From the NCBI GenBank assembly GCA_012839765.1, contig DUMW01000088.1, positions 1 through 64,000 on the forward strand: 64,000 bases of DNA, read 5' to 3'. This document shows positions 1 through 64,000 of this stretch, piece after piece. Positions within the stretch are counted from its first letter, which is position 1, and every line of letters starts with the position of its first letter. The notes under the pieces were generated by a model that saw only the letters and a program-made list of their open reading frames with translations, did no database searches and was not told the origin of the DNA. The translations under genes and the position numbers were made by a program. This DNA comes from Bacillota bacterium (GTDB taxonomy: Bacteria > Bacillota > Limnochordia > DUMW01).

Positions 1-147
1 TACGCAGGCAGGACTTCTTCCGGGGGGATGTCGAACTTCTTCAACAGACTGCTGACCGAGGGTAGCAGTTTCTGACTTCCAAATATTGGAGATGGAGCTC
101 TCCCCCACTTATGCTTGACTCACTCGGCGTCCTAACATTGTTTGCAT
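1..147 (-). other. possible 5' part of a minus-strand gene, apparently frameshifted
   Basis: On the minus strand an ATG (147-145) follows a well-placed AAAGGAG, but the frame closes after 12 codons. A neighbouring frame then stays open to the window edge with a protein-like stretch (PIFGSQKLLPSVSSLLKKF). This could be the start of a divergent gene carrying a frameshift, or chance. I recognise no family and the piece is cut by the window. Confidence 0.25.
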
Positions 148-170
148 GCTGATCTCCTTTGTGGTATCAT
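142..170 (+). promoter_or_regulatory. sigma-A-type promoter of mtrB
   Basis: TTGCAT (142-147) and TATCAT (165-170) are separated by exactly 17 bases and lie about 50 bases before the mtrB start. This fits a housekeeping promoter. It is an inference from hexamers and spacing only. Confidence 0.5.
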
Positions 171-222
171 GCTCATATAAACTTTTCAGGAAGCCTTACG
201 TCCAGTGCAGAGGTGATATGCT

Positions 223-447
223 GTGGATAACCCGGCGGTTTTTGACGAGTATGTGGTGATTAAGGCGCTGGAAGACGGAGTGACGATCATCGGCCTTACT
301 CGGGGCAAAGATACGAAGTTTCATCATACGGAGAAGCTGGACAAAGGTGAAGTAATGATCGCTCAGTTTACGGAGCATACCTCGGCCATCAAGATTCGCG
401 GCCGCGCCGAAGTTTTGACCAGGCATGGTAAGGTGCAGTCGGATTGA
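223..447 (+). CDS. mtrB: trp RNA-binding attenuation protein (TRAP)
   Basis: This 74-residue protein is clearly MtrB/TRAP, the tryptophan-activated ring protein that binds spaced GAG/UAG triplets in leader RNAs and controls tryptophan genes by attenuation and translation. The family core is intact: [31 protein letters not shown] and [16 protein letters not shown], covering most RNA- and Trp-binding residues known in Bacillus. Length matches the family (about 75). The start is a GTG after AGGTGAT. It sits upstream of accDA rather than beside folE (as in Bacillus subtilis) or trp genes, so its targets lie outside the window. No anti-TRAP gene is seen. Confidence 0.95.
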
Positions 448-516
448 CGCTGCCGAATTCCATGGTTATGGCAAACCTCGACTAGTTTCCTAGATGCTGG
501 TGAGCGAGGTGTGGTA

Positions 517-1395
517 ATGTTGAAAGACCTGTTTCGGAGCCGGCCCAGGTACGTTACGGTTAGAAGCCAAGCGAATTCCCAACCGAAGGAGCTGGAACGG
601 AAGAATAACGAACAGTCCCTTTGGGTGCGCTGTGACGACTGTGGTGAGCTGCTTTACCAAAAGGAAGTCGCGAAGAATCTGTACGTGTGTCCGAAGTGTG
701 GTTATCATTTTCGGATCAGCGCGGCCATGCGCATCGAGCAGTTGCTAGATCCCGATACCTTCCAGGAGATCAACGCGGATATCGTTTCTGGTGATCCCCT
801 CAGCTTTCCCTTTTACAAAGAGAAGTTGACCAAATCCCGCGAGCGCACCAAGCTCAACGAGGCGGTGGTAACCGGTGAAGCCAAGATTGGTGGTTACCCG
901 GTGATGTTTGGTGTGATCGACTTTGAGTTTATGGGTGGATCCATGGGTTCTGCGGTGGGGGAGAAGATTTGTCGTCTGTTTGAACGGGCCTTGGAGACCC
1001 GTTACCCCGTTGTCATGGTTTCCGCAGGCGGCGGTGGAGCGCGGATGCAGGAAGGTATCTTGTCCCTGATGCAGATGGCCAAGACGAGCCAAGCCGTCGG
1101 CAAAGTCCTCGATGCCGGCATTCCCTATTTCTCTGTTCTTACACATCCCACCATGGGAGGTATTTACGCCTCTTTTGCATCCCTTGCGGATATTATTATC
1201 GCTGAACCGAAGGCCTTAATTGGGTTTGCAGGTCCGCGGGTGGTGGAGGAGACCATCCGCCAGAAGTTGCCCCCGGGTTTTCAGACGGCGGAGTTTGCCA
1301 TGGAAAACGGGATGATCGATCTCATCGTCGAACGTAAGGACCTGCGTGAAACATTGATCAAGCTGCTGGGGATGCATCAGTGTCGGGAGGTTTGA
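517..1395 (+). CDS. accD: acetyl-CoA carboxylase, carboxyltransferase beta subunit
   Basis: The beta subunit of the carboxyltransferase half of acetyl-CoA carboxylase; with AccA it moves the carboxyl group from biotin to acetyl-CoA, giving malonyl-CoA for fatty-acid synthesis. An N-terminal zinc ribbon (CDDC ... CPKC, about residues 40-62) is followed by the crotonase-like domain with GGSMGSAVGEK and the oxyanion region SAGGGGARMQEG. About 292 residues, normal for AccD. GTG at 511 is also possible; ATG 517 is preferred because GAGGTG is then spaced correctly. accA starts 6 bases after the stop, so the two are co-transcribed and probably translationally coupled. Confidence 0.96.
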   Translation: MLKDLFRSRPRYVTVRSQANSQPKELERKNNEQSLWVRCDDCGELLYQKEVAKNLYVCPKCGYHFRISAAMRIEQLLDPDTFQEINADIVSGDPLSFPFYKEKLTKSRERTKLNEAVVTGEAKIGGYPVMFGVIDFEFMGGSMGSAVGEKICRLFERALETRYPVVMVSAGGGGARMQEGILSLMQMAKTSQAVGKVLDAGIPYFSVLTHPTMGGIYASFASLADIIIAEPKALIGFAGPRVVEETIRQKLPPGFQTAEFAMENGMIDLIVERKDLRETLIKLLGMHQCREV

Positions 1396-1400
1396 AGTGA

Positions 1401-2375
1401 TTGATAAACGGTATCTTCGAGTGGGAAAAACCCCTTGTGGAGCTGGAAGAGAGAATCCAAGAGTTGCGGACGTTCACGAAGGAAAGAGAAATTGACTTCT
1501 CCCGGGAGATTGAGTCCCTGGAACAGAAGGCCGATGCCTTAAGGCGGGAGATCTTCGCCGATCTGAAACCCTGGCAGCGGGTGTTAATCGCTCGGCATAA
1601 CAGGCGTCCCACAACGTTGGATTATATAGAGTATATGATTGACGATTTTGTCGAATTGCATGGGGACCGGGTCTATCGGGATGATCAGGCCATCGTTGGT
1701 GGTGTTGGTTATCTGGATGGGATCCCGGTGACCGTAATTGGCCCCCAAAAGGGGCGGAATACCAAAGAGAACATTCAGCGCAATTTCGGTTTACCCCATC
1801 CTGAGGGGTATCGGAAGGCCCTGCGCCTGATGAAGCAGGCGGCTAAGTTCCGCAGGCCCATCCTGAGCCTTATTGATGTGGTGGGTGCCTATCCTGGCAT
1901 TGAGGCGGAAAGGCGGGGCCAAGGGGTGATCATTGCGGAGAATATTCGGCAGATGTCGGTGCTACCCACCCCCATCATCTGTGTGATTACCGGGGAAGGG
2001 GGCAGCGGTGGTGCCTTGGCCATCGGAGTGGGAGACCGCTTACTTATGCAGGAGTACGCCTGGTATTCCGTATGTTCTCCAGAAATGTGCGCTACCATCC
2101 TCTGGAAGGACGCAGGCCGGGCTGCGGAGGCTGCCGAGTCCCTCTGTTTGACTTCCCATGATCTGAAAAGACTGGGCATTATTGATCAGATTGTACCGGA
2201 GCCCTTGGGGGGTGCCCACAAGGATCCGAAGGCAGCCAGTGACCTGTTGAAGGCAGTAATTAAAGAACAATTGGAAGGATTAATGAAGCTGGATCCGGAG
2301 ACACTGGTAGAGCAACGGCTAAACAAGTTCCGGCGGATCGGTAAGTTCTACTTGGAAGGTAAGGATGTGGAATAA
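1401..2375 (+). CDS. accA: acetyl-CoA carboxylase, carboxyltransferase alpha subunit
   Basis: Partner of AccD in the carboxyltransferase complex. The 324-residue protein has the helical N-terminus (FEKPL-type start, LEERIQELR) and the crotonase-fold core with IGPQKGRNTKENIQRNFG, PILSLIDVVGAYPGIEAE and GEGGSGGALAIGVGD, which form the carboxybiotin/acyl-CoA site. The start is a TTG preceded by GGGAGG. Length and motif order are typical. No biotin carboxylase or BCCP gene lies nearby, so those subunits are encoded elsewhere. Confidence 0.96.
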   Translation: MINGIFEWEKPLVELEERIQELRTFTKEREIDFSREIESLEQKADALRREIFADLKPWQRVLIARHNRRPTTLDYIEYMIDDFVELHGDRVYRDDQAIVGGVGYLDGIPVTVIGPQKGRNTKENIQRNFGLPHPEGYRKALRLMKQAAKFRRPILSLIDVVGAYPGIEAERRGQGVIIAENIRQMSVLPTPIICVITGEGGSGGALAIGVGDRLLMQEYAWYSVCSPEMCATILWKDAGRAAEAAESLCLTSHDLKRLGIIDQIVPEPLGGAHKDPKAASDLLKAVIKEQLEGLMKLDPETLVEQRLNKFRRIGKFYLEGKDVE

Positions 2376-2404
2376 CCGGAGGGACCAGGAAAGAAGGATA
2401 GCGG

Positions 2405-2794
2405 GTGCTACTGCGCTTAGCACTGGTATTCATCACGGTTCCCCTCGTGGAGCTTGCGCTCTTGGTTCAGCTGGGGCGATACATTGGCCTAGGTCATACC
2501 CTGGGTTTGGTGATTATTACGGGTATTGTCGGTGGTTATGTGGCTAAACAGCAAGGGCTACAGACCATCGCCAGGATAAGACGGGAGATTGCCGCCGGTC
2601 ACGTGCCTACAGCCCAGCTTTGGGATGGTTTGTTTATCCTAATTGGTGGGCTTTTGCTAATAACTCCGGGGATTTTGACCGATTTGCTTGGTTTCCTGCT
2701 GCTCATGCCCAATATACGCCAGAAAGTCAAGGAAGTGGTGTTCCGTCGGATCCAAAGGTGGATAGGGGACCGATGGTGGGTGATTCTCCACTAG
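2405..2794 (+). CDS. fxsA: FxsA-family membrane protein
   Basis: A 129-residue FxsA-like protein with three to four hydrophobic segments: about residues 4-22, 27-46 (GLVIITGIVGGYVAKQQG) and 72-100 (LFILIGGLLLITPGILTDLLGFLLLMP). The PGILTDLLGFLLLMP signature is characteristic. In Escherichia coli FxsA suppresses phage F exclusion; its normal function is unknown. It begins 29 bases after accA with a GTG behind AAGGAT, so it probably belongs to the acc operon. Confidence 0.85.
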   Translation: MLLRLALVFITVPLVELALLVQLGRYIGLGHTLGLVIITGIVGGYVAKQQGLQTIARIRREIAAGHVPTAQLWDGLFILIGGLLLITPGILTDLLGFLLLMPNIRQKVKEVVFRRIQRWIGDRWWVILH

Positions 2795-2957
2795 GGGGCA
2801 GTGTTGGATTTAAGAAATTGTTGAGGCGGAGCCTTGTTTCTGGAGGTGTTGAACAAGTCGATCGGAGAGCCCGTGAGTATTGGATAGTAACCACGGGACT
2901 GATGCCGATCATCCCAAGTGAAGTAAAGATTTGCTTACAAAAAACGACGGATTGGTC

Positions 2958-2986
2958 TTGCGGTACTCGTACATTTGTGGTAATAT
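2958..2986 (+). promoter_or_regulatory. promoter of tRNA-Leu(CAA)
   Basis: TTGCGG (2958-2963) and TAATAT (2981-2986) with a 17-base spacer lie 13 bases before the tRNA gene, as expected for a strong stable-RNA promoter. Inferred from sequence only. Confidence 0.6.
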
Positions 2987-2999
2987 TACAACGTGACGT

Positions 3000-3087
3000 G
3001 CCGAAGTGGCGGAATTGGCAGACGCGCGCGACTCAAAATCGCGTGAGGCGACCCCTCGTGAGGGTTCGACTCCCTCCTTCGGCACCA
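3000..3087 (+). tRNA. tRNA-Leu (anticodon CAA)
   Basis: A class II tRNA with a long variable arm. The acceptor GCCGAAG pairs with CTTCGGC, followed by the encoded ACCA. The anticodon stem CGCGA/TCGCG encloses loop CTCAAAA, giving anticodon CAA (reads UUG). The T-arm carries GGTTCGACTCC. The CCA end is encoded and a run of T follows directly. Confidence 0.95.
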
Positions 3088-3987
3088 TTTTTTTGCCCTT
3101 TTCCTGCCCTTGAGGTGGGCATCTGTACATCACTCCCCCTTCCTATCACCAATGGTTGTTTCCTTGATTACCTTAAATACCAATCTCTAAACTTCGATCG
3201 GGGTAATCGACCTGCGCCATTCTGTTCGAGCGGTGCCATCTCGCCAGTATCCTTCCGCTTTTGCATCTCCTGTCTAATTTTGTCCGGGTGGTTCTCAACA
3301 GTGTAAGTAAGTCGCCGGTGATCGAATACTGGGCGAACAACGGGCGATTCAGCGATGCTGGAGCATCAGCATGACTTTTCGGATAAGGTACCGGCACCGA
3401 AAGAAGCCGATCGCCTGGAATGGGTCGGACCCGCTACATCATTGTCCTATCTTCCAATTTCTGGGTATACTATGGACGAAGCCCCTACGATGGGCACTGG
3501 ACGAAATTGATGATTGTCGTCTAGGCCCACTTTGTTTGTGTATACCCATAGACCTCATCCTGGGCCCACGGGAAAACGGACAGCGCCTTCTCGCCGTTGT
3601 CAAACCATTTGGTGAGGGATGGACCTTGAACCATCGGGAGATCTGGCCGATATGGGAGATGAGACCAATAGTGTGTATCCCACCAATCTCCCAAGGACTA
3701 GTCTCTTGCCCGCCGCTGTGCGCAAGTGGCAGCTGCTAGCTTTGGTGCCTTCCAGGTATAGGCATCCAGGAACGGTTCTTCGTAGATCAAGGCTTTTTGC
3801 AATCAATAGATGTGGTCCTTTCAATTACTTCAAAAGGCTAGGAATAGAGGGCGGAGGCATACCAGGAGGAAGGTAACTCGGACAGTGGACGGGGTTCCGG
3901 ATCCTAGGATAGAACTGTCAGCTCCCCTTAGAAAACCTGGTTAAGGGCAAATGTTGAAGAGAGCCATCGGTAGAGAAACACGAGGGT
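3088..3987. other. about 0.9 kb without a recognisable gene
   Basis: No reading frame here looks like a protein I know. The longest plus-strand frame (3371-3739, about 122 residues, weak GGAG upstream) has a composition unlike its neighbours. Visible structure: a perfect 9-base inverted repeat TGGGTATAC (3462-3470) / GTATACCCA (3540-3548), with a further TGGGC/GCCCA pair inside it, and a strong terminator at the end of the stretch. It may be decayed coding sequence or an unrecognised RNA gene. Confidence 0.4.
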
Positions 3988-4013
3988 GAGGAGTCTGCGG
4001 ACTCCTCTTTTTT
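3988..4013 (+). terminator. intrinsic terminator after the gene-less region
   Basis: An 8-bp perfect stem GAGGAGTC/GACTCCTC with loop TGCG is followed by a T run. It implies that some plus-strand transcript ends here, although no gene is recognised between it and the tRNA. Confidence 0.85.
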
Positions 4014-4088
4014 GTTTTCGAGACAGCCGGGGGGTTCCCATAGCGCTGACCTCTTGTTGGGCTTAGGTGGCTATAAGAGTAATCCCTT

Positions 4089-4757
4089 ATGTTCAGGGCT
4101 TTTGGTTGCAACGAGTTTTGGCCTGGCTACGAGCGCACGGAAGCGAGGGTCTCAAACAGGCTCTTAGCAAGTAATCTACCTTTTGAACCATATCCCTTTG
4201 CTGGGGTCCTAAGTATTGAGCTGCCCCCCCTACCTGTCAGTTTCGACTTCGAACTGTGGATGGATAACTACGAATTGTTCGCCGCCTGCGCGGAGGACTA
4301 CATCCCTGTCCGCCCCATTTCCGAACGACTGAACACTCTCTTTGAGCAGGAGGAGGGGCTGATGTGCCTCAGTCCCGCCGGGGAGTTATTCCACCAGCAT
4401 TTCTATGTGAATTACACCCAACAAAGACATGTTCTACTTCCCGAAGCGGCGGAAAAGAAGCTGGGGATCAGCTACGAGGACAAGAATTCGGGCAAGCATC
4501 GGGGGCTGGAAGACTATCTGAATCGCATCCTGGAAGTGCCCTATGTGAAAAAGATCTATACCCATTATTACAATCCCGATCTACCATCGAGGAACAGTTT
4601 TCGCCGGTCCACTAAGGAACCCATCTCCCAGGTGGAAGGCACCTATTCCGACGGTAAGGCCACTACGGTCTTTGATGTGGTGACTACCGCCACCACCGAA
4701 GCCCACCTGCGGGCGATCATGATCGATCTGTATTCCCGCTTCGTGGAGGGGGCCTAG
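4089..4757 (+). CDS. unidentified protein coupled to Cas6
   Basis: I do not recognise this 222-residue protein. From about residue 56 on it has normal protein character, with acidic and aromatic stretches such as EDYIPVRPISERLNTLFEQEE, YVKKIYTHYYNPDLPSRNSFRR and a C-terminal EGTYSDGKATTVFDVVTT ... LRAIMIDLYSRF. No signal peptide or membrane segment is seen. The first 50 residues look less convincing and no good ribosome site precedes 4089; an internal ATG at 4257 is an alternative. It ends one base before cas6, so the two are co-transcribed and a role with CRISPR RNA is possible. It could also be a truncated C-terminal part of a larger Cas protein. Confidence 0.6.
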   Translation: MFRAFGCNEFWPGYERTEARVSNRLLASNLPFEPYPFAGVLSIELPPLPVSFDFELWMDNYELFAACAEDYIPVRPISERLNTLFEQEEGLMCLSPAGELFHQHFYVNYTQQRHVLLPEAAEKKLGISYEDKNSGKHRGLEDYLNRILEVPYVKKIYTHYYNPDLPSRNSFRRSTKEPISQVEGTYSDGKATTVFDVVTTATTEAHLRAIMIDLYSRFVEGA

Positions 4758-4758
4758 G

Positions 4759-5709
4759 ATGTCTTTGTCGAAGGAGTTGGAGGAAGGACTGGCCAAGTTT
4801 ACCTTCGCCCGCTTGCAGTTTACCCTGGTTTTCCTGGAGGAGGCTAGTCTTCCGCCGTTCAAGGGGAATGTGTTTCGCAGTGGCCTGGGGATGATTTTGC
4901 GCCGCCTTGCCTGTCTGAAACCAAGACAGGAAGAGTGCCACAGTTGCAGTCGCAACCAGGATTGCATCTACTGTTACATCTTTAACACCCTACCGCCGGA
5001 GGACAGTGAGATCTTCACCGGTTGCAATGAGATCCCCCGGCCCTTCGTGATCTCCGTTACCGATTCCCGCACTGTCATTCCCAAAGACGGGATCCTGCAA
5101 TTTGATTTGACCCTCATCGGGAAGGCCACCGAAAGCCTGCCCTATTTCATCATCGCGTTTCAGCAGCTGGGGGAGCTGGGGATTGGAAAAGGACGGAGCA
5201 AGTATAAGATCCGGAGAGTGTCTGACAAGACGGGGGATGTTTACACCGACGAATCTCCCTTCCTGCGAAAACCGGTGATAGGGGGAATCACCATGGGGCC
5301 AAAGACGTGCACGGGCCTCCAATTGGCGTTTGAAACACCCCTGCGGCTGCGGTACCAGGGGGAGATTGTCCGGGTGCCGGAATTCCATATCATTCTCCGC
5401 AATCTCCTGCGGCGGTTATCCCTGCTTACTTACTTCCACCTGGGTTACCAGCTGGACGTGGACTTCTCCCGGTTGATTGAACGGGCACAGGAAGTAAGGT
5501 TGGTCCGCGATGACACCAGTTGGTGTACCTTGCAGCGCTACTCCAGAAGACAAAACCAGTCTGTATCTCTCAGTGGCTTTACGGGACGGGCGGAATACCT
5601 AGGGGAGCTGGGGCAGTTTTTGCCCGTCTTGGCTTTGGGCCAGGAGGTCCATGTGGGCAAATCCACGGTGATCGGCCTTGGCAAATACCGAATGGGCCTT
5701 GTGGGATAA
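4759..5709 (+). CDS. cas6: CRISPR pre-crRNA endoribonuclease, Cas6-family RAMP
   Basis: Cas6 cuts the CRISPR repeat transcript into crRNAs. This 316-residue protein fits the PF10040-type Cas6 proteins: a cysteine cluster near residues 53-75 (CHSC ... CIYCYIFNTLPP), a central ferredoxin-like part with GIGKGRSKYKIRRV, and the C-terminal RAMP fold FTGRAEYLGELGQFLP ... GKSTVIGLGKYRMG with the glycine-rich loop. It is coupled to the gene at 4089. No cas1, cas2, effector gene or repeat array lies in the window, so this is an isolated cas6 serving an array elsewhere or a remnant. Confidence 0.85.
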   Translation: MSLSKELEEGLAKFTFARLQFTLVFLEEASLPPFKGNVFRSGLGMILRRLACLKPRQEECHSCSRNQDCIYCYIFNTLPPEDSEIFTGCNEIPRPFVISVTDSRTVIPKDGILQFDLTLIGKATESLPYFIIAFQQLGELGIGKGRSKYKIRRVSDKTGDVYTDESPFLRKPVIGGITMGPKTCTGLQLAFETPLRLRYQGEIVRVPEFHIILRNLLRRLSLLTYFHLGYQLDVDFSRLIERAQEVRLVRDDTSWCTLQRYSRRQNQSVSLSGFTGRAEYLGELGQFLPVLALGQEVHVGKSTVIGLGKYRMGLVG

Positions 5710-5813
5710 AAAAGGGCACCTGTGGGCCTGGGAATCTTCCGTTTAAGTGGTTCTATCCTGGGTAGACTATGAAAGGATAGACCCTCGGTTGGAGGCCTGA
5801 AGGAGGTGCCAAG

Positions 5814-5924
5814 GTGGCAATCTGGAGATGCACCAGTTGTGGTTGTGAACGGTCTGGCAAAAAACCGGCTAAATGCCCAGACTGTAATCTAAGGGATACG
5901 TTCATCCGCACGAAGAACAAGTAG
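5814..5924 (+). CDS. 36-residue zinc-ribbon / rubredoxin-like peptide
   Basis: A GTG start with a strong AAGGAGG seven bases upstream opens a 36-codon gene. The product has CTSCGC near the N-terminus and CPDC in the middle, a C-x2-C-x-C ... C-x2-C arrangement that suggests one bound metal (zinc-ribbon or rubredoxin-like knuckle), with a basic tail. Function unknown. A very strong terminator follows at once, so it is a complete short transcription unit between cas6 and nrdJ. Confidence 0.7.
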   Translation: MAIWRCTSCGCERSGKKPAKCPDCNLRDTFIRTKNK

Positions 5925-5929
5925 CTAGC

Positions 5930-5963
5930 GACCTCCTCCGCCCCTTTTGGGGTGGAGGAGGTC
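5930..5963 (+). terminator. strong hairpin terminator
   Basis: GACCTCCTCC pairs with GGAGGAGGTC around an inner CCCC-TTTT-GGGG stem, followed by AACTTTTC. It ends the zinc-ribbon transcript and insulates nrdJ. Confidence 0.85.
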
Positions 5964-6051
5964 AACTTTTCACAGGCTGCACCTAAGCGGCTCCGTTGAA
6001 GAAAAAAGAAGCCCCTTTCGGTATTTCTATCCTATTCTGCCCAGTCTCCAG

Positions 6052-6104
6052 TGGACATACCACATATAGTGTTCTAAAATGGGACTGTATACTACATATT
6101 GTGT
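6052..6104 (+). promoter_or_regulatory. nrdJ promoter with two NrdR boxes
   Basis: Promoter TGGACA (6052-6057), 17-base spacer, TAAAAT (6075-6080). Two 16-base NrdR-type boxes: ATACCACATATAGTGT (6057-6072), matching 13 of 16 positions of the pattern ACACWATATATWGTGT, and ATACTACATATTGTGT (6089-6104), matching 14. Their start-to-start distance is 32 bases, about three helical turns, as usual for paired NrdR sites. Box 1 fills the promoter spacer and box 2 covers the expected start point near 6087, so NrdR with dATP/ATP should repress here. Confidence 0.88.
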
Positions 6105-6123
6105 GTTTGGGGGCGTTGTTGCT

Positions 6124-8340
6124 GTGCTACAGTTGTCGGGAAATGCCATCAGAGTATTGGAACGGCGTTATTTGAAGAAGGTGGACAACGAAGTGGTGGA
6201 GACACCGGAGGAGCTTTTCCGCCGGGTGGCGGATAATATCGCCGGTGTGGAACAGACTGTATATGGAGCCAGCCCAGAAGAGACCAAGCAGTTGAGCCAG
6301 CGGTTTTATGACTTGATGAGCTCCCTGGATTTTCTGCCTAACTCACCTACACTGATGAACGCGGGCAGGGAGTTGCAGCAGCTTTCCGCCTGTTTTGTTT
6401 TGCCTATAGAAGACTCCATGGAGAGCATCTTCGAGACGCTGAAGAACACTGCTTTGGTCCACAAAACCGGTGGAGGGACGGGTTTTAGCTTTTCGCGGCT
6501 GCGCCCCCGCAATGATATCGTGGCCACCACTGGCGGTGTGGCCAGCGGTCCTGTTTCATTCTTGAAGGTCTTTGATGCTAGCACCCAGGCGGTAAAGCAG
6601 GGCGGCACCCGCCGGGGAGCTAACATGGGAATCCTGCGCTGTGATCATCCGGACATTATGGAGTTTATCACCTGCAAACGGGATAATGAGGATATTACCA
6701 ACTTCAACCTTTCCGTCGGTATCACCGAAAAGTTCATGGAAGCGGTGAAGGCCGATGAAGAATATCCCCTGATCAATCCCCGCAGCGGCAACGTGGTTAG
6801 AATGGTTCGGGCCCGGGAGGTCTTCGACCTTATCGTGGAAATGGCCTGGAATAACGGGGAACCGGGGATCGTCTTTTTGGACCGGATCAATAGGGATAAC
6901 CCTACCCCCCATCTCGGTGAGATCGAAAGTACCAATCCCTGTGGCGAGCAGCCCTTGTTGCCTAACGAATCCTGTAACCTGGGTTCCATTAACCTCTCCC
7001 ACATGGTGAAGGATGGCGCCATCGATTGGGACAAACTCCGGGAAACGGTGCATCTAGCGGTTCACTTCTTGGATAACGTCATCGATGCCAACAAGTATCC
7101 CTTGGAGCAGATCGAAAAGATGACCAAGGGCAATCGCAAGATTGGCCTTGGGGTAATGGGTTTTGCGGAGATGTTGATTTACCTGGGGATCCCCTATGAT
7201 TCCGAGGAGTCTGTAAAGACCGCTCGGGAGGTGATGCGGTTTATCCGGGAGGAGGGGCGGAAGGCCTCCTGTGCTTTGGCGGAAAAGCGCGGTGTCTTCC
7301 CCAACTTCAAGGGCAGTATCTATGATACCGCCGGTGGCCCGCGCCTGCGCAATGCTACCATTACCACCATCGCCCCCACGGGGACCATCAGCATCATCGC
7401 CAATACCTCCAGCGGCATCGAACCTTTGTTTGCCCTGGCCTTCACTCGACATGTGATGGACAACGAACAACTGACGGAAGTCAACGATGTCTTTGCCGAG
7501 TACATGAAACAGGCGGGGCTTTACAGCAAGGAACTCATTGAAGAGGTGGCCAAGACGGGATCTCTTAAGGGCATCGACGGGGTTCCCGAAGAGATTAAGC
7601 GGCTGTTTGTCACCGCCCATGACATTTCTCCCGAGTGGCATATCCGGGTGCAGGCTGCTTTCCAGGAGTTTACCGATAATGCGGTCAGTAAGACTGTGAA
7701 CTTCGCCAACGAAGCCACCCGGGAGGATATCCGGAAGGCCTTTGTTTTAGCCTATGAACTGGGATGCAAAGGAGTGACGGTGTACCGCAGTGGCAGCCGA
7801 GAATCGGAGGTCCTGGTTAAGGGAAAGGGTAAGAAGGAGGAGCCAAAACCCGCGACCACCACAACCAAGGCCCGGCCCCGGAAACGGCCCAGCGTGACTG
7901 TGGGACGGACGGAGAAGATCCGTACCGGTTGTGGGAATCTGTATGTGACCATCAACCGGGATGAGGAGGGGATCTGCGAAGTCTTTACCGCCATTGGAAA
8001 GGCCGGTGGTTGTGCGGCTGCCCTGTCGGAGGCGGTGGCCCGGTTGGTGTCCTTGGCCTTGCGGGCCGGGGTGGAGCCTCGGGAGATTTACGCGCAGCTG
8101 CGGAGTATTCGCTGTCCCAATCCGGCCTGGGAGGGTTCCACGCCGGTGCTATCCTGTCCCGATGCCATTGCCATTGTGCTCCATCACTACTTAGAGGACT
8201 GTGGCGCCGAGGAGGCTGCTGCCAGTAACATGCAGGACGTGGATAACCGTATGGGGGCCTGCCCCGAATGCGGCGGCCATGTAAAACATGAAAGTGGTTG
8301 TGTAAGCTGCATGACCTGCGGCTACACCAAATGTGGATGA
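6124..8340 (+). CDS. nrdJ: adenosylcobalamin-dependent ribonucleotide reductase (class II)
   Basis: Reduces ribonucleotides to deoxyribonucleotides using a cobalamin-generated thiyl radical; works with or without oxygen. The catalytic barrel shows [58 protein letters not shown] (active-site C-x-E loop) and [26 protein letters not shown]-like domain follows near residues 600-680, then a C-terminal cysteine cluster (CPECGGH ... [12 protein letters not shown]). An ATG at 6079 would give a longer protein but lies inside the -10 element, so GTG 6124 behind GGGGG is chosen, giving the usual [15 protein letters not shown]-terminus (738 residues). No nrdR gene is in the window. Confidence 0.95.
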
Positions 8341-8344
8341 GAAA

Positions 8345-8372
8345 AAGGGCCAGGGAACTATCCCTGGCCTTC
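8345..8372. terminator. bidirectional terminator between nrdJ and the SLH gene
   Basis: GGCCAGGGA (8348-8356) pairs with TCCCTGGCC (8361-8369). AAAAA on the left gives a U-tract for minus-strand transcripts and TTCCCTTT lies on the right, so it can serve both convergent genes. Confidence 0.75.
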
Positions 8373-8375
8373 CCT

Positions 8376-9569
8376 TTAGATAACTCCCAGACGGGACAGG
8401 AGGGCGGTGGCCAAGTGTAGCTTGGCGAAGTCACCGACGGCCTCCCAGTCCTGGTTTACCGCGGCCTTTACCATCTCTTCGGGAAGTTCAAGCTGTTCAC
8501 CTAAGTGGGTGTAGATTTCTGTGCGGGCGGCCTGTTCCAGGCTTTCCCAGTCTTGGTTCCGTAGATGCTGTACCTCTTCGTCGGAGAAACCCAGCCCCGC
8601 CAGTTCATTGAAGAGATTCTGGGATAGATTACTGGCCATGCCCGTCAAAGCTTTGTCCCAATTCCCCTGGACCAGTTCGTTAAGCTGGGTGGGAGTTAAT
8701 ACTCCACGGGTCATGCCCGAGACCCGGCTCAAAAGATCCTGGGGAGTGATGATCCCGAAGGCCTTGATGACTTTCGTCTGTCCAAACAGATCCTCGATAA
8801 TGTAGATCTTGTCTTGGTTGCGCAGGTTCTGGACATCGGTCTGCACGTTGTTGCGGTAGATCACCGTCTTGGGAGAAAGCTGCACCTGGATCTCCTCATT
8901 TTGCCGGGTGAGCACTGTCATTAAGCCTTGGTCCTGGTCCATGGCGATGATCTCACCATAGATGGGCCGCAGATGCATGATGCCACTGAGCATTGCGGCG
9001 GCTTCCGCCCTGGTGAGCACCTGGTCCGGAGCAAAGCGACCGACGAAGGTCGGGGGAAGGTACCCCAACACATCGGCGATGCGCGCCTGGCGGTAGACGG
9101 GATCCTCCGGCTTAAGATCGATGAATAGGGGGATATCCTGCGCGGTGTCCGTCTCCTCCGCCAGACCCAGTCGGAAACATTCATTGATCATGGTTACCGC
9201 TTCCTTTCGGGTTACCGGATCGAAGGGACGAAACTGGGGCTCATCGGCACTGAGCAGCTCCTCTTGGACCAAACCACCAATTAGGTAATGTGCCTGGTGT
9301 TCCTTTGTGTCGGTGAAGCTGCTGGTGTTAGCCGGTGCCACCTGCAAAACCCGGGCAATGGCTCCCGCCAGATCCCCCCGGTTTATGGGTGCATCGGGCT
9401 GGAAATTCCCTTGGGCATCGGTGGTTAAGATCTCCGCCTCAAGGACCTGGGTGATATACATCCTAGCCCAATGATCCTGATAGTCCCCCCACGGGCCAGG
9501 CGCAGCCTGGGCTAAGGGACTGGCTAACAGGAACAATATACAAAAAAGAAACAGGGTCCGCTTGCGCAC
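8376..9569 (-). CDS. S-layer-homology (SLH) domain protein
   Basis: A 397-residue exported protein. A signal peptide (RKRTLFLFCILFLLASPLAQA) is followed by three SLH-type repeats, about residues 25-85 (DYQDHWARMYITQVLEAEIL ... INRGDLAGAIARVL), 85-145 (DPVTRKEAVTMINECFRLGL) and 150-205 (VLTRAEAAAMLSGIMHLR). SLH repeats bind pyruvylated cell-wall polymers and anchor proteins to the wall. The rest (about 205-397) is a helical, acidic region with no motif I recognise. GTG start. Convergent with nrdJ and probably monocistronic. Confidence 0.88.
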   Translation of the reverse strand: MRKRTLFLFCILFLLASPLAQAAPGPWGDYQDHWARMYITQVLEAEILTTDAQGNFQPDAPINRGDLAGAIARVLQVAPANTSSFTDTKEHQAHYLIGGLVQEELLSADEPQFRPFDPVTRKEAVTMINECFRLGLAEETDTAQDIPLFIDLKPEDPVYRQARIADVLGYLPPTFVGRFAPDQVLTRAEAAAMLSGIMHLRPIYGEIIAMDQDQGLMTVLTRQNEEIQVQLSPKTVIYRNNVQTDVQNLRNQDKIYIIEDLFGQTKVIKAFGIITPQDLLSRVSGMTRGVLTPTQLNELVQGNWDKALTGMASNLSQNLFNELAGLGFSDEEVQHLRNQDWESLEQAARTEIYTHLGEQLELPEEMVKAAVNQDWEAVGDFAKLHLATALLSRLGVI

Positions 9570-9614
9570 TCCTGAACACTCCCTCTTTTCGGATTCAAAC
9601 TAATCACATAATTC

Positions 9615-9624
9615 AGTATAGCAT
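9615..9624 (-). promoter_or_regulatory. extended -10 promoter of the SLH gene
   Basis: On the minus strand TGC-TATACT lies about 50 bases upstream of the GTG start. The TGN extension compensates for the lack of a clear -35 element. Confidence 0.4.
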
Positions 9625-9740
9625 AGCAAAATCCTTCGAGTACATTCCGTCAGGCTAGTGCCTTTGTGCCAGGACCACCAGCTTCGGGAGGTGTTACCTT
9701 TCTTAGGTAAGCCCCGGTTCTATCAAGGGAAGGGGATGTT

Positions 9741-9749
9741 TGGTATAAT
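9741..9749 (+). promoter_or_regulatory. extended -10 promoter of polA
   Basis: TGGTATAAT (9741-9749) is a perfect extended -10 motif, about 30 bases before the polA start. No good -35 is seen, as often with extended -10 promoters. Confidence 0.6.
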
Positions 9750-9779
9750 AGGTACAAACAACAGAGAGGATTAATATAT

Positions 9780-12473
9780 ATGGCGGAAGCAAGAACCAAG
9801 AAGCGTCTCATGCTCATTGATGGACATAGCCTGATCCACCGGGCCTATTACGCCCTGCCGCCCCTTACCACCAGTCAAGGGGTGCCCACTAACGCAGTCT
9901 ATGGCTTTACGCGGATGTTGTGGCGCCTTTTGGAGGAACACAAGCCCGATGCCATTGCCGTGGCCTTCGATCACCATGGACCCACCTTCCGGCACGAGGC
10001 CTTTGAGGATTATAAGGCCCAGCGGAAACCCATGCCCGACGATCTCAAACCCCAGATCGAGCTTACCAAGGAAGTGGTGACCAACTTCGGGATTCCCATT
10101 TTCGAGCTCAGTGGATACGAAGCCGACGATCTTATCGGCACCATGGCCAAAAGGGCCAGTGCCGAGGATTTTGAAGTCTTCGTGGTGACCGGGGATCGGG
10201 ACTGTCTGCAGTTAGTGAACGAACAGGTGACCGCCCTTCTAACCCGCCGAGGGATCACCGATCTGGAAACCCTAGACCCCGAGGGGGTTAAGGAGAAGAC
10301 CGGAGTCTACCCCAAACAGATACCGGATCTGAAAGGCCTCATGGGGGATCCCAGTGATAATATCCCCGGGGTGCGGGGGATCGGGGAGAAGACCGCGGTT
10401 ACATTGCTCCAGCAGTACCCTTGTATCGAGGAAATCCTGGAGCACCGGGAGGAGTTTTCGCCCCGGGTGGCCAAGGCCTTAGCGGAGCAGGGGGATCTAG
10501 CTCGGTTGAGCAAGGAACTTGCCACCATCGATACCGATGTGCCCTTGGATTTGGACCTCCAAGCTTGCTGCTGGCAAGGTGAACCGGATTATGAGCGCCT
10601 GCGGACCTTGTTTACGCGTCTTGAGTTCAAGGGCTTATTGGAGCAGTTGCCTCCACTGCCCACAGCTTCCCAGACCAGTTTGTTTGTCGCCACCCCCACC
10701 CCTACGATCCAGGTCCTCACTTCCCCCGCAGAGAAGGCCCAGGCGGCAGTAGACCTCCTGAAGGCGGAGGAACTTTGCCTAGATCTCCTCTGGCAGCCCT
10801 GGCCCCAAAGGGCCCTGTGGGATAGTTACGTGGCGGGGATCTCCTTGGGCACCGACAACACCGCCTATTTCTGTCCCCTGGATACTAACCAGGCGTTGGA
10901 AGCACAGCTGGGGCCCTTGGGCGAGGTTCTAGCCCGGCACCAGGGGGTGAAATATTGCCATGACCTTAAGAGCATTTTACTCATCACCCACGAACAGGGG
11001 ATAGGACTGGCCGGAGATTTTTGGGACTTAATGGTGGCCGGATATCTCTGTAACCCAGGGACCAACGATTACGACCTTTTCCAGTTGGGCGACCGGTTCT
11101 GCGGGCAGTATCACGTGCCGCCCCAGGCTCCCCTGTGGGAGTTATCTTCTGAGGCTTTAGCCACCTATGCCGGAGAGCGGATGGCCACCATCCAGGCGTT
11201 GGCTCAGTGCTTGCCCAAGGAGTTGGACCGCCTGGAGATGACCGGGCTTTTCCAAGAGATTGAGATGCCCCTCGTGGAGGTTTTGGGGAAGATGGAACGG
11301 GCGGGTATTCGTTTGGATGTGGATTTCCTCGGGGAGCTCTCCCGCCAGATGGAGGGACAGCTTGCACAATTGACGGAGGAGATCTATGCCCTGTCCGGAG
11401 GGCCCTTCAACTTAAACTCACCGAAGCAGTTGGCGGAGGTCCTCTTTGAACGATTAGGTCTGCCGGTCTTAAAGAAGACCAAGACAGGTCCCTCTACCAG
11501 CCATGAGGTCTTAGTGGAGTTGGCCCAGCACCACAAAATCGCGGAGCTGTTGGTGGAATACCGGAAGCTGGCGAAACTAAAGTCGACATATATAGACGCT
11601 TTGCCCCAGCTGGTGGATCCTAAAACCCAGCGGGTGCACACCAGTTTCAACCAGGTGGTGACGGCCACCGGCAGGCTAAGCAGTGCTAATCCCAATCTGC
11701 AGAACATCCCGGTGCGCACCCCCGAGGGGCGGGAAATCCGGCGGGCTTTTGTGCCCCAGGGTCCCGGGAGAGTATTCCTTACCGCGGACTATTCCCAGAT
11801 TGAACTGCGGGTCTTAGCCCATATGTCCCAGGATGAAACCCTAATCCACGCTTTCCAGGAGGACCAGGACATCCACCGGCGTACCGCGGCGGAGATCTGG
11901 GAAGTGCCGTTGGAGGCGGTGACCTCCGTGATGCGGGAACAGGCCAAGGCGATCAATTTCGGGATTGTATATGGGATCTCCAGTTTTGGTCTGGCCCAGA
12001 ATACGGGTCTTTCCCGCAAGGAGGCGGGAGAATTCATCGAGCGCTATTTCGCCAAATACCCGGGAGTGAAGCAGTACATGGACCGGACCATTGAAGGGGC
12101 CAGGGAAAGGGGATTTGTGCGGACCCTCTTCGGACGGATCCGTTTCCTGGAGGGGATCAAGAGCCGCAATTACACCACCCGCTCCTTTGCGGAGCGCATG
12201 GCCATGAACACTCCCATCCAAGGCTCCGCGGCGGATATCATCAAACTGGCGATGATTGAGCTATCCCGGGCTCTTGAGTCCGTAAGTCTACCTGCAGAGA
12301 TGCTGTTGCAGGTCCACGACGAGCTGGTCTTTGATGTGGAGGCAGAGGCGGTGGGGGAGCTGGCCCGGCTGGTGAAGAGAATCATGGAGAATGTGGTCTC
12401 TTTGGCGGTGCCCTTGAAGGTGGAACTTCAGGTGGGTACCAGCTGGGCCGATACCGAGCCCTTTGCGATCTAG
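9780..12473 (+). CDS. polA: DNA polymerase I
   Basis: Repair and Okazaki-fragment polymerase of 897 residues. Residues 1-290 form the 5'-3' nuclease (LMLIDGHSLIHRAYYALPP, VVTGDRDCLQLV, GDPSDNIPGVRGIGEKTA). About 310-490 is the 3'-5' exonuclease-like domain, but it lacks the D-x-E motif (LCLDLLW in its place) and the other carboxylates, so proofreading is probably absent, as in Taq and Bacillus Pol I. About 500-897 is the polymerase: motif A DYSQIELRVLAHMSQDE, motif B QAKAINFGIVYG, motif C VHDELVFD. ATG with AGAGAGGA upstream. First gene of a run continuing into mutM, coaE and mgsA. Confidence 0.97.
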   Translation: MAEARTKKRLMLIDGHSLIHRAYYALPPLTTSQGVPTNAVYGFTRMLWRLLEEHKPDAIAVAFDHHGPTFRHEAFEDYKAQRKPMPDDLKPQIELTKEVVTNFGIPIFELSGYEADDLIGTMAKRASAEDFEVFVVTGDRDCLQLVNEQVTALLTRRGITDLETLDPEGVKEKTGVYPKQIPDLKGLMGDPSDNIPGVRGIGEKTAVTLLQQYPCIEEILEHREEFSPRVAKALAEQGDLARLSKELATIDTDVPLDLDLQACCWQGEPDYERLRTLFTRLEFKGLLEQLPPLPTASQTSLFVATPTPTIQVLTSPAEKAQAAVDLLKAEELCLDLLWQPWPQRALWDSYVAGISLGTDNTAYFCPLDTNQALEAQLGPLGEVLARHQGVKYCHDLKSILLITHEQGIGLAGDFWDLMVAGYLCNPGTNDYDLFQLGDRFCGQYHVPPQAPLWELSSEALATYAGERMATIQALAQCLPKELDRLEMTGLFQEIEMPLVEVLGKMERAGIRLDVDFLGELSRQMEGQLAQLTEEIYALSGGPFNLNSPKQLAEVLFERLGLPVLKKTKTGPSTSHEVLVELAQHHKIAELLVEYRKLAKLKSTYIDALPQLVDPKTQRVHTSFNQVVTATGRLSSANPNLQNIPVRTPEGREIRRAFVPQGPGRVFLTADYSQIELRVLAHMSQDETLIHAFQEDQDIHRRTAAEIWEVPLEAVTSVMREQAKAINFGIVYGISSFGLAQNTGLSRKEAGEFIERYFAKYPGVKQYMDRTIEGARERGFVRTLFGRIRFLEGIKSRNYTTRSFAERMAMNTPIQGSAADIIKLAMIELSRALESVSLPAEMLLQVHDELVFDVEAEAVGELARLVKRIMENVVSLAVPLKVELQVGTSWADTEPFAI

Positions 12474-12487
12474 GAAGGTGGGGGAAC

Positions 12488-13330
12488 GTGCCGGAATTAC
12501 CAGAAGTGGAGACCATAGTGCGGGGAATCCGGCCCCGGTTAGTGGGTCGGCGGATCACTGGGGTAGCGGTCCTGGATCCGAAGATCCTGCAGAATATATC
12601 ACCTGACAAGCTGGAAGAAAAGATAACGGGGCGGGTCTTCTGCAATGTGGCCCGTCGGGGAAAATATCTGATCTTTGGCTTTGCCCAAGGGGGCTGTTTG
12701 ATCCTACACCTGCGGATGACCGGACAGGCTATCGTCTCCGATCCCGATGTGCCCAGAGAGAAGCATTTGCGGTTTTGTCTGAGACTGTCTGACGGAAAGG
12801 AACTACGTTTAGTGGATCTGCGGCGTTTTGCTACTTTACACTGGGTTCCTGCGGGGATGCGGGCCCGGGATTGTGCCACTGGGGGATTTGTGGACCTAGG
12901 CTGTGAGCCTTTGAGTCGGTCCTTCACCCTCGACAGGCTTAAAGCCTTGTTGGGGCGGCGGACCACCCAGATCAAGGCCTTCCTGCTGGACCAACGTCAT
13001 CTGGCGGGACTGGGGAATATCTATGCCGATGAAGTGTTGCATCGGGCTGGGATCCACCCCCAGACCCGGGTCTGTGACCTATCGGAGGAATCCATCGAAG
13101 CTCTCTATCGTTCCATCCAGACAGTATTAAATGAAGGGATCCTCCACCGCGGGACGAGCGTCTCCGATTACGTGGATGGATCGGGACAACCGGGGGAGTA
13201 TCAGAAGCTATTGCGGGTTTACGGCCGGGAGGGAGAGCCGTGCCGAAGTTGCGGGACGCTGATTGCCCGGACCAAAGTGGGGGGGCGGGGTACCTATTTC
13301 TGTCCCCAATGTCAGCGGGAAAGATCCTAG
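12488..13330 (+). CDS. mutM: formamidopyrimidine-DNA glycosylase
   Basis: Removes 8-oxoguanine and formamidopyrimidines and cleaves the abasic site. The N-terminus PELPEVETIVRG carries the catalytic Pro and Glu exposed after Met removal; the helix-two-turn-helix LAGLGNIYADEVLHRAGIHP follows; and the C-terminal zinc finger is CRSCG ... CPQCQ. 280 residues, normal. GTG start 15 bases after polA, a common polA-mutM-coaE arrangement in Firmicutes. Confidence 0.96.
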   Translation: MPELPEVETIVRGIRPRLVGRRITGVAVLDPKILQNISPDKLEEKITGRVFCNVARRGKYLIFGFAQGGCLILHLRMTGQAIVSDPDVPREKHLRFCLRLSDGKELRLVDLRRFATLHWVPAGMRARDCATGGFVDLGCEPLSRSFTLDRLKALLGRRTTQIKAFLLDQRHLAGLGNIYADEVLHRAGIHPQTRVCDLSEESIEALYRSIQTVLNEGILHRGTSVSDYVDGSGQPGEYQKLLRVYGREGEPCRSCGTLIARTKVGGRGTYFCPQCQRERS

Positions 13331-13385
13331 GCAGGAATTTTGAGGATGTTGGTGGAATAAGAATGCAACAGCAGGGGGTAAGCTC

Positions 13386-14018
13386 ATGCTTGTGGTCGGG
13401 TTGACCGGGGGTATCGCGTCAGGCAAAAGCACAGTGGCAAATCACTTGAGGAGCCTGGGCGCATACGTCGTGGATTGTGATCGCATTGCCCGCCAGGTGG
13501 TGGAACCGGGGAAGCCAGCCCTCGCGGCCATCGTGGAGGAATTTGGTCCGGAGATGTTGCAGGGGGACGGTAGTCTGAATAGAAGAAGGCTCGGTGAGCT
13601 AGTGTTTCGGGAGCCGGACCTTCGACGGCGGTTGGAGGAGATCACCCACCCTTACATCCTAGCTCGGATGGATCAGGAGATCGCCAAGCATGCCGATGGG
13701 TCGGATGTCCCGGTGATCGTGGATGTCCCCTTGCTTTATGAGCAGAATCTGGCCGGTCGGTTTGACCGAGTAATTGTGGTTTATGCTCCGGAATCCCTGC
13801 AGCTTGAGCGTTTGATGCGGCGGGATGGACTGAGTCGGGATGAGGCCTGGCGGCGGATCCGGGCCCAGATGCCCATGGAGGAAAAGCGACAGCTTGCTGA
13901 TTATGTCCTCGACAACCGCGGGGGACTGGAGGCTTTGAAAACCCAGGTAGAAACTCTATGGAAGGAGTTAAAGCTCATTGCGCATCGCACTCATTGCCCA
14001 CGATCGAAAGAAGGATGA
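13386..14018 (+). CDS. coaE: dephospho-CoA kinase
   Basis: Phosphorylates the ribose 3'-OH of dephospho-CoA, the last step of CoA synthesis. Walker [13 protein letters not shown] at residues 5-16, the [13 protein letters not shown] lid/substrate region, and [20 protein letters not shown] are typical. 210 residues. ATG behind GGGGGTAA. The last 41 bases overlap mgsA. coaD, the preceding step of the pathway, is also in this window (31694). Confidence 0.95.
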
Positions 14019-14358
14019 AATGGTTGCCTTTGTACAGGCCCATCAGAAAGTATTTGCCCAGTGTCAGTTGGTGGCCACCGGGACCACCGGTCGGATCATT
14101 CAGGAGAAAACGGGACTGATGGTGGAACGGATGTGTTCCGGTCCTTTGGGAGGGGACCAGCAGATTGGCGCGGGGGTAGCCAGCGGAACCATCCAGGCGG
14201 TGATCTTTCTGCGGGATCCCCTCACCGCCCAGCCCCACGAACCGGATATCACCGCACTGTTAAGGGTTTGTGACGTACATAATGTGCCCTTGGCCACTAA
14301 CCGGGCCACCGCGGATTTGGTGGTGGATGCTATCCGGGTACGTCTGCAGATCCAATAG
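13978..14358 (+). CDS. mgsA: methylglyoxal synthase
   Basis: Converts dihydroxyacetone phosphate to methylglyoxal plus phosphate, an overflow branch of glycolysis that relieves sugar-phosphate stress. The 126-residue protein shows [40 protein letters not shown] (phosphate loop with the catalytic Asp) and [33 protein letters not shown]. The TTG start inside the coaE end has a good AAGGAG upstream. The overlap suggests translational coupling. Confidence 0.95.
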
Positions 14359-14370
14359 GGGGGCTGGTCC

Positions 14371-14982
14371 TTGGCAGAGGGACGACGTTCCCGGGCGGGA
14401 TGGTTTCTGCTTATTTTCTTGATCCTGGTGCTGGTTTTGGGTCAAGTCCGGTGGTTTTTACAGAAGCTTTATCCCATCACTTATGTGGACGAGATCGGTT
14501 ATCATGCTTGGCAGAGGGGCGTAGATCCCTTCTTGGTCTATGCGGTGATGTATGTGGAAAGCCGCCTCATCCCCCAGGCGGTCTCCCACCGGGGAGCCCG
14601 GGGGCTGATGCAGATTATGCCCGATACGGCCCGCTGGATCGCCAAGGAGATGGGTATAGAGGATTTCCATGAGGATATGTTGTCCGATCCCGGCATAAAC
14701 ATTTCTATGGGGACATGGTACTTGGGGAGTTTGTACCGGGAGTTTGGGGCCGACGATGTGATCGTGCTTGCCGCGTACAACGCCGGTCGGGGGAACGTGG
14801 CCCGGTGGCTAGAGGAGGCGGTCTGGTCGGGGAAGGTGACCGACGTGGAACAGATTCCCTTCCCGGAGACCAGGGAGTATGTCCAGCGGGTGCTGCGGAT
14901 CCGGGATTGGTACCGGTATATCTACGGCGGCCAGTGGCCCAGGCGCAACGGGGGAGGGGAAATGGCGACATGGGGGTTTTGA
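14371..14982 (+). CDS. lytic murein transglycosylase, Slt type
   Basis: A membrane-anchored or exported transglycosylase of 203 residues that would cleave the MurNAc-GlcNAc bond. One N-terminal hydrophobic segment (about residues 11-30, WFLLIFLILVLVLGQVRWFL), then the lysozyme-like domain with catalytic Glu in YVESRLIPQAVSHRGARGLMQIMP and the motifs SMGTWYLGSLYREFG and VLAAYNAGRGNV. TTG start 13 bases after mgsA. Its 3' end overlaps the next gene by 13 bases. Confidence 0.92.
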   Translation: MAEGRRSRAGWFLLIFLILVLVLGQVRWFLQKLYPITYVDEIGYHAWQRGVDPFLVYAVMYVESRLIPQAVSHRGARGLMQIMPDTARWIAKEMGIEDFHEDMLSDPGINISMGTWYLGSLYREFGADDVIVLAAYNAGRGNVARWLEEAVWSGKVTDVEQIPFPETREYVQRVLRIRDWYRYIYGGQWPRRNGGGEMATWGF

Positions 14983-16523
14983 GACGCGGAAAAAAAAGGT
15001 CGTTCCGTTTGAAACGGTGCCTGTTCAGCCTGGGGATTCCCCTCTTGGTCCTTTTCCCTTGGTCGGTGGTAGCCCAAAATGTGGTGAAGGTGGGAATGGA
15101 GCAGATCCCCAGTTCCTTTGATCCCTTTGGCGCATATACTGGTGCAGAAGCGGCTTTTTTTGAACTCTTTTTCGACAGTCTCTACCGCTTAGGGCCCGGC
15201 GGGAGTCTGATTCCCTGGTTAGCTGCGGAGGAACCGCACATTTTGGAGGTGGGGAATCAGCTGCAGATGGTGATCCCCTTGCGATCCGGAGTGCGTTGGC
15301 ATGATGGGAATAGCTTTACTGTCGAAGATGTGTTGTATACCTTCCAGGAGATCTATTTGAACCCCCAGCATCCCCGCAGCAGTCTGTGGCGGACGGCGGT
15401 GTTGGGGGCGGAAGCCACAGGAACCGATGAAATCTCGCTGGTGATCAACGGAGAACGGATGTTGTATGTCTTCGAACTGTTGTGTCGGCCCCTTTTCCCC
15501 CAGGGTTTTGCCCAAGGGGGCCCCGTGCCGGTCCAGGATTTGGTGGGCACCGGACCATTCCTTTTCAATGACCGGTTGGGCGACGGTTACTTGACGGTCC
15601 GGCGGAACTGGTGGTATCATGCCCAAGGTTGGCAGATCGAGGGAGGCAGCGTGGGGCCACATCTATCAGGACTGTTGTTCAAGGCGGTACCAGCGGCTGG
15701 TGTCGAGGAAGCCTTCCAACGGAAGGACATTGATCTTTTCCTGGGTACCGCCCAGTTGGATCCGGCGAGAGCCTATTGGATCAGTTGTGCCGATGGGATA
15801 CGGCTGCTTGCCTTCAACCTGCGGCGCAACCCGGGAGGGGATCGTGCCTTTCGGCGGGCAATTGCAGCCGTGACCGGCCAGTTACTGGCGGAATTGGGGG
15901 ACTTAGGTCCATCCCCGATTCCCTTTGCCAGGCCCGAAGAGCCGGCCCGGAACATTTTAGCCCAGGCCGGTTACACCTGGGATGAAGCAGGTTCCCTGAT
16001 CTTTCCCAACGGAAGCCCCTTGCCGGAGTTGCGACTGGTGGTGCTGGCCGGTGAGAAGGACTTTTGGCGTCGGTTTTTTGCCCAAGGCTTGCGGGAGAAG
16101 CTGGCGGAACTGGGTGTAAAGGTGGAACTTACGGAGGGCGATACGGCCTCTTTACTAGAGACCGTCTTTTTGCATTATGACTATGATTTGTTAATATATG
16201 GATGGCAGATTTCACAAGGGTTTCCTGTTCACTTGGTCGAATTACTTTATTCAGGGACAGCAGGGCAGTTTGGACCTAACATCAGTGGTTTCGCCCATCC
16301 AGAGTATGATTTTCACGTTGCAAAGCTCCTTGCGGCGGATTCCTTAGGGGAGATCTCAGCCCAAGCCGGGGAGCTTGTGCGGATTGTAGCGGAGGAATTG
16401 CCTTTGCTCCCTTTGTTCTTTAATGAGGACGGGTTCATACATAGCAAGGATTCGTCTGTCCGCAGGTATTTCAATTTTGCAGGAGGCTTTTGGTCCTTTG
16501 CCGGCTTTCATTTTGCCCCCTAG
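14970..16523 (+). CDS. extracellular solute-binding protein, family 5 (oligopeptide type)
   Basis: A 517-residue exported binding protein of the DppA/OppA class. A basic N-terminus and hydrophobic signal (FSLGIPLLVLFPWSVVAQ) precede KVGMEQIPSSFDPFGAY, SLIPWLAAE, SGVRWHDGNSFTVEDVLYTFQEI and VGTGPFLFND, all family landmarks. It could bind peptides or other substrates; the sequence does not tell. ATG 14970 after GGAGGGG overlaps the transglycosylase end and gives a proper signal peptide. No permease or ATPase genes accompany it. The link to a cell-wall hydrolase suggests muropeptide uptake or sensing, which is inference. Confidence 0.88.
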   Translation: MGVLRRGKKRSFRLKRCLFSLGIPLLVLFPWSVVAQNVVKVGMEQIPSSFDPFGAYTGAEAAFFELFFDSLYRLGPGGSLIPWLAAEEPHILEVGNQLQMVIPLRSGVRWHDGNSFTVEDVLYTFQEIYLNPQHPRSSLWRTAVLGAEATGTDEISLVINGERMLYVFELLCRPLFPQGFAQGGPVPVQDLVGTGPFLFNDRLGDGYLTVRRNWWYHAQGWQIEGGSVGPHLSGLLFKAVPAAGVEEAFQRKDIDLFLGTAQLDPARAYWISCADGIRLLAFNLRRNPGGDRAFRRAIAAVTGQLLAELGDLGPSPIPFARPEEPARNILAQAGYTWDEAGSLIFPNGSPLPELRLVVLAGEKDFWRRFFAQGLREKLAELGVKVELTEGDTASLLETVFLHYDYDLLIYGWQISQGFPVHLVELLYSGTAGQFGPNISGFAHPEYDFHVAKLLAADSLGEISAQAGELVRIVAEELPLLPLFFNEDGFIHSKDSSVRRYFNFAGGFWSFAGFHFAP

Positions 16524-16633
16524 GGGGCGATGAATAAACCCCTGGCAAAGATGGCATCCTAGGTAAGAATGTGTGAGGAGTTAAATTCCGGTAAGTGGCT
16601 GCCTGACTTGAGGACCATGACCTCGTAGGGAGG

Positions 16634-17656
16634 ATGAAATTTTTGGCCTGGCGAAAAGCACAGCTGACCCCCCTGGTGGGGTTGATGCTGGTTTTTGGTT
16701 TGCTTGTAGGGATTGCTTATGGAGTTGATGGTCGTGTCTTGGAACGGGGCATGAAGGGTTCCGATGTCTTGGAGCTGCAAAGGCAGTTGGCGGAACTGGG
16801 CTATGGGGTGAAACCCGACGGCGTTTTCGGCCCTGAGACCGAGCGGGCAGTGAAGCAGTTTCAAGCGGATTTCAATTTGACCGTTGATGGGATCGTCGGA
16901 CCCAAGACCTTTGCGGTCTTGGGAGAAGTACAAAGATATATCGAATATGTGGTGAAGCCGGGAGATACCCTCTGGGATTTGGCCCGGGAGTTTCAGACCA
17001 CGGTGGAGGCCATCAAGGCCCGGAACAACCTGAGAAGTGACCGGATCGTGGTGGGTCAGGTGTTGAAGATCGATCGCTCCTTTGCCGGTGGCGAGGTCTC
17101 CGATTTGGTCTATGTGGTCAGTCGCGGCGATAATCTTTATAACATCGCTAAGCAGTACAATACCACCGTCGATGCCCTGATCTCAGTGAATAACATTAAG
17201 AACCCCAATGTGCTGCCGGTGGGGAAGACCTTGATCATTCCGGGCATTGCCAGCGGGGGAACGCGGAAGCTGCAGATGATCTGGCCGGTGACCGGGAGGA
17301 TCTCGTCGGACTTTGGGCGGCGGATTCACCCCATCCGCAAGGTGGAGGACTTCCACAGCGGAATCGATATCGCGGTTCCCACGGGAACCCGGGTGCGGGC
17401 CGCAGCCGATGGTGTGGTGACCTTCAGCGGCTGGATGGGTGGCTTTGGGTATACGGTGGTGATCGATCACGGTGATGGGGTCGAGACCCTCTATGCCCAC
17501 AACTCTCAGCTGCAGGTTTCGGTGGGCACCAAAGTGAAACAGGGGGATACCATTGCCCTCAGTGGCAACACCGGCACCAGCACCGGTCCCCATTTACACT
17601 TTTCCATCAAGGTGGACGGGGAATATGTGGACCCGGCCAACTGGTTGATGAATTAG
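16634..17656 (+). CDS. cell-wall endopeptidase: PG-binding, two LysM, M23 domain
   Basis: A 340-residue exported protein. Signal peptide (about 1-30), peptidoglycan-binding-1 domain (about 35-95: GSDVLELQRQLAELGY ... PDGVFGPETERAVKQFQ), LysM 1 (about 102-146: YVVKPGDTLWDLAREF), LysM 2 (about 157-202: YVVSRGDNLYNIAKQYN) and an M23 metallopeptidase domain (about 235-335) with the zinc ligands of HSGIDI and HLHFSIK. M23 enzymes cut peptide cross-links in the wall. Modular order resembles spore-germination or division-associated hydrolases, but the exact role is not visible. Confidence 0.93.
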   Translation: MKFLAWRKAQLTPLVGLMLVFGLLVGIAYGVDGRVLERGMKGSDVLELQRQLAELGYGVKPDGVFGPETERAVKQFQADFNLTVDGIVGPKTFAVLGEVQRYIEYVVKPGDTLWDLAREFQTTVEAIKARNNLRSDRIVVGQVLKIDRSFAGGEVSDLVYVVSRGDNLYNIAKQYNTTVDALISVNNIKNPNVLPVGKTLIIPGIASGGTRKLQMIWPVTGRISSDFGRRIHPIRKVEDFHSGIDIAVPTGTRVRAAADGVVTFSGWMGGFGYTVVIDHGDGVETLYAHNSQLQVSVGTKVKQGDTIALSGNTGTSTGPHLHFSIKVDGEYVDPANWLMN

Positions 17657-17682
17657 GTAAAGAGAGCTTGCGTTGTTTTCTC

Positions 17683-17719
17683 GGGCTCCGGGTTTGATGA
17701 GTTTGCTTCTTCGGAGCCC
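17683..17719 (+). terminator. weak hairpin after the M23 gene
   Basis: GGGCTCCG (17683-17690) pairs with CGGAGCCC (17712-17719) across a 21-base loop. No long T run follows, so it may be a weak terminator or mRNA-end structure. Confidence 0.35.
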
Positions 17720-17725
17720 TAAAGG

Positions 17726-17754
17726 TTGACAATATTATATCTTGGCTGTATAAT
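17726..17754 (+). promoter_or_regulatory. perfect consensus promoter of tRNA-Leu(GAG)
   Basis: TTGACA (17726-17731), exactly 17 bases, TATAAT (17749-17754): a full sigma-A consensus placed 12 bases before the tRNA. Confidence 0.9.
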
Positions 17755-17766
17755 CAGTGTTGTAAC

Positions 17767-17851
17767 GCCCGGGTGGCGGAATTGGCAGACGCGCACGGTT
17801 GAGGGCCGTGTGGTTCACACCGTACGAGTTCAAATCTCGTCCCGGGCACCA
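17767..17851 (+). tRNA. tRNA-Leu (anticodon GAG)
   Basis: Acceptor GCCCGGG pairs with CCCGGGC, then encoded ACCA. Anticodon stem CACGG/CCGTG encloses TTGAGGG, giving anticodon GAG (reads CUU/CUC). A long variable arm marks it as class II; the T-loop is GTTCAAATC. It is followed by a T run and then scfA. Confidence 0.95.
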
Positions 17852-17877
17852 TTTTTTCATAGGGAGTGGCGCCGGCG

Positions 17878-18063
17878 ATGAAACAAGGACACGTGAGAAC
17901 ATTAGTTGGTTCGCTGGTCGACGACTTCGCCCCTAGTTGCGGCAAGTGTCATGCCTCTTGCCAATCGGCATGCAAGACCTCCTGCACTGTAGGAAATCAG
18001 GTGTGCCGGCGGAAGGAAGAACGGATTCGTCGTTCTACCGGGCGACGGAGTCTGGCGGGGTAA
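17878..18063 (+). CDS. scfA: SCIFF ranthipeptide precursor
   Basis: Six-cysteine-in-forty-five peptide, the ribosomal precursor that the radical-SAM enzyme ScfB converts into a thioether-bridged peptide. The hallmark block CGKCHASCQSACKTSCTVGN matches the family closely, preceded by the leader HVRTLVGSLVDDFAPS. ATG 17878 is preferred over GTG 17866 because family members start with MK(x)HV. The peptide is 61 residues, longer than the usual 45-50, because of a basic tail after the core (CRRKEERIRRSTGRRSLAG). The function of SCIFF is unknown; it is widespread in Clostridia. Confidence 0.93.
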   Translation: MKQGHVRTLVGSLVDDFAPSCGKCHASCQSACKTSCTVGNQVCRRKEERIRRSTGRRSLAG

Positions 18064-18092
18064 GTCGCTAAAGTACTTAGATTCTTACGAAG

Positions 18093-18117
18093 AAGAGGGA
18101 TTGACCCTCTTTTTTTT
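18093..18117 (+). terminator. terminator/attenuator between scfA and scfB
   Basis: AAGAGGG pairs with CCCTCTT around ATTGA and runs into a T tract, 30 bases after scfA and before scfB. It would let most transcripts end after the peptide gene, giving precursor in excess of maturase. Confidence 0.8.
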
Positions 18118-18140
18118 ATGCCAAATTGGGAGGAAGTACG

Positions 18141-19511
18141 ATGAGAAATGTCCACCTGTTTCAATTGGGGGCCGGTCAGTTTAAACGGCAAGTGGCCGTA
18201 GATGGTACCACCGGGGCCATCCATCTGCTAGATGAAAAGGCCTACGCCTTGGCTCAGGATTGGCTGCAAGGGAAGCCCTTGCCCGACTCCCCCGCAGGCA
18301 GGGAATTGCAGACCCTTGTGGCCGAAGGGGTGCTGGGTGCACCGGTGGACCCCGTGGACACAAGATTGCAGCAGCTTTTGACCACACAGGCCCAGGGCGG
18401 GATCAAGGCCTTGTGTTTGAATGTGGCCCACGATTGTAACTTGGCGTGCCGCTATTGTTTTGCCAATCGGGGCCATCTTACCCCTGGTAAGCGCCTGATG
18501 GATGAAAGGACCGCCCAGGAGGCGGTGGAGTTTCTCCTGGCCCACAGCAAAGACCGGAACCCGGTGGAGGTGGATTTCTTCGGGGGTGAGCCCTTACTCA
18601 ACTGGGATGTGGTGGCGAAGACCATCCTCTTCGGGGAAAGGGCCGCCGCAAAGGCCGGGAAAGAGCTCTTGTTTACCTTGACCACCAATGGCTGGGATCT
18701 GGATGCGGAACGTATTGCCTTCCTAAAGGATCATCGGGTGGCCTTAGTGTTGAGTCTTGACGGGCGGAGGGAAGTGAACGACCGGATGCGGCGCCGGGGC
18801 CAGGAGTCGGTCTATGACCGGGTGGTGCCGCGGTTTAGGCAGTTGGCCGCGGCGGTGGGGGAAGAGAACTACTATCTGCGGGGTACCTATACGGCACAGA
18901 ACCTGGATTTTCTCGAAGACGTCAAACATTTGCTGGAGCTTGGCTTTCGGAACCTCTCCCTGGAGCCGGTGGTGTTGCCCGAGGACCATCCGGTGGCCTT
19001 AACCGAAGAACACCTGGCCCAGGTGCGGGATGAGTACCAACGGCTGGCAGAACACTATCTGGAACACGCGCTCAAAGGCGAGCCTTACCGCTTTTTCCAC
19101 TTTGAGCTGGATCTGGAGGGGGGAAGCTGCGTGAGCAAGCGGGTGAGCGGTTGTGCCGCGGGCACCGAATATTTTGCTGTAGCGCCCGCAGGAGAGCTTT
19201 ACCCCTGTCACCAATTGGTGGGCCAGCGGGAATTCCTCCTGGGCAGTGTGACCCAAGGGATTACCCGGCCCGATATCGGAGGATCGATGGCGGCCTGCAA
19301 CATTCTTACCAAGGAAGAATGCAAGCAGTGTTGGGCCCGGTTCTATTGCGGCGGTGGCTGTCATGCTAGCGCGTGGAATTATAACAGGAATTTGGAACGG
19401 CCCCATGGATTGAGCTGTAAGCTACAGCAGCTGCGGCTGGAATATGCCATCTATGTACAGGCCATCTTGGCCGAGGCGGGGATTGTCGGTCACGGAGACC
19501 GATTCCGTTAA
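18141..19511 (+). CDS. scfB: SCIFF maturase, radical-SAM/SPASM enzyme
   Basis: Installs thioether cross-links in ScfA using S-adenosylmethionine and Fe-S clusters. The radical-SAM motif C-x3-C-x2-C appears as CNLACRYCF near residue 100; GGEPLLNWD and TLTTNGWDL follow; the C-terminal SPASM/twitch part has the cluster-ligand cysteines in GCAAGTEYFAVAPAGELYPCHQL and CKQCWARFYCGGGCHA. About 456 residues, family size. ATG 18141 follows GGGAGG, so an upstream in-frame TTG is not used. Directly downstream of its substrate gene. Confidence 0.95.
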   Translation: MRNVHLFQLGAGQFKRQVAVDGTTGAIHLLDEKAYALAQDWLQGKPLPDSPAGRELQTLVAEGVLGAPVDPVDTRLQQLLTTQAQGGIKALCLNVAHDCNLACRYCFANRGHLTPGKRLMDERTAQEAVEFLLAHSKDRNPVEVDFFGGEPLLNWDVVAKTILFGERAAAKAGKELLFTLTTNGWDLDAERIAFLKDHRVALVLSLDGRREVNDRMRRRGQESVYDRVVPRFRQLAAAVGEENYYLRGTYTAQNLDFLEDVKHLLELGFRNLSLEPVVLPEDHPVALTEEHLAQVRDEYQRLAEHYLEHALKGEPYRFFHFELDLEGGSCVSKRVSGCAAGTEYFAVAPAGELYPCHQLVGQREFLLGSVTQGITRPDIGGSMAACNILTKEECKQCWARFYCGGGCHASAWNYNRNLERPHGLSCKLQQLRLEYAIYVQAILAEAGIVGHGDRFR

Positions 19512-19514
19512 AAA

Positions 19515-19544
19515 GAAGGGCATAGGCGAAAGCCTATGCCCTTC
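19515..19544. terminator. bidirectional terminator between scfB and groEL
   Basis: A perfect 13-bp stem GAAGGGCATAGGC/GCCTATGCCCTTC with a GAAA tetraloop. AAAAA lies on its left, giving a U tract for groESL transcripts arriving on the minus strand. Confidence 0.85.
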
Positions 19545-19559
19545 ATCGATCCCCGGGGT

Positions 19560-21191
<1,632 letters not shown>

Positions 21192-21199
21192 TCACATCA

Positions 21200-21487
21200 T
21201 TAGTTAGTCTTTACTGCCAGGATGTCACTTTCCTTAAGGATGAGGTATTCCTCACCGTCGATCTTTACCTCAGTTCCGCCGTACTTGGCGTAGATAACGA
21301 CGTCGTTCACCTTGACGTCAATGGGGATCACTTTGCCGGAATCGGTTACGCGTCCGGGTCCAACGGCGATAACCGTTCCCTGTTGGGGCTTTTCCTTAGC
21401 CGTATCGGGAATGACAATGCCGCCTACAGTCTTCTCTTCTTGCTCTAGGGGTTTCACAACCACCCTGTCGGCTAAAGGTTTGATCAT
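21200..21487 (-). CDS. groS: co-chaperonin GroES (10 kDa)
   Basis: The lid of the GroEL chamber. 95 residues with [27 protein letters not shown] (mobile loop) and [23 protein letters not shown]. Precedes groL by 32 bases and follows a CIRCE operator, so heat-shock control by HrcA is expected; hrcA itself is not in the window. Confidence 0.97.
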
Positions 21488-21530
21488 GAAGTTCCCTCCT
21501 TAAGTGATGTGGATCATACGCCGATGATTA

Positions 21531-21557
21531 TTAGCACTCACGGCCTGTGAGTGCTAC
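21531..21557 (-). promoter_or_regulatory. CIRCE operator of groESL
   Basis: TTAGCACTC, nine bases, GAGTGCTAC: 17 of 18 arm positions match the HrcA consensus TTAGCACTC-N9-GAGTGCTAA. It lies in the 5' leader between promoter and groES. Confidence 0.95.
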
Positions 21558-21564
21558 CAAGTTT

Positions 21565-21592
21565 AATATAACCAATTTTCCCAGAATGTCAA
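21565..21592 (-). promoter_or_regulatory. groESL promoter
   Basis: On the minus strand TTGACA (21592-21587), 16 bases, TATATT (21570-21565), directly upstream of the CIRCE element. Consensus -35, good -10. Confidence 0.75.
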
Positions 21593-21613
21593 GGGGTTAA
21601 CAGCCAAAAACTC

Positions 21614-22699
21614 CTATGGAGTCAAGCATTGACATCCCGGGTAGGGCCTGCGGCCCCCAATGATGCTGAAGTAATAATCGACTATCACGGGAAATCTGGT
21701 ACAGAGGGCATAGGTAAACTGCGGCCGCCAGTGGATGAGCTTCGACAGCACCTCCGCAGACCGCAGGATCCTCCGTACCACCCCGGCCATCTTCCGTTGG
21801 TAATCCCCGAAGGAGAAGTCGCCGTCTTCATTGGCCCGCACCACCGCTTCACCCGCGGCCTTTCCGCTGTAGATCCCGTAGAGGATGCCCTCTCCCGACA
21901 AGGGATCGGCCAACTGTCCTGCATCACCGACCAACAGCACCCGCCCATGGACGAGCGGTGCTTGTCCGGTGTGGCCCACTAAAGGATGGGCCCACAATTT
22001 CAACGGAGCGGGTCGAATACCTAGAAGTTCTAAAAACCGGTCGAAGGACGGCCGCACCTGGGCTTTATATTTAGGGTCCATGGTACCGGCCCCACAGGAA
22101 ATGTATTCCCTCTTCGGAAAGCACCAGGCGTAGCCACCGGGCGGATGGCCGAACCAGACGATGGGGCGGGCGGCCAGTGAACGGTATTGGGGTTCCAAGG
22201 GGATTTCCGCATGAATACTGATTCCTGGGGGTTTCAATTGAAAAACTCGGCGACTGAGACCCTGCCCCCCATCCGCGGCGATCACCACCTTAGCGGTGAA
22301 GGTGCCTGCCGAGGTGTAGACCCGCACTCCCGCGGGCTCCTGCTCCCAATGGGTGGCCCGGGTCTCCTCCAGGATGGTGGCCCCCGCTTCCTGGGCTTTT
22401 CGCGCCAAAAAGGCATCGAATTGGTCCCGCATCACCAAAGAGGCCACTGGCTGATCCCAACTGCGGATGAGCCGCTGATCCTGATGTCGCAGATCGACAC
22501 TGGTGATCTCATGGCAGATGAGGTGTGTGATATCCAGATCCAGTAGTTTGTGGGCGGCCCCGGAGATGGCCCCGGCACAGGGCTTGTACCGGCCGATGGA
22601 CTGCTTCTCCAACCCCAGGACTTTCAGTCCCGCCTGGGCCATGGTGCGCAGTGCCGTGCTACCCGCTGGACCACATCCAATAACAATTGCATCATACAC
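21614..22699 (-). CDS. geranylgeranyl-reductase-family FAD protein
   Basis: A 361-residue flavoprotein of the geranylgeranyl reductase / digeranylgeranylglycerophospholipid reductase group, which saturates isoprenoid double bonds in quinones, lipids or pigments. N-terminal dinucleotide fold AIVIGCGPAGSTALRTMAQAGLKVLGLEKQ, the CAGAISGAAHKLLD substrate-pocket motif, KVVIAADGGQGLSR, the PxxYxWxFP-like PGGYAWCFPKREYISCGAG and the FAD motif RVLLVGDAGQLADPLSGEGILYG. The true substrate is not visible. It has its own intergenic region and lies next to groES only by position. Confidence 0.88.
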   Translation of the reverse strand: MYDAIVIGCGPAGSTALRTMAQAGLKVLGLEKQSIGRYKPCAGAISGAAHKLLDLDITHLICHEITSVDLRHQDQRLIRSWDQPVASLVMRDQFDAFLARKAQEAGATILEETRATHWEQEPAGVRVYTSAGTFTAKVVIAADGGQGLSRRVFQLKPPGISIHAEIPLEPQYRSLAARPIVWFGHPPGGYAWCFPKREYISCGAGTMDPKYKAQVRPSFDRFLELLGIRPAPLKLWAHPLVGHTGQAPLVHGRVLLVGDAGQLADPLSGEGILYGIYSGKAAGEAVVRANEDGDFSFGDYQRKMAGVVRRILRSAEVLSKLIHWRPQFTYALCTRFPVIVDYYFSIIGGRRPYPGCQCLTP

Positions 22700-22947
22700 T
22701 CTCCGCTGGTTTTCCTCTCCCTAGGGAGGAAAGACCCTGCCTCCTTTCATTATGTTCAGCACCACCCACGGGACACCCATTACCCAGATAGTATCCCCGT
22801 TGGTGGAAAATCTATGTTTCTACAAATAATTATACCCTAACATTGTCTGGTCAGGAGGATTCGCACTCGGTGCCCAGGACCTAAGGGTCATAAATCCCCC
22901 TTTGGGGGGCAGATTAAGAAGGCACACTAATATAAGGAGGTCTATCG

Positions 22948-23259
22948 ATGCACTACGGCGATGTGTTCATTGACGGTAGGATCGCGATCAGCCCCTTGCC
23001 TGTGTCCTCGGGAAAGCGGGCCAAGATTAAGTACAAGGGTCTTTTGGCCACCTCTGGCGCCACGGAACTGTACATGCACTGTGGCTATGGTTCCGATTGG
23101 TACCACCCGATGGAGATACCCATGGAACGAGTGGGTGAGCAGGTCTGGGAGGGCCAAGTGGAGATCCGTGGTGGTGACGTCCTTAATGTGTGCTTCCGGG
23201 ACAGTGCCCAAAACTGGGATAACAACCATGGGCTAAACTGGTCCCTACCCATTTCCTAG
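22948..23259 (+). CDS. stand-alone CBM25 (starch-binding type) protein
   Basis: A 103-residue protein made of a single carbohydrate-binding module of family 25 type: KYKGLLATSGATELYMHCGYGSDWYHPMEIPMER, then VLNVCFRDSAQNWDNNHGLNWSLPI. Such modules are usually attached to amylases and bind alpha-glucans; here there is no catalytic domain and no signal peptide, so it would be cytoplasmic. ATG with TAAGGAGG nine bases upstream. It may bind glycogen-like storage polymer, possibly during sporulation given the spoVT neighbour; that is inference. Confidence 0.85.
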   Translation: MHYGDVFIDGRIAISPLPVSSGKRAKIKYKGLLATSGATELYMHCGYGSDWYHPMEIPMERVGEQVWEGQVEIRGGDVLNVCFRDSAQNWDNNHGLNWSLPIS

Positions 23260-23275
23260 ATGGCGATGGGTTCTT

Positions 23276-23306
23276 GGCAGTTGGCATCCTGGGGGTGCCA
23301 ACTGCC
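23276..23306. terminator. hairpin between the CBM25 gene and spoVT
   Basis: An 11-bp perfect stem GGCAGTTGGCA/TGCCAACTGCC with a 9-base loop sits between two convergent genes. There is no clear T run on either side, so it may act as a bidirectional terminator or mRNA-end stabiliser. Confidence 0.55.
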
Positions 23307-23325
23307 GGTCAGTGTAGTAATCCGT

Positions 23326-23850
23326 TTAACCCAGTTGCTTGGAGAGGAAGTCCGCCGCTGTCTCACAAAGCTTTTGCTCTAAGGAAGAAACCTCCTTGTC
23401 CTCGGACAATAGCATCACAGCACCTACCAGGTCCCCGCCGTGGATAATCGGGGCGATGACCACATGGGGGACGCTGTAGTCGTCGACAATGGGAAAGTCC
23501 GCGTCGTTGGTGACCAAAGTCCGGCGTTCTTCGATCAGTCTTTCCACATCGGAACTGAGGCTTTTGCCCATAAACTGCTTCTTGGAACCGCCCGCCACCG
23601 CGATGACTTCGTCACGGTCAGCGATCATGGTCAACAGACCTGTGGACTCAAAGAGGGAATCGGCATATTCCTGGGCAAACTCGTCCAGATCCGCGATGGG
23701 TGAATACTTCTTGAAGATGATTTCTCCCTCGCGGTCGGTGAAGATCTCCAGGGCGTCGTTTTCTCGGATCCGCAAGGTCCTGCGGATTTCCATCGGGATT
23801 ACGATCCGACCCAGACTGTCAATGCGTCGTACAATACCCGTTGCTTTCAT
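23326..23850 (-). CDS. spoVT: stage V sporulation protein T
   Basis: Transition-state-type regulator of forespore (sigma-G) genes. The 174-residue protein has the AbrB-like swapped-hairpin DNA-binding N-terminus (MKATGIVRRIDSLGRIVIPMEIRRTLRI) and a C-terminal GAF domain (about residues 55-174). Length and the YSPIADLDEFAQEYADSL linker match SpoVT rather than AbrB. A small gene starts just upstream in the same direction. Confidence 0.95.
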   Translation of the reverse strand: MKATGIVRRIDSLGRIVIPMEIRRTLRIRENDALEIFTDREGEIIFKKYSPIADLDEFAQEYADSLFESTGLLTMIADRDEVIAVAGGSKKQFMGKSLSSDVERLIEERRTLVTNDADFPIVDDYSVPHVVIAPIIHGGDLVGAVMLLSEDKEVSSLEQKLCETAADFLSKQLG

Positions 23851-23852
23851 GT

Positions 23853-24023
23853 CTATGTCCTCGCTCCTTCTTGCCTAGATTGTTGGACCGCCAACAGGAT
23901 GATGGCATCGTCCTGGGATCGGTCAAGTTGCTTATTTAATTGTGCTTCCAGCTGAGCTAGCTGGTTGACTTGTTCTGGGCTCAGTTTGGCAAACTCAAAT
24001 CCATTTGGTTTTTCCATCTTCAT
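23853..24023 (-). CDS. small conserved-looking protein upstream of spoVT
   Basis: A 56-residue protein, polar and helical, with the core EFAKLSPEQVNQLAQLEAQLNKQL and an Asp-rich patch. No membrane segment. I recognise no family; it resembles short helical proteins found in spore formers. ATG 24023 (or 24017) lies just after GGGGTGAT; a longer frame has no ribosome site. It ends two bases before spoVT begins, so the two are co-transcribed and probably co-regulated in sporulation. Confidence 0.6.
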   Translation of the reverse strand: MKMEKPNGFEFAKLSPEQVNQLAQLEAQLNKQLDRSQDDAIILLAVQQSRQEGART

Positions 24024-24187
24024 CACCCCGCTTAGGTAGTTATAGTTTTTCACATTGTGCCCGGTATATTCACTCTTCACTAAAGCTGGCTTGACTTTCT
24101 TCCTGGTAATTGCCCCAGGGTTAGGATTCCTGCACAGGGTTGGGAATAAACAGGGGATTGGGCAAGGGGGAGGAGGACATAAAAAAA

Positions 24188-24212
24188 GAGGCTACTGGTT
24201 TTTCCAATAGCC
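24188..24212 (-). terminator. terminator of rpmB
   Basis: GGCTACTGG pairs with CCAATAGCC (one mismatch), and on the minus strand the hairpin is followed by a run of seven T. Confidence 0.75.
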
Positions 24213-24236
24213 CCAGAGTGCCTGCAATGGACAAAC

Positions 24237-24428
24237 CTACAGTGCACGTTCAATACGATCGCTTTTGATGCAGGTGGTGCAGACGTATTTCCGCACAGGG
24301 CGACCTTCGGCCATGATTCTAATCCGTTGCAGGTTGGCCTTGACCTTCCGTTTGGTCTTCACGTTGGAATGGCTGACATTAAAGCCACTGGTCGTGCCCT
24401 TACCGCATACATAACAATTTCGGCCCAT
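24237..24428 (-). CDS. rpmB: 50S ribosomal protein L28
   Basis: 63 residues, matching L28: MGRNCYVCGKGTTSGFNVSHSN, KTKRKVKANLQRIRI and a zinc-binding pair CYVC / CTTC, the C-plus type of the protein. ATG 24428 follows GGGAGTGAG. Alone on its transcript, as usual in Firmicutes. Confidence 0.95.
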   Translation of the reverse strand: MGRNCYVCGKGTTSGFNVSHSNVKTKRKVKANLQRIRIMAEGRPVRKYVCTTCIKSDRIERAL

Positions 24429-24718
24429 GTTCTCACTCCCTTTGGCTCCGCCGTACGTCACAAAAAATACAAACAGATCTTATCACAGGGGCTTTCCTTT
24501 GACAAGGGCAAAGCATTGGTTCCGGGGAAAACTTTACGATAATCCCCTCCCTTAGCAAAGGGAAGCCCCCTTGCCATTCTTAGGGAGCCAGCCGGCTTAG
24601 TTCCCTTTTTACATCTATTTGAAAGCTTCTCCCTTTGCACCTGCCGGCTTTCCACCGGGCCTTGGGAGACTGGTTAAATCTGGTGACAATATACGGGGCT
24701 GCTATCCCCTAAATCTCG

Positions 24719-24747
24719 TTGACGAACCCCTTTTCATCTGGTAGACT
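24719..24747 (+). promoter_or_regulatory. promoter of the BrxF-like gene
   Basis: TTGACG (24719-24724), 17 bases, TAGACT (24742-24747), about 85 bases before the likely start codon. Confidence 0.5.
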
Positions 24748-24831
24748 TTGGGTTGAATTCCTGGGAGTTCAGTGGGTTTACAGGTTCAACCGACGCCGCC
24801 ATCATTCAGAAAACTTATGGGGGAAAGGATT

Positions 24832-25308
24832 ATGCTGGGAACCATTACAGAACAGGTAATGGCGAAAATCCATGAGACCAGTGCAGCCGATTGTCGACTT
24901 GTCTTGTTGGTAGGACCCGATGATGCTGCGAACACGAAGGTTTTGAAGGCGATCAAAGAGAAGACTAATGCACCGTTGGTCAATGTCAGTGAGGAATTAA
25001 GTGAAAGACTATTGGGTTTTGGTGAACGTCAAAGGATCGCTTATGTCCCCCGTTTTCTCGACGATATCCTCAGTCGGTTAGACAGTGATTTGATCCTCTT
25101 GGATCAGACCCATATCCTCTTTGACGCTTTTCTGCGGCAGGATCCTGTGGGTTTGTTCCAGAAGGTGGCGAAAACCTGGCAGGTGGTGGCCACTTGGCCC
25201 GGTGTAATCCAGGAGGGTTACCTCACCTATTCCACCCCGGGAAATCTGGATTACCGGAGTTACCCCTTGGATGATTTGGTCTACGTGGAAATGGTGCAGG
25301 AGAAATAG
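24832..25308 (+). CDS. BrxF-like protein (BREX-3 type) with degenerate P-loop
   Basis: A 158-residue protein resembling BrxF of type 3 BREX phage-defence systems, a small P-loop protein. Matching features: N-terminal helix, strand RLVLLVGPDD, PLVNVSEELSERLLGFGERQR, a Walker-B-like DLILLDQTHILFDAFLRQDP and AKTWQVVATWPG ... LTYSTPGNLDYRSYP. The expected GxxxxGK[ST] is here GPDDAANTK, so the glycine-lysine of Walker A is lost and ATP binding is doubtful. ATG 24832 has GGGGGAAAGG upstream. It is closed by its own terminator. The identification rests on overall pattern, not alignment. Confidence 0.6.
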   Translation: MLGTITEQVMAKIHETSAADCRLVLLVGPDDAANTKVLKAIKEKTNAPLVNVSEELSERLLGFGERQRIAYVPRFLDDILSRLDSDLILLDQTHILFDAFLRQDPVGLFQKVAKTWQVVATWPGVIQEGYLTYSTPGNLDYRSYPLDDLVYVEMVQEK

Positions 25309-25334
25309 CATAGGGTAGAAGATCCAATGGTTAA

Positions 25335-25367
25335 AGAGGGCTGCAGTGGACAAGCCCTCTTTTTTTA
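25335..25367 (+). terminator. terminator after the BrxF-like gene
   Basis: AGAGGGCT (25335-25342) pairs with AGCCCTCT (25353-25360), followed by seven T. It separates this gene from the methyltransferase gene downstream. Confidence 0.85.
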
Positions 25368-25594
25368 CTGCGTCCGGTACAGAGACTATCTATGGGGCGA
25401 AAGCTCCTGCGGTAGCTCTTGGTTCACCGTGGGATTTGCAGGAAGTGACCTCCGGCGCGACGAACAGAGACTACACCGGGGGCTAGCCAACTGGTCAAAC
25501 TGGTGAACCGTCGTATAGGGAAGGGCAATATTTGGGTAAGGGGAATTAGGGGCTTTCTCCCACGGCATTTTAAATACTTGGAGGCAGGATATTG

Positions 25595-27655
25595 ATGTTT
25601 TCTTCTGATTCCGCAAATGGGTCAACGGATCCCAAAAAGAGGCTACAAAGTTACTTACAAGATTCCCTTTTCCGGCAACGGGAGGGGTTTCCCCATGGTT
25701 CTAGCGGGGATATCTTGGCCCTATCGGATCCGCCCCACTTTACCCTCTGTCCTAATCCCTTTTTGCAGGAGTTCTTGGCGGAACGTAGCAACGGGTTAGA
25801 TTCCACCTACCACCGGCAGCCCTACCGAAAGAACGTCGCGGAGGGGAAGAACGACACCCTATACCGGGCCCACTCCTATCACACGAAGATCCCCTACAAA
25901 GCCATCATGCATTATATCCTCCACTATACAGAGCCAGGTGATGTGGTCCTGGATGGCTTTGCCGGTTCCGGGATGACGGGCCTTGCGGCCCAACTCTGTC
26001 AGGATGCCCGGGTGGTGGCCTCCCTGGGTTACCAGGTGGATGAAGAGGGAGCAATTCGTACCAAAGAAGGGGACTTTGTCTCCCAACTGGGGCCCCGCTG
26101 GGCGATACTAAACGATCTTTCCCCCGCGGCTACTTTTATTAGCTACCACTATAACCGCCCCGACCGGGATTTTGCTCCCCAGGCCCGGGAGCTCCTTCGG
26201 GAGGTGAAAGCCCAGGTGGGCTGGATGTACGAGACCCGGCACAGGGATGGCCAGACCAAGGGTTGGATCAATTACGTGATCTGGTCCGACGTGTTTACCT
26301 GTCCCGTCTGCAAGGAGGAGCTTGTTTTCTGGGAGGAGGCGGTGGATGCGAACAGCCGGCGGATTCTGCAGTCCTTCCCCTGTAAAGGGTGCGGCAGTTC
26401 TCTGTCGAAGCGGGCCCTAGTACCGGTGTTGGAAGAGAAATATGACGAAGCCTTAGGCCAGTACGTTACCCAGGCGAAGCAGGTGCCGGTCTTGATCAAT
26501 TACAGTGTGCAAGGCCAGCGCTATGAGAAAGTACCCGATGCAGAGGATCTCCAGTTGCTCGGGGCCATTGAGGCTTGGGAGTGCCCCTACTGGTATCCCA
26601 CGGATCCCTTACCCGCAGGGTACAGTACCCGCCAGCCCCAAAGGTCCCATGGTCTTACCCATATCCACCATTTTTACTACAAACGGGCCGTGGTGACCTT
26701 GGCGGCCTTTGCCCAGTTGGCCCGGGAAAAATGTATCGATGCCCTGTGGCTGATCACCGCGGTGGCCGAAGGGGCCTCCCGCCTGAACCGGGAACGGCCC
26801 TGGGGGATGCCCAGCAAACTCTCGGGCACTTTGTACGTTAGTTCCCTCACCAGGGAGATCAACGTCTTGGATTTCATCGAGCGCAAAATCCAGCGCTATC
26901 CCCAAAGTGGCCTCGACACCTCCCATGTCTTCTGTCAGTGTGGTTCCACGACGGATCTTGGCTTGCCAGACCTTTCGGTGGACTATATCTTCACCGATCC
27001 TCCCTTTGGGGGGAATATTATGTATTCGGAGCTCAATTTCCTCTGGGAGGCGTGGCTGCGGGTCTTTACCAATAATGGACCCGAGGCCATCGAAAACGCG
27101 ATGCAAGGCAAGGGGCGAGAGGAATACCGGGATCTGATGACCCGGTGCTTTCGGGAATACTACCGGGTTTTGAAGCCGGGCCGGTGGATTACCATCGTCT
27201 TTCATAACTCGCACAACGAAGTGTGGCACGTCCTACAGCAAGCCCTTAAGGAGGCGGGGTTCATCATCGCAGATGTCAGTGTCCTGGACAAAAAACAGGG
27301 GAGCTTCAAGCAGGTGACCGGGGAGCGGGTCTTAAAGGAGAATTTGGTGGTCTCGGCTCAAAAACCCTGGGAGGGCGCCCTGTCCGCAAGGGAACTGGAA
27401 CGGAAGGAAGCGCCCTGGGTGTGGCAGGTGGTAGATGCCTATCTTGCCCGGTTGCCGGTGTACAAGGAGGGTGAGCAGTTAGCCGATGATCCCCAGAGAA
27501 AACCCCAGCGAATATACGATCAACTGGTGGCCTATTGTCTGGAACGGAACATCATTGTGCCTATGTCGGTCCGGGAGTTCTATACGGGTTTGGAGGAGCG
27601 GTACTACCGGGAGAAAGATATGTATTTTCTTTCCTCCCCGGGGGAAGGGGCCTAG
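25595..27655 (+). CDS. large DNA methyltransferase with zinc-ribbon insert
   Basis: About 686 residues. The SAM-binding motif I VVLDGFAGSGMTGLAA lies near residues 118-134; a zinc ribbon (CPVCKEELVF ... CKGCGSS) near 236-268; the catalytic motif IV FTDPPFGGN near 467; and LKPGRWITIVFHN further on. The order I, recognition insert, IV suits an alpha-class amino-methyltransferase (N6-adenine or N4-cytosine). It resembles the Zn-ribbon DNA methylases of BREX-like and DUF1156-related defence loci. The preferred ATG (25595) follows GGAGG. No nuclease, PglZ, BrxC or helicase gene is adjacent, so it is orphan here. Confidence 0.8.
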   Translation: MFSSDSANGSTDPKKRLQSYLQDSLFRQREGFPHGSSGDILALSDPPHFTLCPNPFLQEFLAERSNGLDSTYHRQPYRKNVAEGKNDTLYRAHSYHTKIPYKAIMHYILHYTEPGDVVLDGFAGSGMTGLAAQLCQDARVVASLGYQVDEEGAIRTKEGDFVSQLGPRWAILNDLSPAATFISYHYNRPDRDFAPQARELLREVKAQVGWMYETRHRDGQTKGWINYVIWSDVFTCPVCKEELVFWEEAVDANSRRILQSFPCKGCGSSLSKRALVPVLEEKYDEALGQYVTQAKQVPVLINYSVQGQRYEKVPDAEDLQLLGAIEAWECPYWYPTDPLPAGYSTRQPQRSHGLTHIHHFYYKRAVVTLAAFAQLAREKCIDALWLITAVAEGASRLNRERPWGMPSKLSGTLYVSSLTREINVLDFIERKIQRYPQSGLDTSHVFCQCGSTTDLGLPDLSVDYIFTDPPFGGNIMYSELNFLWEAWLRVFTNNGPEAIENAMQGKGREEYRDLMTRCFREYYRVLKPGRWITIVFHNSHNEVWHVLQQALKEAGFIIADVSVLDKKQGSFKQVTGERVLKENLVVSAQKPWEGALSARELERKEAPWVWQVVDAYLARLPVYKEGEQLADDPQRKPQRIYDQLVAYCLERNIIVPMSVREFYTGLEERYYREKDMYFLSSPGEGA

Positions 27656-27759
27656 AATCCTTGAGGCTGTAGGGCTCCAGTACCTTTGCTTTACAACATC
27701 CCTTTGTGTGATAAAATAACTGTTAAGGGGCCGCTTTTTCTTTACTGGGGGTACCGACG

Positions 27760-27960
27760 ATGCGTATAACCAAGGAAACCTCTATCTTTGATGCACTGCA
27801 GTCGCACCCGCAGGCCAGGGACGTCTTTGCGGAGTTCGGAATGGACTGTCTAGGTTGTATGGGAGTGGGGGAAAGTATAGAAAGCGGTGCGCGGATGCAC
27901 GGTGTTGATGTTGATCTGTTAGTGGAACGTTTGAATCAGTTGCTACTTGACACCGAGTAA
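27760..27960 (+). CDS. DUF1858-domain protein
   Basis: 66 residues covering one DUF1858 domain: ITKETSIFDALQSHPQARDVFAEFGMDCLGCMGVGESIESGARMHGVDVDLLVERLN. The CLGC pair is the conserved feature and suggests metal or redox chemistry; family members are associated with hybrid-cluster and Fe-S repair proteins. Precedes the Asp23-family gene by 22 bases and may share its transcript. Confidence 0.88.
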   Translation: MRITKETSIFDALQSHPQARDVFAEFGMDCLGCMGVGESIESGARMHGVDVDLLVERLNQLLLDTE

Positions 27961-27982
27961 CCTGCCTAGGAGGTATAAAACA

Positions 27983-28354
27983 GTGAATGCTTCTTTTAGC
28001 ACAGGACTTGGCCAAGTGTATGTTAACGAACAAGTGATCAGGGCCGTCGCCGGAAGAGCGGCCACAGAATGCTATGGTATCGTGGGCATGTCTTCGAAGA
28101 CTGTGCAGGATGGCATAGCGGAACTTTTGGGTTTCGAACAAGTGGACCGAGGAGTGGGCATCAAGGTCGACCAGGATCAAGTCACCGTTGATCTGCATAT
28201 CATTGTGCAATATGGTGTTCGGATTTCCGAGGTGGCCAACAATGTACGCTCTAAGGTGAAGTATGCCATTGAAACCTTGCTAGGCCTTAAGGTTGCTTGT
28301 GTGAACATTCATGTGGAAGGTGTGCACGTGACCAAAGCGGAGACACTGGGCTAA
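27983..28354 (+). CDS. Asp23/Gls24-family protein (YloU-like)
   Basis: 123 residues with family features GQVYVNEQVIRAVAGRAATECYGIVGMSS, IKVDQDQVTVDLHIIVQYGVRISEVANNVRSKVKYAIE and LKVACVNIHVEGV. The Firmicutes member YloU sits directly upstream of yloV/fakA, as here. Exact role unknown; relatives bind the membrane or affect envelope stress. GTG 27983 after AGGAGG. Confidence 0.92.
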   Translation: MNASFSTGLGQVYVNEQVIRAVAGRAATECYGIVGMSSKTVQDGIAELLGFEQVDRGVGIKVDQDQVTVDLHIIVQYGVRISEVANNVRSKVKYAIETLLGLKVACVNIHVEGVHVTKAETLG

Positions 28355-28385
28355 CACTTAAATAGGAACAAAGGAGAACAAGGTT

Positions 28386-30014
28386 GTGGAAGGGAAACTT
28401 ACCGGTAAGCAGTTTCGCAAGCTGCTTTATGCGGCGATTCTTGCGCTTTCGGAACGGAAAGATGAAGTAGATGCGTTAAACGTGTTTCCTGTCCCCGACG
28501 GGGACACGGGCACTAACATGTTTTTGACCCTCTATGCCGCGGGTTTGGAAGTGGAAAAGGCCCGTACCGACGTCCTTTTCGAGGTGGCTCAGATTGCCGC
28601 CCGGGGAGCCCTGATGGGGGCGCGGGGTAACTCGGGAGTGATCCTCAGCCAGCTGATCCGGGGATTTGCCAATGGATTGGGCCGAAAGCTCGAGGCGGAT
28701 TCCAACGATCTGGCCCTGGCTTTAATCTCTGCCTCCCGACAGGCTCAGCAAGCGGTGATGAAGCCGGTGGAAGGGACCATGTTGACCGTGGCCAGAACGA
28801 TGGCCCAGGAGGCAAGGAAAGCCGCCAAGACCGGCAGTGTTTTTGAATTCCTGAAGGCTACCTGTCGCACTGCCGAAGAGGCCCTGGCTAAGACCCCCGA
28901 ACAGTTGCCGGTGTTGAAACAGGCCGGCGTGGTGGACGCGGGGGGCGCGGGTTTGGTGGTGATTTGGCAGGGGGCTTTGTCTGCCTGGGATCGGGAGGAT
29001 GACCTGGACTTGCGTAGTCTGGAGAATATGGCCCCCCGCAGTGAGCCCACCACGGCGGCACCGGGAGTGCCCGCGGTAAAAGAGGAAGAGATCTCCGGTG
29101 GCAAGTATTGTACAGAGTTGTTGCTTTTCGGCCAGGGGATGGACGAGAAGCGGGTTCGGAAGGTCCTTTCGGAATATGGTGACTCGGTTCTAGTGGTGGG
29201 TGATGGTAAGGCCTTGAAGATCCACATCCATACCGATTACCCCGGTAAGGTTTTAAACTACTGCGGTCTGTTGGGGGATATGCGTTCCATCAAGATCGAC
29301 AACATGCTGGAGCAAAACCAACAGTTCGTCCATCAGGGCAACGGTGTCCTGCCCCAGAAACGTACCGGCGTGGTGGCGGTGGCGGTGGGCGAAGGTTTCG
29401 AGGAGCTGTTCCGCAGTCTGGGTGTGGACGTAATCGTCACCGGTGGTCAGACCATGAATCCCTCCACCGAGGATCTGGTGGAGGCGGTGAACCGGGTGGA
29501 GGCGGAATCGGTCATCATTCTTCCCAATAACAAGAACATCATTGCCACTGCCAAACAGGTGGTAGACCTGGTGGATAAGACGGTGAAGGTGGTACCCAGT
29601 CGCACTGTTCCCCAAGGTATCATAAGTATGGTTAATTTTGATCCGGCGGAGGATGTAAATCAGAACCTGCAGAACCTGGAGGCGGTGATCCCCGGGATCA
29701 AGAATGGAGAGGTTACCTACGCCATCCGCAGTCTAGAAGTGGACGGTTTCTCGGTGAAGGAGAATGATATCATCGGGCTATGGAATGGTAAACTCAGCGC
29801 CGTAAGCTCCGATGTTAACGAAACTCTGCTTAAGTTGGTGGAGCAGATGGTGGAGGAGGACGATGAGATCCTGAGCCTGTATTACGGCAGTGACGTCACC
29901 CAGGAGCAGGCGGAGGAGGCCTGTGCCCGGATCGAGGAGCTTTACCCGGATCTTGAAGTGGAATTATACTATGGAGGACAACCCCTGTATTATTACCTGC
30001 TTGCCATTGAGTAA
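28386..30014 (+). CDS. fakA: fatty-acid kinase FakA / DAK2-domain protein YloV
   Basis: Phosphorylates fatty acids held by FakB, feeding exogenous fatty acids into phospholipids through acyl-phosphate (the PlsX product type). 542 residues: N-terminal DhaL/DAK2 kinase domain (about 1-200) with NVFPVPDGDTGTNM and GARGNSGVILSQLIRG, then the C-terminal YloV domain (about 240-542) with KYCTELLLFG, KIHIHTDYPG, GGQTMNPSTEDL and ILPNNKNII. GTG start. The FakB-like gene follows after 20 bases. Confidence 0.95.
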   Translation: MEGKLTGKQFRKLLYAAILALSERKDEVDALNVFPVPDGDTGTNMFLTLYAAGLEVEKARTDVLFEVAQIAARGALMGARGNSGVILSQLIRGFANGLGRKLEADSNDLALALISASRQAQQAVMKPVEGTMLTVARTMAQEARKAAKTGSVFEFLKATCRTAEEALAKTPEQLPVLKQAGVVDAGGAGLVVIWQGALSAWDREDDLDLRSLENMAPRSEPTTAAPGVPAVKEEEISGGKYCTELLLFGQGMDEKRVRKVLSEYGDSVLVVGDGKALKIHIHTDYPGKVLNYCGLLGDMRSIKIDNMLEQNQQFVHQGNGVLPQKRTGVVAVAVGEGFEELFRSLGVDVIVTGGQTMNPSTEDLVEAVNRVEAESVIILPNNKNIIATAKQVVDLVDKTVKVVPSRTVPQGIISMVNFDPAEDVNQNLQNLEAVIPGIKNGEVTYAIRSLEVDGFSVKENDIIGLWNGKLSAVSSDVNETLLKLVEQMVEEDDEILSLYYGSDVTQEQAEEACARIEELYPDLEVELYYGGQPLYYYLLAIE

Positions 30015-30034
30015 GCCAAGAATGGAGGACGCCT

Positions 30035-30892
30035 ATGGCCATCCGCATATTTACCGACAGTTCAGCGGATCTTCCCCGGGAACTAATGGAAAAGTACCAG
30101 ATCGTCGCGGTACCCTTGAAGATCCGCTTTGGCGATGAGGAATATCGGGACGGGGTGGATCTAACGGTCCCGCAGTTTTACGAGAAGTTGTTGAGTAGTC
30201 CCGTGATGCCCTCCACATCCCAGCCTTCCCCGGGGGATTTCGTCGAGGCCTACACTGCCCACAGCGAGCCGGGGGACACTATTATCTCCATTCAGTTATC
30301 CAGTGAGCTGAGTGGTACCTACCAGTCGGCTAATCTTGCCGCGTCGATGGTGGAAGACCGGGAGGTCGTGGTGGTGGACGGCCGGCAGGCTTCCAGCGGC
30401 ACTGGGATGCTGGTTTTGGCTGCGGCGGAAGCAGCGGCCCAGGGAAAGGGCAAAGACGAGATCGTGGAGATGGTCCAGCGGATCACCAACAACATGACAG
30501 TATATTTCATCGTGGGGACCTTGGAGTATCTTCACAAGAATGGGCGCATTGGGAAGGCGGCGAGCCTAGTGGGCAGCATGTTGAAGATTAAGCCCATTTT
30601 GCGCATCGCCGAAGGCATCGTGCAGCCCCACGCCAAGGCCCGGGGGACCAAGCGAGCCGTCAATCAGATGATCCAGGAAGTGGCTGGAGAAATGGCCCAG
30701 TTCCAGAAGGAACCGGTGGTCTTCGTGGTATACACCAACGATGAAAAGGGCGCCAAGGATTTGGCGGCCCAGTTGGTGGAGGAGACCCGTTGTCCTGAAC
30801 CCACCATCTCCCAGGTGGGACCGGTTATCGGTAGTCATACGGGTCCCGATACCTTTGGGATCCTGGTTTACGATTCGGCGTTGTTGGATTAG
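30035..30892 (+). CDS. DegV-family fatty-acid-binding protein (FakB)
   Basis: 285 residues with the DegV fold: IFTDSSADLPRELMEKYQIVAVPLKIRFGDEEYRDGVD, SQPSPGDFVEAY, IQLSSELSGTYQSANLAA and IGSHTGPDTFGILVY. It carries the fatty acid for FakA phosphorylation; adjacency to fakA makes this function likely. Which fatty acid it prefers cannot be read from sequence. Confidence 0.93.
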   Translation: MAIRIFTDSSADLPRELMEKYQIVAVPLKIRFGDEEYRDGVDLTVPQFYEKLLSSPVMPSTSQPSPGDFVEAYTAHSEPGDTIISIQLSSELSGTYQSANLAASMVEDREVVVVDGRQASSGTGMLVLAAAEAAAQGKGKDEIVEMVQRITNNMTVYFIVGTLEYLHKNGRIGKAASLVGSMLKIKPILRIAEGIVQPHAKARGTKRAVNQMIQEVAGEMAQFQKEPVVFVVYTNDEKGAKDLAAQLVEETRCPEPTISQVGPVIGSHTGPDTFGILVYDSALLD

Positions 30893-30900
30893 GAAAATGA

Positions 30901-30925
30901 AAGCGGCGGAATGCATCCGCCGCTT
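30901..30925 (+). terminator. hairpin after the FakB gene
   Basis: AAGCGGCGGA/TCCGCCGCTT, a 10-bp perfect stem with loop ATGCA, 9 bases after the stop codon. No T run follows, so termination would be incomplete or Rho-dependent. Confidence 0.45.
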
Positions 30926-31145
30926 GTGGGAGAGGAGAAACCGGAGGAAGGACTGTTGCCTATGAACAAAGGCAATGTACTTCCAATTCTGGGGAGGGTT
31001 TTGCCTCTTTCCATTTCATAGTCTGGTATGGTTATGCCCAGAATATACATGGTGGAACTTGGAAATTACCGGTAGCTTTGGCACTTGCGGGAACAGGAAG
31101 GGAGGGAAACCGAGCCGTGCCCGGCACGGACTTGGTATCCGTTTG

Positions 31146-32686
<1,541 letters not shown>

Positions 32687-32697
<11 letters not shown>

Positions 32698-33931
32698 GCA
32701 TCCTAACCCGGAACCAGACGAAGGAGAACCCCTTTAACCCCAAAGCCAACAGGATTAATCCCAAGGGGATGAGGAGGAACCAACAGGCCTGACCCGTTGC
32801 GGTCAGCAGGCGGCTCAAGGGGTGGAGGGCAAAACTGGTATCCTGGGTGACGGTGGGTACCACCAACAACCTGCTGACCAGCGGAAGCCCCGGACCCAGT
32901 AAGAAGAGAGTGGTAATCACCGCCAGGATGCTGTGGATCCCCCGGGCGATCATGAAGGGATACAGGCGGACATCGGTCCCGTAGAGCATGCTGGCCACCT
33001 GGGCGTGGACCGAAAGACCACCCCAGGCAATGATGGCACTGATGGCCGTAATCCGCTCGATGAGGGAGGCGGCAGCTTGGCTTGCCATCCGGGAACCGAT
33101 GGTCACCTCAAAGGTACCACTGACCAGGGCGGGAATAATGCTCTCGTTGAACCCGAGGGGGCGCAGGATAAAGGTTAAGATGGTGCCGAGAAGGTCCACC
33201 ACTCCCATCAGGGAGAGGATCCGCAGGAGCACGGAGAAGATTACAATGCAACCGCCAACGAAAAAGGCCGAGGAGAAGGCGTCTTTGACAGCATCCCCCA
33301 AAAGTTGACCGAAGGACCGGCCATCCGCGGTCCTGGCCCGGTACAGTTCACGCAGGCCCCGGGCGAAGATGTTTTCTTTCCGTAGATTCTTAGGGGGCCT
33401 TTCATCCTTAGGACCATGAAAACGCATGATGAAGCCCACCATGATCATTGACAAGTAATGGGCAAGGAGCAGAATGATCCCCAATTGCGGCATACCCAAC
33501 ATGCCCACCGCGACGGCCCCGGTAACAAACAGGGGGGAGGCGGTATTGGAGATGGTTACCAACCGTTCTGCTTCCGCTTGGGAACAGAGGTTTTCCCGGC
33601 GGAGGCGGCCGGTGAGCTTAGCCCCGATGGGGTATCCCGAGGCTAGACCCATGGCCATGGCAAAACCTCCAGTGCCGGGGACGGCAAAGAGGGGCCGCAT
33701 GAGGGGCTCCAACAAGACGCCCATGAAATGGACGACACCCAGTCCCATCAAGATCTCGGTCAAGGCAAAGAAGGGCAACAGGGCCGGCAGGACCACCGTG
33801 GCCCAAAGCTCTAATCCTGAAAAGGAAGCTTGGAAGGCAGCTTCCGGGTAGCGGATCACAAAGATGGTCAAGATGATCGCCACCAGCGCCATGCCATAGG
33901 CGGTCAGTTTTTTCCGACGCAATGATTTCAT
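32687..33931 (-). CDS. ylbJ: sporulation integral membrane protein YlbJ
   Basis: A 414-residue polytopic membrane protein with about nine hydrophobic segments and two nucleoside-recognition (Gate) regions: LPFFALTEILMGLGVVHFMGVLLEPLMRPLF ... GGFAMAMGLASGYPIGAKLTGRLRRE, and a second around LGFNESIIPALVSGTFEVTIGSRMAS. YlbJ is produced in the mother cell under sigma E in Bacillus and is needed for resistant spores. Tail-to-tail overlap with the coiled-coil gene; divergent from the patatin gene, as with ylbJ/ylbK in Bacillus. Confidence 0.92.
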
Positions 33932-34086
33932 GGGGATTACTCCTTTTGGACAGCTTTACGATGCATCCCTTTGCTAGATAAATATTAGCCTGACGGTGGG
34001 TTTATGCATGGTCCTGGGGGGGCAAAAGCGGCCGGAAATGAAAAGCGAAGTTTTCTGATCCCACTTATTTTGGAGGCAGACGATCC

Positions 34087-34875
34087 ATGGGCGGGCAACG
34101 CAAGAAGTTGGGTTTAGCTTTGGGTTCCGGCTCTTGCCGGGGGCTGGCTCATATCGGTGTACTGCAGGTTTTGGTGGAAAACCAGGTCCCCATTGACTAT
34201 ATCGCCGGTTGCAGCATGGGAGCGTTGGTGGGGGTCCTCCATGCTTCTACCTTAGATCCCCACCTACTGGCGAAGCTGGCCGACAGCTTGCGAATGGAGC
34301 ATTTGTTGGACATGCGGGTGCCGCGGCAAGGGTTTATCCGGGGTGAGCGGATTCTGACTATGCTGCGCTTGTTGACCAAACAGAAGAAACTGGAGGAGCT
34401 GGAACTTCCCGTTTGGGTGGTGGCCACGGATATTCAGACCGGGGAGCTGGTGATCTTGAAAGAGGGCAGTGCCGCGGATGCGGTGCGGGCAAGTATCTCC
34501 ATCCCTGGGATCTTCGTCCCCCATCGGGTGGGTGGTCGGCTTTTGGTGGATGGGGCAGTTCTGGAGCGATTGCCCTCCCAGATAGTCCGGGATATGGGGG
34601 CCGATGTGGTGGTGGCGGTCAACGTCAGTCCCACTTTCCACAGTGTCACCGCCCAGAACCCCACCCGCACCCTGGTGGATATTATCGCCCAGACTACGGA
34701 GATCATGGGAAAGGAATTGTTCAAGATGAAGATTAACCCTGCGGACCTGATCCTGTTGCCACCGGTTTGGGATATTGGTCCGGCGGAGTTAGAGCGGGCG
34801 GCGGAAGCCATTGACGCAGGACGTCAGGCTGCTCTGCAGGCCTTGCCCGCCATTAAAGAGCTATTGGCAACCTAG
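34087..34875 (+). CDS. patatin-like phospholipase (YlbK/RssA family)
   Basis: 262 residues with the complete patatin set: oxyanion loop GLALGSGSCRGLAHIGVL, nucleophile elbow GCSMG (Ser about residue 43) and the dyad Asp in LLVDGAVLERLP. Such proteins hydrolyse acyl esters of lipids; the natural substrate of the YlbK group is unknown. Cytoplasmic, no signal. The ylbJ-ylbK neighbourhood agrees with Bacillus. The next gene begins 11 bases on. Confidence 0.93.
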   Translation: MGGQRKKLGLALGSGSCRGLAHIGVLQVLVENQVPIDYIAGCSMGALVGVLHASTLDPHLLAKLADSLRMEHLLDMRVPRQGFIRGERILTMLRLLTKQKKLEELELPVWVVATDIQTGELVILKEGSAADAVRASISIPGIFVPHRVGGRLLVDGAVLERLPSQIVRDMGADVVVAVNVSPTFHSVTAQNPTRTLVDIIAQTTEIMGKELFKMKINPADLILLPPVWDIGPAELERAAEAIDAGRQAALQALPAIKELLAT

Positions 34876-34885
34876 GAGGTAGGCA

Positions 34886-35725
34886 ATGCGCAAATTAATA
34901 TCGGTTATCCTCACCATCTTCCTGCTTTGCCCCGGGGGTGCTACCGGCAAAGCGGCGGGGGAGTACGCGGAAAATGTCTTGGTCCAGCATTGGTTGATCA
35001 CCCTGGGCTATCTGGACGGCGTCCCCACGGGCACCATTGATGAGCGGACCACCCAGGCCATCGAAAGTTTCCAACAGGAGCGGGGGCTGCAGGTCAGCGG
35101 AGAGATTAATGAGCAAACCCGGTTTCTGCTACGAACCATGGCCACACCAGGTCAATCTATTATCCACCGGGTCAAGGAACGGGAGAGTATGTGGGATATT
35201 TCCCGGATGTATGGGATGACTGTTGCCGCCCTTGCGGAGATCAACGGGATCAAGAACCCATCTTTGATCCGTATCGGTCAGGAGTTGGTGATCCCCGCAA
35301 ACATCCCGGTGGACTCCGACCAGATCCTCCTAGCTACCTTCGAGGAACTGGATTCTCTAATTCCCCACGGCAGCACCTTTGTGCTGGTGGATGCCCAAAG
35401 GGAACTGGCGGTGAACCTGGTGCGTTATCACGGGCATTTTCATATCGATGCGGAGCCTTTGACCGCGGAGGATACGGAAACCCTAAAGGACATCTACGAC
35501 GGCAAATGGGAAGATTACCCCCGGCCCGGATGGTTGCTCATTGACGGCAAAAGATATGCCGTCGGATACTCGGGTTTTCCGCGGGGCAGCTTTTCCATCT
35601 ATGACAATGGCTTTGCAGGCCACCTATGCATACACCCGCTGGGCGGCAAGTCCCACGCCACCGGTGCCATTGACCAAGGATTTCAACGGGCGGTGCTCAG
35701 GGCCTGTGGCTATGAAGTACCCTAA
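34886..35725 (+). CDS. secreted PG-binding/LysM protein with uncharacterised C-terminal domain
   Basis: 279 residues: signal peptide (about 1-24), peptidoglycan-binding-1 domain (about 30-85, LITLGYLDGVPTGTIDERTTQAIESFQQERGL), LysM domain (about 92-137, HRVKERESMWDISRMYGMTVAALAEINGIKNPSLIRIGQELVIP) and a C-terminal domain (about 145-279). The last part contains FHIDAEPLTAEDTETLKDIYDGKW and the histidine-rich YDNGFAGHLCIHPLGGKSHATGAIDQGFQRAV, which could bind metal and recalls L,D-transpeptidase-like loops, but no clear catalytic Cys motif is present. Likely cell-wall or spore-wall protein. Confidence 0.82.
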   Translation: MRKLISVILTIFLLCPGGATGKAAGEYAENVLVQHWLITLGYLDGVPTGTIDERTTQAIESFQQERGLQVSGEINEQTRFLLRTMATPGQSIIHRVKERESMWDISRMYGMTVAALAEINGIKNPSLIRIGQELVIPANIPVDSDQILLATFEELDSLIPHGSTFVLVDAQRELAVNLVRYHGHFHIDAEPLTAEDTETLKDIYDGKWEDYPRPGWLLIDGKRYAVGYSGFPRGSFSIYDNGFAGHLCIHPLGGKSHATGAIDQGFQRAVLRACGYEVP

Positions 35726-35746
35726 CGAGGGATCATTCCCTTCGTT

Positions 35747-35775
35747 ACCTCCATTCGACAGGGATGGAGGTTTTT
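35747..35775 (+). terminator. terminator after the LysM gene
   Basis: ACCTCCAT pairs with ATGGAGGT around a 9-base loop and runs into TTTTT. It isolates the following glycoside cluster. Confidence 0.8.
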
Positions 35776-35940
35776 CTTTGGTTTCACCTGGTTCTTCCCT
35801 TTCCAAAGATATCACGCAAAAAGACTGGACACGTCCCTGCGGAGCCACGTACTACGGATCTTTTGCCCCTCGCCTAAATTTTCTCAAGAAGATTTTCAAT
35901 CATCGGCAGGAGTTCTCTCTTGGGTGGAGAATAGGGATCA

Positions 35941-35961
35941 TACAATCAAAACGTTTTGATT
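35941..35961 (+). promoter_or_regulatory. LacI-type operator at the glycoside-cluster promoter
   Basis: A perfect 18-bp palindrome AATCAAAACGTTTTGATT (35944-35961) with the central CG typical of LacI-family operators. A -10-like TACAAT (35941-35946) overlaps its left edge, with TTGGGT 15 bases further up, so repressor binding would cover the transcription start. About 225 bases before the first gene. The LacI protein at 41092 is the obvious candidate ligand. The stretch between operator and first gene (35962-36185) shows no other feature. Confidence 0.72.
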
Positions 35962-36185
35962 TTGACCGGACAAGGAACGTTGGCATCGAAAAGGTGTACC
36001 GAGGATTTCTCCATGTGGGTGCCCCGGAGGACAGTCCCTGGGAAGGGGGGAGGGCCGCCAAAGGACCGCGGGTGTGGAAGAGGCATAGGACAGAGCGATG
36101 GCAGGGAAGAACTGGCTGAATGGGTCGAACAGGGTGAACAAAGGAAAGGGCAAAGCCTAGATATTCCTGGAAAGGGGACTAACTA

Positions 36186-36725
36186 ATGAAGCGGGTAAGT
36201 CTTGTATTGGTGTGTTTGTTAGTGTTTTCCGGTCTTGCTGTCGCGGCGGAGGTCTCCCTGCTGTCCTTGGGGGACGCCCCAGGCCAGTGGGAGGTTTCCA
36301 TTGGAAAAGGGGCCCTCGATGGTGCCATCAAGGCTATGGAGCAGGAAGGCGAGGCGGGGGTGGAAATGTTCTACAGCCATCCGGCACAGTCAGGCTTTGA
36401 CTACATCGACTACAACTACATCCCGCAATCACCGTTGAATGTGCTACTGAAGACCATCAGGGTCAGGATCGATTTGCCCGCTGACCCGGATCAATACCTG
36501 GAGCTTTTCCTTTACGATGCTTCCGGTGGGGTCTGCTCCTTCACTTTCCCCACGGGCCAAGACAAGGTTGAAACCTTTACCCTGCGGAACTGGGACTTCC
36601 AGGTGTGGACCGGGGGCTTCAACTTCACCGAAGTGACCTTAATCCGTTTCCGAAGCATCGGTGATGCAGGTACAAAGGCCACCACCGGTCGTTATGTTCT
36701 TTACGAACTCGGCTTGGTGGACTGA
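36186..36725 (+). CDS. secreted protein with a single YIDY/RSIGD module
   Basis: 179 residues: a clean signal peptide (KRVSLVLVCLLVFSGLAVAA) and one beta-rich domain. The module starts QWEVSIGKGALDG and contains GFDYIDYNY, YLELFLYDASGG, CSFTFPTG, FTLRNWDFQVW and LIRFRSIGDAG. The same domain recurs in the frameshifted gene at 38129 and near residues 105-265 of the enzyme at 38833. I do not recognise it; its presence with glycosidases and its jelly-roll-like pattern suggest carbohydrate binding (inference). First gene of the cluster; no ribosome site is strong, AAGGGGAC being nearest. Confidence 0.75.
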   Translation: MKRVSLVLVCLLVFSGLAVAAEVSLLSLGDAPGQWEVSIGKGALDGAIKAMEQEGEAGVEMFYSHPAQSGFDYIDYNYIPQSPLNVLLKTIRVRIDLPADPDQYLELFLYDASGGVCSFTFPTGQDKVETFTLRNWDFQVWTGGFNFTEVTLIRFRSIGDAGTKATTGRYVLYELGLVD

Positions 36726-36827
36726 GCAACGGGAAGTGGTGGGTGCGTAATACAGGCATCCCGAGACTGCGTCGTTTTTCTGAAAGACCGAAGAAACAGA
36801 TACATACATCCGGGTGGGGTATGGTGG

Positions 36828-38090
36828 TTGACGCCTCACCCCTTGGGGGGGACTGGTTTGTTTACGCGGTTGTCTTGTGGGCTATTGCTTCTTTTGCTCC
36901 TTGCTCTGCCGGGTCTGACGTCCGCTTCGGAGTTGGTGACCATCATCTATATGGATCACCTGGTGCCGCAGCAAGCTAAGGCCCTGGAGCCTATATTTGA
37001 AAAGGCCCGGGCGGAGATCGGTGTGGACGTTCAGTTAATTTACACCAGCTATGGGGAGTTTTTAGACAAACTGGTGGCGATGGTGATCTCCGGTAACGCC
37101 CCGGATCTGATCAATGCCACCAACTCCAGTGTGTTTCTAGTGGAGGAGGGCATCCTCGGGGGGATGGATGAGTATCTCCAAACCGGGGAAATCACCCGGA
37201 CCATTCATCCTCCTGCTTTGGAGGCCCTTACCTGGCGGGGTGAATTGTTCGGGATCCCCTTTGCGGTAAACACCTGGTTGCAGGGTTACAATCGCTTCAT
37301 GTTCGATGATGCGGGCTTAACCTATCCGCCAGGGGAGTGGGATGCTTCCTATTGGACCTGGCAGGACTATTTTGACGTGGCCAAGAAGCTCACGCTGGAT
37401 CTCAACAACGACGGTACCATCGATCAGTGGGGAGTGGCCATGCTGCCGGAGATGCATTGGTTGCCTTACTGGTGGGGGGATACCCTGCTGGAAGAAGGCG
37501 CAAAGACCCTTCGGGTCACTCCTGCGGTGGTGGAGGCCATTCAGTTCTTCGCCGATTACGGGCCCACCGTGATGAGCACCGGAAGCCTGGTGGGTGGTAC
37601 TGCCGCCATGACAGGCTTTGGTTCCTGGGTAACCATCGATTACGCCAAACAATTGCCCGACTTTGATCTGGCCCCTAATCCCCGAGGAACCATCGCCTGG
37701 GCACCGGCCCATGTGGATGGGTTGACTATTCTGCGGCAAAGTGAGCAGAAGGAGGCCGCATGGCGGTTTATCACCTGGTTGGTGAACGATCCGGAAAATT
37801 TGAAAATGTACAACCTGGCCCGCCACGGCTACGGCACCTTGTCGGCTTACATGGGGGATCAATATCCCTTGGATTATGCCGCGGCCTATCCCGAGTTTCA
37901 GCTCCGGTGGCAGGTGCTTATGGATGCCACCATGTACTTGGGTAAAGATGTGGCCATGTATAATGCCAGTTGGCAGGAGATCAGCCCGATCCTGAGCTTT
38001 GCCTGGTCCCAAATCTTCGGTGGCCAAAGCTCAGCCGCCACCATGTTGGAACAGCTGCGGCCGAGCATGGATTTCTTGCTGCGACAGTGA
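36828..38090 (+). CDS. extracellular sugar-type solute-binding protein (family 1)
   Basis: 420 residues, an ABC-type binding protein of the maltose/oligosaccharide class. Signal segment LSCGLLLLLLLALPGLTSA, then VTIIYMDHLVPQQAKALEPIFEKA, FLDKLVAMVISGNAPDLINATNSS, LFGIPFAVNTWLQGYNRFMFDDAGL and the C-terminal lobe HVDGLTILRQSEQKEAAWRFITWLVNDPEN. The start is a TTG about nine bases after GGGTGGGGT. No permease or ATPase gene lies in the cluster, so it must share a transporter encoded elsewhere. Its place between secreted carbohydrate proteins suggests capture of the glycan product. Confidence 0.88.
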   Translation: MTPHPLGGTGLFTRLSCGLLLLLLLALPGLTSASELVTIIYMDHLVPQQAKALEPIFEKARAEIGVDVQLIYTSYGEFLDKLVAMVISGNAPDLINATNSSVFLVEEGILGGMDEYLQTGEITRTIHPPALEALTWRGELFGIPFAVNTWLQGYNRFMFDDAGLTYPPGEWDASYWTWQDYFDVAKKLTLDLNNDGTIDQWGVAMLPEMHWLPYWWGDTLLEEGAKTLRVTPAVVEAIQFFADYGPTVMSTGSLVGGTAAMTGFGSWVTIDYAKQLPDFDLAPNPRGTIAWAPAHVDGLTILRQSEQKEAAWRFITWLVNDPENLKMYNLARHGYGTLSAYMGDQYPLDYAAAYPEFQLRWQVLMDATMYLGKDVAMYNASWQEISPILSFAWSQIFGGQSSAATMLEQLRPSMDFLLRQ

Positions 38091-38128
38091 AGGATAACTC
38101 GATAATCAAGAAAGGAAGCGGTGAAAAC

Positions 38129-38709
38129 ATGTACAAGGGAAAAGCTATTTACCAATTGACTTTCATCCTGTTGGGACTTTTGGTTGCCGCCTGTGTGCCC
38201 ATTGGACTGGAGGACCAACCGGAGCGGTGGGCCCTTGTCATTGAGGACGGGCGGATTCCTTCCCTTTGGGAAGTGTCGGTGGCGGCAGGAGCCCTCGATG
38301 GCAGTGTGGAAGTATATTACGACGAGACCACCCAAAAGCACAGTCTTAAACTTAATTACCATCATTCCGAAGCCGCTGGTTTTAACTACATCGATTACAC
38401 ACGACCTGTGGATTTGGATCTGGAGAACAAGGAAATAGAGATGGTTGTCCATACTCCCCAAGATCCGAATGCCTATTTATCCTTTACGATCTAAACGACC
38501 GGCACGCGATCCGTGATTTGGAAGGAAACGGTCACTGGCAAACCATTCGGTTGGGCAACGGCGATGTCCAAGAGGTCGCGGTGGGCTTTGACTGGTCCCG
38601 GGTGAAACTGATCCGGTTCCGCTCCATCGGCGATGCAGGACAAGAGGCTACCCAGGGGGCGTATTTGGTAGACAGTATCATTGTGCTGGGCTCATTCCAA
38701 GAGAAGTAG
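38129..38709 (+). pseudogene. frameshifted lipoprotein paralogue of the 36186 protein
   Basis: ATG 38129 opens a lipoprotein signal (ILLGLLVAAC, lipobox VAAC) and the same module as at 36186: SLWEVSVAAGALDG, AGFNYIDYTRPVD. The frame stops at TAA (38492-38494) just after NAYLS. In the next frame the homology goes on without a gap: LYDLNDRHAIRDLEG, then VKLIRFRSIGDAG ... AYLVDSIIVLG, ending at 38709. One base appears to be missing near 38478-38484 (TATCCTTTACG). Sequencing error, a recent mutation, or frameshifting cannot be distinguished here. Confidence 0.8.
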
Positions 38710-38832
38710 GAGGTGTCCCGGAAGCAGGGTTGGTAGCCCGGCTTTTGTGGAGGCCCCAGAAACTGTTTTCCGGCCCAAGGGCGGTCGCTGGTCGACGGCC
38801 TTTGGGCCCACCATCACGGAAGAACGGAGAGG

Positions 38833-41016
38833 ATGGGACCCATGGGTAGGTTTTCCACAGGAATCATAATGGTCTTGACCTTCGTCTTGAGCCTGGGCGC
38901 CGGAAGCGCCCATGGTCAGTTATTGGATCTGTTGCCCCCTTATCTTGGCGAACAAAGGGAAATCATCGATGATTTCACCGGTGATATGGACCGCTGGTCC
39001 CATTCCCCGAATGTCACCTTGCGTAAGACATTGCAAGAACGGCCGGGTGCCGTCTCTTTGCAGGTGGACTATCTGTTTACCCCCCAAGCCCGGGAGATGA
39101 CCCTGGAGGTGGAACTGGACTCCCTAGTGGAGGCCTTCCACTGGCAGCGGCAAGATCTGGTGGTGAGTCCGGCAAGCTGGTCCGCCGGCGTGGGGGCCAA
39201 GGCCACCGGGGGAAGTGTCTCCTCCCATCTTTGGGGGGACCGGGAGGTAGCCTCCTTCAACTTTCAGCATTCCTCGAGCCAAAGCTTCGATTACATCGAT
39301 TATTACGTCGAGCTTGCGCCCCAGGACTTTACCGACAAGCTCCTAGGTCTTAGTATCAATCGTCCGGCCACCGACGATGCCTATTTGGAGCTTTATCTGG
39401 TAGACAGTGGTAACCGCAAGGCTTCCTACACCTTTCCCAAAGGCTCTGGCGCCTGGGAAGAGGTGACCTTGGCCAACCGGGACTTTCATTGCTGGGACCC
39501 GGCCTTCGATTTTTCCCAAGTACGGCAGCTCATCTTCCGTTCCATCGGTGATATCAGTGCTCGGCCGGTGGAGGGGGCCTATCTTGTTGATGGGGTGTTC
39601 CTGAAGTGGACCGATGGGGATCTTATGGTGAACGTTGTGCCCCGGGGAGAACGGCTAAGGTTTTACCTGAAGGGGGACGGGTCCCACAATCTGCTGCGGG
39701 TGCTGTGCTATGACGTACTCCGACAGGCGTGGATCGAACAAGCCCGGATTCCCTTGGACTTTTCCGGTTGGAAGCATATCGAGATCCCCGCCAACAACCC
39801 CTTCTATTTCTATTACAACACCGTCTCGGCCTTGCGCTTTTCCATTAGCCAAAGGGGCGACGACCTCCTCCAGGCGGGACGGGTGATTATTGGGGACCTG
39901 ATGTTTGTCAATTACGAACCGGTGGCTGTGCCCCTACCGGAGAAGACGGCTCCCCAGCCCGTCTTCCTTTCCTGGGGGACTCCCAACTTGACCCAGCTGG
40001 AAGTGGGAGCCAAGATAGGGGTCAATGCCCACTGTGTACCGATGCCCTTTACCGCTGGGAATGTCTATCAGACCGAAAGTGCTGTCCTGAATCTACTTCC
40101 CTTGTTGGAACGGTCCCACGGTCTTGGCTTGCTTACGGGACTTCACTTTTACAACAACCCGTCGGCCCTTTTTGCCCGCCGGTACCGGGACTGGTTCCCC
40201 CTCAACGGGGAAGGGGTTTCTTATTACGATTACTATCCCGGTGGGAGTTTTCTTTCCCTGTGGCATCCTGAGGTTCAGGAGCTTTGGAAGCAACATATCA
40301 AGGAAACCCTGGCCCAGCTGCGGGCTAACGGTGCCCTGGACCTCATTGATCTTGTCATGATCTCACCGGGGGAAGAGGGGCAGCTGGGTTACCAGTGGGA
40401 TCATATATGGGCCTTCGATCCCTATGCCCAGGAGGCCTATCGGGAGTATCTTCGGACCTTCTATGATCATGACATAGACAGATTGAACGCGGATTGGGTC
40501 ACGGACTACAGGGATTTCGACCACATCGTCCCACCCCAGGATTACTATCCAGACCGGGAACACTGGGTGTTTCAGGAGTTTTATCGGTACAGTATGCTTA
40601 AGTGGTGTGTTCAGCTGGCCTCCGCGGTCAAGGAGGTCTATGAGCCCCAGTACTGGTTGTTCCTTACCCACACCGCGGCAGGCTATCCCCAACGATATTT
40701 CGCCGGTCGCTACCCCCACTATTACGTGGAAAACCTCCGGCGCCTGGGGGTGCTAGACATCGCCAACATCTCGGCCCTGGACTGGCACGGTGTGGAGGAT
40801 ATCACCTACATCAAAAGCTTTGGTGTGTGTCCCGTGGCGGAGATTGATGTGCGGCCTACCCCGGAGCGGCTACAGTGGACCTTTGAACAGGCCCTAACCT
40901 ACGGCTTCACCGGGGTCTATATCGGTATTCTAGAGAACCTAAGTGTCGGTACAGAACTTTCGGCGGTGGGCAAGATGTGTGAAACGCTCATTTTGGAGTA
41001 TGCCCCCTCCTTCTAA
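38833..41016 (+). CDS. secreted GH42-like glycoside hydrolase with YIDY/RSIGD module
   Basis: 727 residues. Signal peptide (about 1-29, ending AGSAHG); a short N-terminal beta domain; the YIDY ... IFRSIGD module (about 105-265); a second beta domain (about 268-370, LRFYLKGDGSHNLLRVLCYD ... PLDFSGWKHIEIP) shared with the paralogue at 42146; then a TIM-barrel catalytic part (about 385-725) of GH42-like pattern: LTGLHFYNNPSALFARRYRDWFP, WDHIWAFDPYAQEAYREYLRTFY and LNADWVTDYRDFDHIVPP. Candidate acid/base Glu514 or Glu515 in SPGEEG; candidate nucleophile Glu670 in AEIDV. The substrate is unknown; extracellular by its signal peptide. Confidence 0.8.
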   Translation: MGPMGRFSTGIIMVLTFVLSLGAGSAHGQLLDLLPPYLGEQREIIDDFTGDMDRWSHSPNVTLRKTLQERPGAVSLQVDYLFTPQAREMTLEVELDSLVEAFHWQRQDLVVSPASWSAGVGAKATGGSVSSHLWGDREVASFNFQHSSSQSFDYIDYYVELAPQDFTDKLLGLSINRPATDDAYLELYLVDSGNRKASYTFPKGSGAWEEVTLANRDFHCWDPAFDFSQVRQLIFRSIGDISARPVEGAYLVDGVFLKWTDGDLMVNVVPRGERLRFYLKGDGSHNLLRVLCYDVLRQAWIEQARIPLDFSGWKHIEIPANNPFYFYYNTVSALRFSISQRGDDLLQAGRVIIGDLMFVNYEPVAVPLPEKTAPQPVFLSWGTPNLTQLEVGAKIGVNAHCVPMPFTAGNVYQTESAVLNLLPLLERSHGLGLLTGLHFYNNPSALFARRYRDWFPLNGEGVSYYDYYPGGSFLSLWHPEVQELWKQHIKETLAQLRANGALDLIDLVMISPGEEGQLGYQWDHIWAFDPYAQEAYREYLRTFYDHDIDRLNADWVTDYRDFDHIVPPQDYYPDREHWVFQEFYRYSMLKWCVQLASAVKEVYEPQYWLFLTHTAAGYPQRYFAGRYPHYYVENLRRLGVLDIANISALDWHGVEDITYIKSFGVCPVAEIDVRPTPERLQWTFEQALTYGFTGVYIGILENLSVGTELSAVGKMCETLILEYAPSF

Positions 41017-41091
41017 AGCCAGGGAGTGGGGAAGTCTTCGGGGGTGAAACCGAAGCAGGTCTGCGGGGTCACCCCCGCAGGGATTTAGTGG

Positions 41092-42123
41092 ATGTTTAAG
41101 GAGACAGAAAAAGCAGGTATGGTGACCATTAAAGATGTGGCAAGGAAGGCCGGTGTTTCTCCCAGCACTGTCTCCCATGCCTTCAGTGGGAAGCGGAAGA
41201 TTAGTGCAGAGGTGAAGGAGCGGATCTTTCGGATCGCCCGGGAGCTGAATTACGAGCCCAATGCGGCGGCTACCAGCCTTGTGACCAAGAAAACGGAGAA
41301 TATCGGGATGTGTGTTTCGTCCTTTTCTTCCTCGGTGGGGGCCTTTGTGCAGAAGCTGTCCGAGGGCATCGCGACGGAACTGGCGAAAGCCGGCTATAGG
41401 CTTCTTTTGATGACAAGACCCGCGGGTACCGCTGAGGAGGAATACTACGAAAACATCAACAGCGATAAAGCGGTGGATGGGATTATCCTTACGGATCCGA
41501 ACGTCCAGGACAAGTATTTAGCTAATCTTTTGGACCGGAAAATGCCGTTGGTGGTGTTGGGCCGGCCGAAAATTCCCTATAGATACCACGTGGACAACGA
41601 TAACGTAGAAGTGGTGCTGCTCGCCCTCTCCCATCTAGCCCAACTGGGCCATCGGCGGGTGGCCTTCATCAACGGCCCCCCGGAGATGACTGTTAGTGAG
41701 GACCGCCTGGCGGGGTACCACCGGGGAACGCAGCGGTTGGGTTTAGAGATAGATGGCGGGTTGATGAAACATGGGGACTTCACCTCCGAAGGAGGCTACG
41801 CCGCTATGGCGGAACTTTTACAGGGAGAGCGGCAGTTTACCGCGGTGGTAGCAGCCAATGACGCCATGGCGATCGGAGCCATTAAGGCCCTGCGGGCCGC
41901 GGGGTTACGGGTGCCGGAGGAGGTCAGCGTGGTGGGGATCAACAACGATTCCATCTCCGAACTTTTTGATCCGCCCCTTACCACCGTGGACATCCAGACC
42001 GTGGCCCTGGGGCAGGGGGCAGCCCGGATGCTGTTAGCCTTACTGGCAGGGGATACTCCAGAGGCTCCCCAAGTTGTGCCAAGCAAACTGATCGTACGGG
42101 GATCGACCCGTAGGTTATCTTAG
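41092..42123 (+). CDS. LacI-family transcriptional regulator
   Basis: 343 residues. N-terminal LacI helix-turn-helix TIKDVARKAGVSPSTVSHAFSGKRKISAEVKERI and hinge helix NYEPNAAATSL; then a periplasmic-binding-like sensor domain (VDGIILTDPN, LGHRRVAFINGPPEMTVSEDRLAGYHRG, FTAVVAANDAMAIGA, PLTTVDIQTVALGQGAARML). It lies inside the glycoside cluster, so it is the likely local repressor acting on the palindrome at 35944 and induced by a product of the enzymes. ATG 41119 (MVTIKDV) is an alternative start. GC-rich hairpins (about 41036-41080) precede the gene. Confidence 0.93.
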   Translation: MFKETEKAGMVTIKDVARKAGVSPSTVSHAFSGKRKISAEVKERIFRIARELNYEPNAAATSLVTKKTENIGMCVSSFSSSVGAFVQKLSEGIATELAKAGYRLLLMTRPAGTAEEEYYENINSDKAVDGIILTDPNVQDKYLANLLDRKMPLVVLGRPKIPYRYHVDNDNVEVVLLALSHLAQLGHRRVAFINGPPEMTVSEDRLAGYHRGTQRLGLEIDGGLMKHGDFTSEGGYAAMAELLQGERQFTAVVAANDAMAIGAIKALRAAGLRVPEEVSVVGINNDSISELFDPPLTTVDIQTVALGQGAARMLLALLAGDTPEAPQVVPSKLIVRGSTRRLS

Positions 42124-42145
42124 TAAAGAAGGGTGTGTTAGGCTG

Positions 42146-43744
42146 ATGGCTGATGGCAAACTCCTGAATTCTGTACCGGACAAAGTGCTTGATGATGTGA
42201 TTAATCTCACCGGGGACTTTGCACATCTTGGGGGCTGGGAATATACGGACCGTTGTGACCTGAAGGTGGTCTGCGACGACGATGAGCGGGGGCGGGTGCT
42301 GGAAGTGACCTATACCCTGACCGAAGCAGAGGAGATCCACGTGACCTTGCCCTTTGCAGAGACCTGTACCCCTGGCCGGGAACGGCTCCGTTTCTGGCTA
42401 CGGGGTGACCATTCGGGGAATGTCCTGAATGTAGCCTGCTGGGACCGGACCGCGGGCCAGTGGTTGTGCCAGGCCACCATCCCTCTGGATTTTTCCGCCT
42501 GGCGGCACATTGAGATCGGCGCGAGTAACCCCATTTACCATTTCCATCGGGACATCACTGCCTTTCGTTTCTCCCTCCAACGGGGGGACGGGGCGGTTAC
42601 CTCCGGCAGTATCCGGTTTTCTCCCATGGAGCTGGTTTCACCCCGGCTGATCCCTGGTAACATCCCCGGGAGCAACCCGCCAAGGGACCCCTTGTTTCTT
42701 TCTTGGGGTGTGGCGGCACCCGAGGAGATCGCCCAGGCGGCAAAGATCGGGGTGAATATGCACTGTGTTCCCATCGAGTTTCCCACTTCCCTGGCCAAGA
42801 CGCGCCTGGCCACCGTCAAAGAGGTGGTCGTTCGGTGCCGGGAGCAGGGGATGAAGGTGGGCCTGCACTTTTACAACAACCCCACCGCCGAATTTGCCCA
42901 ATACCACCAGGAACTGTTCCCTCTCAACGAAGAAGGGGTTTCCTATTACGACTACTATCCCGGGGGAAGCAGTCTGTCCCTATGGCATCCCTATGTGCGC
43001 AAGCTTTGGCGGGACCACATTGCCACTGTACTGCGGTGGTTGGCAGAGGAAGGGGTGCTGGAAGAGATCGACGTGGTGATGCTTTCCCCCGGTGAGGAGG
43101 GGGAAGTGAGCTACCAGTGGGATCATATCTGGGCCTTCGATCCATATGCCACCGCGGCATACCAGGACTACTTGCGTCGCTGTTACCCCCAGATCCATCA
43201 CTTGAATGCCGACTGGGGCACGGGCTACAACGCCTTCGAGGAAATTGCTCCCCCCAGCAGATATTACCCCCACCGGGCCTGCTGGGTGTTTCAGGACTTT
43301 TACCGTTGGTCCATGCTGCTTTGGTGTGTGGAGCTGGCGGAGGTGGTGCAAAGCTTTGCCCCGGGACGGGAGTACCTGTGGCTTACCCATAGCTACGACA
43401 CCTATCCCCTACGGTTTAACTCCGCCCGCTACCCCTACTTTTACATCGAGAATCTGAAGAAGTTGGGCCTCATCCATTATGCTAACATCGCGGCCTCGGA
43501 TTGGCAGAGTGTGGAGGACATGGAGCACCTCACAAGGTTGGGGGTCAACCTGATTGCCGAAATCGACGTGGTTCCTACCCCGGAGCGACTGGCCTGGACC
43601 TTTGCCCAGGCGAAAAAGTATCTGTGCAACGGAGTTTACGTGGGGGTCCTGGATAATCTTTCCCAGGATAGCACCCTAACCGAGGTGGGCCGTTTATGTG
43701 CTGAACTGATCCGGGACTTCCGGGACCATCTGGGTGCCCAGTAG
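42146..43744 (+). CDS. cytoplasmic GH42-like glycoside hydrolase, paralogue of 38833
   Basis: 532 residues, no signal peptide. N-terminal beta domain (about 15-160, DLTGDF-type start; LRFWLRGDHSGNVLNVACWD, PLDFSAWRHIEIGASNP) matching the second domain of the secreted enzyme, then the TIM barrel (about 180-530): VGLHFYNNPTAEFAQYHQELFP, WDHIWAFDPYATAAYQDYLRRCY, LNADWGTGYNAFEEIAPP, YPYFYIENLKKLGLIHYANIAASDW. Candidate catalytic Glu317/318 (SPGEEG) and Glu472 (AEIDV) align with the paralogue. It probably completes inside the cell what the secreted enzyme starts; it lacks the YIDY module. 23 bases after lacI. Confidence 0.82.
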   Translation: MADGKLLNSVPDKVLDDVINLTGDFAHLGGWEYTDRCDLKVVCDDDERGRVLEVTYTLTEAEEIHVTLPFAETCTPGRERLRFWLRGDHSGNVLNVACWDRTAGQWLCQATIPLDFSAWRHIEIGASNPIYHFHRDITAFRFSLQRGDGAVTSGSIRFSPMELVSPRLIPGNIPGSNPPRDPLFLSWGVAAPEEIAQAAKIGVNMHCVPIEFPTSLAKTRLATVKEVVVRCREQGMKVGLHFYNNPTAEFAQYHQELFPLNEEGVSYYDYYPGGSSLSLWHPYVRKLWRDHIATVLRWLAEEGVLEEIDVVMLSPGEEGEVSYQWDHIWAFDPYATAAYQDYLRRCYPQIHHLNADWGTGYNAFEEIAPPSRYYPHRACWVFQDFYRWSMLLWCVELAEVVQSFAPGREYLWLTHSYDTYPLRFNSARYPYFYIENLKKLGLIHYANIAASDWQSVEDMEHLTRLGVNLIAEIDVVPTPERLAWTFAQAKKYLCNGVYVGVLDNLSQDSTLTEVGRLCAELIRDFRDHLGAQ

Positions 43745-43819
43745 TCTCCAGATCATACCGCAGGGAGCTTGATCGCACAGCAATTGATATGCGGATCTTT
43801 TATGGGGGTGCAGCTTGGC

Positions 43820-44890
43820 ATGGAATGGAAGGAAGATTGGGCAGCCGCAAAGGAGCAACTGACAGATTGGTGGCAGGGTAAGGGTTTTGTGATCAGTGTC
43901 TTTGCACCCAGGGAGAAACCCAGAGAGAATGTGCCCCGGCCCAACCCGCCGGCCTCCCTGGAGGAGAGGTGGCTTGATCCGGGGTATCGGGTACAGCAGG
44001 CGGAATATGAGATGTCTAGGACCTACTACGGCGGGGGCGCCTTCCCCTACTTCGACACCCACATCGGTCCTGGGAACCTGGCTACCTTTATTGGTTCGGT
44101 GCCGCGGTTTTCCCCCATCACCGTGTGGTTTGAACCCTGTTCGTGGAGACTGGCCGACGATGTGCCCTGTACCTTCACTCCGGACAACTATTGGTTTATC
44201 CGGCAAAGGGAAATCCTTCTCCACGGGGTAAAGAAAAGCAGTGGCCGGTATCTGGTGGGGATGCCCGATCTCATCGAGAACATCGATACCCTAGTGTCGC
44301 TTTACGGTGTAGAGGAGATGCTCCTGGGCCTAGTGGAGCATCCGGAGATCATTAAGCGCCGGCTTCGGGAGATCAACCAAATCTATGCCACCGTTTTCGA
44401 TTTGTTCTATGAAGAAATCAAGGATGAAGACCAGGGCAATGCCTATTGTGCCTTCAAAATCTGGGGTCCGGGGAAGACCGCAAAGGTGCAGTGCGACACT
44501 GCGGCCATGTTCTCCCGGGATATGTTTGCAGAGTTTGTGGTACCCTTTCTGAAAGAACAGTGCCAAGCCCTGGATTTCTCCCTTTTCCATCTGGATGGCA
44601 CCCACTGTCTGGTGCATCTGGAGGAGTTGCTTCGCATTGAGGAGCTAAACGCGATCGAATGGACCCCCCGGTACGGTGTGGAAGGGGGCGGGGATCCCGT
44701 TTGGTATGGTCTTTATCGTAAGATTTTGGAGGGGGGTAAAGGGGTCCAGGCCATTGGGGTGAAGCCCGGGGAGGTGATCCCCCTGTTGAACGCAGTGGGT
44801 ACCAACGGTGTGTTTATGCTAGTAAATGCCTCTTCGGAACAGGAGGCCAAGGAGCTACTGCATACCGTCCAGCGGCGGTTTCGCCGGTAG
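43820..44890 (+). CDS. uroporphyrinogen-decarboxylase-like (URO-D/MtaA fold) protein
   Basis: About 356 residues of the URO-D superfamily, which includes heme-pathway decarboxylases and corrinoid methyltransferases. Seen: LTDWWQGKGFVISVFAPREKP, PDLIENIDTLVSLYGVEEMLLGLVEHPEIIKRRL and FSLFHLDGTHCLVHLEELLRIEELNAIEWTP. The MtaA zinc triad (HxC...C) is not evident; HLDG takes its place, as in URO-D-like proteins found near sugar genes. Activity unknown. ATG 43820 follows GGGGGTG; a TTG at 43769 is possible. Last gene of the cluster. No clear terminator follows (44891-44999). Confidence 0.82.
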   Translation: MEWKEDWAAAKEQLTDWWQGKGFVISVFAPREKPRENVPRPNPPASLEERWLDPGYRVQQAEYEMSRTYYGGGAFPYFDTHIGPGNLATFIGSVPRFSPITVWFEPCSWRLADDVPCTFTPDNYWFIRQREILLHGVKKSSGRYLVGMPDLIENIDTLVSLYGVEEMLLGLVEHPEIIKRRLREINQIYATVFDLFYEEIKDEDQGNAYCAFKIWGPGKTAKVQCDTAAMFSRDMFAEFVVPFLKEQCQALDFSLFHLDGTHCLVHLEELLRIEELNAIEWTPRYGVEGGGDPVWYGLYRKILEGGKGVQAIGVKPGEVIPLLNAVGTNGVFMLVNASSEQEAKELLHTVQRRFRR

Positions 44891-44999
44891 TTGGGGTGAA
44901 TCTGTTGGGGTCGATCCTGGAACCTTCACAGCCGGAGGTTGCAGGCAGGACTTGCTTGGCTGCGAGGGGAATAGTATAATGGGATTGTTTTTGGCAGGG

Positions 45000-45028
45000 T
45001 TGCTCAGTCCCTTTGCTGCTGTTATAAT
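45000..45028 (+). promoter_or_regulatory. promoter of yceD-rpmF
   Basis: TTGCTC (45000-45005), 17 bases, TATAAT (45023-45028), about 60 bases before the yceD start. Confidence 0.65.
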
Positions 45029-45085
45029 AACGTAGATATGTACATTTGGTGGGCCCGCGCAGCTTGCTAGGCAGATCAGGGAAGG

Positions 45086-45637
45086 GTGACAGACTTGAAA
45101 ATCAGTGTCGCACCTATCTTACACGAACGGGGTGCCAAGCTTCCGGTTGATCAGTGGATCAAGGTGCCTGCTTCCTTCATCGTAGATGGCAGCGAAGAAA
45201 CCATTGAGGTGCATCTAGCAGGGACTCTGACAAACACCGGCAACAGTTTTGTTTTTTCCGGTACCGTTACTGCCGAGGTTCCTGTGCAATGCCATCGGTG
45301 TTTACGGACCTTCGTTCTGCCGGTGCAGGTCAACGCGGTGGAGGAGTTTCGTCGCCGCCCGCCCGGTACCGAGCCCCCGGAGGATACGGAGGATGCCGTG
45401 GACAAGGAGGCCGATGCCTACAGTTTTGCCGGCACCACCGTGGATTTCGAACACCTGGTGAGGGAATACCTGGTTTTGGCGATGCCCATTAAGACCGTAT
45501 GTTCCCCGGAGTGCCGGGGTATCTGTCGGCAGTGCGGGCAGGAGCTTAATACAGGTGACTGCCAATGCCAAGACGAGGATATAGATCCAAGATTTGCCAT
45601 GCTTAGTGAACTACTGGACAAAATGAAAGATAAGTAA
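45086..45637 (+). CDS. yceD: YceD/DUF177-family protein
   Basis: 183 residues. DUF177 proteins are encoded next to rpmF and affect 23S rRNA accumulation or L32 supply. Family features: TAEVPVQCHRCLRTFVLPV and the C-terminal CSPECRGICRQCGQELNTGDCQC, with several paired cysteines suggesting zinc. GTG 45086 or TTG 45095 could start it. rpmF follows after 31 bases. Confidence 0.92.
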   Translation: MTDLKISVAPILHERGAKLPVDQWIKVPASFIVDGSEETIEVHLAGTLTNTGNSFVFSGTVTAEVPVQCHRCLRTFVLPVQVNAVEEFRRRPPGTEPPEDTEDAVDKEADAYSFAGTTVDFEHLVREYLVLAMPIKTVCSPECRGICRQCGQELNTGDCQCQDEDIDPRFAMLSELLDKMKDK

Positions 45638-45668
45638 AGAAAGGTGGGAAACCCGCAAGGGGTAGGAT

Positions 45669-45851
45669 ATGGCGTTACCAAAAAGAAGGCATTCAAAGGC
45701 AAGGGTAAGGACCCGGCGTAATTCGGTCCGGGCGAAGGTGTTGAACCTGGTGGAGTGCCCGCAATGTCATAAGCTCCGTTTACCCCATCGGGCCTGTGGC
45801 AACTGTGGCACCTACAAGGGCAGACAGGTAATCGAGCTCGATGAAGAGTAA
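45669..45851 (+). CDS. rpmF: 50S ribosomal protein L32
   Basis: 60 residues: MALPKRRHSKARVRTRRNSVRA and a zinc-binding CPQC ... CGNC pair. Typical yceD-rpmF unit, closed by a terminator. Confidence 0.97.
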   Translation: MALPKRRHSKARVRTRRNSVRAKVLNLVECPQCHKLRLPHRACGNCGTYKGRQVIELDEE

Positions 45852-45867
45852 TCATATTTGGTAAAAA

Positions 45868-45893
45868 AAGAAGGCTGTGTGGCCTTCTTTTTT
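45868..45893 (+). terminator. terminator of yceD-rpmF
   Basis: AAGAAGGC pairs with GCCTTCTT around a 6-base loop, followed by a T run. Confidence 0.85.
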
Positions 45894-46016
45894 TACGCAG
45901 TTTATACCGGGCCCTTTGCTTCCAGGTGAACTTGCACCCTTGACGGGACAAGACCTAGACAGGTATCCTAAAAAGGGAGCATAGAATGTGGGGAGTACCC
46001 CGGTGGAGAGGTTAAG

Positions 46017-46247
46017 ATGGGACGTGACAAGTTAATCCTGATCTGTTACAGCGTAATGATCCTATGTGTCATCAGTCTTCTGGTCCTTCTTCTATATTTG
46101 CCTCACTTATCTAGCGCCAATCGGTTTTGGGACGAAAGCCTTGATCCCCTCCTGAGGGGTCTTACCTATCTGCTTACCTTGGGTGTGATCCTTCCGCCCT
46201 TGCTAGTAGCCCATATTAAGCGGCGGGGGAATAATCTTAAGAAGTAA
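46017..46247 (+). CDS. small membrane protein with two transmembrane segments
   Basis: 76 residues. Hydrophobic segments at about 6-28 (ILICYSVMILCVISLLVLLLYL) and 48-66 (LTYLLTLGVILPPLLVAHI), with a basic end (KRRGNNLKK) suggesting both termini inside. No family recognised. ATG after GGAGAGG. A terminator follows, so it stands as its own short unit between rpmF and fapR. Confidence 0.6.
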   Translation: MGRDKLILICYSVMILCVISLLVLLLYLPHLSSANRFWDESLDPLLRGLTYLLTLGVILPPLLVAHIKRRGNNLKK

Positions 46248-46289
46248 TCCATGGGATTTTCCACCGAGACCCGACGACACGTCCGCGAC

Positions 46290-46331
46290 GGCCGTTTCCC
46301 ATCATGGGGGAAGGGCCTCTTTTTTTTTTTT
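46290..46331 (+). terminator. terminator before the fapR operon
   Basis: GGCC and TTTCCC pair with GGGGAA and GGGCC around ATCATG, followed by a long T run. Confidence 0.8.
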
Positions 46332-46425
46332 ATTCGGCCAAGTGTTTTGTCCCGCTAAGGAGCTTTGCATCGAGCAATGGTGGCCCTTGGCGGTAAAAAC
46401 CGGTGTCAAGGAAAAGTTCCCCCCC

Positions 46426-46479
46426 TTGCTTGCAGGAATAACCCCGGGTAGAATAGAATTATTAGTATCAGGTGTTAAT
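46426..46479 (+). promoter_or_regulatory. fapR operon promoter with FapR operator
   Basis: Promoter TTGCTT (46426-46431), 17 bases, TAGAAT (46449-46454). The expected start near 46461 lies at the edge of ATTAGTATCAGGTGTTAAT (46461-46479), which fits the FapR pattern TTAGTACCTRGTCTTAAT well. FapR would thus repress its own operon, released by malonyl-CoA. Confidence 0.85.
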
Positions 46480-46567
46480 ACCTCCCCATAAAGGCGCACA
46501 GGTTGCTCCGGCAACCTGGGGGCCCTACGGGAGGGGAGGAAGAAGGCTGGAAGAAAGGGCCAAAGGT

Positions 46568-47119
46568 ATGAAGAAGGCAGAGCGACAACGCTGCTTGCAA
46601 AAGATATTTGCTGAGGAGATCTTTGTCACCGACGAGGAGCTAGCCAAGCGCTTCGGCGTTAGTGTGCAGACCATCCGCTTGGATCGGATGCAGCTGGGTG
46701 TACCGGAACTGCGGGTGCGGGTGCAGCGTCTGGCGGAGACGGCTTCCCGGAATTTGAAGGCGTTAACCACCGAAGAGTTCATCGGTCAACCGGTGGAATT
46801 GGAGTTGGGGAAACGGGGCAAATCCCTGTTGGAGACCACATGGGCCATGGGTTTTGAACGCACCGGGATTGTCCGGGGGCACCACATCTTCGCCCAGGCC
46901 AACTCCCTGGCGGTGGCCCTCATCGATGCTCCCATCGCCCTCACCGGCAGTGCGGTGGTGAAGTTCACTGCTCCTGTGCGGGTCGGGGACAAGATCATCG
47001 CCATTGCCCAGGTGAAGAGTACCGATGGGAAGAAGGCGACGGTGGCGGTGGAGAGTTTCGTCCATGAACGGAAGGTTTTCGAAGGCGATTTTGTCATCTT
47101 TGGCAAAGAGGCCCTTTAA
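46568..47119 (+). CDS. fapR: fatty-acid biosynthesis repressor FapR
   Basis: Malonyl-CoA-sensing repressor of lipid genes. 183 residues: N-terminal DeoR-like helix-turn-helix (FVTDEELAKRFGVSVQTIRLDRMQLGVPELRVR), linker helix, and a hot-dog effector domain with GHHIFAQANSLAVALIDAP, LTGSAVVKFTAPVRVGDKIIAIAQV and VFEGDFVIFG. ATG 46568 gives the usual N-terminus MKKAERQ. First gene of fapR-plsX-fabHDG-acpP-fabF, with its operator upstream. Confidence 0.95.
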   Translation: MKKAERQRCLQKIFAEEIFVTDEELAKRFGVSVQTIRLDRMQLGVPELRVRVQRLAETASRNLKALTTEEFIGQPVELELGKRGKSLLETTWAMGFERTGIVRGHHIFAQANSLAVALIDAPIALTGSAVVKFTAPVRVGDKIIAIAQVKSTDGKKATVAVESFVHERKVFEGDFVIFGKEAL

Positions 47120-47151
47120 CAGGCCCGGGCAAGCAGCTTAGGGGGTAGTGG

Positions 47152-48150
47152 TTGTTGAAGATAGTTCTCGATGCAATGGGCGGGGATTATGCCCCGCAAG
47201 AACAGGTGAAGGGAGCCATCCTGGCGACCAAACAGCTGGGGATCGAGACGATCCTTGTGGGCCGTAGATCGGTCCTTGAGCCTTTGTTGGCAGAGCACGG
47301 TGCCGATGGGAGAGTTAGCATCGAAGATGCCCCCGATGTGGTGGACATGGGGGAGGCTCCCCTGAAGGCGGTTCGCAGTAAACCCAATTCTTCTTTGATG
47401 GTGGCGGCCAGGTTGGTGAAAGAAGGCCAGGCCGCCGGTTTGGTCAGTTGTGGCAATACGGGGGCCACCATGGCTGCCGCCTTGTTTTCTTGGGGACGGA
47501 TCCCGGGGATCGAACGGCCGGCCTTGGGTACCGTCATGCCCACGGTGAAGGGAGCCAGCGTCCTTTTGGATGTGGGGGCCAACGCGGAGAACCGTCCCCA
47601 GCACCTGTTGCAGTTTGGGATTATGGGTGCGTTGTATAGCCAACAGGTCTTGGGGGTGGAAAACCCCACGGTGGGTCTTTTAAATGTGGGAGAAGAGCCT
47701 GGCAAGGGGAATACTTTAGTTAAGGAAGCCTATGGGCTTCTGGCCGACAGTGGATTGAACTTCATCGGCAATGTGGAAGGACATCAGTTTTTCGCCGGGC
47801 AATGCGACGTGGTGGTCTGTGATGGGTTTACGGGGAATATTGTGCTGAAGTCCGCAGAAGGGCTTGCCCAGGGGATTTTCTCCATCCTGAAGGAAGAACT
47901 CACCGGCAGTCTCCGGGCGAAGCTGGGGGCTTTGTTGGCTAAGCCTGCCTTCAAGGGTTTGAAGCAGAAACTGGACTACACCGAATATGGCGGTGCCCCC
48001 CTGTTGGGGCTGAACGGAATCTGCATCGTCTCCCACGGGCGTTCCGATGCCAAAGCGGTGATGAACGCCCTGCGGGTGGCCAAGCAGACCGCGGCGGGGA
48101 ACTTGCCCCAATTAATCACGCGTTATGTGGAAGAGAAGGTGGAGCAATGA
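47152..48150 (+). CDS. plsX: phosphate acyltransferase
   Basis: Makes acyl-phosphate from acyl-ACP for PlsY, the first step of phosphatidic acid synthesis. 332 residues: IVLDAMGGDYAP, SCGNTGATMAAALF, PTVKGASVLLDVGANAENRPQHLLQFGIMG and VCDGFTGNIVLKSAEG. TTG start (47152 or the next TTG, 47155) behind GGGGGTAG. Overlaps fabH by 4 bases. Confidence 0.96.
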   Translation: MLKIVLDAMGGDYAPQEQVKGAILATKQLGIETILVGRRSVLEPLLAEHGADGRVSIEDAPDVVDMGEAPLKAVRSKPNSSLMVAARLVKEGQAAGLVSCGNTGATMAAALFSWGRIPGIERPALGTVMPTVKGASVLLDVGANAENRPQHLLQFGIMGALYSQQVLGVENPTVGLLNVGEEPGKGNTLVKEAYGLLADSGLNFIGNVEGHQFFAGQCDVVVCDGFTGNIVLKSAEGLAQGIFSILKEELTGSLRAKLGALLAKPAFKGLKQKLDYTEYGGAPLLGLNGICIVSHGRSDAKAVMNALRVAKQTAAGNLPQLITRYVEEKVEQ

Positions 48151-49139
48151 AAGAGAAACGTTCCGCCGGGATTCTGGGTACAGGACGCTACGTCCCGGAG
48201 CGGGTCCTTACCAATCACGATTTGGAGAAGATGGTGGACACCAGCGATGAGTGGATTGTGACCCGGACCGGTATCAAGGAGCGACGGATTGCGGCACCGG
48301 ATCAGGCCAGCTCTGATCTGGGTTTGGCCGCCGCCCAGGCGGCCCTGGCCGATGCGAACATCAGTGCCGAACAGTTGGATTTGGTGGTGGTGGCCACGGT
48401 GACCCCGGACCACGCCTTTCCCTCCACCGCCTCCATCATCCAGCATAAACTGGGAGCCGTTAATGCCGGCGCCTATGATCTTTCCGCCGGATGTTCCGGA
48501 TTTGTCTATGCCCTGTGTACTGCCGCCGCCATGATCCAGTCGGGTGCCATGGATTATGTCCTGGTGGTGGGGGCCGAGACCCTAAGCAAGATCGTGGACT
48601 GGACCGACCGGAGTACCTGTGTGCTTTTTGGCGATGGGGCCGGCGCGGTGGTATTGGGTCCTGTGGGCTCAGGTTATGGACTGGTCAGTTCGGTTTTGGG
48701 CAGTGACGGTTCCGGTGCGGAGCTGTTGTGTGTGGCTGCGGGGGGCTCCCGGCGACCGGCCTCCCCACAGACGGTGGAAGCCAAACAGCATTTCCTGTCT
48801 ATGCACGGTAATGAAGTCTTCAAATTTGCGGTCCGGATCATGGATGAGGCCTCCAATTTGGTGTTGGCCAAGGCGGGATTATCCTCCCAGGATGTAGATC
48901 TGTTTATCCCTCACCAGGCGAATATCCGCATTATTGAGGCTGCGGCCAAGCGGTTGGGGCTACCCATGGAGCGGGTCTATGTGAACGTGGATGCCTACGG
49001 CAACACCAGTGCCGCCTCCATCCCCATCGCCCTGGATGAAGCCCACAAGCAGGGCCTTATCCGGGGGGATTCCTACACTTTGTTGGTGGGTTTTGGGGCG
49101 GGCCTTACGTGGGCGGCGGCCATATTACGTTGGGAATAA
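48147..49139 (+). CDS. fabH: beta-ketoacyl-ACP synthase III
   Basis: Starts fatty-acid synthesis by condensing acetyl-CoA (or branched acyl-CoA) with malonyl-ACP. 330 residues: TSDEWIVTRTGIKERR, catalytic Cys in DLSAGCSGFVYAL, His in FIPHQANIRII and Asn in DAYGNTSAAS. Starts in the ATGA overlap with plsX. Confidence 0.97.
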   Translation: MKEKRSAGILGTGRYVPERVLTNHDLEKMVDTSDEWIVTRTGIKERRIAAPDQASSDLGLAAAQAALADANISAEQLDLVVVATVTPDHAFPSTASIIQHKLGAVNAGAYDLSAGCSGFVYALCTAAAMIQSGAMDYVLVVGAETLSKIVDWTDRSTCVLFGDGAGAVVLGPVGSGYGLVSSVLGSDGSGAELLCVAAGGSRRPASPQTVEAKQHFLSMHGNEVFKFAVRIMDEASNLVLAKAGLSSQDVDLFIPHQANIRIIEAAAKRLGLPMERVYVNVDAYGNTSAASIPIALDEAHKQGLIRGDSYTLLVGFGAGLTWAAAILRWE

Positions 49140-49158
49140 AGGTGGTGGGAGAAGGACG

Positions 49159-50085
49159 ATGAGCATAGCATTCCTGTTCCCTGGCCAAGGGAGTCAAAGG
49201 GTGGGCATGGGGCGGGAACTGGTGCAGGCAAGCCCCAGGGCCCAGGAGATCTTTTCCCAGGCCGCCGAGGTTTTGGATTTCCCGGTACAGGACCTTTGTT
49301 TTGCGGGCCCCCAAGAAGAGTTGAACCAGACCCGCTACACCCAGCCGGCCCTTCTCACGGTGGAGGTGGCCTGTCTGCGGTTCCTGGAGGAACAGGGTAT
49401 AAGACCCAACCTGGTGGCGGGGCATAGCCTGGGGGAATATGCGGCGTTAGTGGCTGCAGGTGCCCTGGATTTTCCCCAGTGCCTGGGTCTTGTGGCTAAG
49501 CGGGCCCGGCTTATGGAGGCGGCGGCCGCGGGAAGCATGGCTGCAGTCTTGGGTTTGGAAGCCTCCAAGATCGAGGAGATCTGTAGCAGCATAGGGCCAG
49601 TGTGGCCTGCCAACTACAACTGTCCTGGGCAGGTGGTCATCTCCGGCCAGGCGGAGGCGGTGCAGGAGGCCTCCCGGCGGATGGTAGAGCAGGGAGCCAA
49701 ACGGGTGATTCCCTTAGCGGTGAGCGGGCCTTTCCATTCCCCCTTGATGGAACCTGCTGCCCAGGAGTTTGCCGCCTATGTCGCCAAAACCACCCTGCAA
49801 AGGGCGGATATCCCGGTGGTGGGCAATGTGACCGCCGGGCCCCTGCAGGAGCCGGAGGAGTTGGCCAGGGAACTGGTGACCCAGATCCACTCTCCGGTGC
49901 AGTGGGAGCAGTCCATCCGCTATATGCTGGATCAGGGGGTGCGGGTCTTTGTGGAGGTGGGCCCGGGCCAAGTGTTGGCCGGGCTGGTCCGCCGCATTGA
50001 TCGAAGGGCCGAGGTCTACTCGGTGGAGACCCCCGCCGACGCAGACAAACTGCTTGATTCGCAGAAAGGGGATGTAGTAATATGA
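49159..50085 (+). CDS. fabD: malonyl-CoA:ACP transacylase
   Basis: Moves malonyl from CoA to ACP. 308 residues: FLFPGQGSQRVGMG, nucleophile GHSLGEYAALVAAG, QVVISGQAEAV and catalytic His in VSGPFHSPLM. ATG 49159 after GAAGG fits family length; a longer frame upstream is excluded because it runs inside fabH. Overlaps fabG by 4 bases. Confidence 0.97.
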   Translation: MSIAFLFPGQGSQRVGMGRELVQASPRAQEIFSQAAEVLDFPVQDLCFAGPQEELNQTRYTQPALLTVEVACLRFLEEQGIRPNLVAGHSLGEYAALVAAGALDFPQCLGLVAKRARLMEAAAAGSMAAVLGLEASKIEEICSSIGPVWPANYNCPGQVVISGQAEAVQEASRRMVEQGAKRVIPLAVSGPFHSPLMEPAAQEFAAYVAKTTLQRADIPVVGNVTAGPLQEPEELARELVTQIHSPVQWEQSIRYMLDQGVRVFVEVGPGQVLAGLVRRIDRRAEVYSVETPADADKLLDSQKGDVVI

Positions 50086-50828
50086 TACTGACTGGCAGGG
50101 TGGCACTAGTTACCGGAGGCACCCGCGGCATTGGCAAAGCCATTACCGAGGCTTTGTTGCAGGCAGGTTGCCAGGTGGCCATCTGTGGCCGGAACGCAAA
50201 GCAGCTTGCCGAAACCGTCCAGGAGTTTGCCGCCACCTACCACCAGCAGATCCTAGGCTTCCCGGTTGACGTCACCGATTGGGACAGTGTGGAGCAACTG
50301 GTCGCCAAGGTGGAAGGGGAATGGAAAGCGGTGGATATCCTGGTGAATAATGCTGGCATCACCCAGGACAGTCTATTGTTACGGATGACCGCCGCCCAGT
50401 GGCAACAGGTCATCGATGTGAACCTCACAGGAGTCTTTAATTGCAGCAAAGCGGTGTTGCGGGGGATGGTCAAAAGGCGTTACGGAAGGATCATTAACAT
50501 AACCTCGGTGGTCGGACGGATGGGGAATGCAGGACAAGCCAATTACGCGGCTGCCAAGGCGGGCGTGATTGGCTTTACTAAGAGTTTGGCCCGGGAAGTG
50601 GCAAGCCGTGGGATTACCGTTAATGCCATCGCCCCGGGGTTTATTGAATCCGCGATGACGGACCAGCTCACCGAGGAGCAAAAGAAGCGTCTCACGGACC
50701 AGATTCCCATGCAACGGACCGGACAACCAGTCGACGTGGCCAATGCAGTCTTGTTTCTTGCCTCCGACCTGAGTGCCTATATCACCGGTCAAGTTTTGAA
50801 CGTCGACGGTGGGCTGCTGATGAACTAA
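50082..50828 (+). CDS. fabG: 3-oxoacyl-ACP reductase
   Basis: NADPH-dependent reduction of beta-ketoacyl-ACP. 248 residues, short-chain dehydrogenase fold: VTGGTRGIGKAI, NNAGITQDSLL, catalytic Ser in NITSVVGRMGNAGQ, YAAAKAG dyad and APGFIESAMTD. Family-specific ending ITGQVLNVDGGLLMN. Confidence 0.97.
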   Translation: MILTGRVALVTGGTRGIGKAITEALLQAGCQVAICGRNAKQLAETVQEFAATYHQQILGFPVDVTDWDSVEQLVAKVEGEWKAVDILVNNAGITQDSLLLRMTAAQWQQVIDVNLTGVFNCSKAVLRGMVKRRYGRIINITSVVGRMGNAGQANYAAAKAGVIGFTKSLAREVASRGITVNAIAPGFIESAMTDQLTEEQKKRLTDQIPMQRTGQPVDVANAVLFLASDLSAYITGQVLNVDGGLLMN

Positions 50829-50855
50829 GAGTGTTATTAAGGGGAGGTGAACCTA

Positions 50856-51086
50856 TTGGACCTGTTTGAACAAGTGAAGGAAATCATTGTCGAGCAGTTG
50901 GGCATTGAGGAGGATGCAGTAACCCCGGAAGCTTCCTTTACCGAGGATTTACATGCCGATTCCCTCGACATTGTGGAGTTAATCATGGCCTTTGAGGATG
51001 CGTTCAACATCGAGATCTCCGATGAGGATGCGGAGAAGATCAAAATCGTGCAGGACGTGGTCGACTACCTGAGTGAGTACGCTTAA
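50856..51086 (+). CDS. acpP: acyl carrier protein
   Basis: Carries the growing acyl chain on phosphopantetheine at the Ser of [17 protein letters not shown]. 76 residues, strongly acidic. The frame allows GTG 50847, but TTG 50856 is correctly spaced from GGGGAGGTGA (50841-50850) and gives the usual N-terminus (M)[15 protein letters not shown]. Confidence 0.96.
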
Positions 51087-51092
51087 TCCTAA

Positions 51093-51118
51093 GTGGTCCG
51101 CTGGTCACAGCGGACCAC
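51093..51118 (+). terminator. strong hairpin between acpP and fabF
   Basis: GTGGTCCGCT pairs perfectly with AGCGGACCAC around a 6-base loop, followed about 10 bases later by a T-rich stretch. It may partly terminate or protect the acpP end, raising acpP over fabF. The 147-base gap is the longest inside this operon. Confidence 0.55.
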
Positions 51119-51233
51119 AGCCCGGCCTTATTCTTTATTTTATATCATTCAACCCTCTTAGTCAGACTTATTAGGATTTTCTCATTCAGGTGGAACTTGT
51201 AGAGACTTGATTCACCACTTGGGGGTGAAGCCT

Positions 51234-52475
51234 TTGCGACGCAGAGTAGTAGTAACCGGCTTAGGGGCGGTCACATCCCTAGGGATTGGCGTCGAAGCCT
51301 TTTGGCAAGCAATTCTGGCCGGAAAATCCGGCATCAAGCGCATAGATTCCATTGATATCAGCGACCTACCTACGAAGATTGGGGCGGAGGTTACTGCTTT
51401 TGACCCGGAACAGTTCATGTCCCGGAAGGACGCCCGCCGGATGGATCGGTACACCCAGTTTGCGGTGGCGGCCACGCAGCTGGCCTTGGAGGATGCGGGT
51501 CTGGAGATCACCGACGAGATCTCCGAGCGGGCGGGGGTGCTCATCGGTTCCGGCATCGGGGGCATCCAAACCCTCGAAGAGCAGTATATGGTCCTTTTGG
51601 AGAAGGGTCCCTCCCGGGTGAGTCCCTTTTTCGTGCCCATGATGATCCCCAACATGGCCTCGGGCCAGGTGTCCATCATGTTCAACTGTAAAGGGCCCAA
51701 CCTCACCACCGTCACCGCCTGTGCCTCGAGCAGCCACTCCATTGGTGATGCTTTCAAGATCATCGAACGGGGCGATGCGGATATCATGATCACCGGCGGT
51801 TCCGAGGCGGCTTTGACCCGGTTGGCCATGGCTGGTTTTTGCGCTGCCCGGACCATGTCCACCCGCAATGATGATCCCGAAGGAGCCAGCCGGCCCTTCG
51901 ACAAGGACCGGGATGGTTTCGTCCTGGGGGAAGGGGCGGGGATTCTTATTCTGGAAGAATTGGAGCACGCCCAAAGACGGGGGGCCCGCATTTACGGCGA
52001 GATTGCCGGCTATGGACTCACTTCCGATGCCTACCATATTACGGCGCCGGAGCCCTCGGGAGCCGGGGCGGCCCGAGCCATGCGGTTGGCCCTGGCCGAC
52101 GCGGGGATCTCCATCGAGGATGTGCAGTATATCAACGCCCATGGCACCTCCACGGAGCTCAATGATGCCATCGAGACCTTAGCCATCAAAAACGTTTTCG
52201 GTGACCGGGCCTATGACCTGATGGTCAGCTCTACCAAGTCCATGACGGGCCACCTGTTGGGGGCCGCGGGGGGCATCGAGGCTATCGTCTGCCAGAAGGT
52301 CTTAGCGGAGCAAGTGGTGCCGCCCACCATCAATTACACCACCAAGGATCCCGATTGTGACCTGGATTATGTACCCAACGAAGCCCGCCCCGCCCAGGTG
52401 GAGGTGGCCTTGAGCAACTCCTTCGGCTTCGGCGGTCACAATGCGGTCCTGGTCTTCAAACGGTACAAAGGGTGA
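51234..52475 (+). CDS. fabF: beta-ketoacyl-ACP synthase II
   Basis: Main chain-elongation condensing enzyme. 413 residues: catalytic Cys in [17 protein letters not shown], His in [12 protein letters not shown] and [16 protein letters not shown], and ending [18 protein letters not shown] 51234 lies five bases after GGGGGTGA and gives the standard [16 protein letters not shown] start; TTG 51207 would add nine unlikely residues. Confidence 0.96.
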
Positions 52476-52481
52476 CGGTCC

Positions 52482-53195
52482 TTGGCACGACACCGCGCTG
52501 ACCTGGGCAAACTAGAAGAGAGTTTGCAGTACAAGTTCAAGGACCGGCGGCTGTTGCTCCAGGCCTTGACCCACAGCTCCTACCGCTATGAGACTGGCCA
52601 AGTCCAGGACAATGAACGATTGGAGTTTTTGGGGGATACGGTGTTGGATCTGGTGATCAGCGAGTATTTATACCAACGGTTCCCCGACAGCAACGAAGGG
52701 GTCCTGGCCAAGGCCCGGGCTAGCCTCGTCTGTGCTAAGAATCTGGCCCGCCATGCGGTGGAGTTGTCCCTGGGGAAATACCTGTTATTGGGCCGGGGAG
52801 AGGAGAAAAACGGCGGCCGGCGCCGGGCCTCCATCCTGGCCGATGCCTTCGAGGCGGTGATCGCCGCTATCTACCTTGATGGTGGGTATGAGGCCTGCCG
52901 ACGGGTGGTGATGGGTATTTTCCAGGCGGATTTTCCCGCCGAACTGAGCAAACAGGAGTTACTAGACTCCAAAAGTGCCCTGCAGGAATATACCCAGGTT
53001 CATTACCATACTTCTCCCGAGTATCAACTGAAGTCCATGTGGGGACCGGATCATGCCCGACAGTACCGCGTGGCGGCCTATGTGAAGGGCCAGATGGTGG
53101 GGGAGGGTATCGGCAAAAGTCGGAAAGCCGCGGAACAGGCGGCGGCCCTGCAGGCTTGGCAGACCATTGGTCAGTGGTCGAAGCATTTTATGTAA
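52482..53195 (+). CDS. rnc: ribonuclease III
   Basis: Cuts double-stranded RNA in rRNA processing and mRNA decay. 237 residues: catalytic motif NERLEFLGDTVLDLVISEYLYQ, second acidic site ILADAFEAVIAAIYLDGG and a C-terminal dsRNA-binding domain (about 165-232, DSKSALQEYTQVHYHTSPEYQL ... GIGKSRKAAEQAAALQAW). TTG start 7 bases after fabF. Confidence 0.97.
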   Translation: MARHRADLGKLEESLQYKFKDRRLLLQALTHSSYRYETGQVQDNERLEFLGDTVLDLVISEYLYQRFPDSNEGVLAKARASLVCAKNLARHAVELSLGKYLLLGRGEEKNGGRRRASILADAFEAVIAAIYLDGGYEACRRVVMGIFQADFPAELSKQELLDSKSALQEYTQVHYHTSPEYQLKSMWGPDHARQYRVAAYVKGQMVGEGIGKSRKAAEQAAALQAWQTIGQWSKHFM

Positions 53196-53813
53196 CTAGT
53201 ATTGACGAATGAGGCCAACGACGCGGCCGAACACGGTCAGCTCCGCCAGGGCGATGTGCAGGGCTGAACCAGGATGTTGGGGAGGGATCAGGAGGAGGGA
53301 TTCCTCCCTTGCATAAACATGGCCTAGGAGGTTTCCCCGGTCGATGCAGCTGACCAGGATCAAGTCCCCATCCACCCAGTCCTGCTTGGGGTCGACGATC
53401 AACAGATCATGTTCCTGGATCCCGGGCTGATACCGGCTAGAATCCACCACTAGGGCATACCCTTCGGTACTGATGGCGATGGGGCTGGGCACGAAGGAGC
53501 GGGGCCGCTCTCCGGTGGTGGACGGGCCTACGAATCGGGAAAAATGACCCACGATGGGAATACTCCGCCGGACATATTCCCCCTGGTCTCTAGCCACTGG
53601 GATCCGCTGCAAGGGATCCTCGGGGGGTGGGAAATTGCCGGTGAGCACCGCCTGACGGAAATCTACAATACCTTTGAAGCCCGCCTTCCGTAGCCAGTAA
53701 TAGACAGACTTCGACTGGGCATAGCCCATCCGTTCGGTGATCTCCTGGGCGGTGGCTGTGGGATTGTGCATGATGATCCGGGCCATTTTGTGCAGCATGT
53801 CACGGTCGGTCAA
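53196..53813 (-). CDS. LexA-fold / S24-like regulator, probably protease-dead
   Basis: 205 residues. N-terminal helical DNA-binding region (about 1-60, TAQEITERMGYAQSKSVYYWLRKAGFKGI) and a C-terminal S24/LexA-like beta domain (about 85-205): ALVVDSSRYQPGIQEHDLLIVDPKQDWVDGDLILVSC. The active-site GDSM is replaced by VDSS and the expected Lys region reads LLGHVYARE, so self-cleavage is unlikely. It abuts rnc tail to tail and is divergent from the sigma-factor gene. Not LexA itself; target unknown. Confidence 0.75.
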   Translation of the reverse strand: MTDRDMLHKMARIIMHNPTATAQEITERMGYAQSKSVYYWLRKAGFKGIVDFRQAVLTGNFPPPEDPLQRIPVARDQGEYVRRSIPIVGHFSRFVGPSTTGERPRSFVPSPIAISTEGYALVVDSSRYQPGIQEHDLLIVDPKQDWVDGDLILVSCIDRGNLLGHVYAREESLLLIPPQHPGSALHIALAELTVFGRVVGLIRQY

Positions 53814-53908
53814 TGTGCTTCAGCTCCGTTGGATACCGATCAAACCCTGATGGGCCAAGGGATTTTGTCCCTAGATAAGTAATGTTAGGTTACCAGGCCA
53901 TCTACACC

Positions 53909-53927
53909 TTTACCCAAAAAGGGTAAA
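53909..53927. repeat. inverted repeat between the LexA-fold gene and the sigma-factor gene
   Basis: TTTACCC, five A, GGGTAAA: perfect 7-base arms in a divergent promoter region. Possible operator for the adjacent regulator or a small hairpin. The rest of the 278-base gap shows only AT-rich stretches. Confidence 0.5.
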
Positions 53928-54090
53928 CTTGCGCAAAACTGCCCTTCTTTGAACCGACAACAACGGGAAAACGTAGACCAGCCGCCCGTTGGAAGAATAC
54001 ATAAAATGGGTAACAGTCTCTCGCAAACACCAGGCATACAGTGGCAAGACAAGCATATATATGTACAAAGGTGTAAAAGGAGGCGACGGG

Positions 54091-54771
54091 ATGCGGGCAG
54101 ATGAGCATCAAGCGCGGGATCTGGCTTTGGTGGAAAAGGTGCAACGGGGGGACAAACAGGCCGCCGAGGAATTGGTCTGCCGTTACACCGGCTTAGTCCG
54201 TCACATCGTGACCCGGTATCACACCCCCTTCCACGACTTCGACGATCTGTGCCAAGAAGGTTTCATCGGTCTTCTGGGCGCGGCCAAGCGCTATCGCCCA
54301 CAGGCCTTCTCGGTGAAATTCAGCTCCTTTGCCTATCTTTGCGTGCTCCGCAAGATCTACAGTGTGCTGAAAAGTAGCAATAACAATAAGCATCGGTTGT
54401 TGAACGGTGCTGTGTCGTTGTCCGAGTACACCAACGACGATCAGAATAGGACCCTGGGTGATCTTGTGCCCCTGGAGGGACCAGATCCCGAGGAGATGGT
54501 CATCGAAAAATCGGTGGCGGAGAACCTGCGGCGCCTGCTTAGCAATCATCTGTCGGCATTGGAATACCGGGTGACGATGCTGGTTTTGGATGGCTACACC
54601 TACAGTGAGATCAGCGCAGCCTTAAACCTGGAGTTGAAAACGGTAGACAACGCCCGGACCCGCTCCTGGTCCAAACTACGGCGCTTGGTCCACAACTACG
54701 GCTCGCTTTTAAGTCCCCACATTCCCACCCAGGTTCGCCGAAGGGCGGATCTAGAGCTTTGGGCCCGCTGA
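54091..54771 (+). CDS. sigma-70-family factor, SigH-like
   Basis: 226 residues, similar in length and pattern to stage 0 sigma factor H. Region 2 (about 10-85): LVEKVQRGDKQAAEELVCRYTGLVRHIVTRY ... DDLCQEGFIGLLGAAKRYRP ... FSSFAYLCVLRKI; then SNNNKHRLLNGAVSLSEY and region 4 (about 150-205): LSALEYRVTMLVLDGYTYSEISAALNLELKTVDNARTRSWSKLRRL. Start ATG 54091 follows AAAGGAGG. SigH starts sporulation in Bacillus, but this gene is next to smc rather than near rpoB, so it may be a paralogue. Confidence 0.82.
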   Translation: MRADEHQARDLALVEKVQRGDKQAAEELVCRYTGLVRHIVTRYHTPFHDFDDLCQEGFIGLLGAAKRYRPQAFSVKFSSFAYLCVLRKIYSVLKSSNNNKHRLLNGAVSLSEYTNDDQNRTLGDLVPLEGPDPEEMVIEKSVAENLRRLLSNHLSALEYRVTMLVLDGYTYSEISAALNLELKTVDNARTRSWSKLRRLVHNYGSLLSPHIPTQVRRRADLELWAR

Positions 54772-54807
54772 AAAAGCCCCTGCCCCGGTGCCAGACCAGA
54801 GCACATA

Positions 54808-54816
54808 TGGTAAAAT
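54808..54816 (+). promoter_or_regulatory. extended -10 promoter before smc
   Basis: TGGTAAAAT, an extended -10 pattern, about 40 bases before the smc start and after the sigma-factor gene. Confidence 0.4.
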
Positions 54817-54853
54817 GAAGATGATTTGTAACTAGGGGGCGGGCAGGACAGGG

Positions 54854-57800
54854 ATGTATCTTAAATACCTGGAATTGGTCGGCTTTAAATCCTTCGGAAA
54901 ACGGGTGCGCATGGTCTTCGAACCCGGTCTTATTGCCATTGTGGGCCCGAACGGTAGCGGTAAGAGCAACGTGGTGGACGCCATCCGTTGGGTCCTGGGG
55001 GAACAGAGCATGAAGAACCTCCGGGGGGATCAGCTGGATGATGTGATCTTTGCGGGGACCAAAGAGGCCCGTCCCTTAGGTAAAGCGAAAGTGGAACTTA
55101 CTTTAGATAACAGCAGTGGCCTTCTGCCGGTGGAGTTTGCCGAAGTCTCCGTCTCTCGGACGGTGTACCGCAACGGAGATAGCGAGTTTGCCATCAATCG
55201 GCAAAGTTGTCGCTTGCGGGATATCCAGGAGCTGTTTTTGGGTACGGGCCTGGGCCGGGACGGCTACGGGATCATCGGCCAGGGCCAGGTGGACGCCTTC
55301 TTGGCCGCCAGCAGCACCGAACGCCGTCTCGTGCTGGAGGAAGTGGCGGGTATTAGCCTCTACCAGCGCAAGAAGGCCGAAGCCCTCAGGCGCCTGGAAC
55401 AGACTGCCTCCACCCTGGTGCGGGTGCAGGACCTACTAGGGGAATTGAGCCGCCAATTGGAGCCGCTGCGCACCGAGGCCGAGCGGGCCCGGGAGTATGC
55501 CCGACTCCAGGAGGAACTCACCAAGCTGGAACTGCAGATTGCCCGGACTCGGATCGAACAGTACCGGGGCGAGGAAGGGAAGCTCAAAGAGCAACTGGCC
55601 GCGGCCAAGGCCCAATTGGACCAAGTCCTGGGAAAGCTTTCGCAACTGAAGCAGTCCCGGGAGCAGATCAAAGAAAGGGCAGAGGAACTGGCTTCTACCT
55701 ACGAAAGCCACCGGACCCGTCTATATGAGCTGCGCACTGCTTTGGAGAAAAATGCCGCCGCGCTCCTCATGGTAGAGGAACGTCAGGAACGCTATGGCGA
55801 AGAACAGGCGGCCCAAAGAGAAGGGGTCACCCGGGCCCAGGTTCGTCGCGAAGAGCTCACCGCCTGTTTGCAGGCGGTGGAAGAACGGCAACAGACCCTG
55901 GAAGTCACCCAAAGGGAGCTTGTGGCGAAGAAGGAGGAAATCAGTGTCCAGCGGCAGGGGCGTCAGCGGGACCTTGCGGCACTGGAAAGGCAGCTGGAAG
56001 AAGGACAACACCAGTTAACCCAGTATGCTAACCAGGTGGCGGTGTTGCAAGAGAAGCTCCAGACGGCCCAGGCGAGCCAGGCGGAAAAACAGGCCCACTT
56101 GGACAAGCTCCAGGCCCAGGAAGGGGAACTGGCCCGGGAACTGGAAAGGGCCCAGGCGCGCTTGGCCCAGTGGCGACAAAACCTGGTGGACAAAGAGGCA
56201 AAACTTGCGGACACCGAAAACTCCGTTGCCCACCAAACCCAGCTGATCCAGGGGGGCGAGGCCACCCTGGTCTCCCTGCAGGCCGGGCTTGCGAAAAGCC
56301 GGGAGGATCTGCAGAGGGTCCGGGCTCAGCAGCGGACTTTGCTTGATCTACAGGAATCCAGCTATTTCCAAGGGGTACGTAGTGTCCTGAAGGCAAGGCT
56401 CCCGGGAATTATCGGTACCGTGGGGGAGCTTTTGACGGTGCCCGCGGAATACGAGTTGGCTTTGGAAGTGGCCTTGGGGAACAATATTCAGGACATTGTG
56501 GTGGAACATATGGAGGCGGCCCTCGGGGCCATCGATTACCTGAAAAAGCGTCGGGGCGGACGGGCCACCTTCCTGCCCCTAGATGTATTACAACCGGAAG
56601 GGCCCCTCCGGGTGGAGAGTTTTCCTGGCCTGGTGGGGATCGCCGCGGATCTGGTGGAGATCGATCCCCAGTACCAGGTGGTGGCCCAACATCTGTTGGG
56701 CCGGGTGTTGATCGTAGAAAGGCTGGAGGATGCCCAGCCGGTCCTGGAACGCCTAAAACGGCGGCCGCGCATTGTGACCCTCGATGGTGATTTTATCAGC
56801 CCTAGCGGTTCCATCACCGGGGGGACCCCCCGGAAGGAACGTTCTGGCCTTTTAGCCCGCCGCCGGCGGCTGGTGGAGACCCAGCGGGAACTGGCGGAAC
56901 TCACCAATACCATTAACCAGCTGGAGATCCAGCGGAAGGAACAGGAAGAGATACTGCGCCAGCAGCGGGACCAGAATGAGGCCCTACGGGCCCGCCGGGA
57001 AGAGTTGCTTTTGGCCGTTCAGGCGGCCCAGCATGAGGTCCGGTCCGCCCAGGAACACGTAGATCGGGTGGAGGAGCAGCTGGCTAAACAAAGGTCCGAA
57101 CGGGAAAGTTGGGAGGAACAGGAGTCTTTGCTGGCTTCTTCCTTTGCCGCCTATCGGCGGGAGCTGGCCCAAGTGACCGAGGCCCACGCAGGGCTCTTGG
57201 AGAGACTAGAAGCCGCCAAGACGGCCCAACAAGAATTGCGACGGGTGCTGGAGGGACTGGAGCGGGAGTTCACCGCCGTGGCGGTGGAACTGGCCAAAGT
57301 GGACGAAGGGTTGAAAAAGGTCCGGCAGGACCGGGAACGCTACAACAAGGAGCTGGAAGCCTTAGGCCAGGAGATCGCGGACCGTCACCGGGCCTTGGCG
57401 CAACTGGCTGCGGAACTGGAAAAGGCCCAGGGAGCCAAGGAAGAGCACCAAGGCCGCAGAATAAAGCTACAGGAAGAAGAGGCGGCCACCGGAAACCTCC
57501 TAGAAGAGCTTTCGGGACAACAGGAGAAACTAGGCCAGGAGGCAAAGGTGCTGGATGATCAGATCCAGGCCGCGGAGCAGGAGGCGGCCCAGCTTGAACA
57601 GTGGACCAACAAGTTGACCTTTAACCTGCGGGAAGTCTCTTTGCGGCTAGAGCAGCTTAAGGAGGAGTTGGGGGAGAAGTACGGGCTCTCCCTGGAAGAG
57701 GTGACAAAGCATCCGCCCCTGGAGGGCGCCCTGGACCAGGCCCGGACCCAGGTCAGCCGGCTGCGGGCCCAACTGCGGGAGCTAGGTACTGTGGATCCCA

Positions 57801-58387
57801 GCAGCATCCAACGGTATGAGGAGACCCAGGAACGCTATGAGTTTCTCAGTGCCCAGTACCGGGATTTGCTCGACGCCCGGGGGGCCATTGAAAAACTGAT
57901 CCAGCGGATCCAAAGGGAGTGTGAGGTCCGCTTCCAGAAGACCTTTGAGCAGGTGAAGAAGGAGTTCAGCAAGACCTTTCGGCAGTTGTTCAACGGAGGG
58001 ACCGCGGAGCTGCGCCTGGTGGAGTTAGAAGAGGGCGGAACTAAGGGTTTGGAGCTTTACGTCAGCCCGCCGGGTAAACGGGTGCAGAATATCAATTTGT
58101 TATCCGGGGGTGAGCGGGCCTTGACAGGGATTGCCTTCTTGATGAGTGTCCTGCGGGTACGTCCCACTCCCTTCTGCATCCTCGATGAGATCGATGCCGC
58201 TTTGGACGAAGCGAATCTGGAGCGCTTCATCCGGCTAGTGCGGGAGATGGCAGACAAGATCCAGTTTCTAGTGATCACCCACCGTCCCGCCACCATGGAG
58301 GCCGCGGACATTGTCTACGGAGTCACCATGCAGGAATCGGGGATCTCCAAGGTGATCTCCCTGCGGATGACGGAAGCCGTATCATGA
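54854..58387 (+). CDS. smc: chromosome condensation ATPase SMC
   Basis: Organises the chromosome with ScpA/ScpB. 1177 residues: N-terminal head with Walker [23 protein letters not shown] (about 32-54), long coiled coil, hinge (about 515-670, [29 protein letters not shown] ... [11 protein letters not shown]), second coiled coil, C-terminal head with [15 protein letters not shown] and Walker [16 protein letters not shown]. Complete. In Firmicutes smc follows rnc and precedes ftsY; here a regulator and a sigma gene are inserted between rnc and smc. Confidence 0.97.
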
Positions 58388-58412
58388 TTTATGTACAAAA
58401 GGAGAAGGACCA

Positions 58413-59432
58413 ATGCTGAAACGACTATTTGGCAGAACCAAGGTGGAGGAGCCCACCCAGGAAGTGGTGGAGGAAAAGGAAGTCCCTAAGAAACCCGTAG
58501 AGAAAAAGGAAGGCTTCTTCAGCCGGCTGCGCTCTGGCCTCAGCAAGACCAGGGCGGGTTTGGTAGGGAAGGTGGAACAGATCCTCGGGGCCTACCAGAA
58601 GATCGATGAGGAGCTTTACGAAGAACTGGAAGAGGCCCTGATCATGGCCGACGTAGGGGTGAACACCACCCTGAAGCTGATGGAGGAATTGCGGGAGAAG
58701 GTCAAGGAGCAGAAGATCACTGAACCTAAGGCCCTGAAGGGATTGCTCCAGGAGTCCTTGGTGGAACTTTTGGGCAGTCAGACCGCGCCCTTGGCCAAAA
58801 ACGAACAAGGCACCACCGTCTATTTAGTGGTGGGGGTGAACGGTTCCGGCAAGACCACCAGTATTGGGAAGTTAGCGGCCCAGCTTAAGGAGGGAGGAAA
58901 TAGTGTGCTTTTGTGCGCTGCGGACACCTTCCGGGCGGCGGCCATCGATCAGCTGGAGGAGTGGTCGAACCGGGTGGGGGTGCCCATCATCAAACACCAG
59001 GCGGGGGCTGATCCCGCTGCGGTGGTCTACGATGGGATCCAGGCGGCCAAGTCCCGGGGGGTGGATTATCTGATCGTGGATACCGCCGGGCGCTTGCACA
59101 CCCAGAAGAACTTGATGCAGGAGCTGGCCAAGATCGAGCGGGTCCTGGAACGGGAACTGGGGACGAAACCCCATGAAGTATTATTGGTGGTGGACGGGAC
59201 TACCGGCCAAAATGCCCTGTCCCAGGCCAAGCTCTTCGCCCAGTCGGTGCATTTATCGGGGATTGTGCTTACCAAACTGGACGGCACTGCCCGGGGTGGT
59301 ATTGTGGTCTCCATTGCCGATGAGTTGGGGATTCCGGTTAAACTGATCGGTGTGGGGGAGGCGGTTGGAGACTTACAGGAGTTTCGGCCCCAGGCCTTCG
59401 TGGAGGCCCTGTTTGCCACTGAGGAGGAATAA
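58413..59432 (+). CDS. ftsY: signal recognition particle receptor FtsY
   Basis: GTPase that docks the SRP-ribosome complex at the membrane. 339 residues: short charged N-terminus (about 1-40), four-helix N domain, G domain with GVNGSGKTTSIGKLAAQL, CAADTFRAAAIDQLEEW, DTAGRLHTQKNLMQELAKIERV, TKLDGTARGG and GVGEAVGDLQEF. 25 bases after smc. Its partner ffh lies 1.2 kb downstream. Confidence 0.97.
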   Translation: MLKRLFGRTKVEEPTQEVVEEKEVPKKPVEKKEGFFSRLRSGLSKTRAGLVGKVEQILGAYQKIDEELYEELEEALIMADVGVNTTLKLMEELREKVKEQKITEPKALKGLLQESLVELLGSQTAPLAKNEQGTTVYLVVGVNGSGKTTSIGKLAAQLKEGGNSVLLCAADTFRAAAIDQLEEWSNRVGVPIIKHQAGADPAAVVYDGIQAAKSRGVDYLIVDTAGRLHTQKNLMQELAKIERVLERELGTKPHEVLLVVDGTTGQNALSQAKLFAQSVHLSGIVLTKLDGTARGGIVVSIADELGIPVKLIGVGEAVGDLQEFRPQAFVEALFATEEE

Positions 59433-59433
59433 A

Positions 59434-59458
59434 AAAGGTGGGGACTTGCCCCACCTTT
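59434..59458. terminator. bidirectional terminator between ftsY and the DUF3794 gene
   Basis: AAAGGTGGGG pairs with CCCCACCTTT around ACTTG. T residues follow on the plus side and AAAAAA on the left gives a U tract on the minus strand. Confidence 0.8.
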
Positions 59459-59477
59459 CTTGCGTGACAATCGGGTG

Positions 59478-60020
59478 TTACGTGATAATCCGGGTGCTGA
59501 TGATATTGGAATTGGCCACTAACAAATCCCGCTGGACGAATTCGCTGACCTTCACGAAAAGATCCACCACGACCCGCACCGATAGGGAAGTGGGGGAGAG
59601 CAGTTCGGTGATCACCTCGGAGCTGAGGAGTCGGTGTTGGATATCGATCTCCATGTCATCGGGGGAAAGGCCAGGAAGCTCCAATACCGTTTCGAAGGGG
59701 AGGTCGGCAGCTTCATGGCGGACCGTATCGGTCTCATCCACATAGAAGATCTGCAGATGGATGTCTCCCTGGGTCACGACCTTGTTGCAGAAGATGGAGT
59801 GTTCCAGATCCTCCAGCTCCACATCCACTCGGAAAACCTTGATCGCGGGTGATGCCAAACCTACAGTAGCGCTTTCCACAATCTGCGCGATCTTATCGCC
59901 AATGACCCGCAACAGCTTGAAGCGCTCGATAGCATAGGGCGCACGTTTAAACTTCTTGCGTCTTACGGGCCAGAAGTCCTTGTCCCTACCGGGGCAAAAG
60001 GTCTTTGTCTTGTAATCCAT
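59478..60020 (-). CDS. DUF3794 (SPOCS)-domain protein, spore-coat type
   Basis: 180 residues. The domain spans about 45-150 (VIGDKIAQIVESATVGLASPAIKVFRVDVELEDLEHSIFCNKVVTQGDIHLQIFYVD, DLPFETVLELPGLSPDDMEIDIQHRLLSSEVI). DUF3794 proteins belong to spore envelope assembly in Clostridia and relatives. The N-terminus is basic. ATG 60020 follows AGGAGGAATTGCCCG. Convergent with ftsY and divergent from ylxM, so separately expressed, most likely in sporulation. Confidence 0.85.
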   Translation of the reverse strand: MDYKTKTFCPGRDKDFWPVRRKKFKRAPYAIERFKLLRVIGDKIAQIVESATVGLASPAIKVFRVDVELEDLEHSIFCNKVVTQGDIHLQIFYVDETDTVRHEAADLPFETVLELPGLSPDDMEIDIQHRLLSSEVITELLSPTSLSVRVVVDLFVKVSEFVQRDLLVANSNIISTRIIT

Positions 60021-60243
60021 CGGGCAATTCCTCCTTTCTTGCCACTGCAATATATCTATATGAATCGGCCTTGGAGGTTGCACTAGCCAAGGGGTCCCAA
60101 AAAGGCTCTTGAATTGCTCCCAGCCCAGCGGGTCCAATTTCCCACCATGTCCCGTTGACATCCCCCGGGTCTGCGGGTATACTACTGCTGTAAAGGGCCA
60201 TCACTTAACAGCGGAATTCATATTCGTCTCGGGGTGTGAATTC

Positions 60244-60642
60244 GTGGAGAAAACACTAGAGCAGACCCTGCTATTTGATTTTTACGATGAACTGCTCACG
60301 GACAAGCAAAGAGAGATCTTTCGGCTGTATTACCACGAAGACCTGTCCTTCGGGGAGATCGCGGAGATGTTTCACATCAGCCGGCAAGGCGTCTACGATA
60401 TTCTCAAGCGGGCCAAAGGACAGATCTTAGAATTGGAAGGGAAGTTGAAGTTAGTACAGCGGTACCGACATAACCAGCGGGTCAAGGAACGGATGTTGGT
60501 GAGCCTACAGCAGTTGACGGACCTACTTCACGATCGGGAGGCGGAAGTCCCCAGGGATCTTTATGAGACCGTGGAGCGGACCTTAGAGCAGCTGCAGGAA
60601 GATATTCGTTCCGTGGATGCGGACCAGGAAAGGGGCGGTTAA
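60244..60642 (+). CDS. ylxM: SRP-associated helix-turn-helix protein YlxM (UPF0122)
   Basis: 132 residues. Sigma-region-4-like helix-turn-helix LTDKQREIFRLYYHEDLSFGEIAEMFHISRQGVYDILKRAKGQI (about 18-65) followed by a helical tail. YlxM is always encoded just before ffh and stimulates the SRP GTPases in streptococci. GTG 60244 behind GGGGTGTGA. The tail (about 90-132) is longer than in many YlxM proteins. Confidence 0.93.
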   Translation: MEKTLEQTLLFDFYDELLTDKQREIFRLYYHEDLSFGEIAEMFHISRQGVYDILKRAKGQILELEGKLKLVQRYRHNQRVKERMLVSLQQLTDLLHDREAEVPRDLYETVERTLEQLQEDIRSVDADQERGG

Positions 60643-61980
60643 GTGTTTGAAGGACTGGCAGAAAAACTCCAAGCCACTTTAGGCAAGCTACGCTCCCGGG
60701 GTCGGCTCAGCGAGCAAGATGTGGAGACCGCCCTACGGGAAGTGCGGTTGGCTCTGTTGGAGGCTGACGTCAACTACAAAGTGGTGCGGTCCTTTACCAG
60801 TCGGGTGAAGGAGCGGGCGGTGGGCGAGGAAGTGATGAAAAGCCTGACTCCCGCACAGCAGGTGGTGAAAATTGTCCATGACGAGCTCCGGATCCTGCTG
60901 GGTGGAGAGGAGAAGGGCCTGCAGTTGTCCGGGAATCCAGCGGTGTTGATGCTGGTGGGACTGCAGGGTTCCGGTAAGACCACCTCCTCAGCGAAACTGG
61001 CCCTGCACCTGAAGAAGAAGGGGAAGAAGCCCCTGCTGGTGGCCGCAGACGTCTATCGACCGGCTGCGGTGAAGCAGCTGCAGGTGCTAGGTGAACAGCT
61101 GAACGTGGGTGTCTTCAGTATGGGTACGGACCATGATCCCGTGGACATTGCCAAGGCGGGACTCAGCCATGCCCAGTCCCACGGGTACGATGTGGTCCTT
61201 TGTGATACCGCCGGCCGGTTGCATGTGGACGCGCAGATGATGGAGGAACTGGTCCGGATCAAGGAGGCCCTGAACCCTGCGGAGATCCTCTTTGTGGCCG
61301 ATGCCATGACCGGGCAGGACGCTGTTAATGTGGCCGCAACCTTCAACGAGCAGCTGGATATTACCGGCATTATTCTCACCAAGCTCGATGGTGATGCCCG
61401 GGGCGGGGCGGCCCTCTCCATTAAAGAGGTGACCGGTAAGCCCATTAAGTTTGTGGGGATGGGGGAGAAGGCCGATGCCCTGGAGGTCTTCCACCCGGAC
61501 CGGGTAGCGTCCCGGATCCTGGGGATGGGGGATGTCTTGAGCCTCATCGAGAAGGCGGAGGCGGCCATCAGCGAGGAGGAGGCCCGCCGGCTCGGGGAAC
61601 GGATCCTCACCGCCCAGTTCACCCTGGAGGATTTCCTCGAGCAGCTGCAGCAGATTAAGAAGATGGGTCCCTTGGACCAGCTGCTGGGGATGATCCCTGG
61701 GTTTTCCCAGGCCAAGCGCCTGCAGGGCTTTGAGGTGGATGAAAAGCAGATGAAATCCATCGAGGCCATTATCCAGTCGATGACGCCCGCCGAGCGGAAC
61801 AACCCTGAGATCATCGACGGAAGCCGGCGCAAGCGCATCGCCGCAGGCAGTGGGACCACGGTGCAGGATGTGAATCGTCTGCTCAAACAGTTCAAACAGA
61901 CGAAGCAGATGATGAAGCAGTTGGGGGCCCTAGAGAAGGGTAAAAAACCCCGGGGAAAGATGCGTGCATTTTTCCAGTAG
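60643..61980 (+). CDS. ffh: signal recognition particle protein Ffh
   Basis: Binds signal sequences and SRP RNA. 445 residues: N domain, GTPase with GLQGSGKTTSSAKLALHL, DVYRPAAVKQL, DTAGRLHVDAQMMEEL, TKLDGDARGGAALS and GMGEKADALEVFHPDR; C-terminal M domain (about 300-445) with MGPLDQLLGMIPGF and the RNA-binding helix region INDGSRRKRIAAGSG-like IIDGSRRKRIAAGSGT. The GTG start touches the ylxM stop. Confidence 0.97.
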   Translation: MFEGLAEKLQATLGKLRSRGRLSEQDVETALREVRLALLEADVNYKVVRSFTSRVKERAVGEEVMKSLTPAQQVVKIVHDELRILLGGEEKGLQLSGNPAVLMLVGLQGSGKTTSSAKLALHLKKKGKKPLLVAADVYRPAAVKQLQVLGEQLNVGVFSMGTDHDPVDIAKAGLSHAQSHGYDVVLCDTAGRLHVDAQMMEELVRIKEALNPAEILFVADAMTGQDAVNVAATFNEQLDITGIILTKLDGDARGGAALSIKEVTGKPIKFVGMGEKADALEVFHPDRVASRILGMGDVLSLIEKAEAAISEEEARRLGERILTAQFTLEDFLEQLQQIKKMGPLDQLLGMIPGFSQAKRLQGFEVDEKQMKSIEAIIQSMTPAERNNPEIIDGSRRKRIAAGSGTTVQDVNRLLKQFKQTKQMMKQLGALEKGKKPRGKMRAFFQ

Positions 61981-62012
61981 ATCAAATCAATGTATATTAA
62001 GGAGTGAACAGC

Positions 62013-62282
62013 TTGGCAGCAAGAATTAGATTGCGCAGAATGGGTGCGAAGAAGAGACCATACTACCGCCTGGTGGTGACCGACTCCGCGAAGGCTCCGC
62101 AGGGTAGCTACATCGAGGCCATCGGCCATTACGATCCCATTGCGGAACCCGCGCAGATTAACATCGATGAGGAGAAGGCCATCGATTGGCTCATGAAAGG
62201 GGCGAAACCTTCCGACACCGCCCGCCGCTTGCTGGAGAAATCCGGAGTGATGCAGCGGTTTAAAGAGTTAAGAAAGGCTTAA
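62013..62282 (+). CDS. rpsP: 30S ribosomal protein S16
   Basis: 89 residues: AARIRLRRMGAKKRPYYRLVVTDSAKAPQGSYIEAIGHYDP. TTG 62013 is spaced properly from AAGGAGTGA; an in-frame GTG at 62004 lies within that site and would add three residues. Confidence 0.96.
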   Translation: MAARIRLRRMGAKKRPYYRLVVTDSAKAPQGSYIEAIGHYDPIAEPAQINIDEEKAIDWLMKGAKPSDTARRLLEKSGVMQRFKELRKA

Positions 62283-62303
62283 GTGACAGAGGGGTAGAGG
62301 GGG

Positions 62304-62543
62304 ATGGACAAAGTGAAGGAACTAGTGGAGACAATCGCAAAGGCATTGGTAGACCAGCCCGATGAGGTGCGGGTCAATCCTGTGGCTGGCGAGAAATCGG
62401 TGATCCTGGAACTTACGGTAGCCCCCGAAGACATGGGTAAGGTGATTGGCAAGCAGGGACGGATCGCCAAGGCGATTCGGACCGTGGTGAAAGCAGCCGC
62501 GTCCAAGGAAGACAAGACCTACCATGTGGAGATCATCGACTAG
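62304..62543 (+). CDS. khpA: KH-domain RNA-binding protein KhpA (YlqC)
   Basis: 79 residues, one KH domain with the GKVIGKQGRIAKAIRTVVKAA loop. Works with KhpB as an RNA chaperone pair in Gram-positive bacteria. Always found between rpsP and rimM, as here. Confidence 0.95.
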   Translation: MDKVKELVETIAKALVDQPDEVRVNPVAGEKSVILELTVAPEDMGKVIGKQGRIAKAIRTVVKAAASKEDKTYHVEIID

Positions 62544-62568
62544 GTAGGTGCGACGGAGGGTAGCCAAG

Positions 62569-63081
62569 TTGAGTAACGACGAGCTCATCGCCATCGGGGT
62601 GGTCACCAGGCCCCACGGCATCAACGGGGAGCTGCGGGTGAAGGTCTTGACCGACTTTCCCGATCGCTACTCCCTTCTGGAGCGGGTGTACCTGACCAAA
62701 GGGGAGAGAATTGAGGCGTTCCCGGTGGAACGGGTCAGGGAACACCAGGGGGACCAGTTGTTGCAGCTGGCGGGGATCGACACCCTCGATGAGGCGAATG
62801 TGTGGCGGACGGCCTACGTCAAGATCCCCAAGGAAGAGCTGGTGCCCTTGCCCGAGGGGAGTTACTACGTCTTCGAGTTGATCGGATGTACGGTGGTTAC
62901 CGACACGGGGGAGAAGATCGGTGAGTTGGTGGATGTGCTGACCACCGCGGCCAACGATGTTTATGTGGTGAAGGGCAAGAAACAGGAGATTCTGTTGCCG
63001 GCCATCAGGGATGTGGTCAGGGACTTCGATCTTTCCACAGGGACCATTACCGTCCGCCTGCTTCCCGGGCTTGTAGATTGA
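62569..63081 (+). CDS. rimM: 16S rRNA maturation factor RimM
   Basis: Assists 30S head assembly by binding S19. 170 residues: N-terminal [28 protein letters not shown] and C-terminal PRC-barrel [40 protein letters not shown] 62569 is favoured by GGAGGG eight bases upstream; GTG 62548 is possible. Confidence 0.95.
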
Positions 63082-63100
63082 TGGAGCGTGTGGTGATGCT

Positions 63101-63847
63101 GTGAAGATTGATATTCTGACCCTGTTTCCCGAGATGTTTACAGGGCCCTTTGACCATAGTATGATTAAGCGGGCCAGGGAAGCGGAGATCGTGGAGATTC
63201 AGCTGTGGAACATCCGGGACTTCGCCCAGGATAAGCATCGTATGACCGATGATTATCCCTACGGTGGTGGGGCGGGGATGGTCATGAAGCCGGAACCCAT
63301 CGTCTACGGCCTGCAGCATGTCTGCGCAAAACGGGCGGATCTGGAGCGGGAGACTGTGCTGATGTCGCCCCAAGGCCAGGTCTTTTCCCAGGACATCGCC
63401 CGGGAACTGGCCCGCAAAGAGCACCTGGTACTCATCTGTGGCCATTACGAAGGCGTGGACGAACGGGTTTATGAATATATTGACCGTGAGATTTCCATTG
63501 GGGACTATGTCCTCACCGGGGGAGAGCTTCCCGCGATGGTGGTGGTGGATGTGGTGTGCCGCCTGTTGCCCGGAGTTTTGGGCAGCGGACCAGCGGCGGC
63601 CTTAGACGACTCCATTGCCCATGGGTTATTGGAGTATCCCCAGTATACCCGACCCAGGGAATTTGCCGGGCGCGCGGTGCCTGAGATCTTGCTGAGTGGC
63701 CATCATGCCAAGATCGAAGCCTGGCGGCGGAAGGAGTCCCTGCGGAGAACGTTGCTGAAACGACCGGATCTTTTGGAGAAAGCCGATTTACAGGAAGAGG
63801 ATTTCAGACTTCTGGAAGAGATACGCCAGGAAGAAGGGTTAAGTTAG
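63101..63847 (+). CDS. trmD: tRNA (guanine37-N1)-methyltransferase
   Basis: Methylates G37 next to the anticodon, preventing frameshifts. 248 residues with the knotted SAM site: [50 protein letters not shown] and [20 protein letters not shown] start. Confidence 0.97.
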
Positions 63848-63869
63848 ACATAAGCAGGGAGTGAGTAGA

Positions 63870-64000
63870 TTGGAATTGATTAGAGCCATTGAACAGGAAC
63901 AGCTGCGAGAGGATATACCGGAATTCCGACCGGGAGACACCGTGCGGGTGCACCTGCGCGTTGTGGAAGGCGAACGGGAACGGATCCAGGTTTTTGAAGG
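63870..64000 (+). CDS. rplS: 50S ribosomal protein L19 (5' part, cut by window end)
   Basis: The first 43 codons are visible: [35 protein letters not shown] 63870 (or GTG 63861, in frame) is the start. The gene continues beyond the window; its place after trmD is standard. Confidence 0.93.

Follow-up and report, generated by a model that had tools for sequence, protein, structure and literature searches.

Two glycosidase-like enzymes, one secreted and one cytoplasmic, probably constitute a family distinct from the described ones, judging by comparison of their sequences with Pfam, NCBIfam and the PDB. Their genes lie in a seven-gene operon of the window, by which we mean the whole 64,000-nucleotide stretch of DNA analysed here. 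We lean toward reading this operon as a substrate-induced glycan-use operon with its own LacI repressor, a pair of clan GH-A-like glycosidases and a URO-D-like protein that modifies a sugar or aglycone. The gene content, the operator, the fold class, the sharing of a module and the insertion site come from sequence and computation. The features are as follows.

35944..35961, no strand: LacI-type operator, perfect 18-bp palindrome AATCAAAACGTTTTGATT, single site in the genome
36186..36725, + strand: small secreted protein, 179 aa, signal peptide and one copy of the shared module, without Pfam or NCBIfam match
36828..38090, + strand: extracellular solute-binding protein (sugar ABC transporters), SBP_bac_8 1.1e-24, SBP_bac_1 2.2e-23
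38129..38709, + strand: lipoprotein with the shared module, interrupted, both halves matching the 36186 protein
38833..41016, + strand: secreted enzyme, 727 aa, signal peptide, beta domain and clan GH-A-like barrel
41092..42123, + strand: LacI-family regulator, 343 aa, Pfam LacI (PF00356) 1.8e-17, Peripla_BP_3 (PF13377) 9.3e-42
42146..43744, + strand: cytoplasmic enzyme, 532 aa, candidate catalytic residues E318 and E472
43769..44890, + strand: URO-D/corrinoid-methyltransferase superfamily protein, 373 aa, motif HLDG (H274, D276)

The operon and its operator

A sequence-only reading of this DNA had described seven co-directional genes after one LacI-type operator, and coordinates, strand and palindrome all confirm it. 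The genes occupy 36186-44890 on a single strand with intergenic gaps of 23-124 bp, and every start and end falls at or very near the position given earlier. The core of the operator is a perfect 16-bp palindrome, ATCAAAACGTTTTGAT (35945-35960), which flanking A/T extends to 18 bp. This 16-bp palindrome occurs once in the 64-kb window, where 0.12 occurrences are expected allowing up to 3 mismatches, and the operator is the sole site in the 2.56-Mb genome at no more than 1 mismatch over 14 bp. Scanning for promoters gave no consensus match at this operator. A terminator scan found no strong terminator within the operon, as had been claimed; terminator-like matches are at the shuffled level, and the best of them, at 35747-35771, lies upstream of the operon. 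The 41092 protein has both parts of a LacI-family regulator, the HTH and the periplasmic-binding-like domain, and it probably binds the operator at 35944. An operon with its own LacI gene behind a genome-unique operator supports the earlier view of a single LacI-controlled glycan locus.

The 36828 protein has a TTG start and a signal peptide but no lipobox. It matches the SBP_bac_8 and SBP_bac_1 profiles of ABC sugar solute-binding proteins, and its best NCBIfam match, a weak one, is GanS. No permease gene is present within the operon. The lipoprotein has the lipobox LVAAC and an in-frame stop at 38492-38494, past which homologous sequence carries on in another frame to about 38709, as expected of the frameshift reported for it. 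The interruption may mark a pseudogene or an assembly error.

The unknown module said to be shared among these proteins is real. The 36186 protein matches the secreted enzyme at 2.3e-24 and the two halves of the lipoprotein at 4.9e-10 and 7e-8. There are three copies in total, two in binding-type proteins and one in the secreted enzyme, and the rest of the genome has no further copy. An excision test places the module at about residues 98-266 of the secreted enzyme, where it apparently splits the beta domain.

The enzymes and their family

The cytoplasmic enzyme has a CBM-like beta sandwich (residues 40-164) followed by a (beta/alpha)8 barrel (183-532). Its barrel is 51% identical to that of the secreted enzyme, which supports the idea of a secreted and cytoplasmic pair with the same fold. 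The beta domains were called unrecognised and they indeed carry no Pfam name; there is a CBM_11-like trace in the N-terminal beta sandwich. An AlphaFold2 model of modest confidence (mean pLDDT 66.7) shows a barrel of eight strands in which E318 closely follows beta4 (strand 310-313) and E472 closely follows beta7 (strand 468-471); on this model alone, at that pLDDT, the enzymes show the 4/7 Glu layout of clan GH-A. Both residues are invariant in the three available barrel sequences, those of the two window enzymes and of one relative from the phylum (in genome G259). An Asn before the acid/base Glu is usual in clan GH-A. None of the three sequences has an Asn directly ahead of it; the two window enzymes read GEEG at this point and the relative reads GMEG, so retaining hydrolysis is not assured.

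The barrel had been called GH42-like; the similarity to GH42 spans just about 75 residues. Pfam Glyco_hydro_42 (PF02449) matches the two enzymes at E 4.1e-5 and 6.6e-4 (23.5 and 19.6 bits against a cut-off of 21), and the match covers residues 330-406 and profile positions 145-229 of 376, not the breadth of the barrel. The GH42 trimerisation domain PF08532, which the GH42 genes of the same class have, gives no match in the window enzymes, and the protein ends at the barrel. What is shared with GH42 (PF02449; 4uoq, 1kwg) is the clan fold and an aromatic-rich helix segment behind the acid/base, 'LN.dW.t.Y..F..I.PP'; what differs is the beta domains, the lack of the Asn-Glu acid/base pair, and an identity of about 14% in the fold match. 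One could still argue that these are very divergent GH42 beta-galactosidases in an ordinary galactoside operon, given a PF02449 match just over the cut-off, an hhalign profile-profile score of 97.8% with GH42, and a binding protein whose top NCBIfam match, though weak, is GanS. We think this unlikely: one fifth or so of the profile (75 of 376 positions) is matched, an N-terminal beta sandwich stands in place of the trimerisation domain, the acid/base motif is different, and GH14 folds score equally well.

The PDB structures that Foldseek matches to the enzyme are glycosidases, namely the GH14 structure 3voc (the best, 1e-12), the GH35-like 7vl0 and the GH42 structure 4uoq, and hhalign gives 87.6% with GH14. 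The profile match to the beta-amylases runs across 211 columns and aligns the region of their GPSGELRYPSY motif to SPGEEGEVSYQW of the window enzymes, and to the eye their CLEM region and C-terminal strand look similar to AEID and VGVLDNLS. However, GH14 enzymes are inverting and alpha-specific, and their acid Glu falls two residues off the invariant E318 in the profile alignment. PF01373 has no match in the window enzymes and none genome-wide at E <= 1e-10, which speaks against membership of GH14, a family marked by that profile and a GE(L)RYP acid motif. EngU (GH148) is a GH42-like clan GH-A orphan with a CBM-type module, known from uncultured lineages (PMC5725463). EngU has an INNEN motif and a CBM4 that separates its catalytic Glu pair, whereas the barrel of the window enzymes is contiguous and the inserted module sits in the N-terminal beta domain of the secreted one, so we reject GH148 membership on architecture and motif.

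Neither enzyme has a close match to a solved structure or curated family in Pfam, NCBIfam or the PDB, which argues against their being typical representatives of any GH family already characterised. The 73 genomes of the class yielded no close relative, and the 399 of the phylum a single one, the G259 protein, at 32% identity. Scans of genome contigs and viral contigs found no relatives, plasmid sequences had no match to either query protein, and PHROGs gave nothing useful. With no close relative in the class and a single distant one in the phylum, the enzymes appear to form a family of their own. Should they prove active, they would be the founders of a glycosidase family that lies between GH42 and GH14 without the customary Asn-Glu acid/base pair, and would bear on the divergence of such barrels.

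Genomic setting

The operon breaks a housekeeping gene order, and the same junction is unbroken in relatives. Its gene order is not conserved elsewhere: the complete seven-gene set is absent from every genome examined (73 of the class, 399 of the phylum), and the lone distant relative of the enzymes sits among unrelated genes. The locus had been put forward as an undescribed system. With no curated match, and with the gene set in no other genome examined, an undescribed enzyme family stands, whereas an undescribed conserved system is not supported. A compositional signal of recent horizontal transfer was sought and is absent. The GC and third-position GC of the operon equal those of its surroundings, so that an old insertion or a native origin is conceivable.

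Absence from relatives at an otherwise unbroken junction, together with the lipoprotein frameshift, could also mean that this is a decaying lineage-specific insertion and the operon partly non-functional. We find this very unlikely, as the other six genes are open, neither enzyme has lost its catalytic residues and the composition matches the surroundings, while a single frameshift in a draft assembly may be an error.

The URO-D-like protein

Neither Pfam nor NCBIfam gives a URO-D match for the 43769 protein itself, and the label came by way of its family. Of the 20 family members, 8 match PF01208 when E values up to 10 are allowed, the best of them at 8e-5, and hhalign relates the family to PF01208-type proteins at 96.9%. 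The AlphaFold2 model (pLDDT 90.6) has its best Foldseek matches in the PDB to the M. mazei methyltransferase 4ay8 (3e-7) and UROD (about 1e-5). Profile and fold together place the protein in the UROD/MetE-like superfamily, so the earlier assignment holds even though Pfam is blind to it. The protein reads HLDG at a site that is HxCG or HxDG in the other URO-D proteins of the genomes compared, and the zinc-type Cys position is Asp in 20/20 family members. We set aside a role in porphyrin synthesis because the genome has about 15 other URO-D proteins, among them a candidate hemE with a strong match (4e-55).

The UroD superfamily includes corrinoid O-demethylases and dehalogenases, and MtvB and CdmB do without zinc (PMC13222342; PMC10418091). 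The 43769 family resembles the corrinoid methyltransferases MtaA, MtvB, OdmB, MtoB and CdmB in fold, in the position of H-x-[C/D]-G and in co-occurring with a corrinoid protein and activator. It differs from them in the invariant Asp and in recurring in carbohydrate loci, and the 43769 gene does not adjoin a corrinoid gene. Presence of the family goes along with that of stand-alone corrinoid proteins, at 20/21 against 11/40 genomes with no correction for phylogeny. Four genomes have a family gene within 30 kb of a corrinoid gene; a pectate lyase and a GH106-type gene are also there in one of them (G018) and an apiosidase-like gene in another (G004). Elsewhere in the genome under study, at L089, a RACo activator, a pterin-binding methyltransferase and a corrinoid protein are adjacent, with no URO-D-family partner alongside.

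These observations suggest another role for the 43769 protein, as methyltransferase I of a corrinoid O-demethylase that would pass the methyl group of a glycosidase-freed methyl-ether sugar to a stand-alone corrinoid protein with its gene outside the operon and then to tetrahydrofolate. The fold matches, the known superfamily members, the partnerless cassette at L089 and the co-occurrence all point this way. We nevertheless regard it as doubtful, since the operon has no corrinoid gene, any of the other URO-D proteins could serve the cassette, the cassette is present also in genomes without the family, phylogeny and anaerobic lifestyle confound the co-occurrence, and the zinc-type Cys is replaced throughout. 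The sequence-only suggestion of action on a methylated sugar has gained circumstantial support. We think it quite improbable that the operon pairs an anaerobic sugar O-demethylase with glycosidases of a new family, a carbohydrate-linked HxDG branch of UroD sending methyl to corrinoid and on to tetrahydrofolate. Such an enzyme would parallel the P450 demethylation of 6-O-methyl-galactose but work independently of oxygen. Searches of the open-access literature turned up neither work on this branch of URO-D proteins nor any on corrinoid-dependent removal of methyl groups from sugars, and the methyl-ether sugar route that we did find described (porphyran) requires oxygen. A sugar O-demethylase here would explain anaerobic use of plant and algal methyl-ether sugars and account for the URO-D genes recurring in carbohydrate loci of the class.

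Proposed working of the operon

We infer localisation, catalysis, substrate, regulation and the URO-D role in the glycan-use reading that we favor. The operon would be controlled by its own LacI repressor and induced by substrate. Outside the membrane, the binding protein would capture glycan together with the small protein and the lipoprotein that bear the module, and the secreted enzyme, anchored to the glycan through its beta domains, would cleave it. From the binding protein the products would pass to an ABC permease whose genes lie outside the operon, and their hydrolysis would be completed by the cytoplasmic paralogue. E318 and E472 (cytoplasmic numbering) are the putative acid/base and nucleophile in both enzymes, which would belong to an unassigned family that lies between GH42 and GH14. 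Modification of the released sugar or aglycone, possibly via methyl transfer, may then fall to the URO-D-like protein.

What weakens this glycan-use reading is that there are three barrel sequences in all and an enzyme model of modest confidence, that GEEG or GMEG takes the place of Asn-Glu, and that the operon lacks a permease and has an interrupted lipoprotein. In its favor are the genome-unique operator ahead of an operon with its own LacI gene, the Pfam-identified regulator and binding protein, the barrel matches to GH42 and GH14 profiles and glycosidase folds with both Glu invariant, the CBM_11-like trace, and a module found in two binding-type proteins as well as the secreted enzyme. The locus is like the LacI/ABC-binding-protein glycan operons of Bacillota in having a regulator, a binding protein and secreted and cytosolic glycosidases. 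It differs from them in having no permease genes, in its URO-D-like gene, and in small binding-type proteins that share a module with an enzyme. Three other loci of the same genome (L181, L187 and L050) also favor this reading, repeating in whole or in part a layout of LacI, small secreted protein, binding protein and large secreted protein.

Operon structure and regulation

The seven genes form an operon of the familiar LacI/binding-protein glycan type in which two things are unfamiliar: the enzymes, whose family is unassigned and one of which has a spliced-in module, and the URO-D member, which belongs to a branch linked to carbohydrate genes. The sequence-only reading had seen a LacI-controlled glycan locus and a candidate for an undescribed system. 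What it observed is confirmed and its interpretation is partly borne out; as far as we could see, the operon is not conserved as a multi-gene system in any of the genomes compared. The genes themselves were recovered one by one as that reading had listed them, seven co-directional frames with a palindrome ahead:

Open frames of the operon, all in one direction
36186, small secreted protein
36828, binding protein
38129, lipoprotein (interrupted)
38833-41016, secreted enzyme, 727 aa
41092, LacI regulator
42146-43744, cytoplasmic enzyme, 532 aa
43769-44890, URO-D-like protein, 373 aa

The gaps between them are 23 to 124 bp, and terminator-like matches within the operon do not rise above the shuffled-sequence level. 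A perfect operator-like palindrome of 18 bp (35944-35961) lies about 225 bp upstream of the genes. Its 16-bp core, with up to three mismatches allowed, occurs once in the window against 0.12 expected, and the 14-bp core has no second copy in the whole genome, even with one mismatch. Because the core is unique, the sequence fits a LacI regulator dedicated to this operon. Pfam names that regulator, matches the binding protein to SBP_bac_8 (1.1e-24) and both enzymes weakly to GH42, and has zero matches for the small protein, the open part of the lipoprotein or the URO-D-like protein. NCBIfam matches are limited to general LacI and binding-protein relatives, all below cut-off. The lipoprotein has a lipobox; its frame ends at 38494 and the homology goes on in another frame.

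Four other loci in this genome (L181 8623-14664, L187 4318-9725, L050 and L093) repeat a layout of regulator, small secreted beta-rich protein or proteins, binding protein and large secreted protein, and their binding proteins have no adjacent permease. L050, a locus of the LacI/binding-protein/URO-D type, encodes at 2762-6178 a secreted protein of 1139 aa with zero Pfam matches.

Place in the genome

Upstream of the operon are what we take to be fakA/degV-type, rsmD-type, coaD-type, ylbJ-type, patatin and LysM genes, and downstream presumably YceD, a FapR-like protein, plsX, fabH and fabD, names that come partly from Pfam. A ylbJ, LysM or patatin gene lies immediately 5' of yceD in 28 of the 29 relatives examined, and none of those 28 has operon-like genes at the junction. 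Since the junction is uninterrupted in relatives, the seven genes are either a lineage-specific insertion or a retained rarity. Their base composition is the same as that of the surroundings. Elsewhere in the window, 25592-27655 encodes a protein of 687 aa bearing an N6/N4 DNA methylase domain.

The enzyme pair and the shared module

The barrels of the two enzymes are 51% identical. Among 61 relatives, 73 class genomes and 399 phylum genomes there is one full-length relative (in genome G259, 32% identity), whose neighbours are a transposase and unrelated genes; partial matches elsewhere include GH42, GH35 and GH14 proteins. The enzyme profile matches that of GH42 at 97.8% over 200 columns and that of GH14 at 87.6% over 211 columns. 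The GH42 Pfam match starts at position 145 of the profile, nine beyond E136, which is the acid/base Glu in that profile (PMC5725463), so the GH42 acid/base Glu falls near E318 of the cytoplasmic enzyme. A modest AlphaFold2 model of this enzyme (pLDDT 66.7, from an alignment of three sequences) has a beta sandwich at 40-164 and eight barrel strands, with E318 just after strand 4 and E472 after strand 7; both are invariant in the three-sequence family alignment. Foldseek matches the model to GH14, GH35-like, GH42, GH164 and other glycosidases at identities of about 14% or less. In clan GH-A an Asn usually stands directly before the acid/base Glu; the operon enzymes have none there. We conclude that both are putative glycosidases whose family, close to GH42 and GH14, the Pfam, profile and fold comparisons leave unassigned.

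The small protein encoded at 36186 matches the secreted enzyme (E 2.3e-24) and both halves of the lipoprotein (4.9e-10 and 7e-8), and a whole-genome search with it found no match beyond these. The shared module has an invariant H followed by F-x-Y-I-D-Y. Cutting residues 98-266 from the secreted enzyme raises its alignment score to the cytoplasmic enzyme from 228 to 266 and makes the N-terminal beta domain continuous, so the module was probably inserted within that domain. By itself, the domain's first half aligns weakly (35 against 23.6 +/- 4.3 in shuffles), which makes the insertion likely but not proven. That a small secreted protein, a lipoprotein and an enzyme all carry the module suggests a binding function for it.

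The URO-D-like protein

The family of the URO-D-like protein is present in 21 of the 61 relatives. W35, D167, D173, D243, H274, D276, G277, H283 and W298 are invariant in 20 aligned members, 8 of which touch Pfam URO-D. The model is good (pLDDT 90.6), its top fold matches being to a methyltransferase of M. mazei and to uroporphyrinogen decarboxylases, and the family profile matches ordinary URO-D proteins at 96.9%, its HLDG opposite HSCG/HSDG. Because Pfam contacts, folds and profile agree, the URO-D label of the earlier reading is correct at superfamily level. The host genome (L173-L186) has about 15 URO-D superfamily genes plus three of the HxDG family, several adjoining LacI/GntR regulators or binding proteins, which amounts to an expansion of the superfamily.

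The genes around family members are mostly carbohydrate genes. They include split transketolases, a DUF1537-type kinase, PdxA, and DHDPS-like, apiosidase-like, GH43-like and weakly GH127-like genes; GH116, FGGY kinase, nucleoside hydrolase and sulfatase genes are found as well. A LacI or binding protein is present in 6 of 19 family loci versus 1 of 37 corrinoid loci. Four loci (L039, L041, L042, L043) have a conserved cluster of about 12 genes, including two split transketolases and transaldolase-like, GH43-like, weakly GH127-like, URO-D-like, DUF1537 kinase, PdxA and DHDPS-like genes.

A methyl-transfer role for the URO-D-like protein is possible. Corrinoid O-demethylases exist within the UroD superfamily, certain of them without zinc (PMC13222342; PMC10418091; PMC8630106). 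The host genome has adjacent genes for a RACo-type activator, a pterin-binding methyltransferase and a stand-alone corrinoid protein (G000:C22:40000-57000; L089 5095-8517), with no URO-D-family substrate methyltransferase adjoining that cassette. A stand-alone corrinoid gene is found in 20 of 21 genomes with the URO-D-like family versus 11 of 40 without (Fisher p 3e-7, genomes counted regardless of relatedness); by taxonomic family it is 10/10 versus 2/6 (p ~0.008, computed by hand), with relatedness and anaerobic life uncontrolled. Four genomes, all of one taxonomic family, have a family member at most 30 kb from a corrinoid gene. One of these, G018, has a pectate lyase and a GH106-type gene there as well, and the cluster in another, G004, includes an apiosidase-like gene, a set that recalls rhamnogalacturonan II, for which 2-O-methyl fucosidases are described (PMC12282258). 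Against this role, however, the genome encodes some 15 more URO-D proteins, and a corrinoid gene is missing from the operon. An aerobic route for a methyl-ether sugar, P450 demethylation of 6-O-methyl-galactose, is described (PMC10033563). At locus L054 (3259-7251) a family member lies directly 5' of ABC transporter genes of the methionine type, which encode a NIL-domain ATPase and an NlpA lipoprotein, an arrangement that hints at methyl chemistry.
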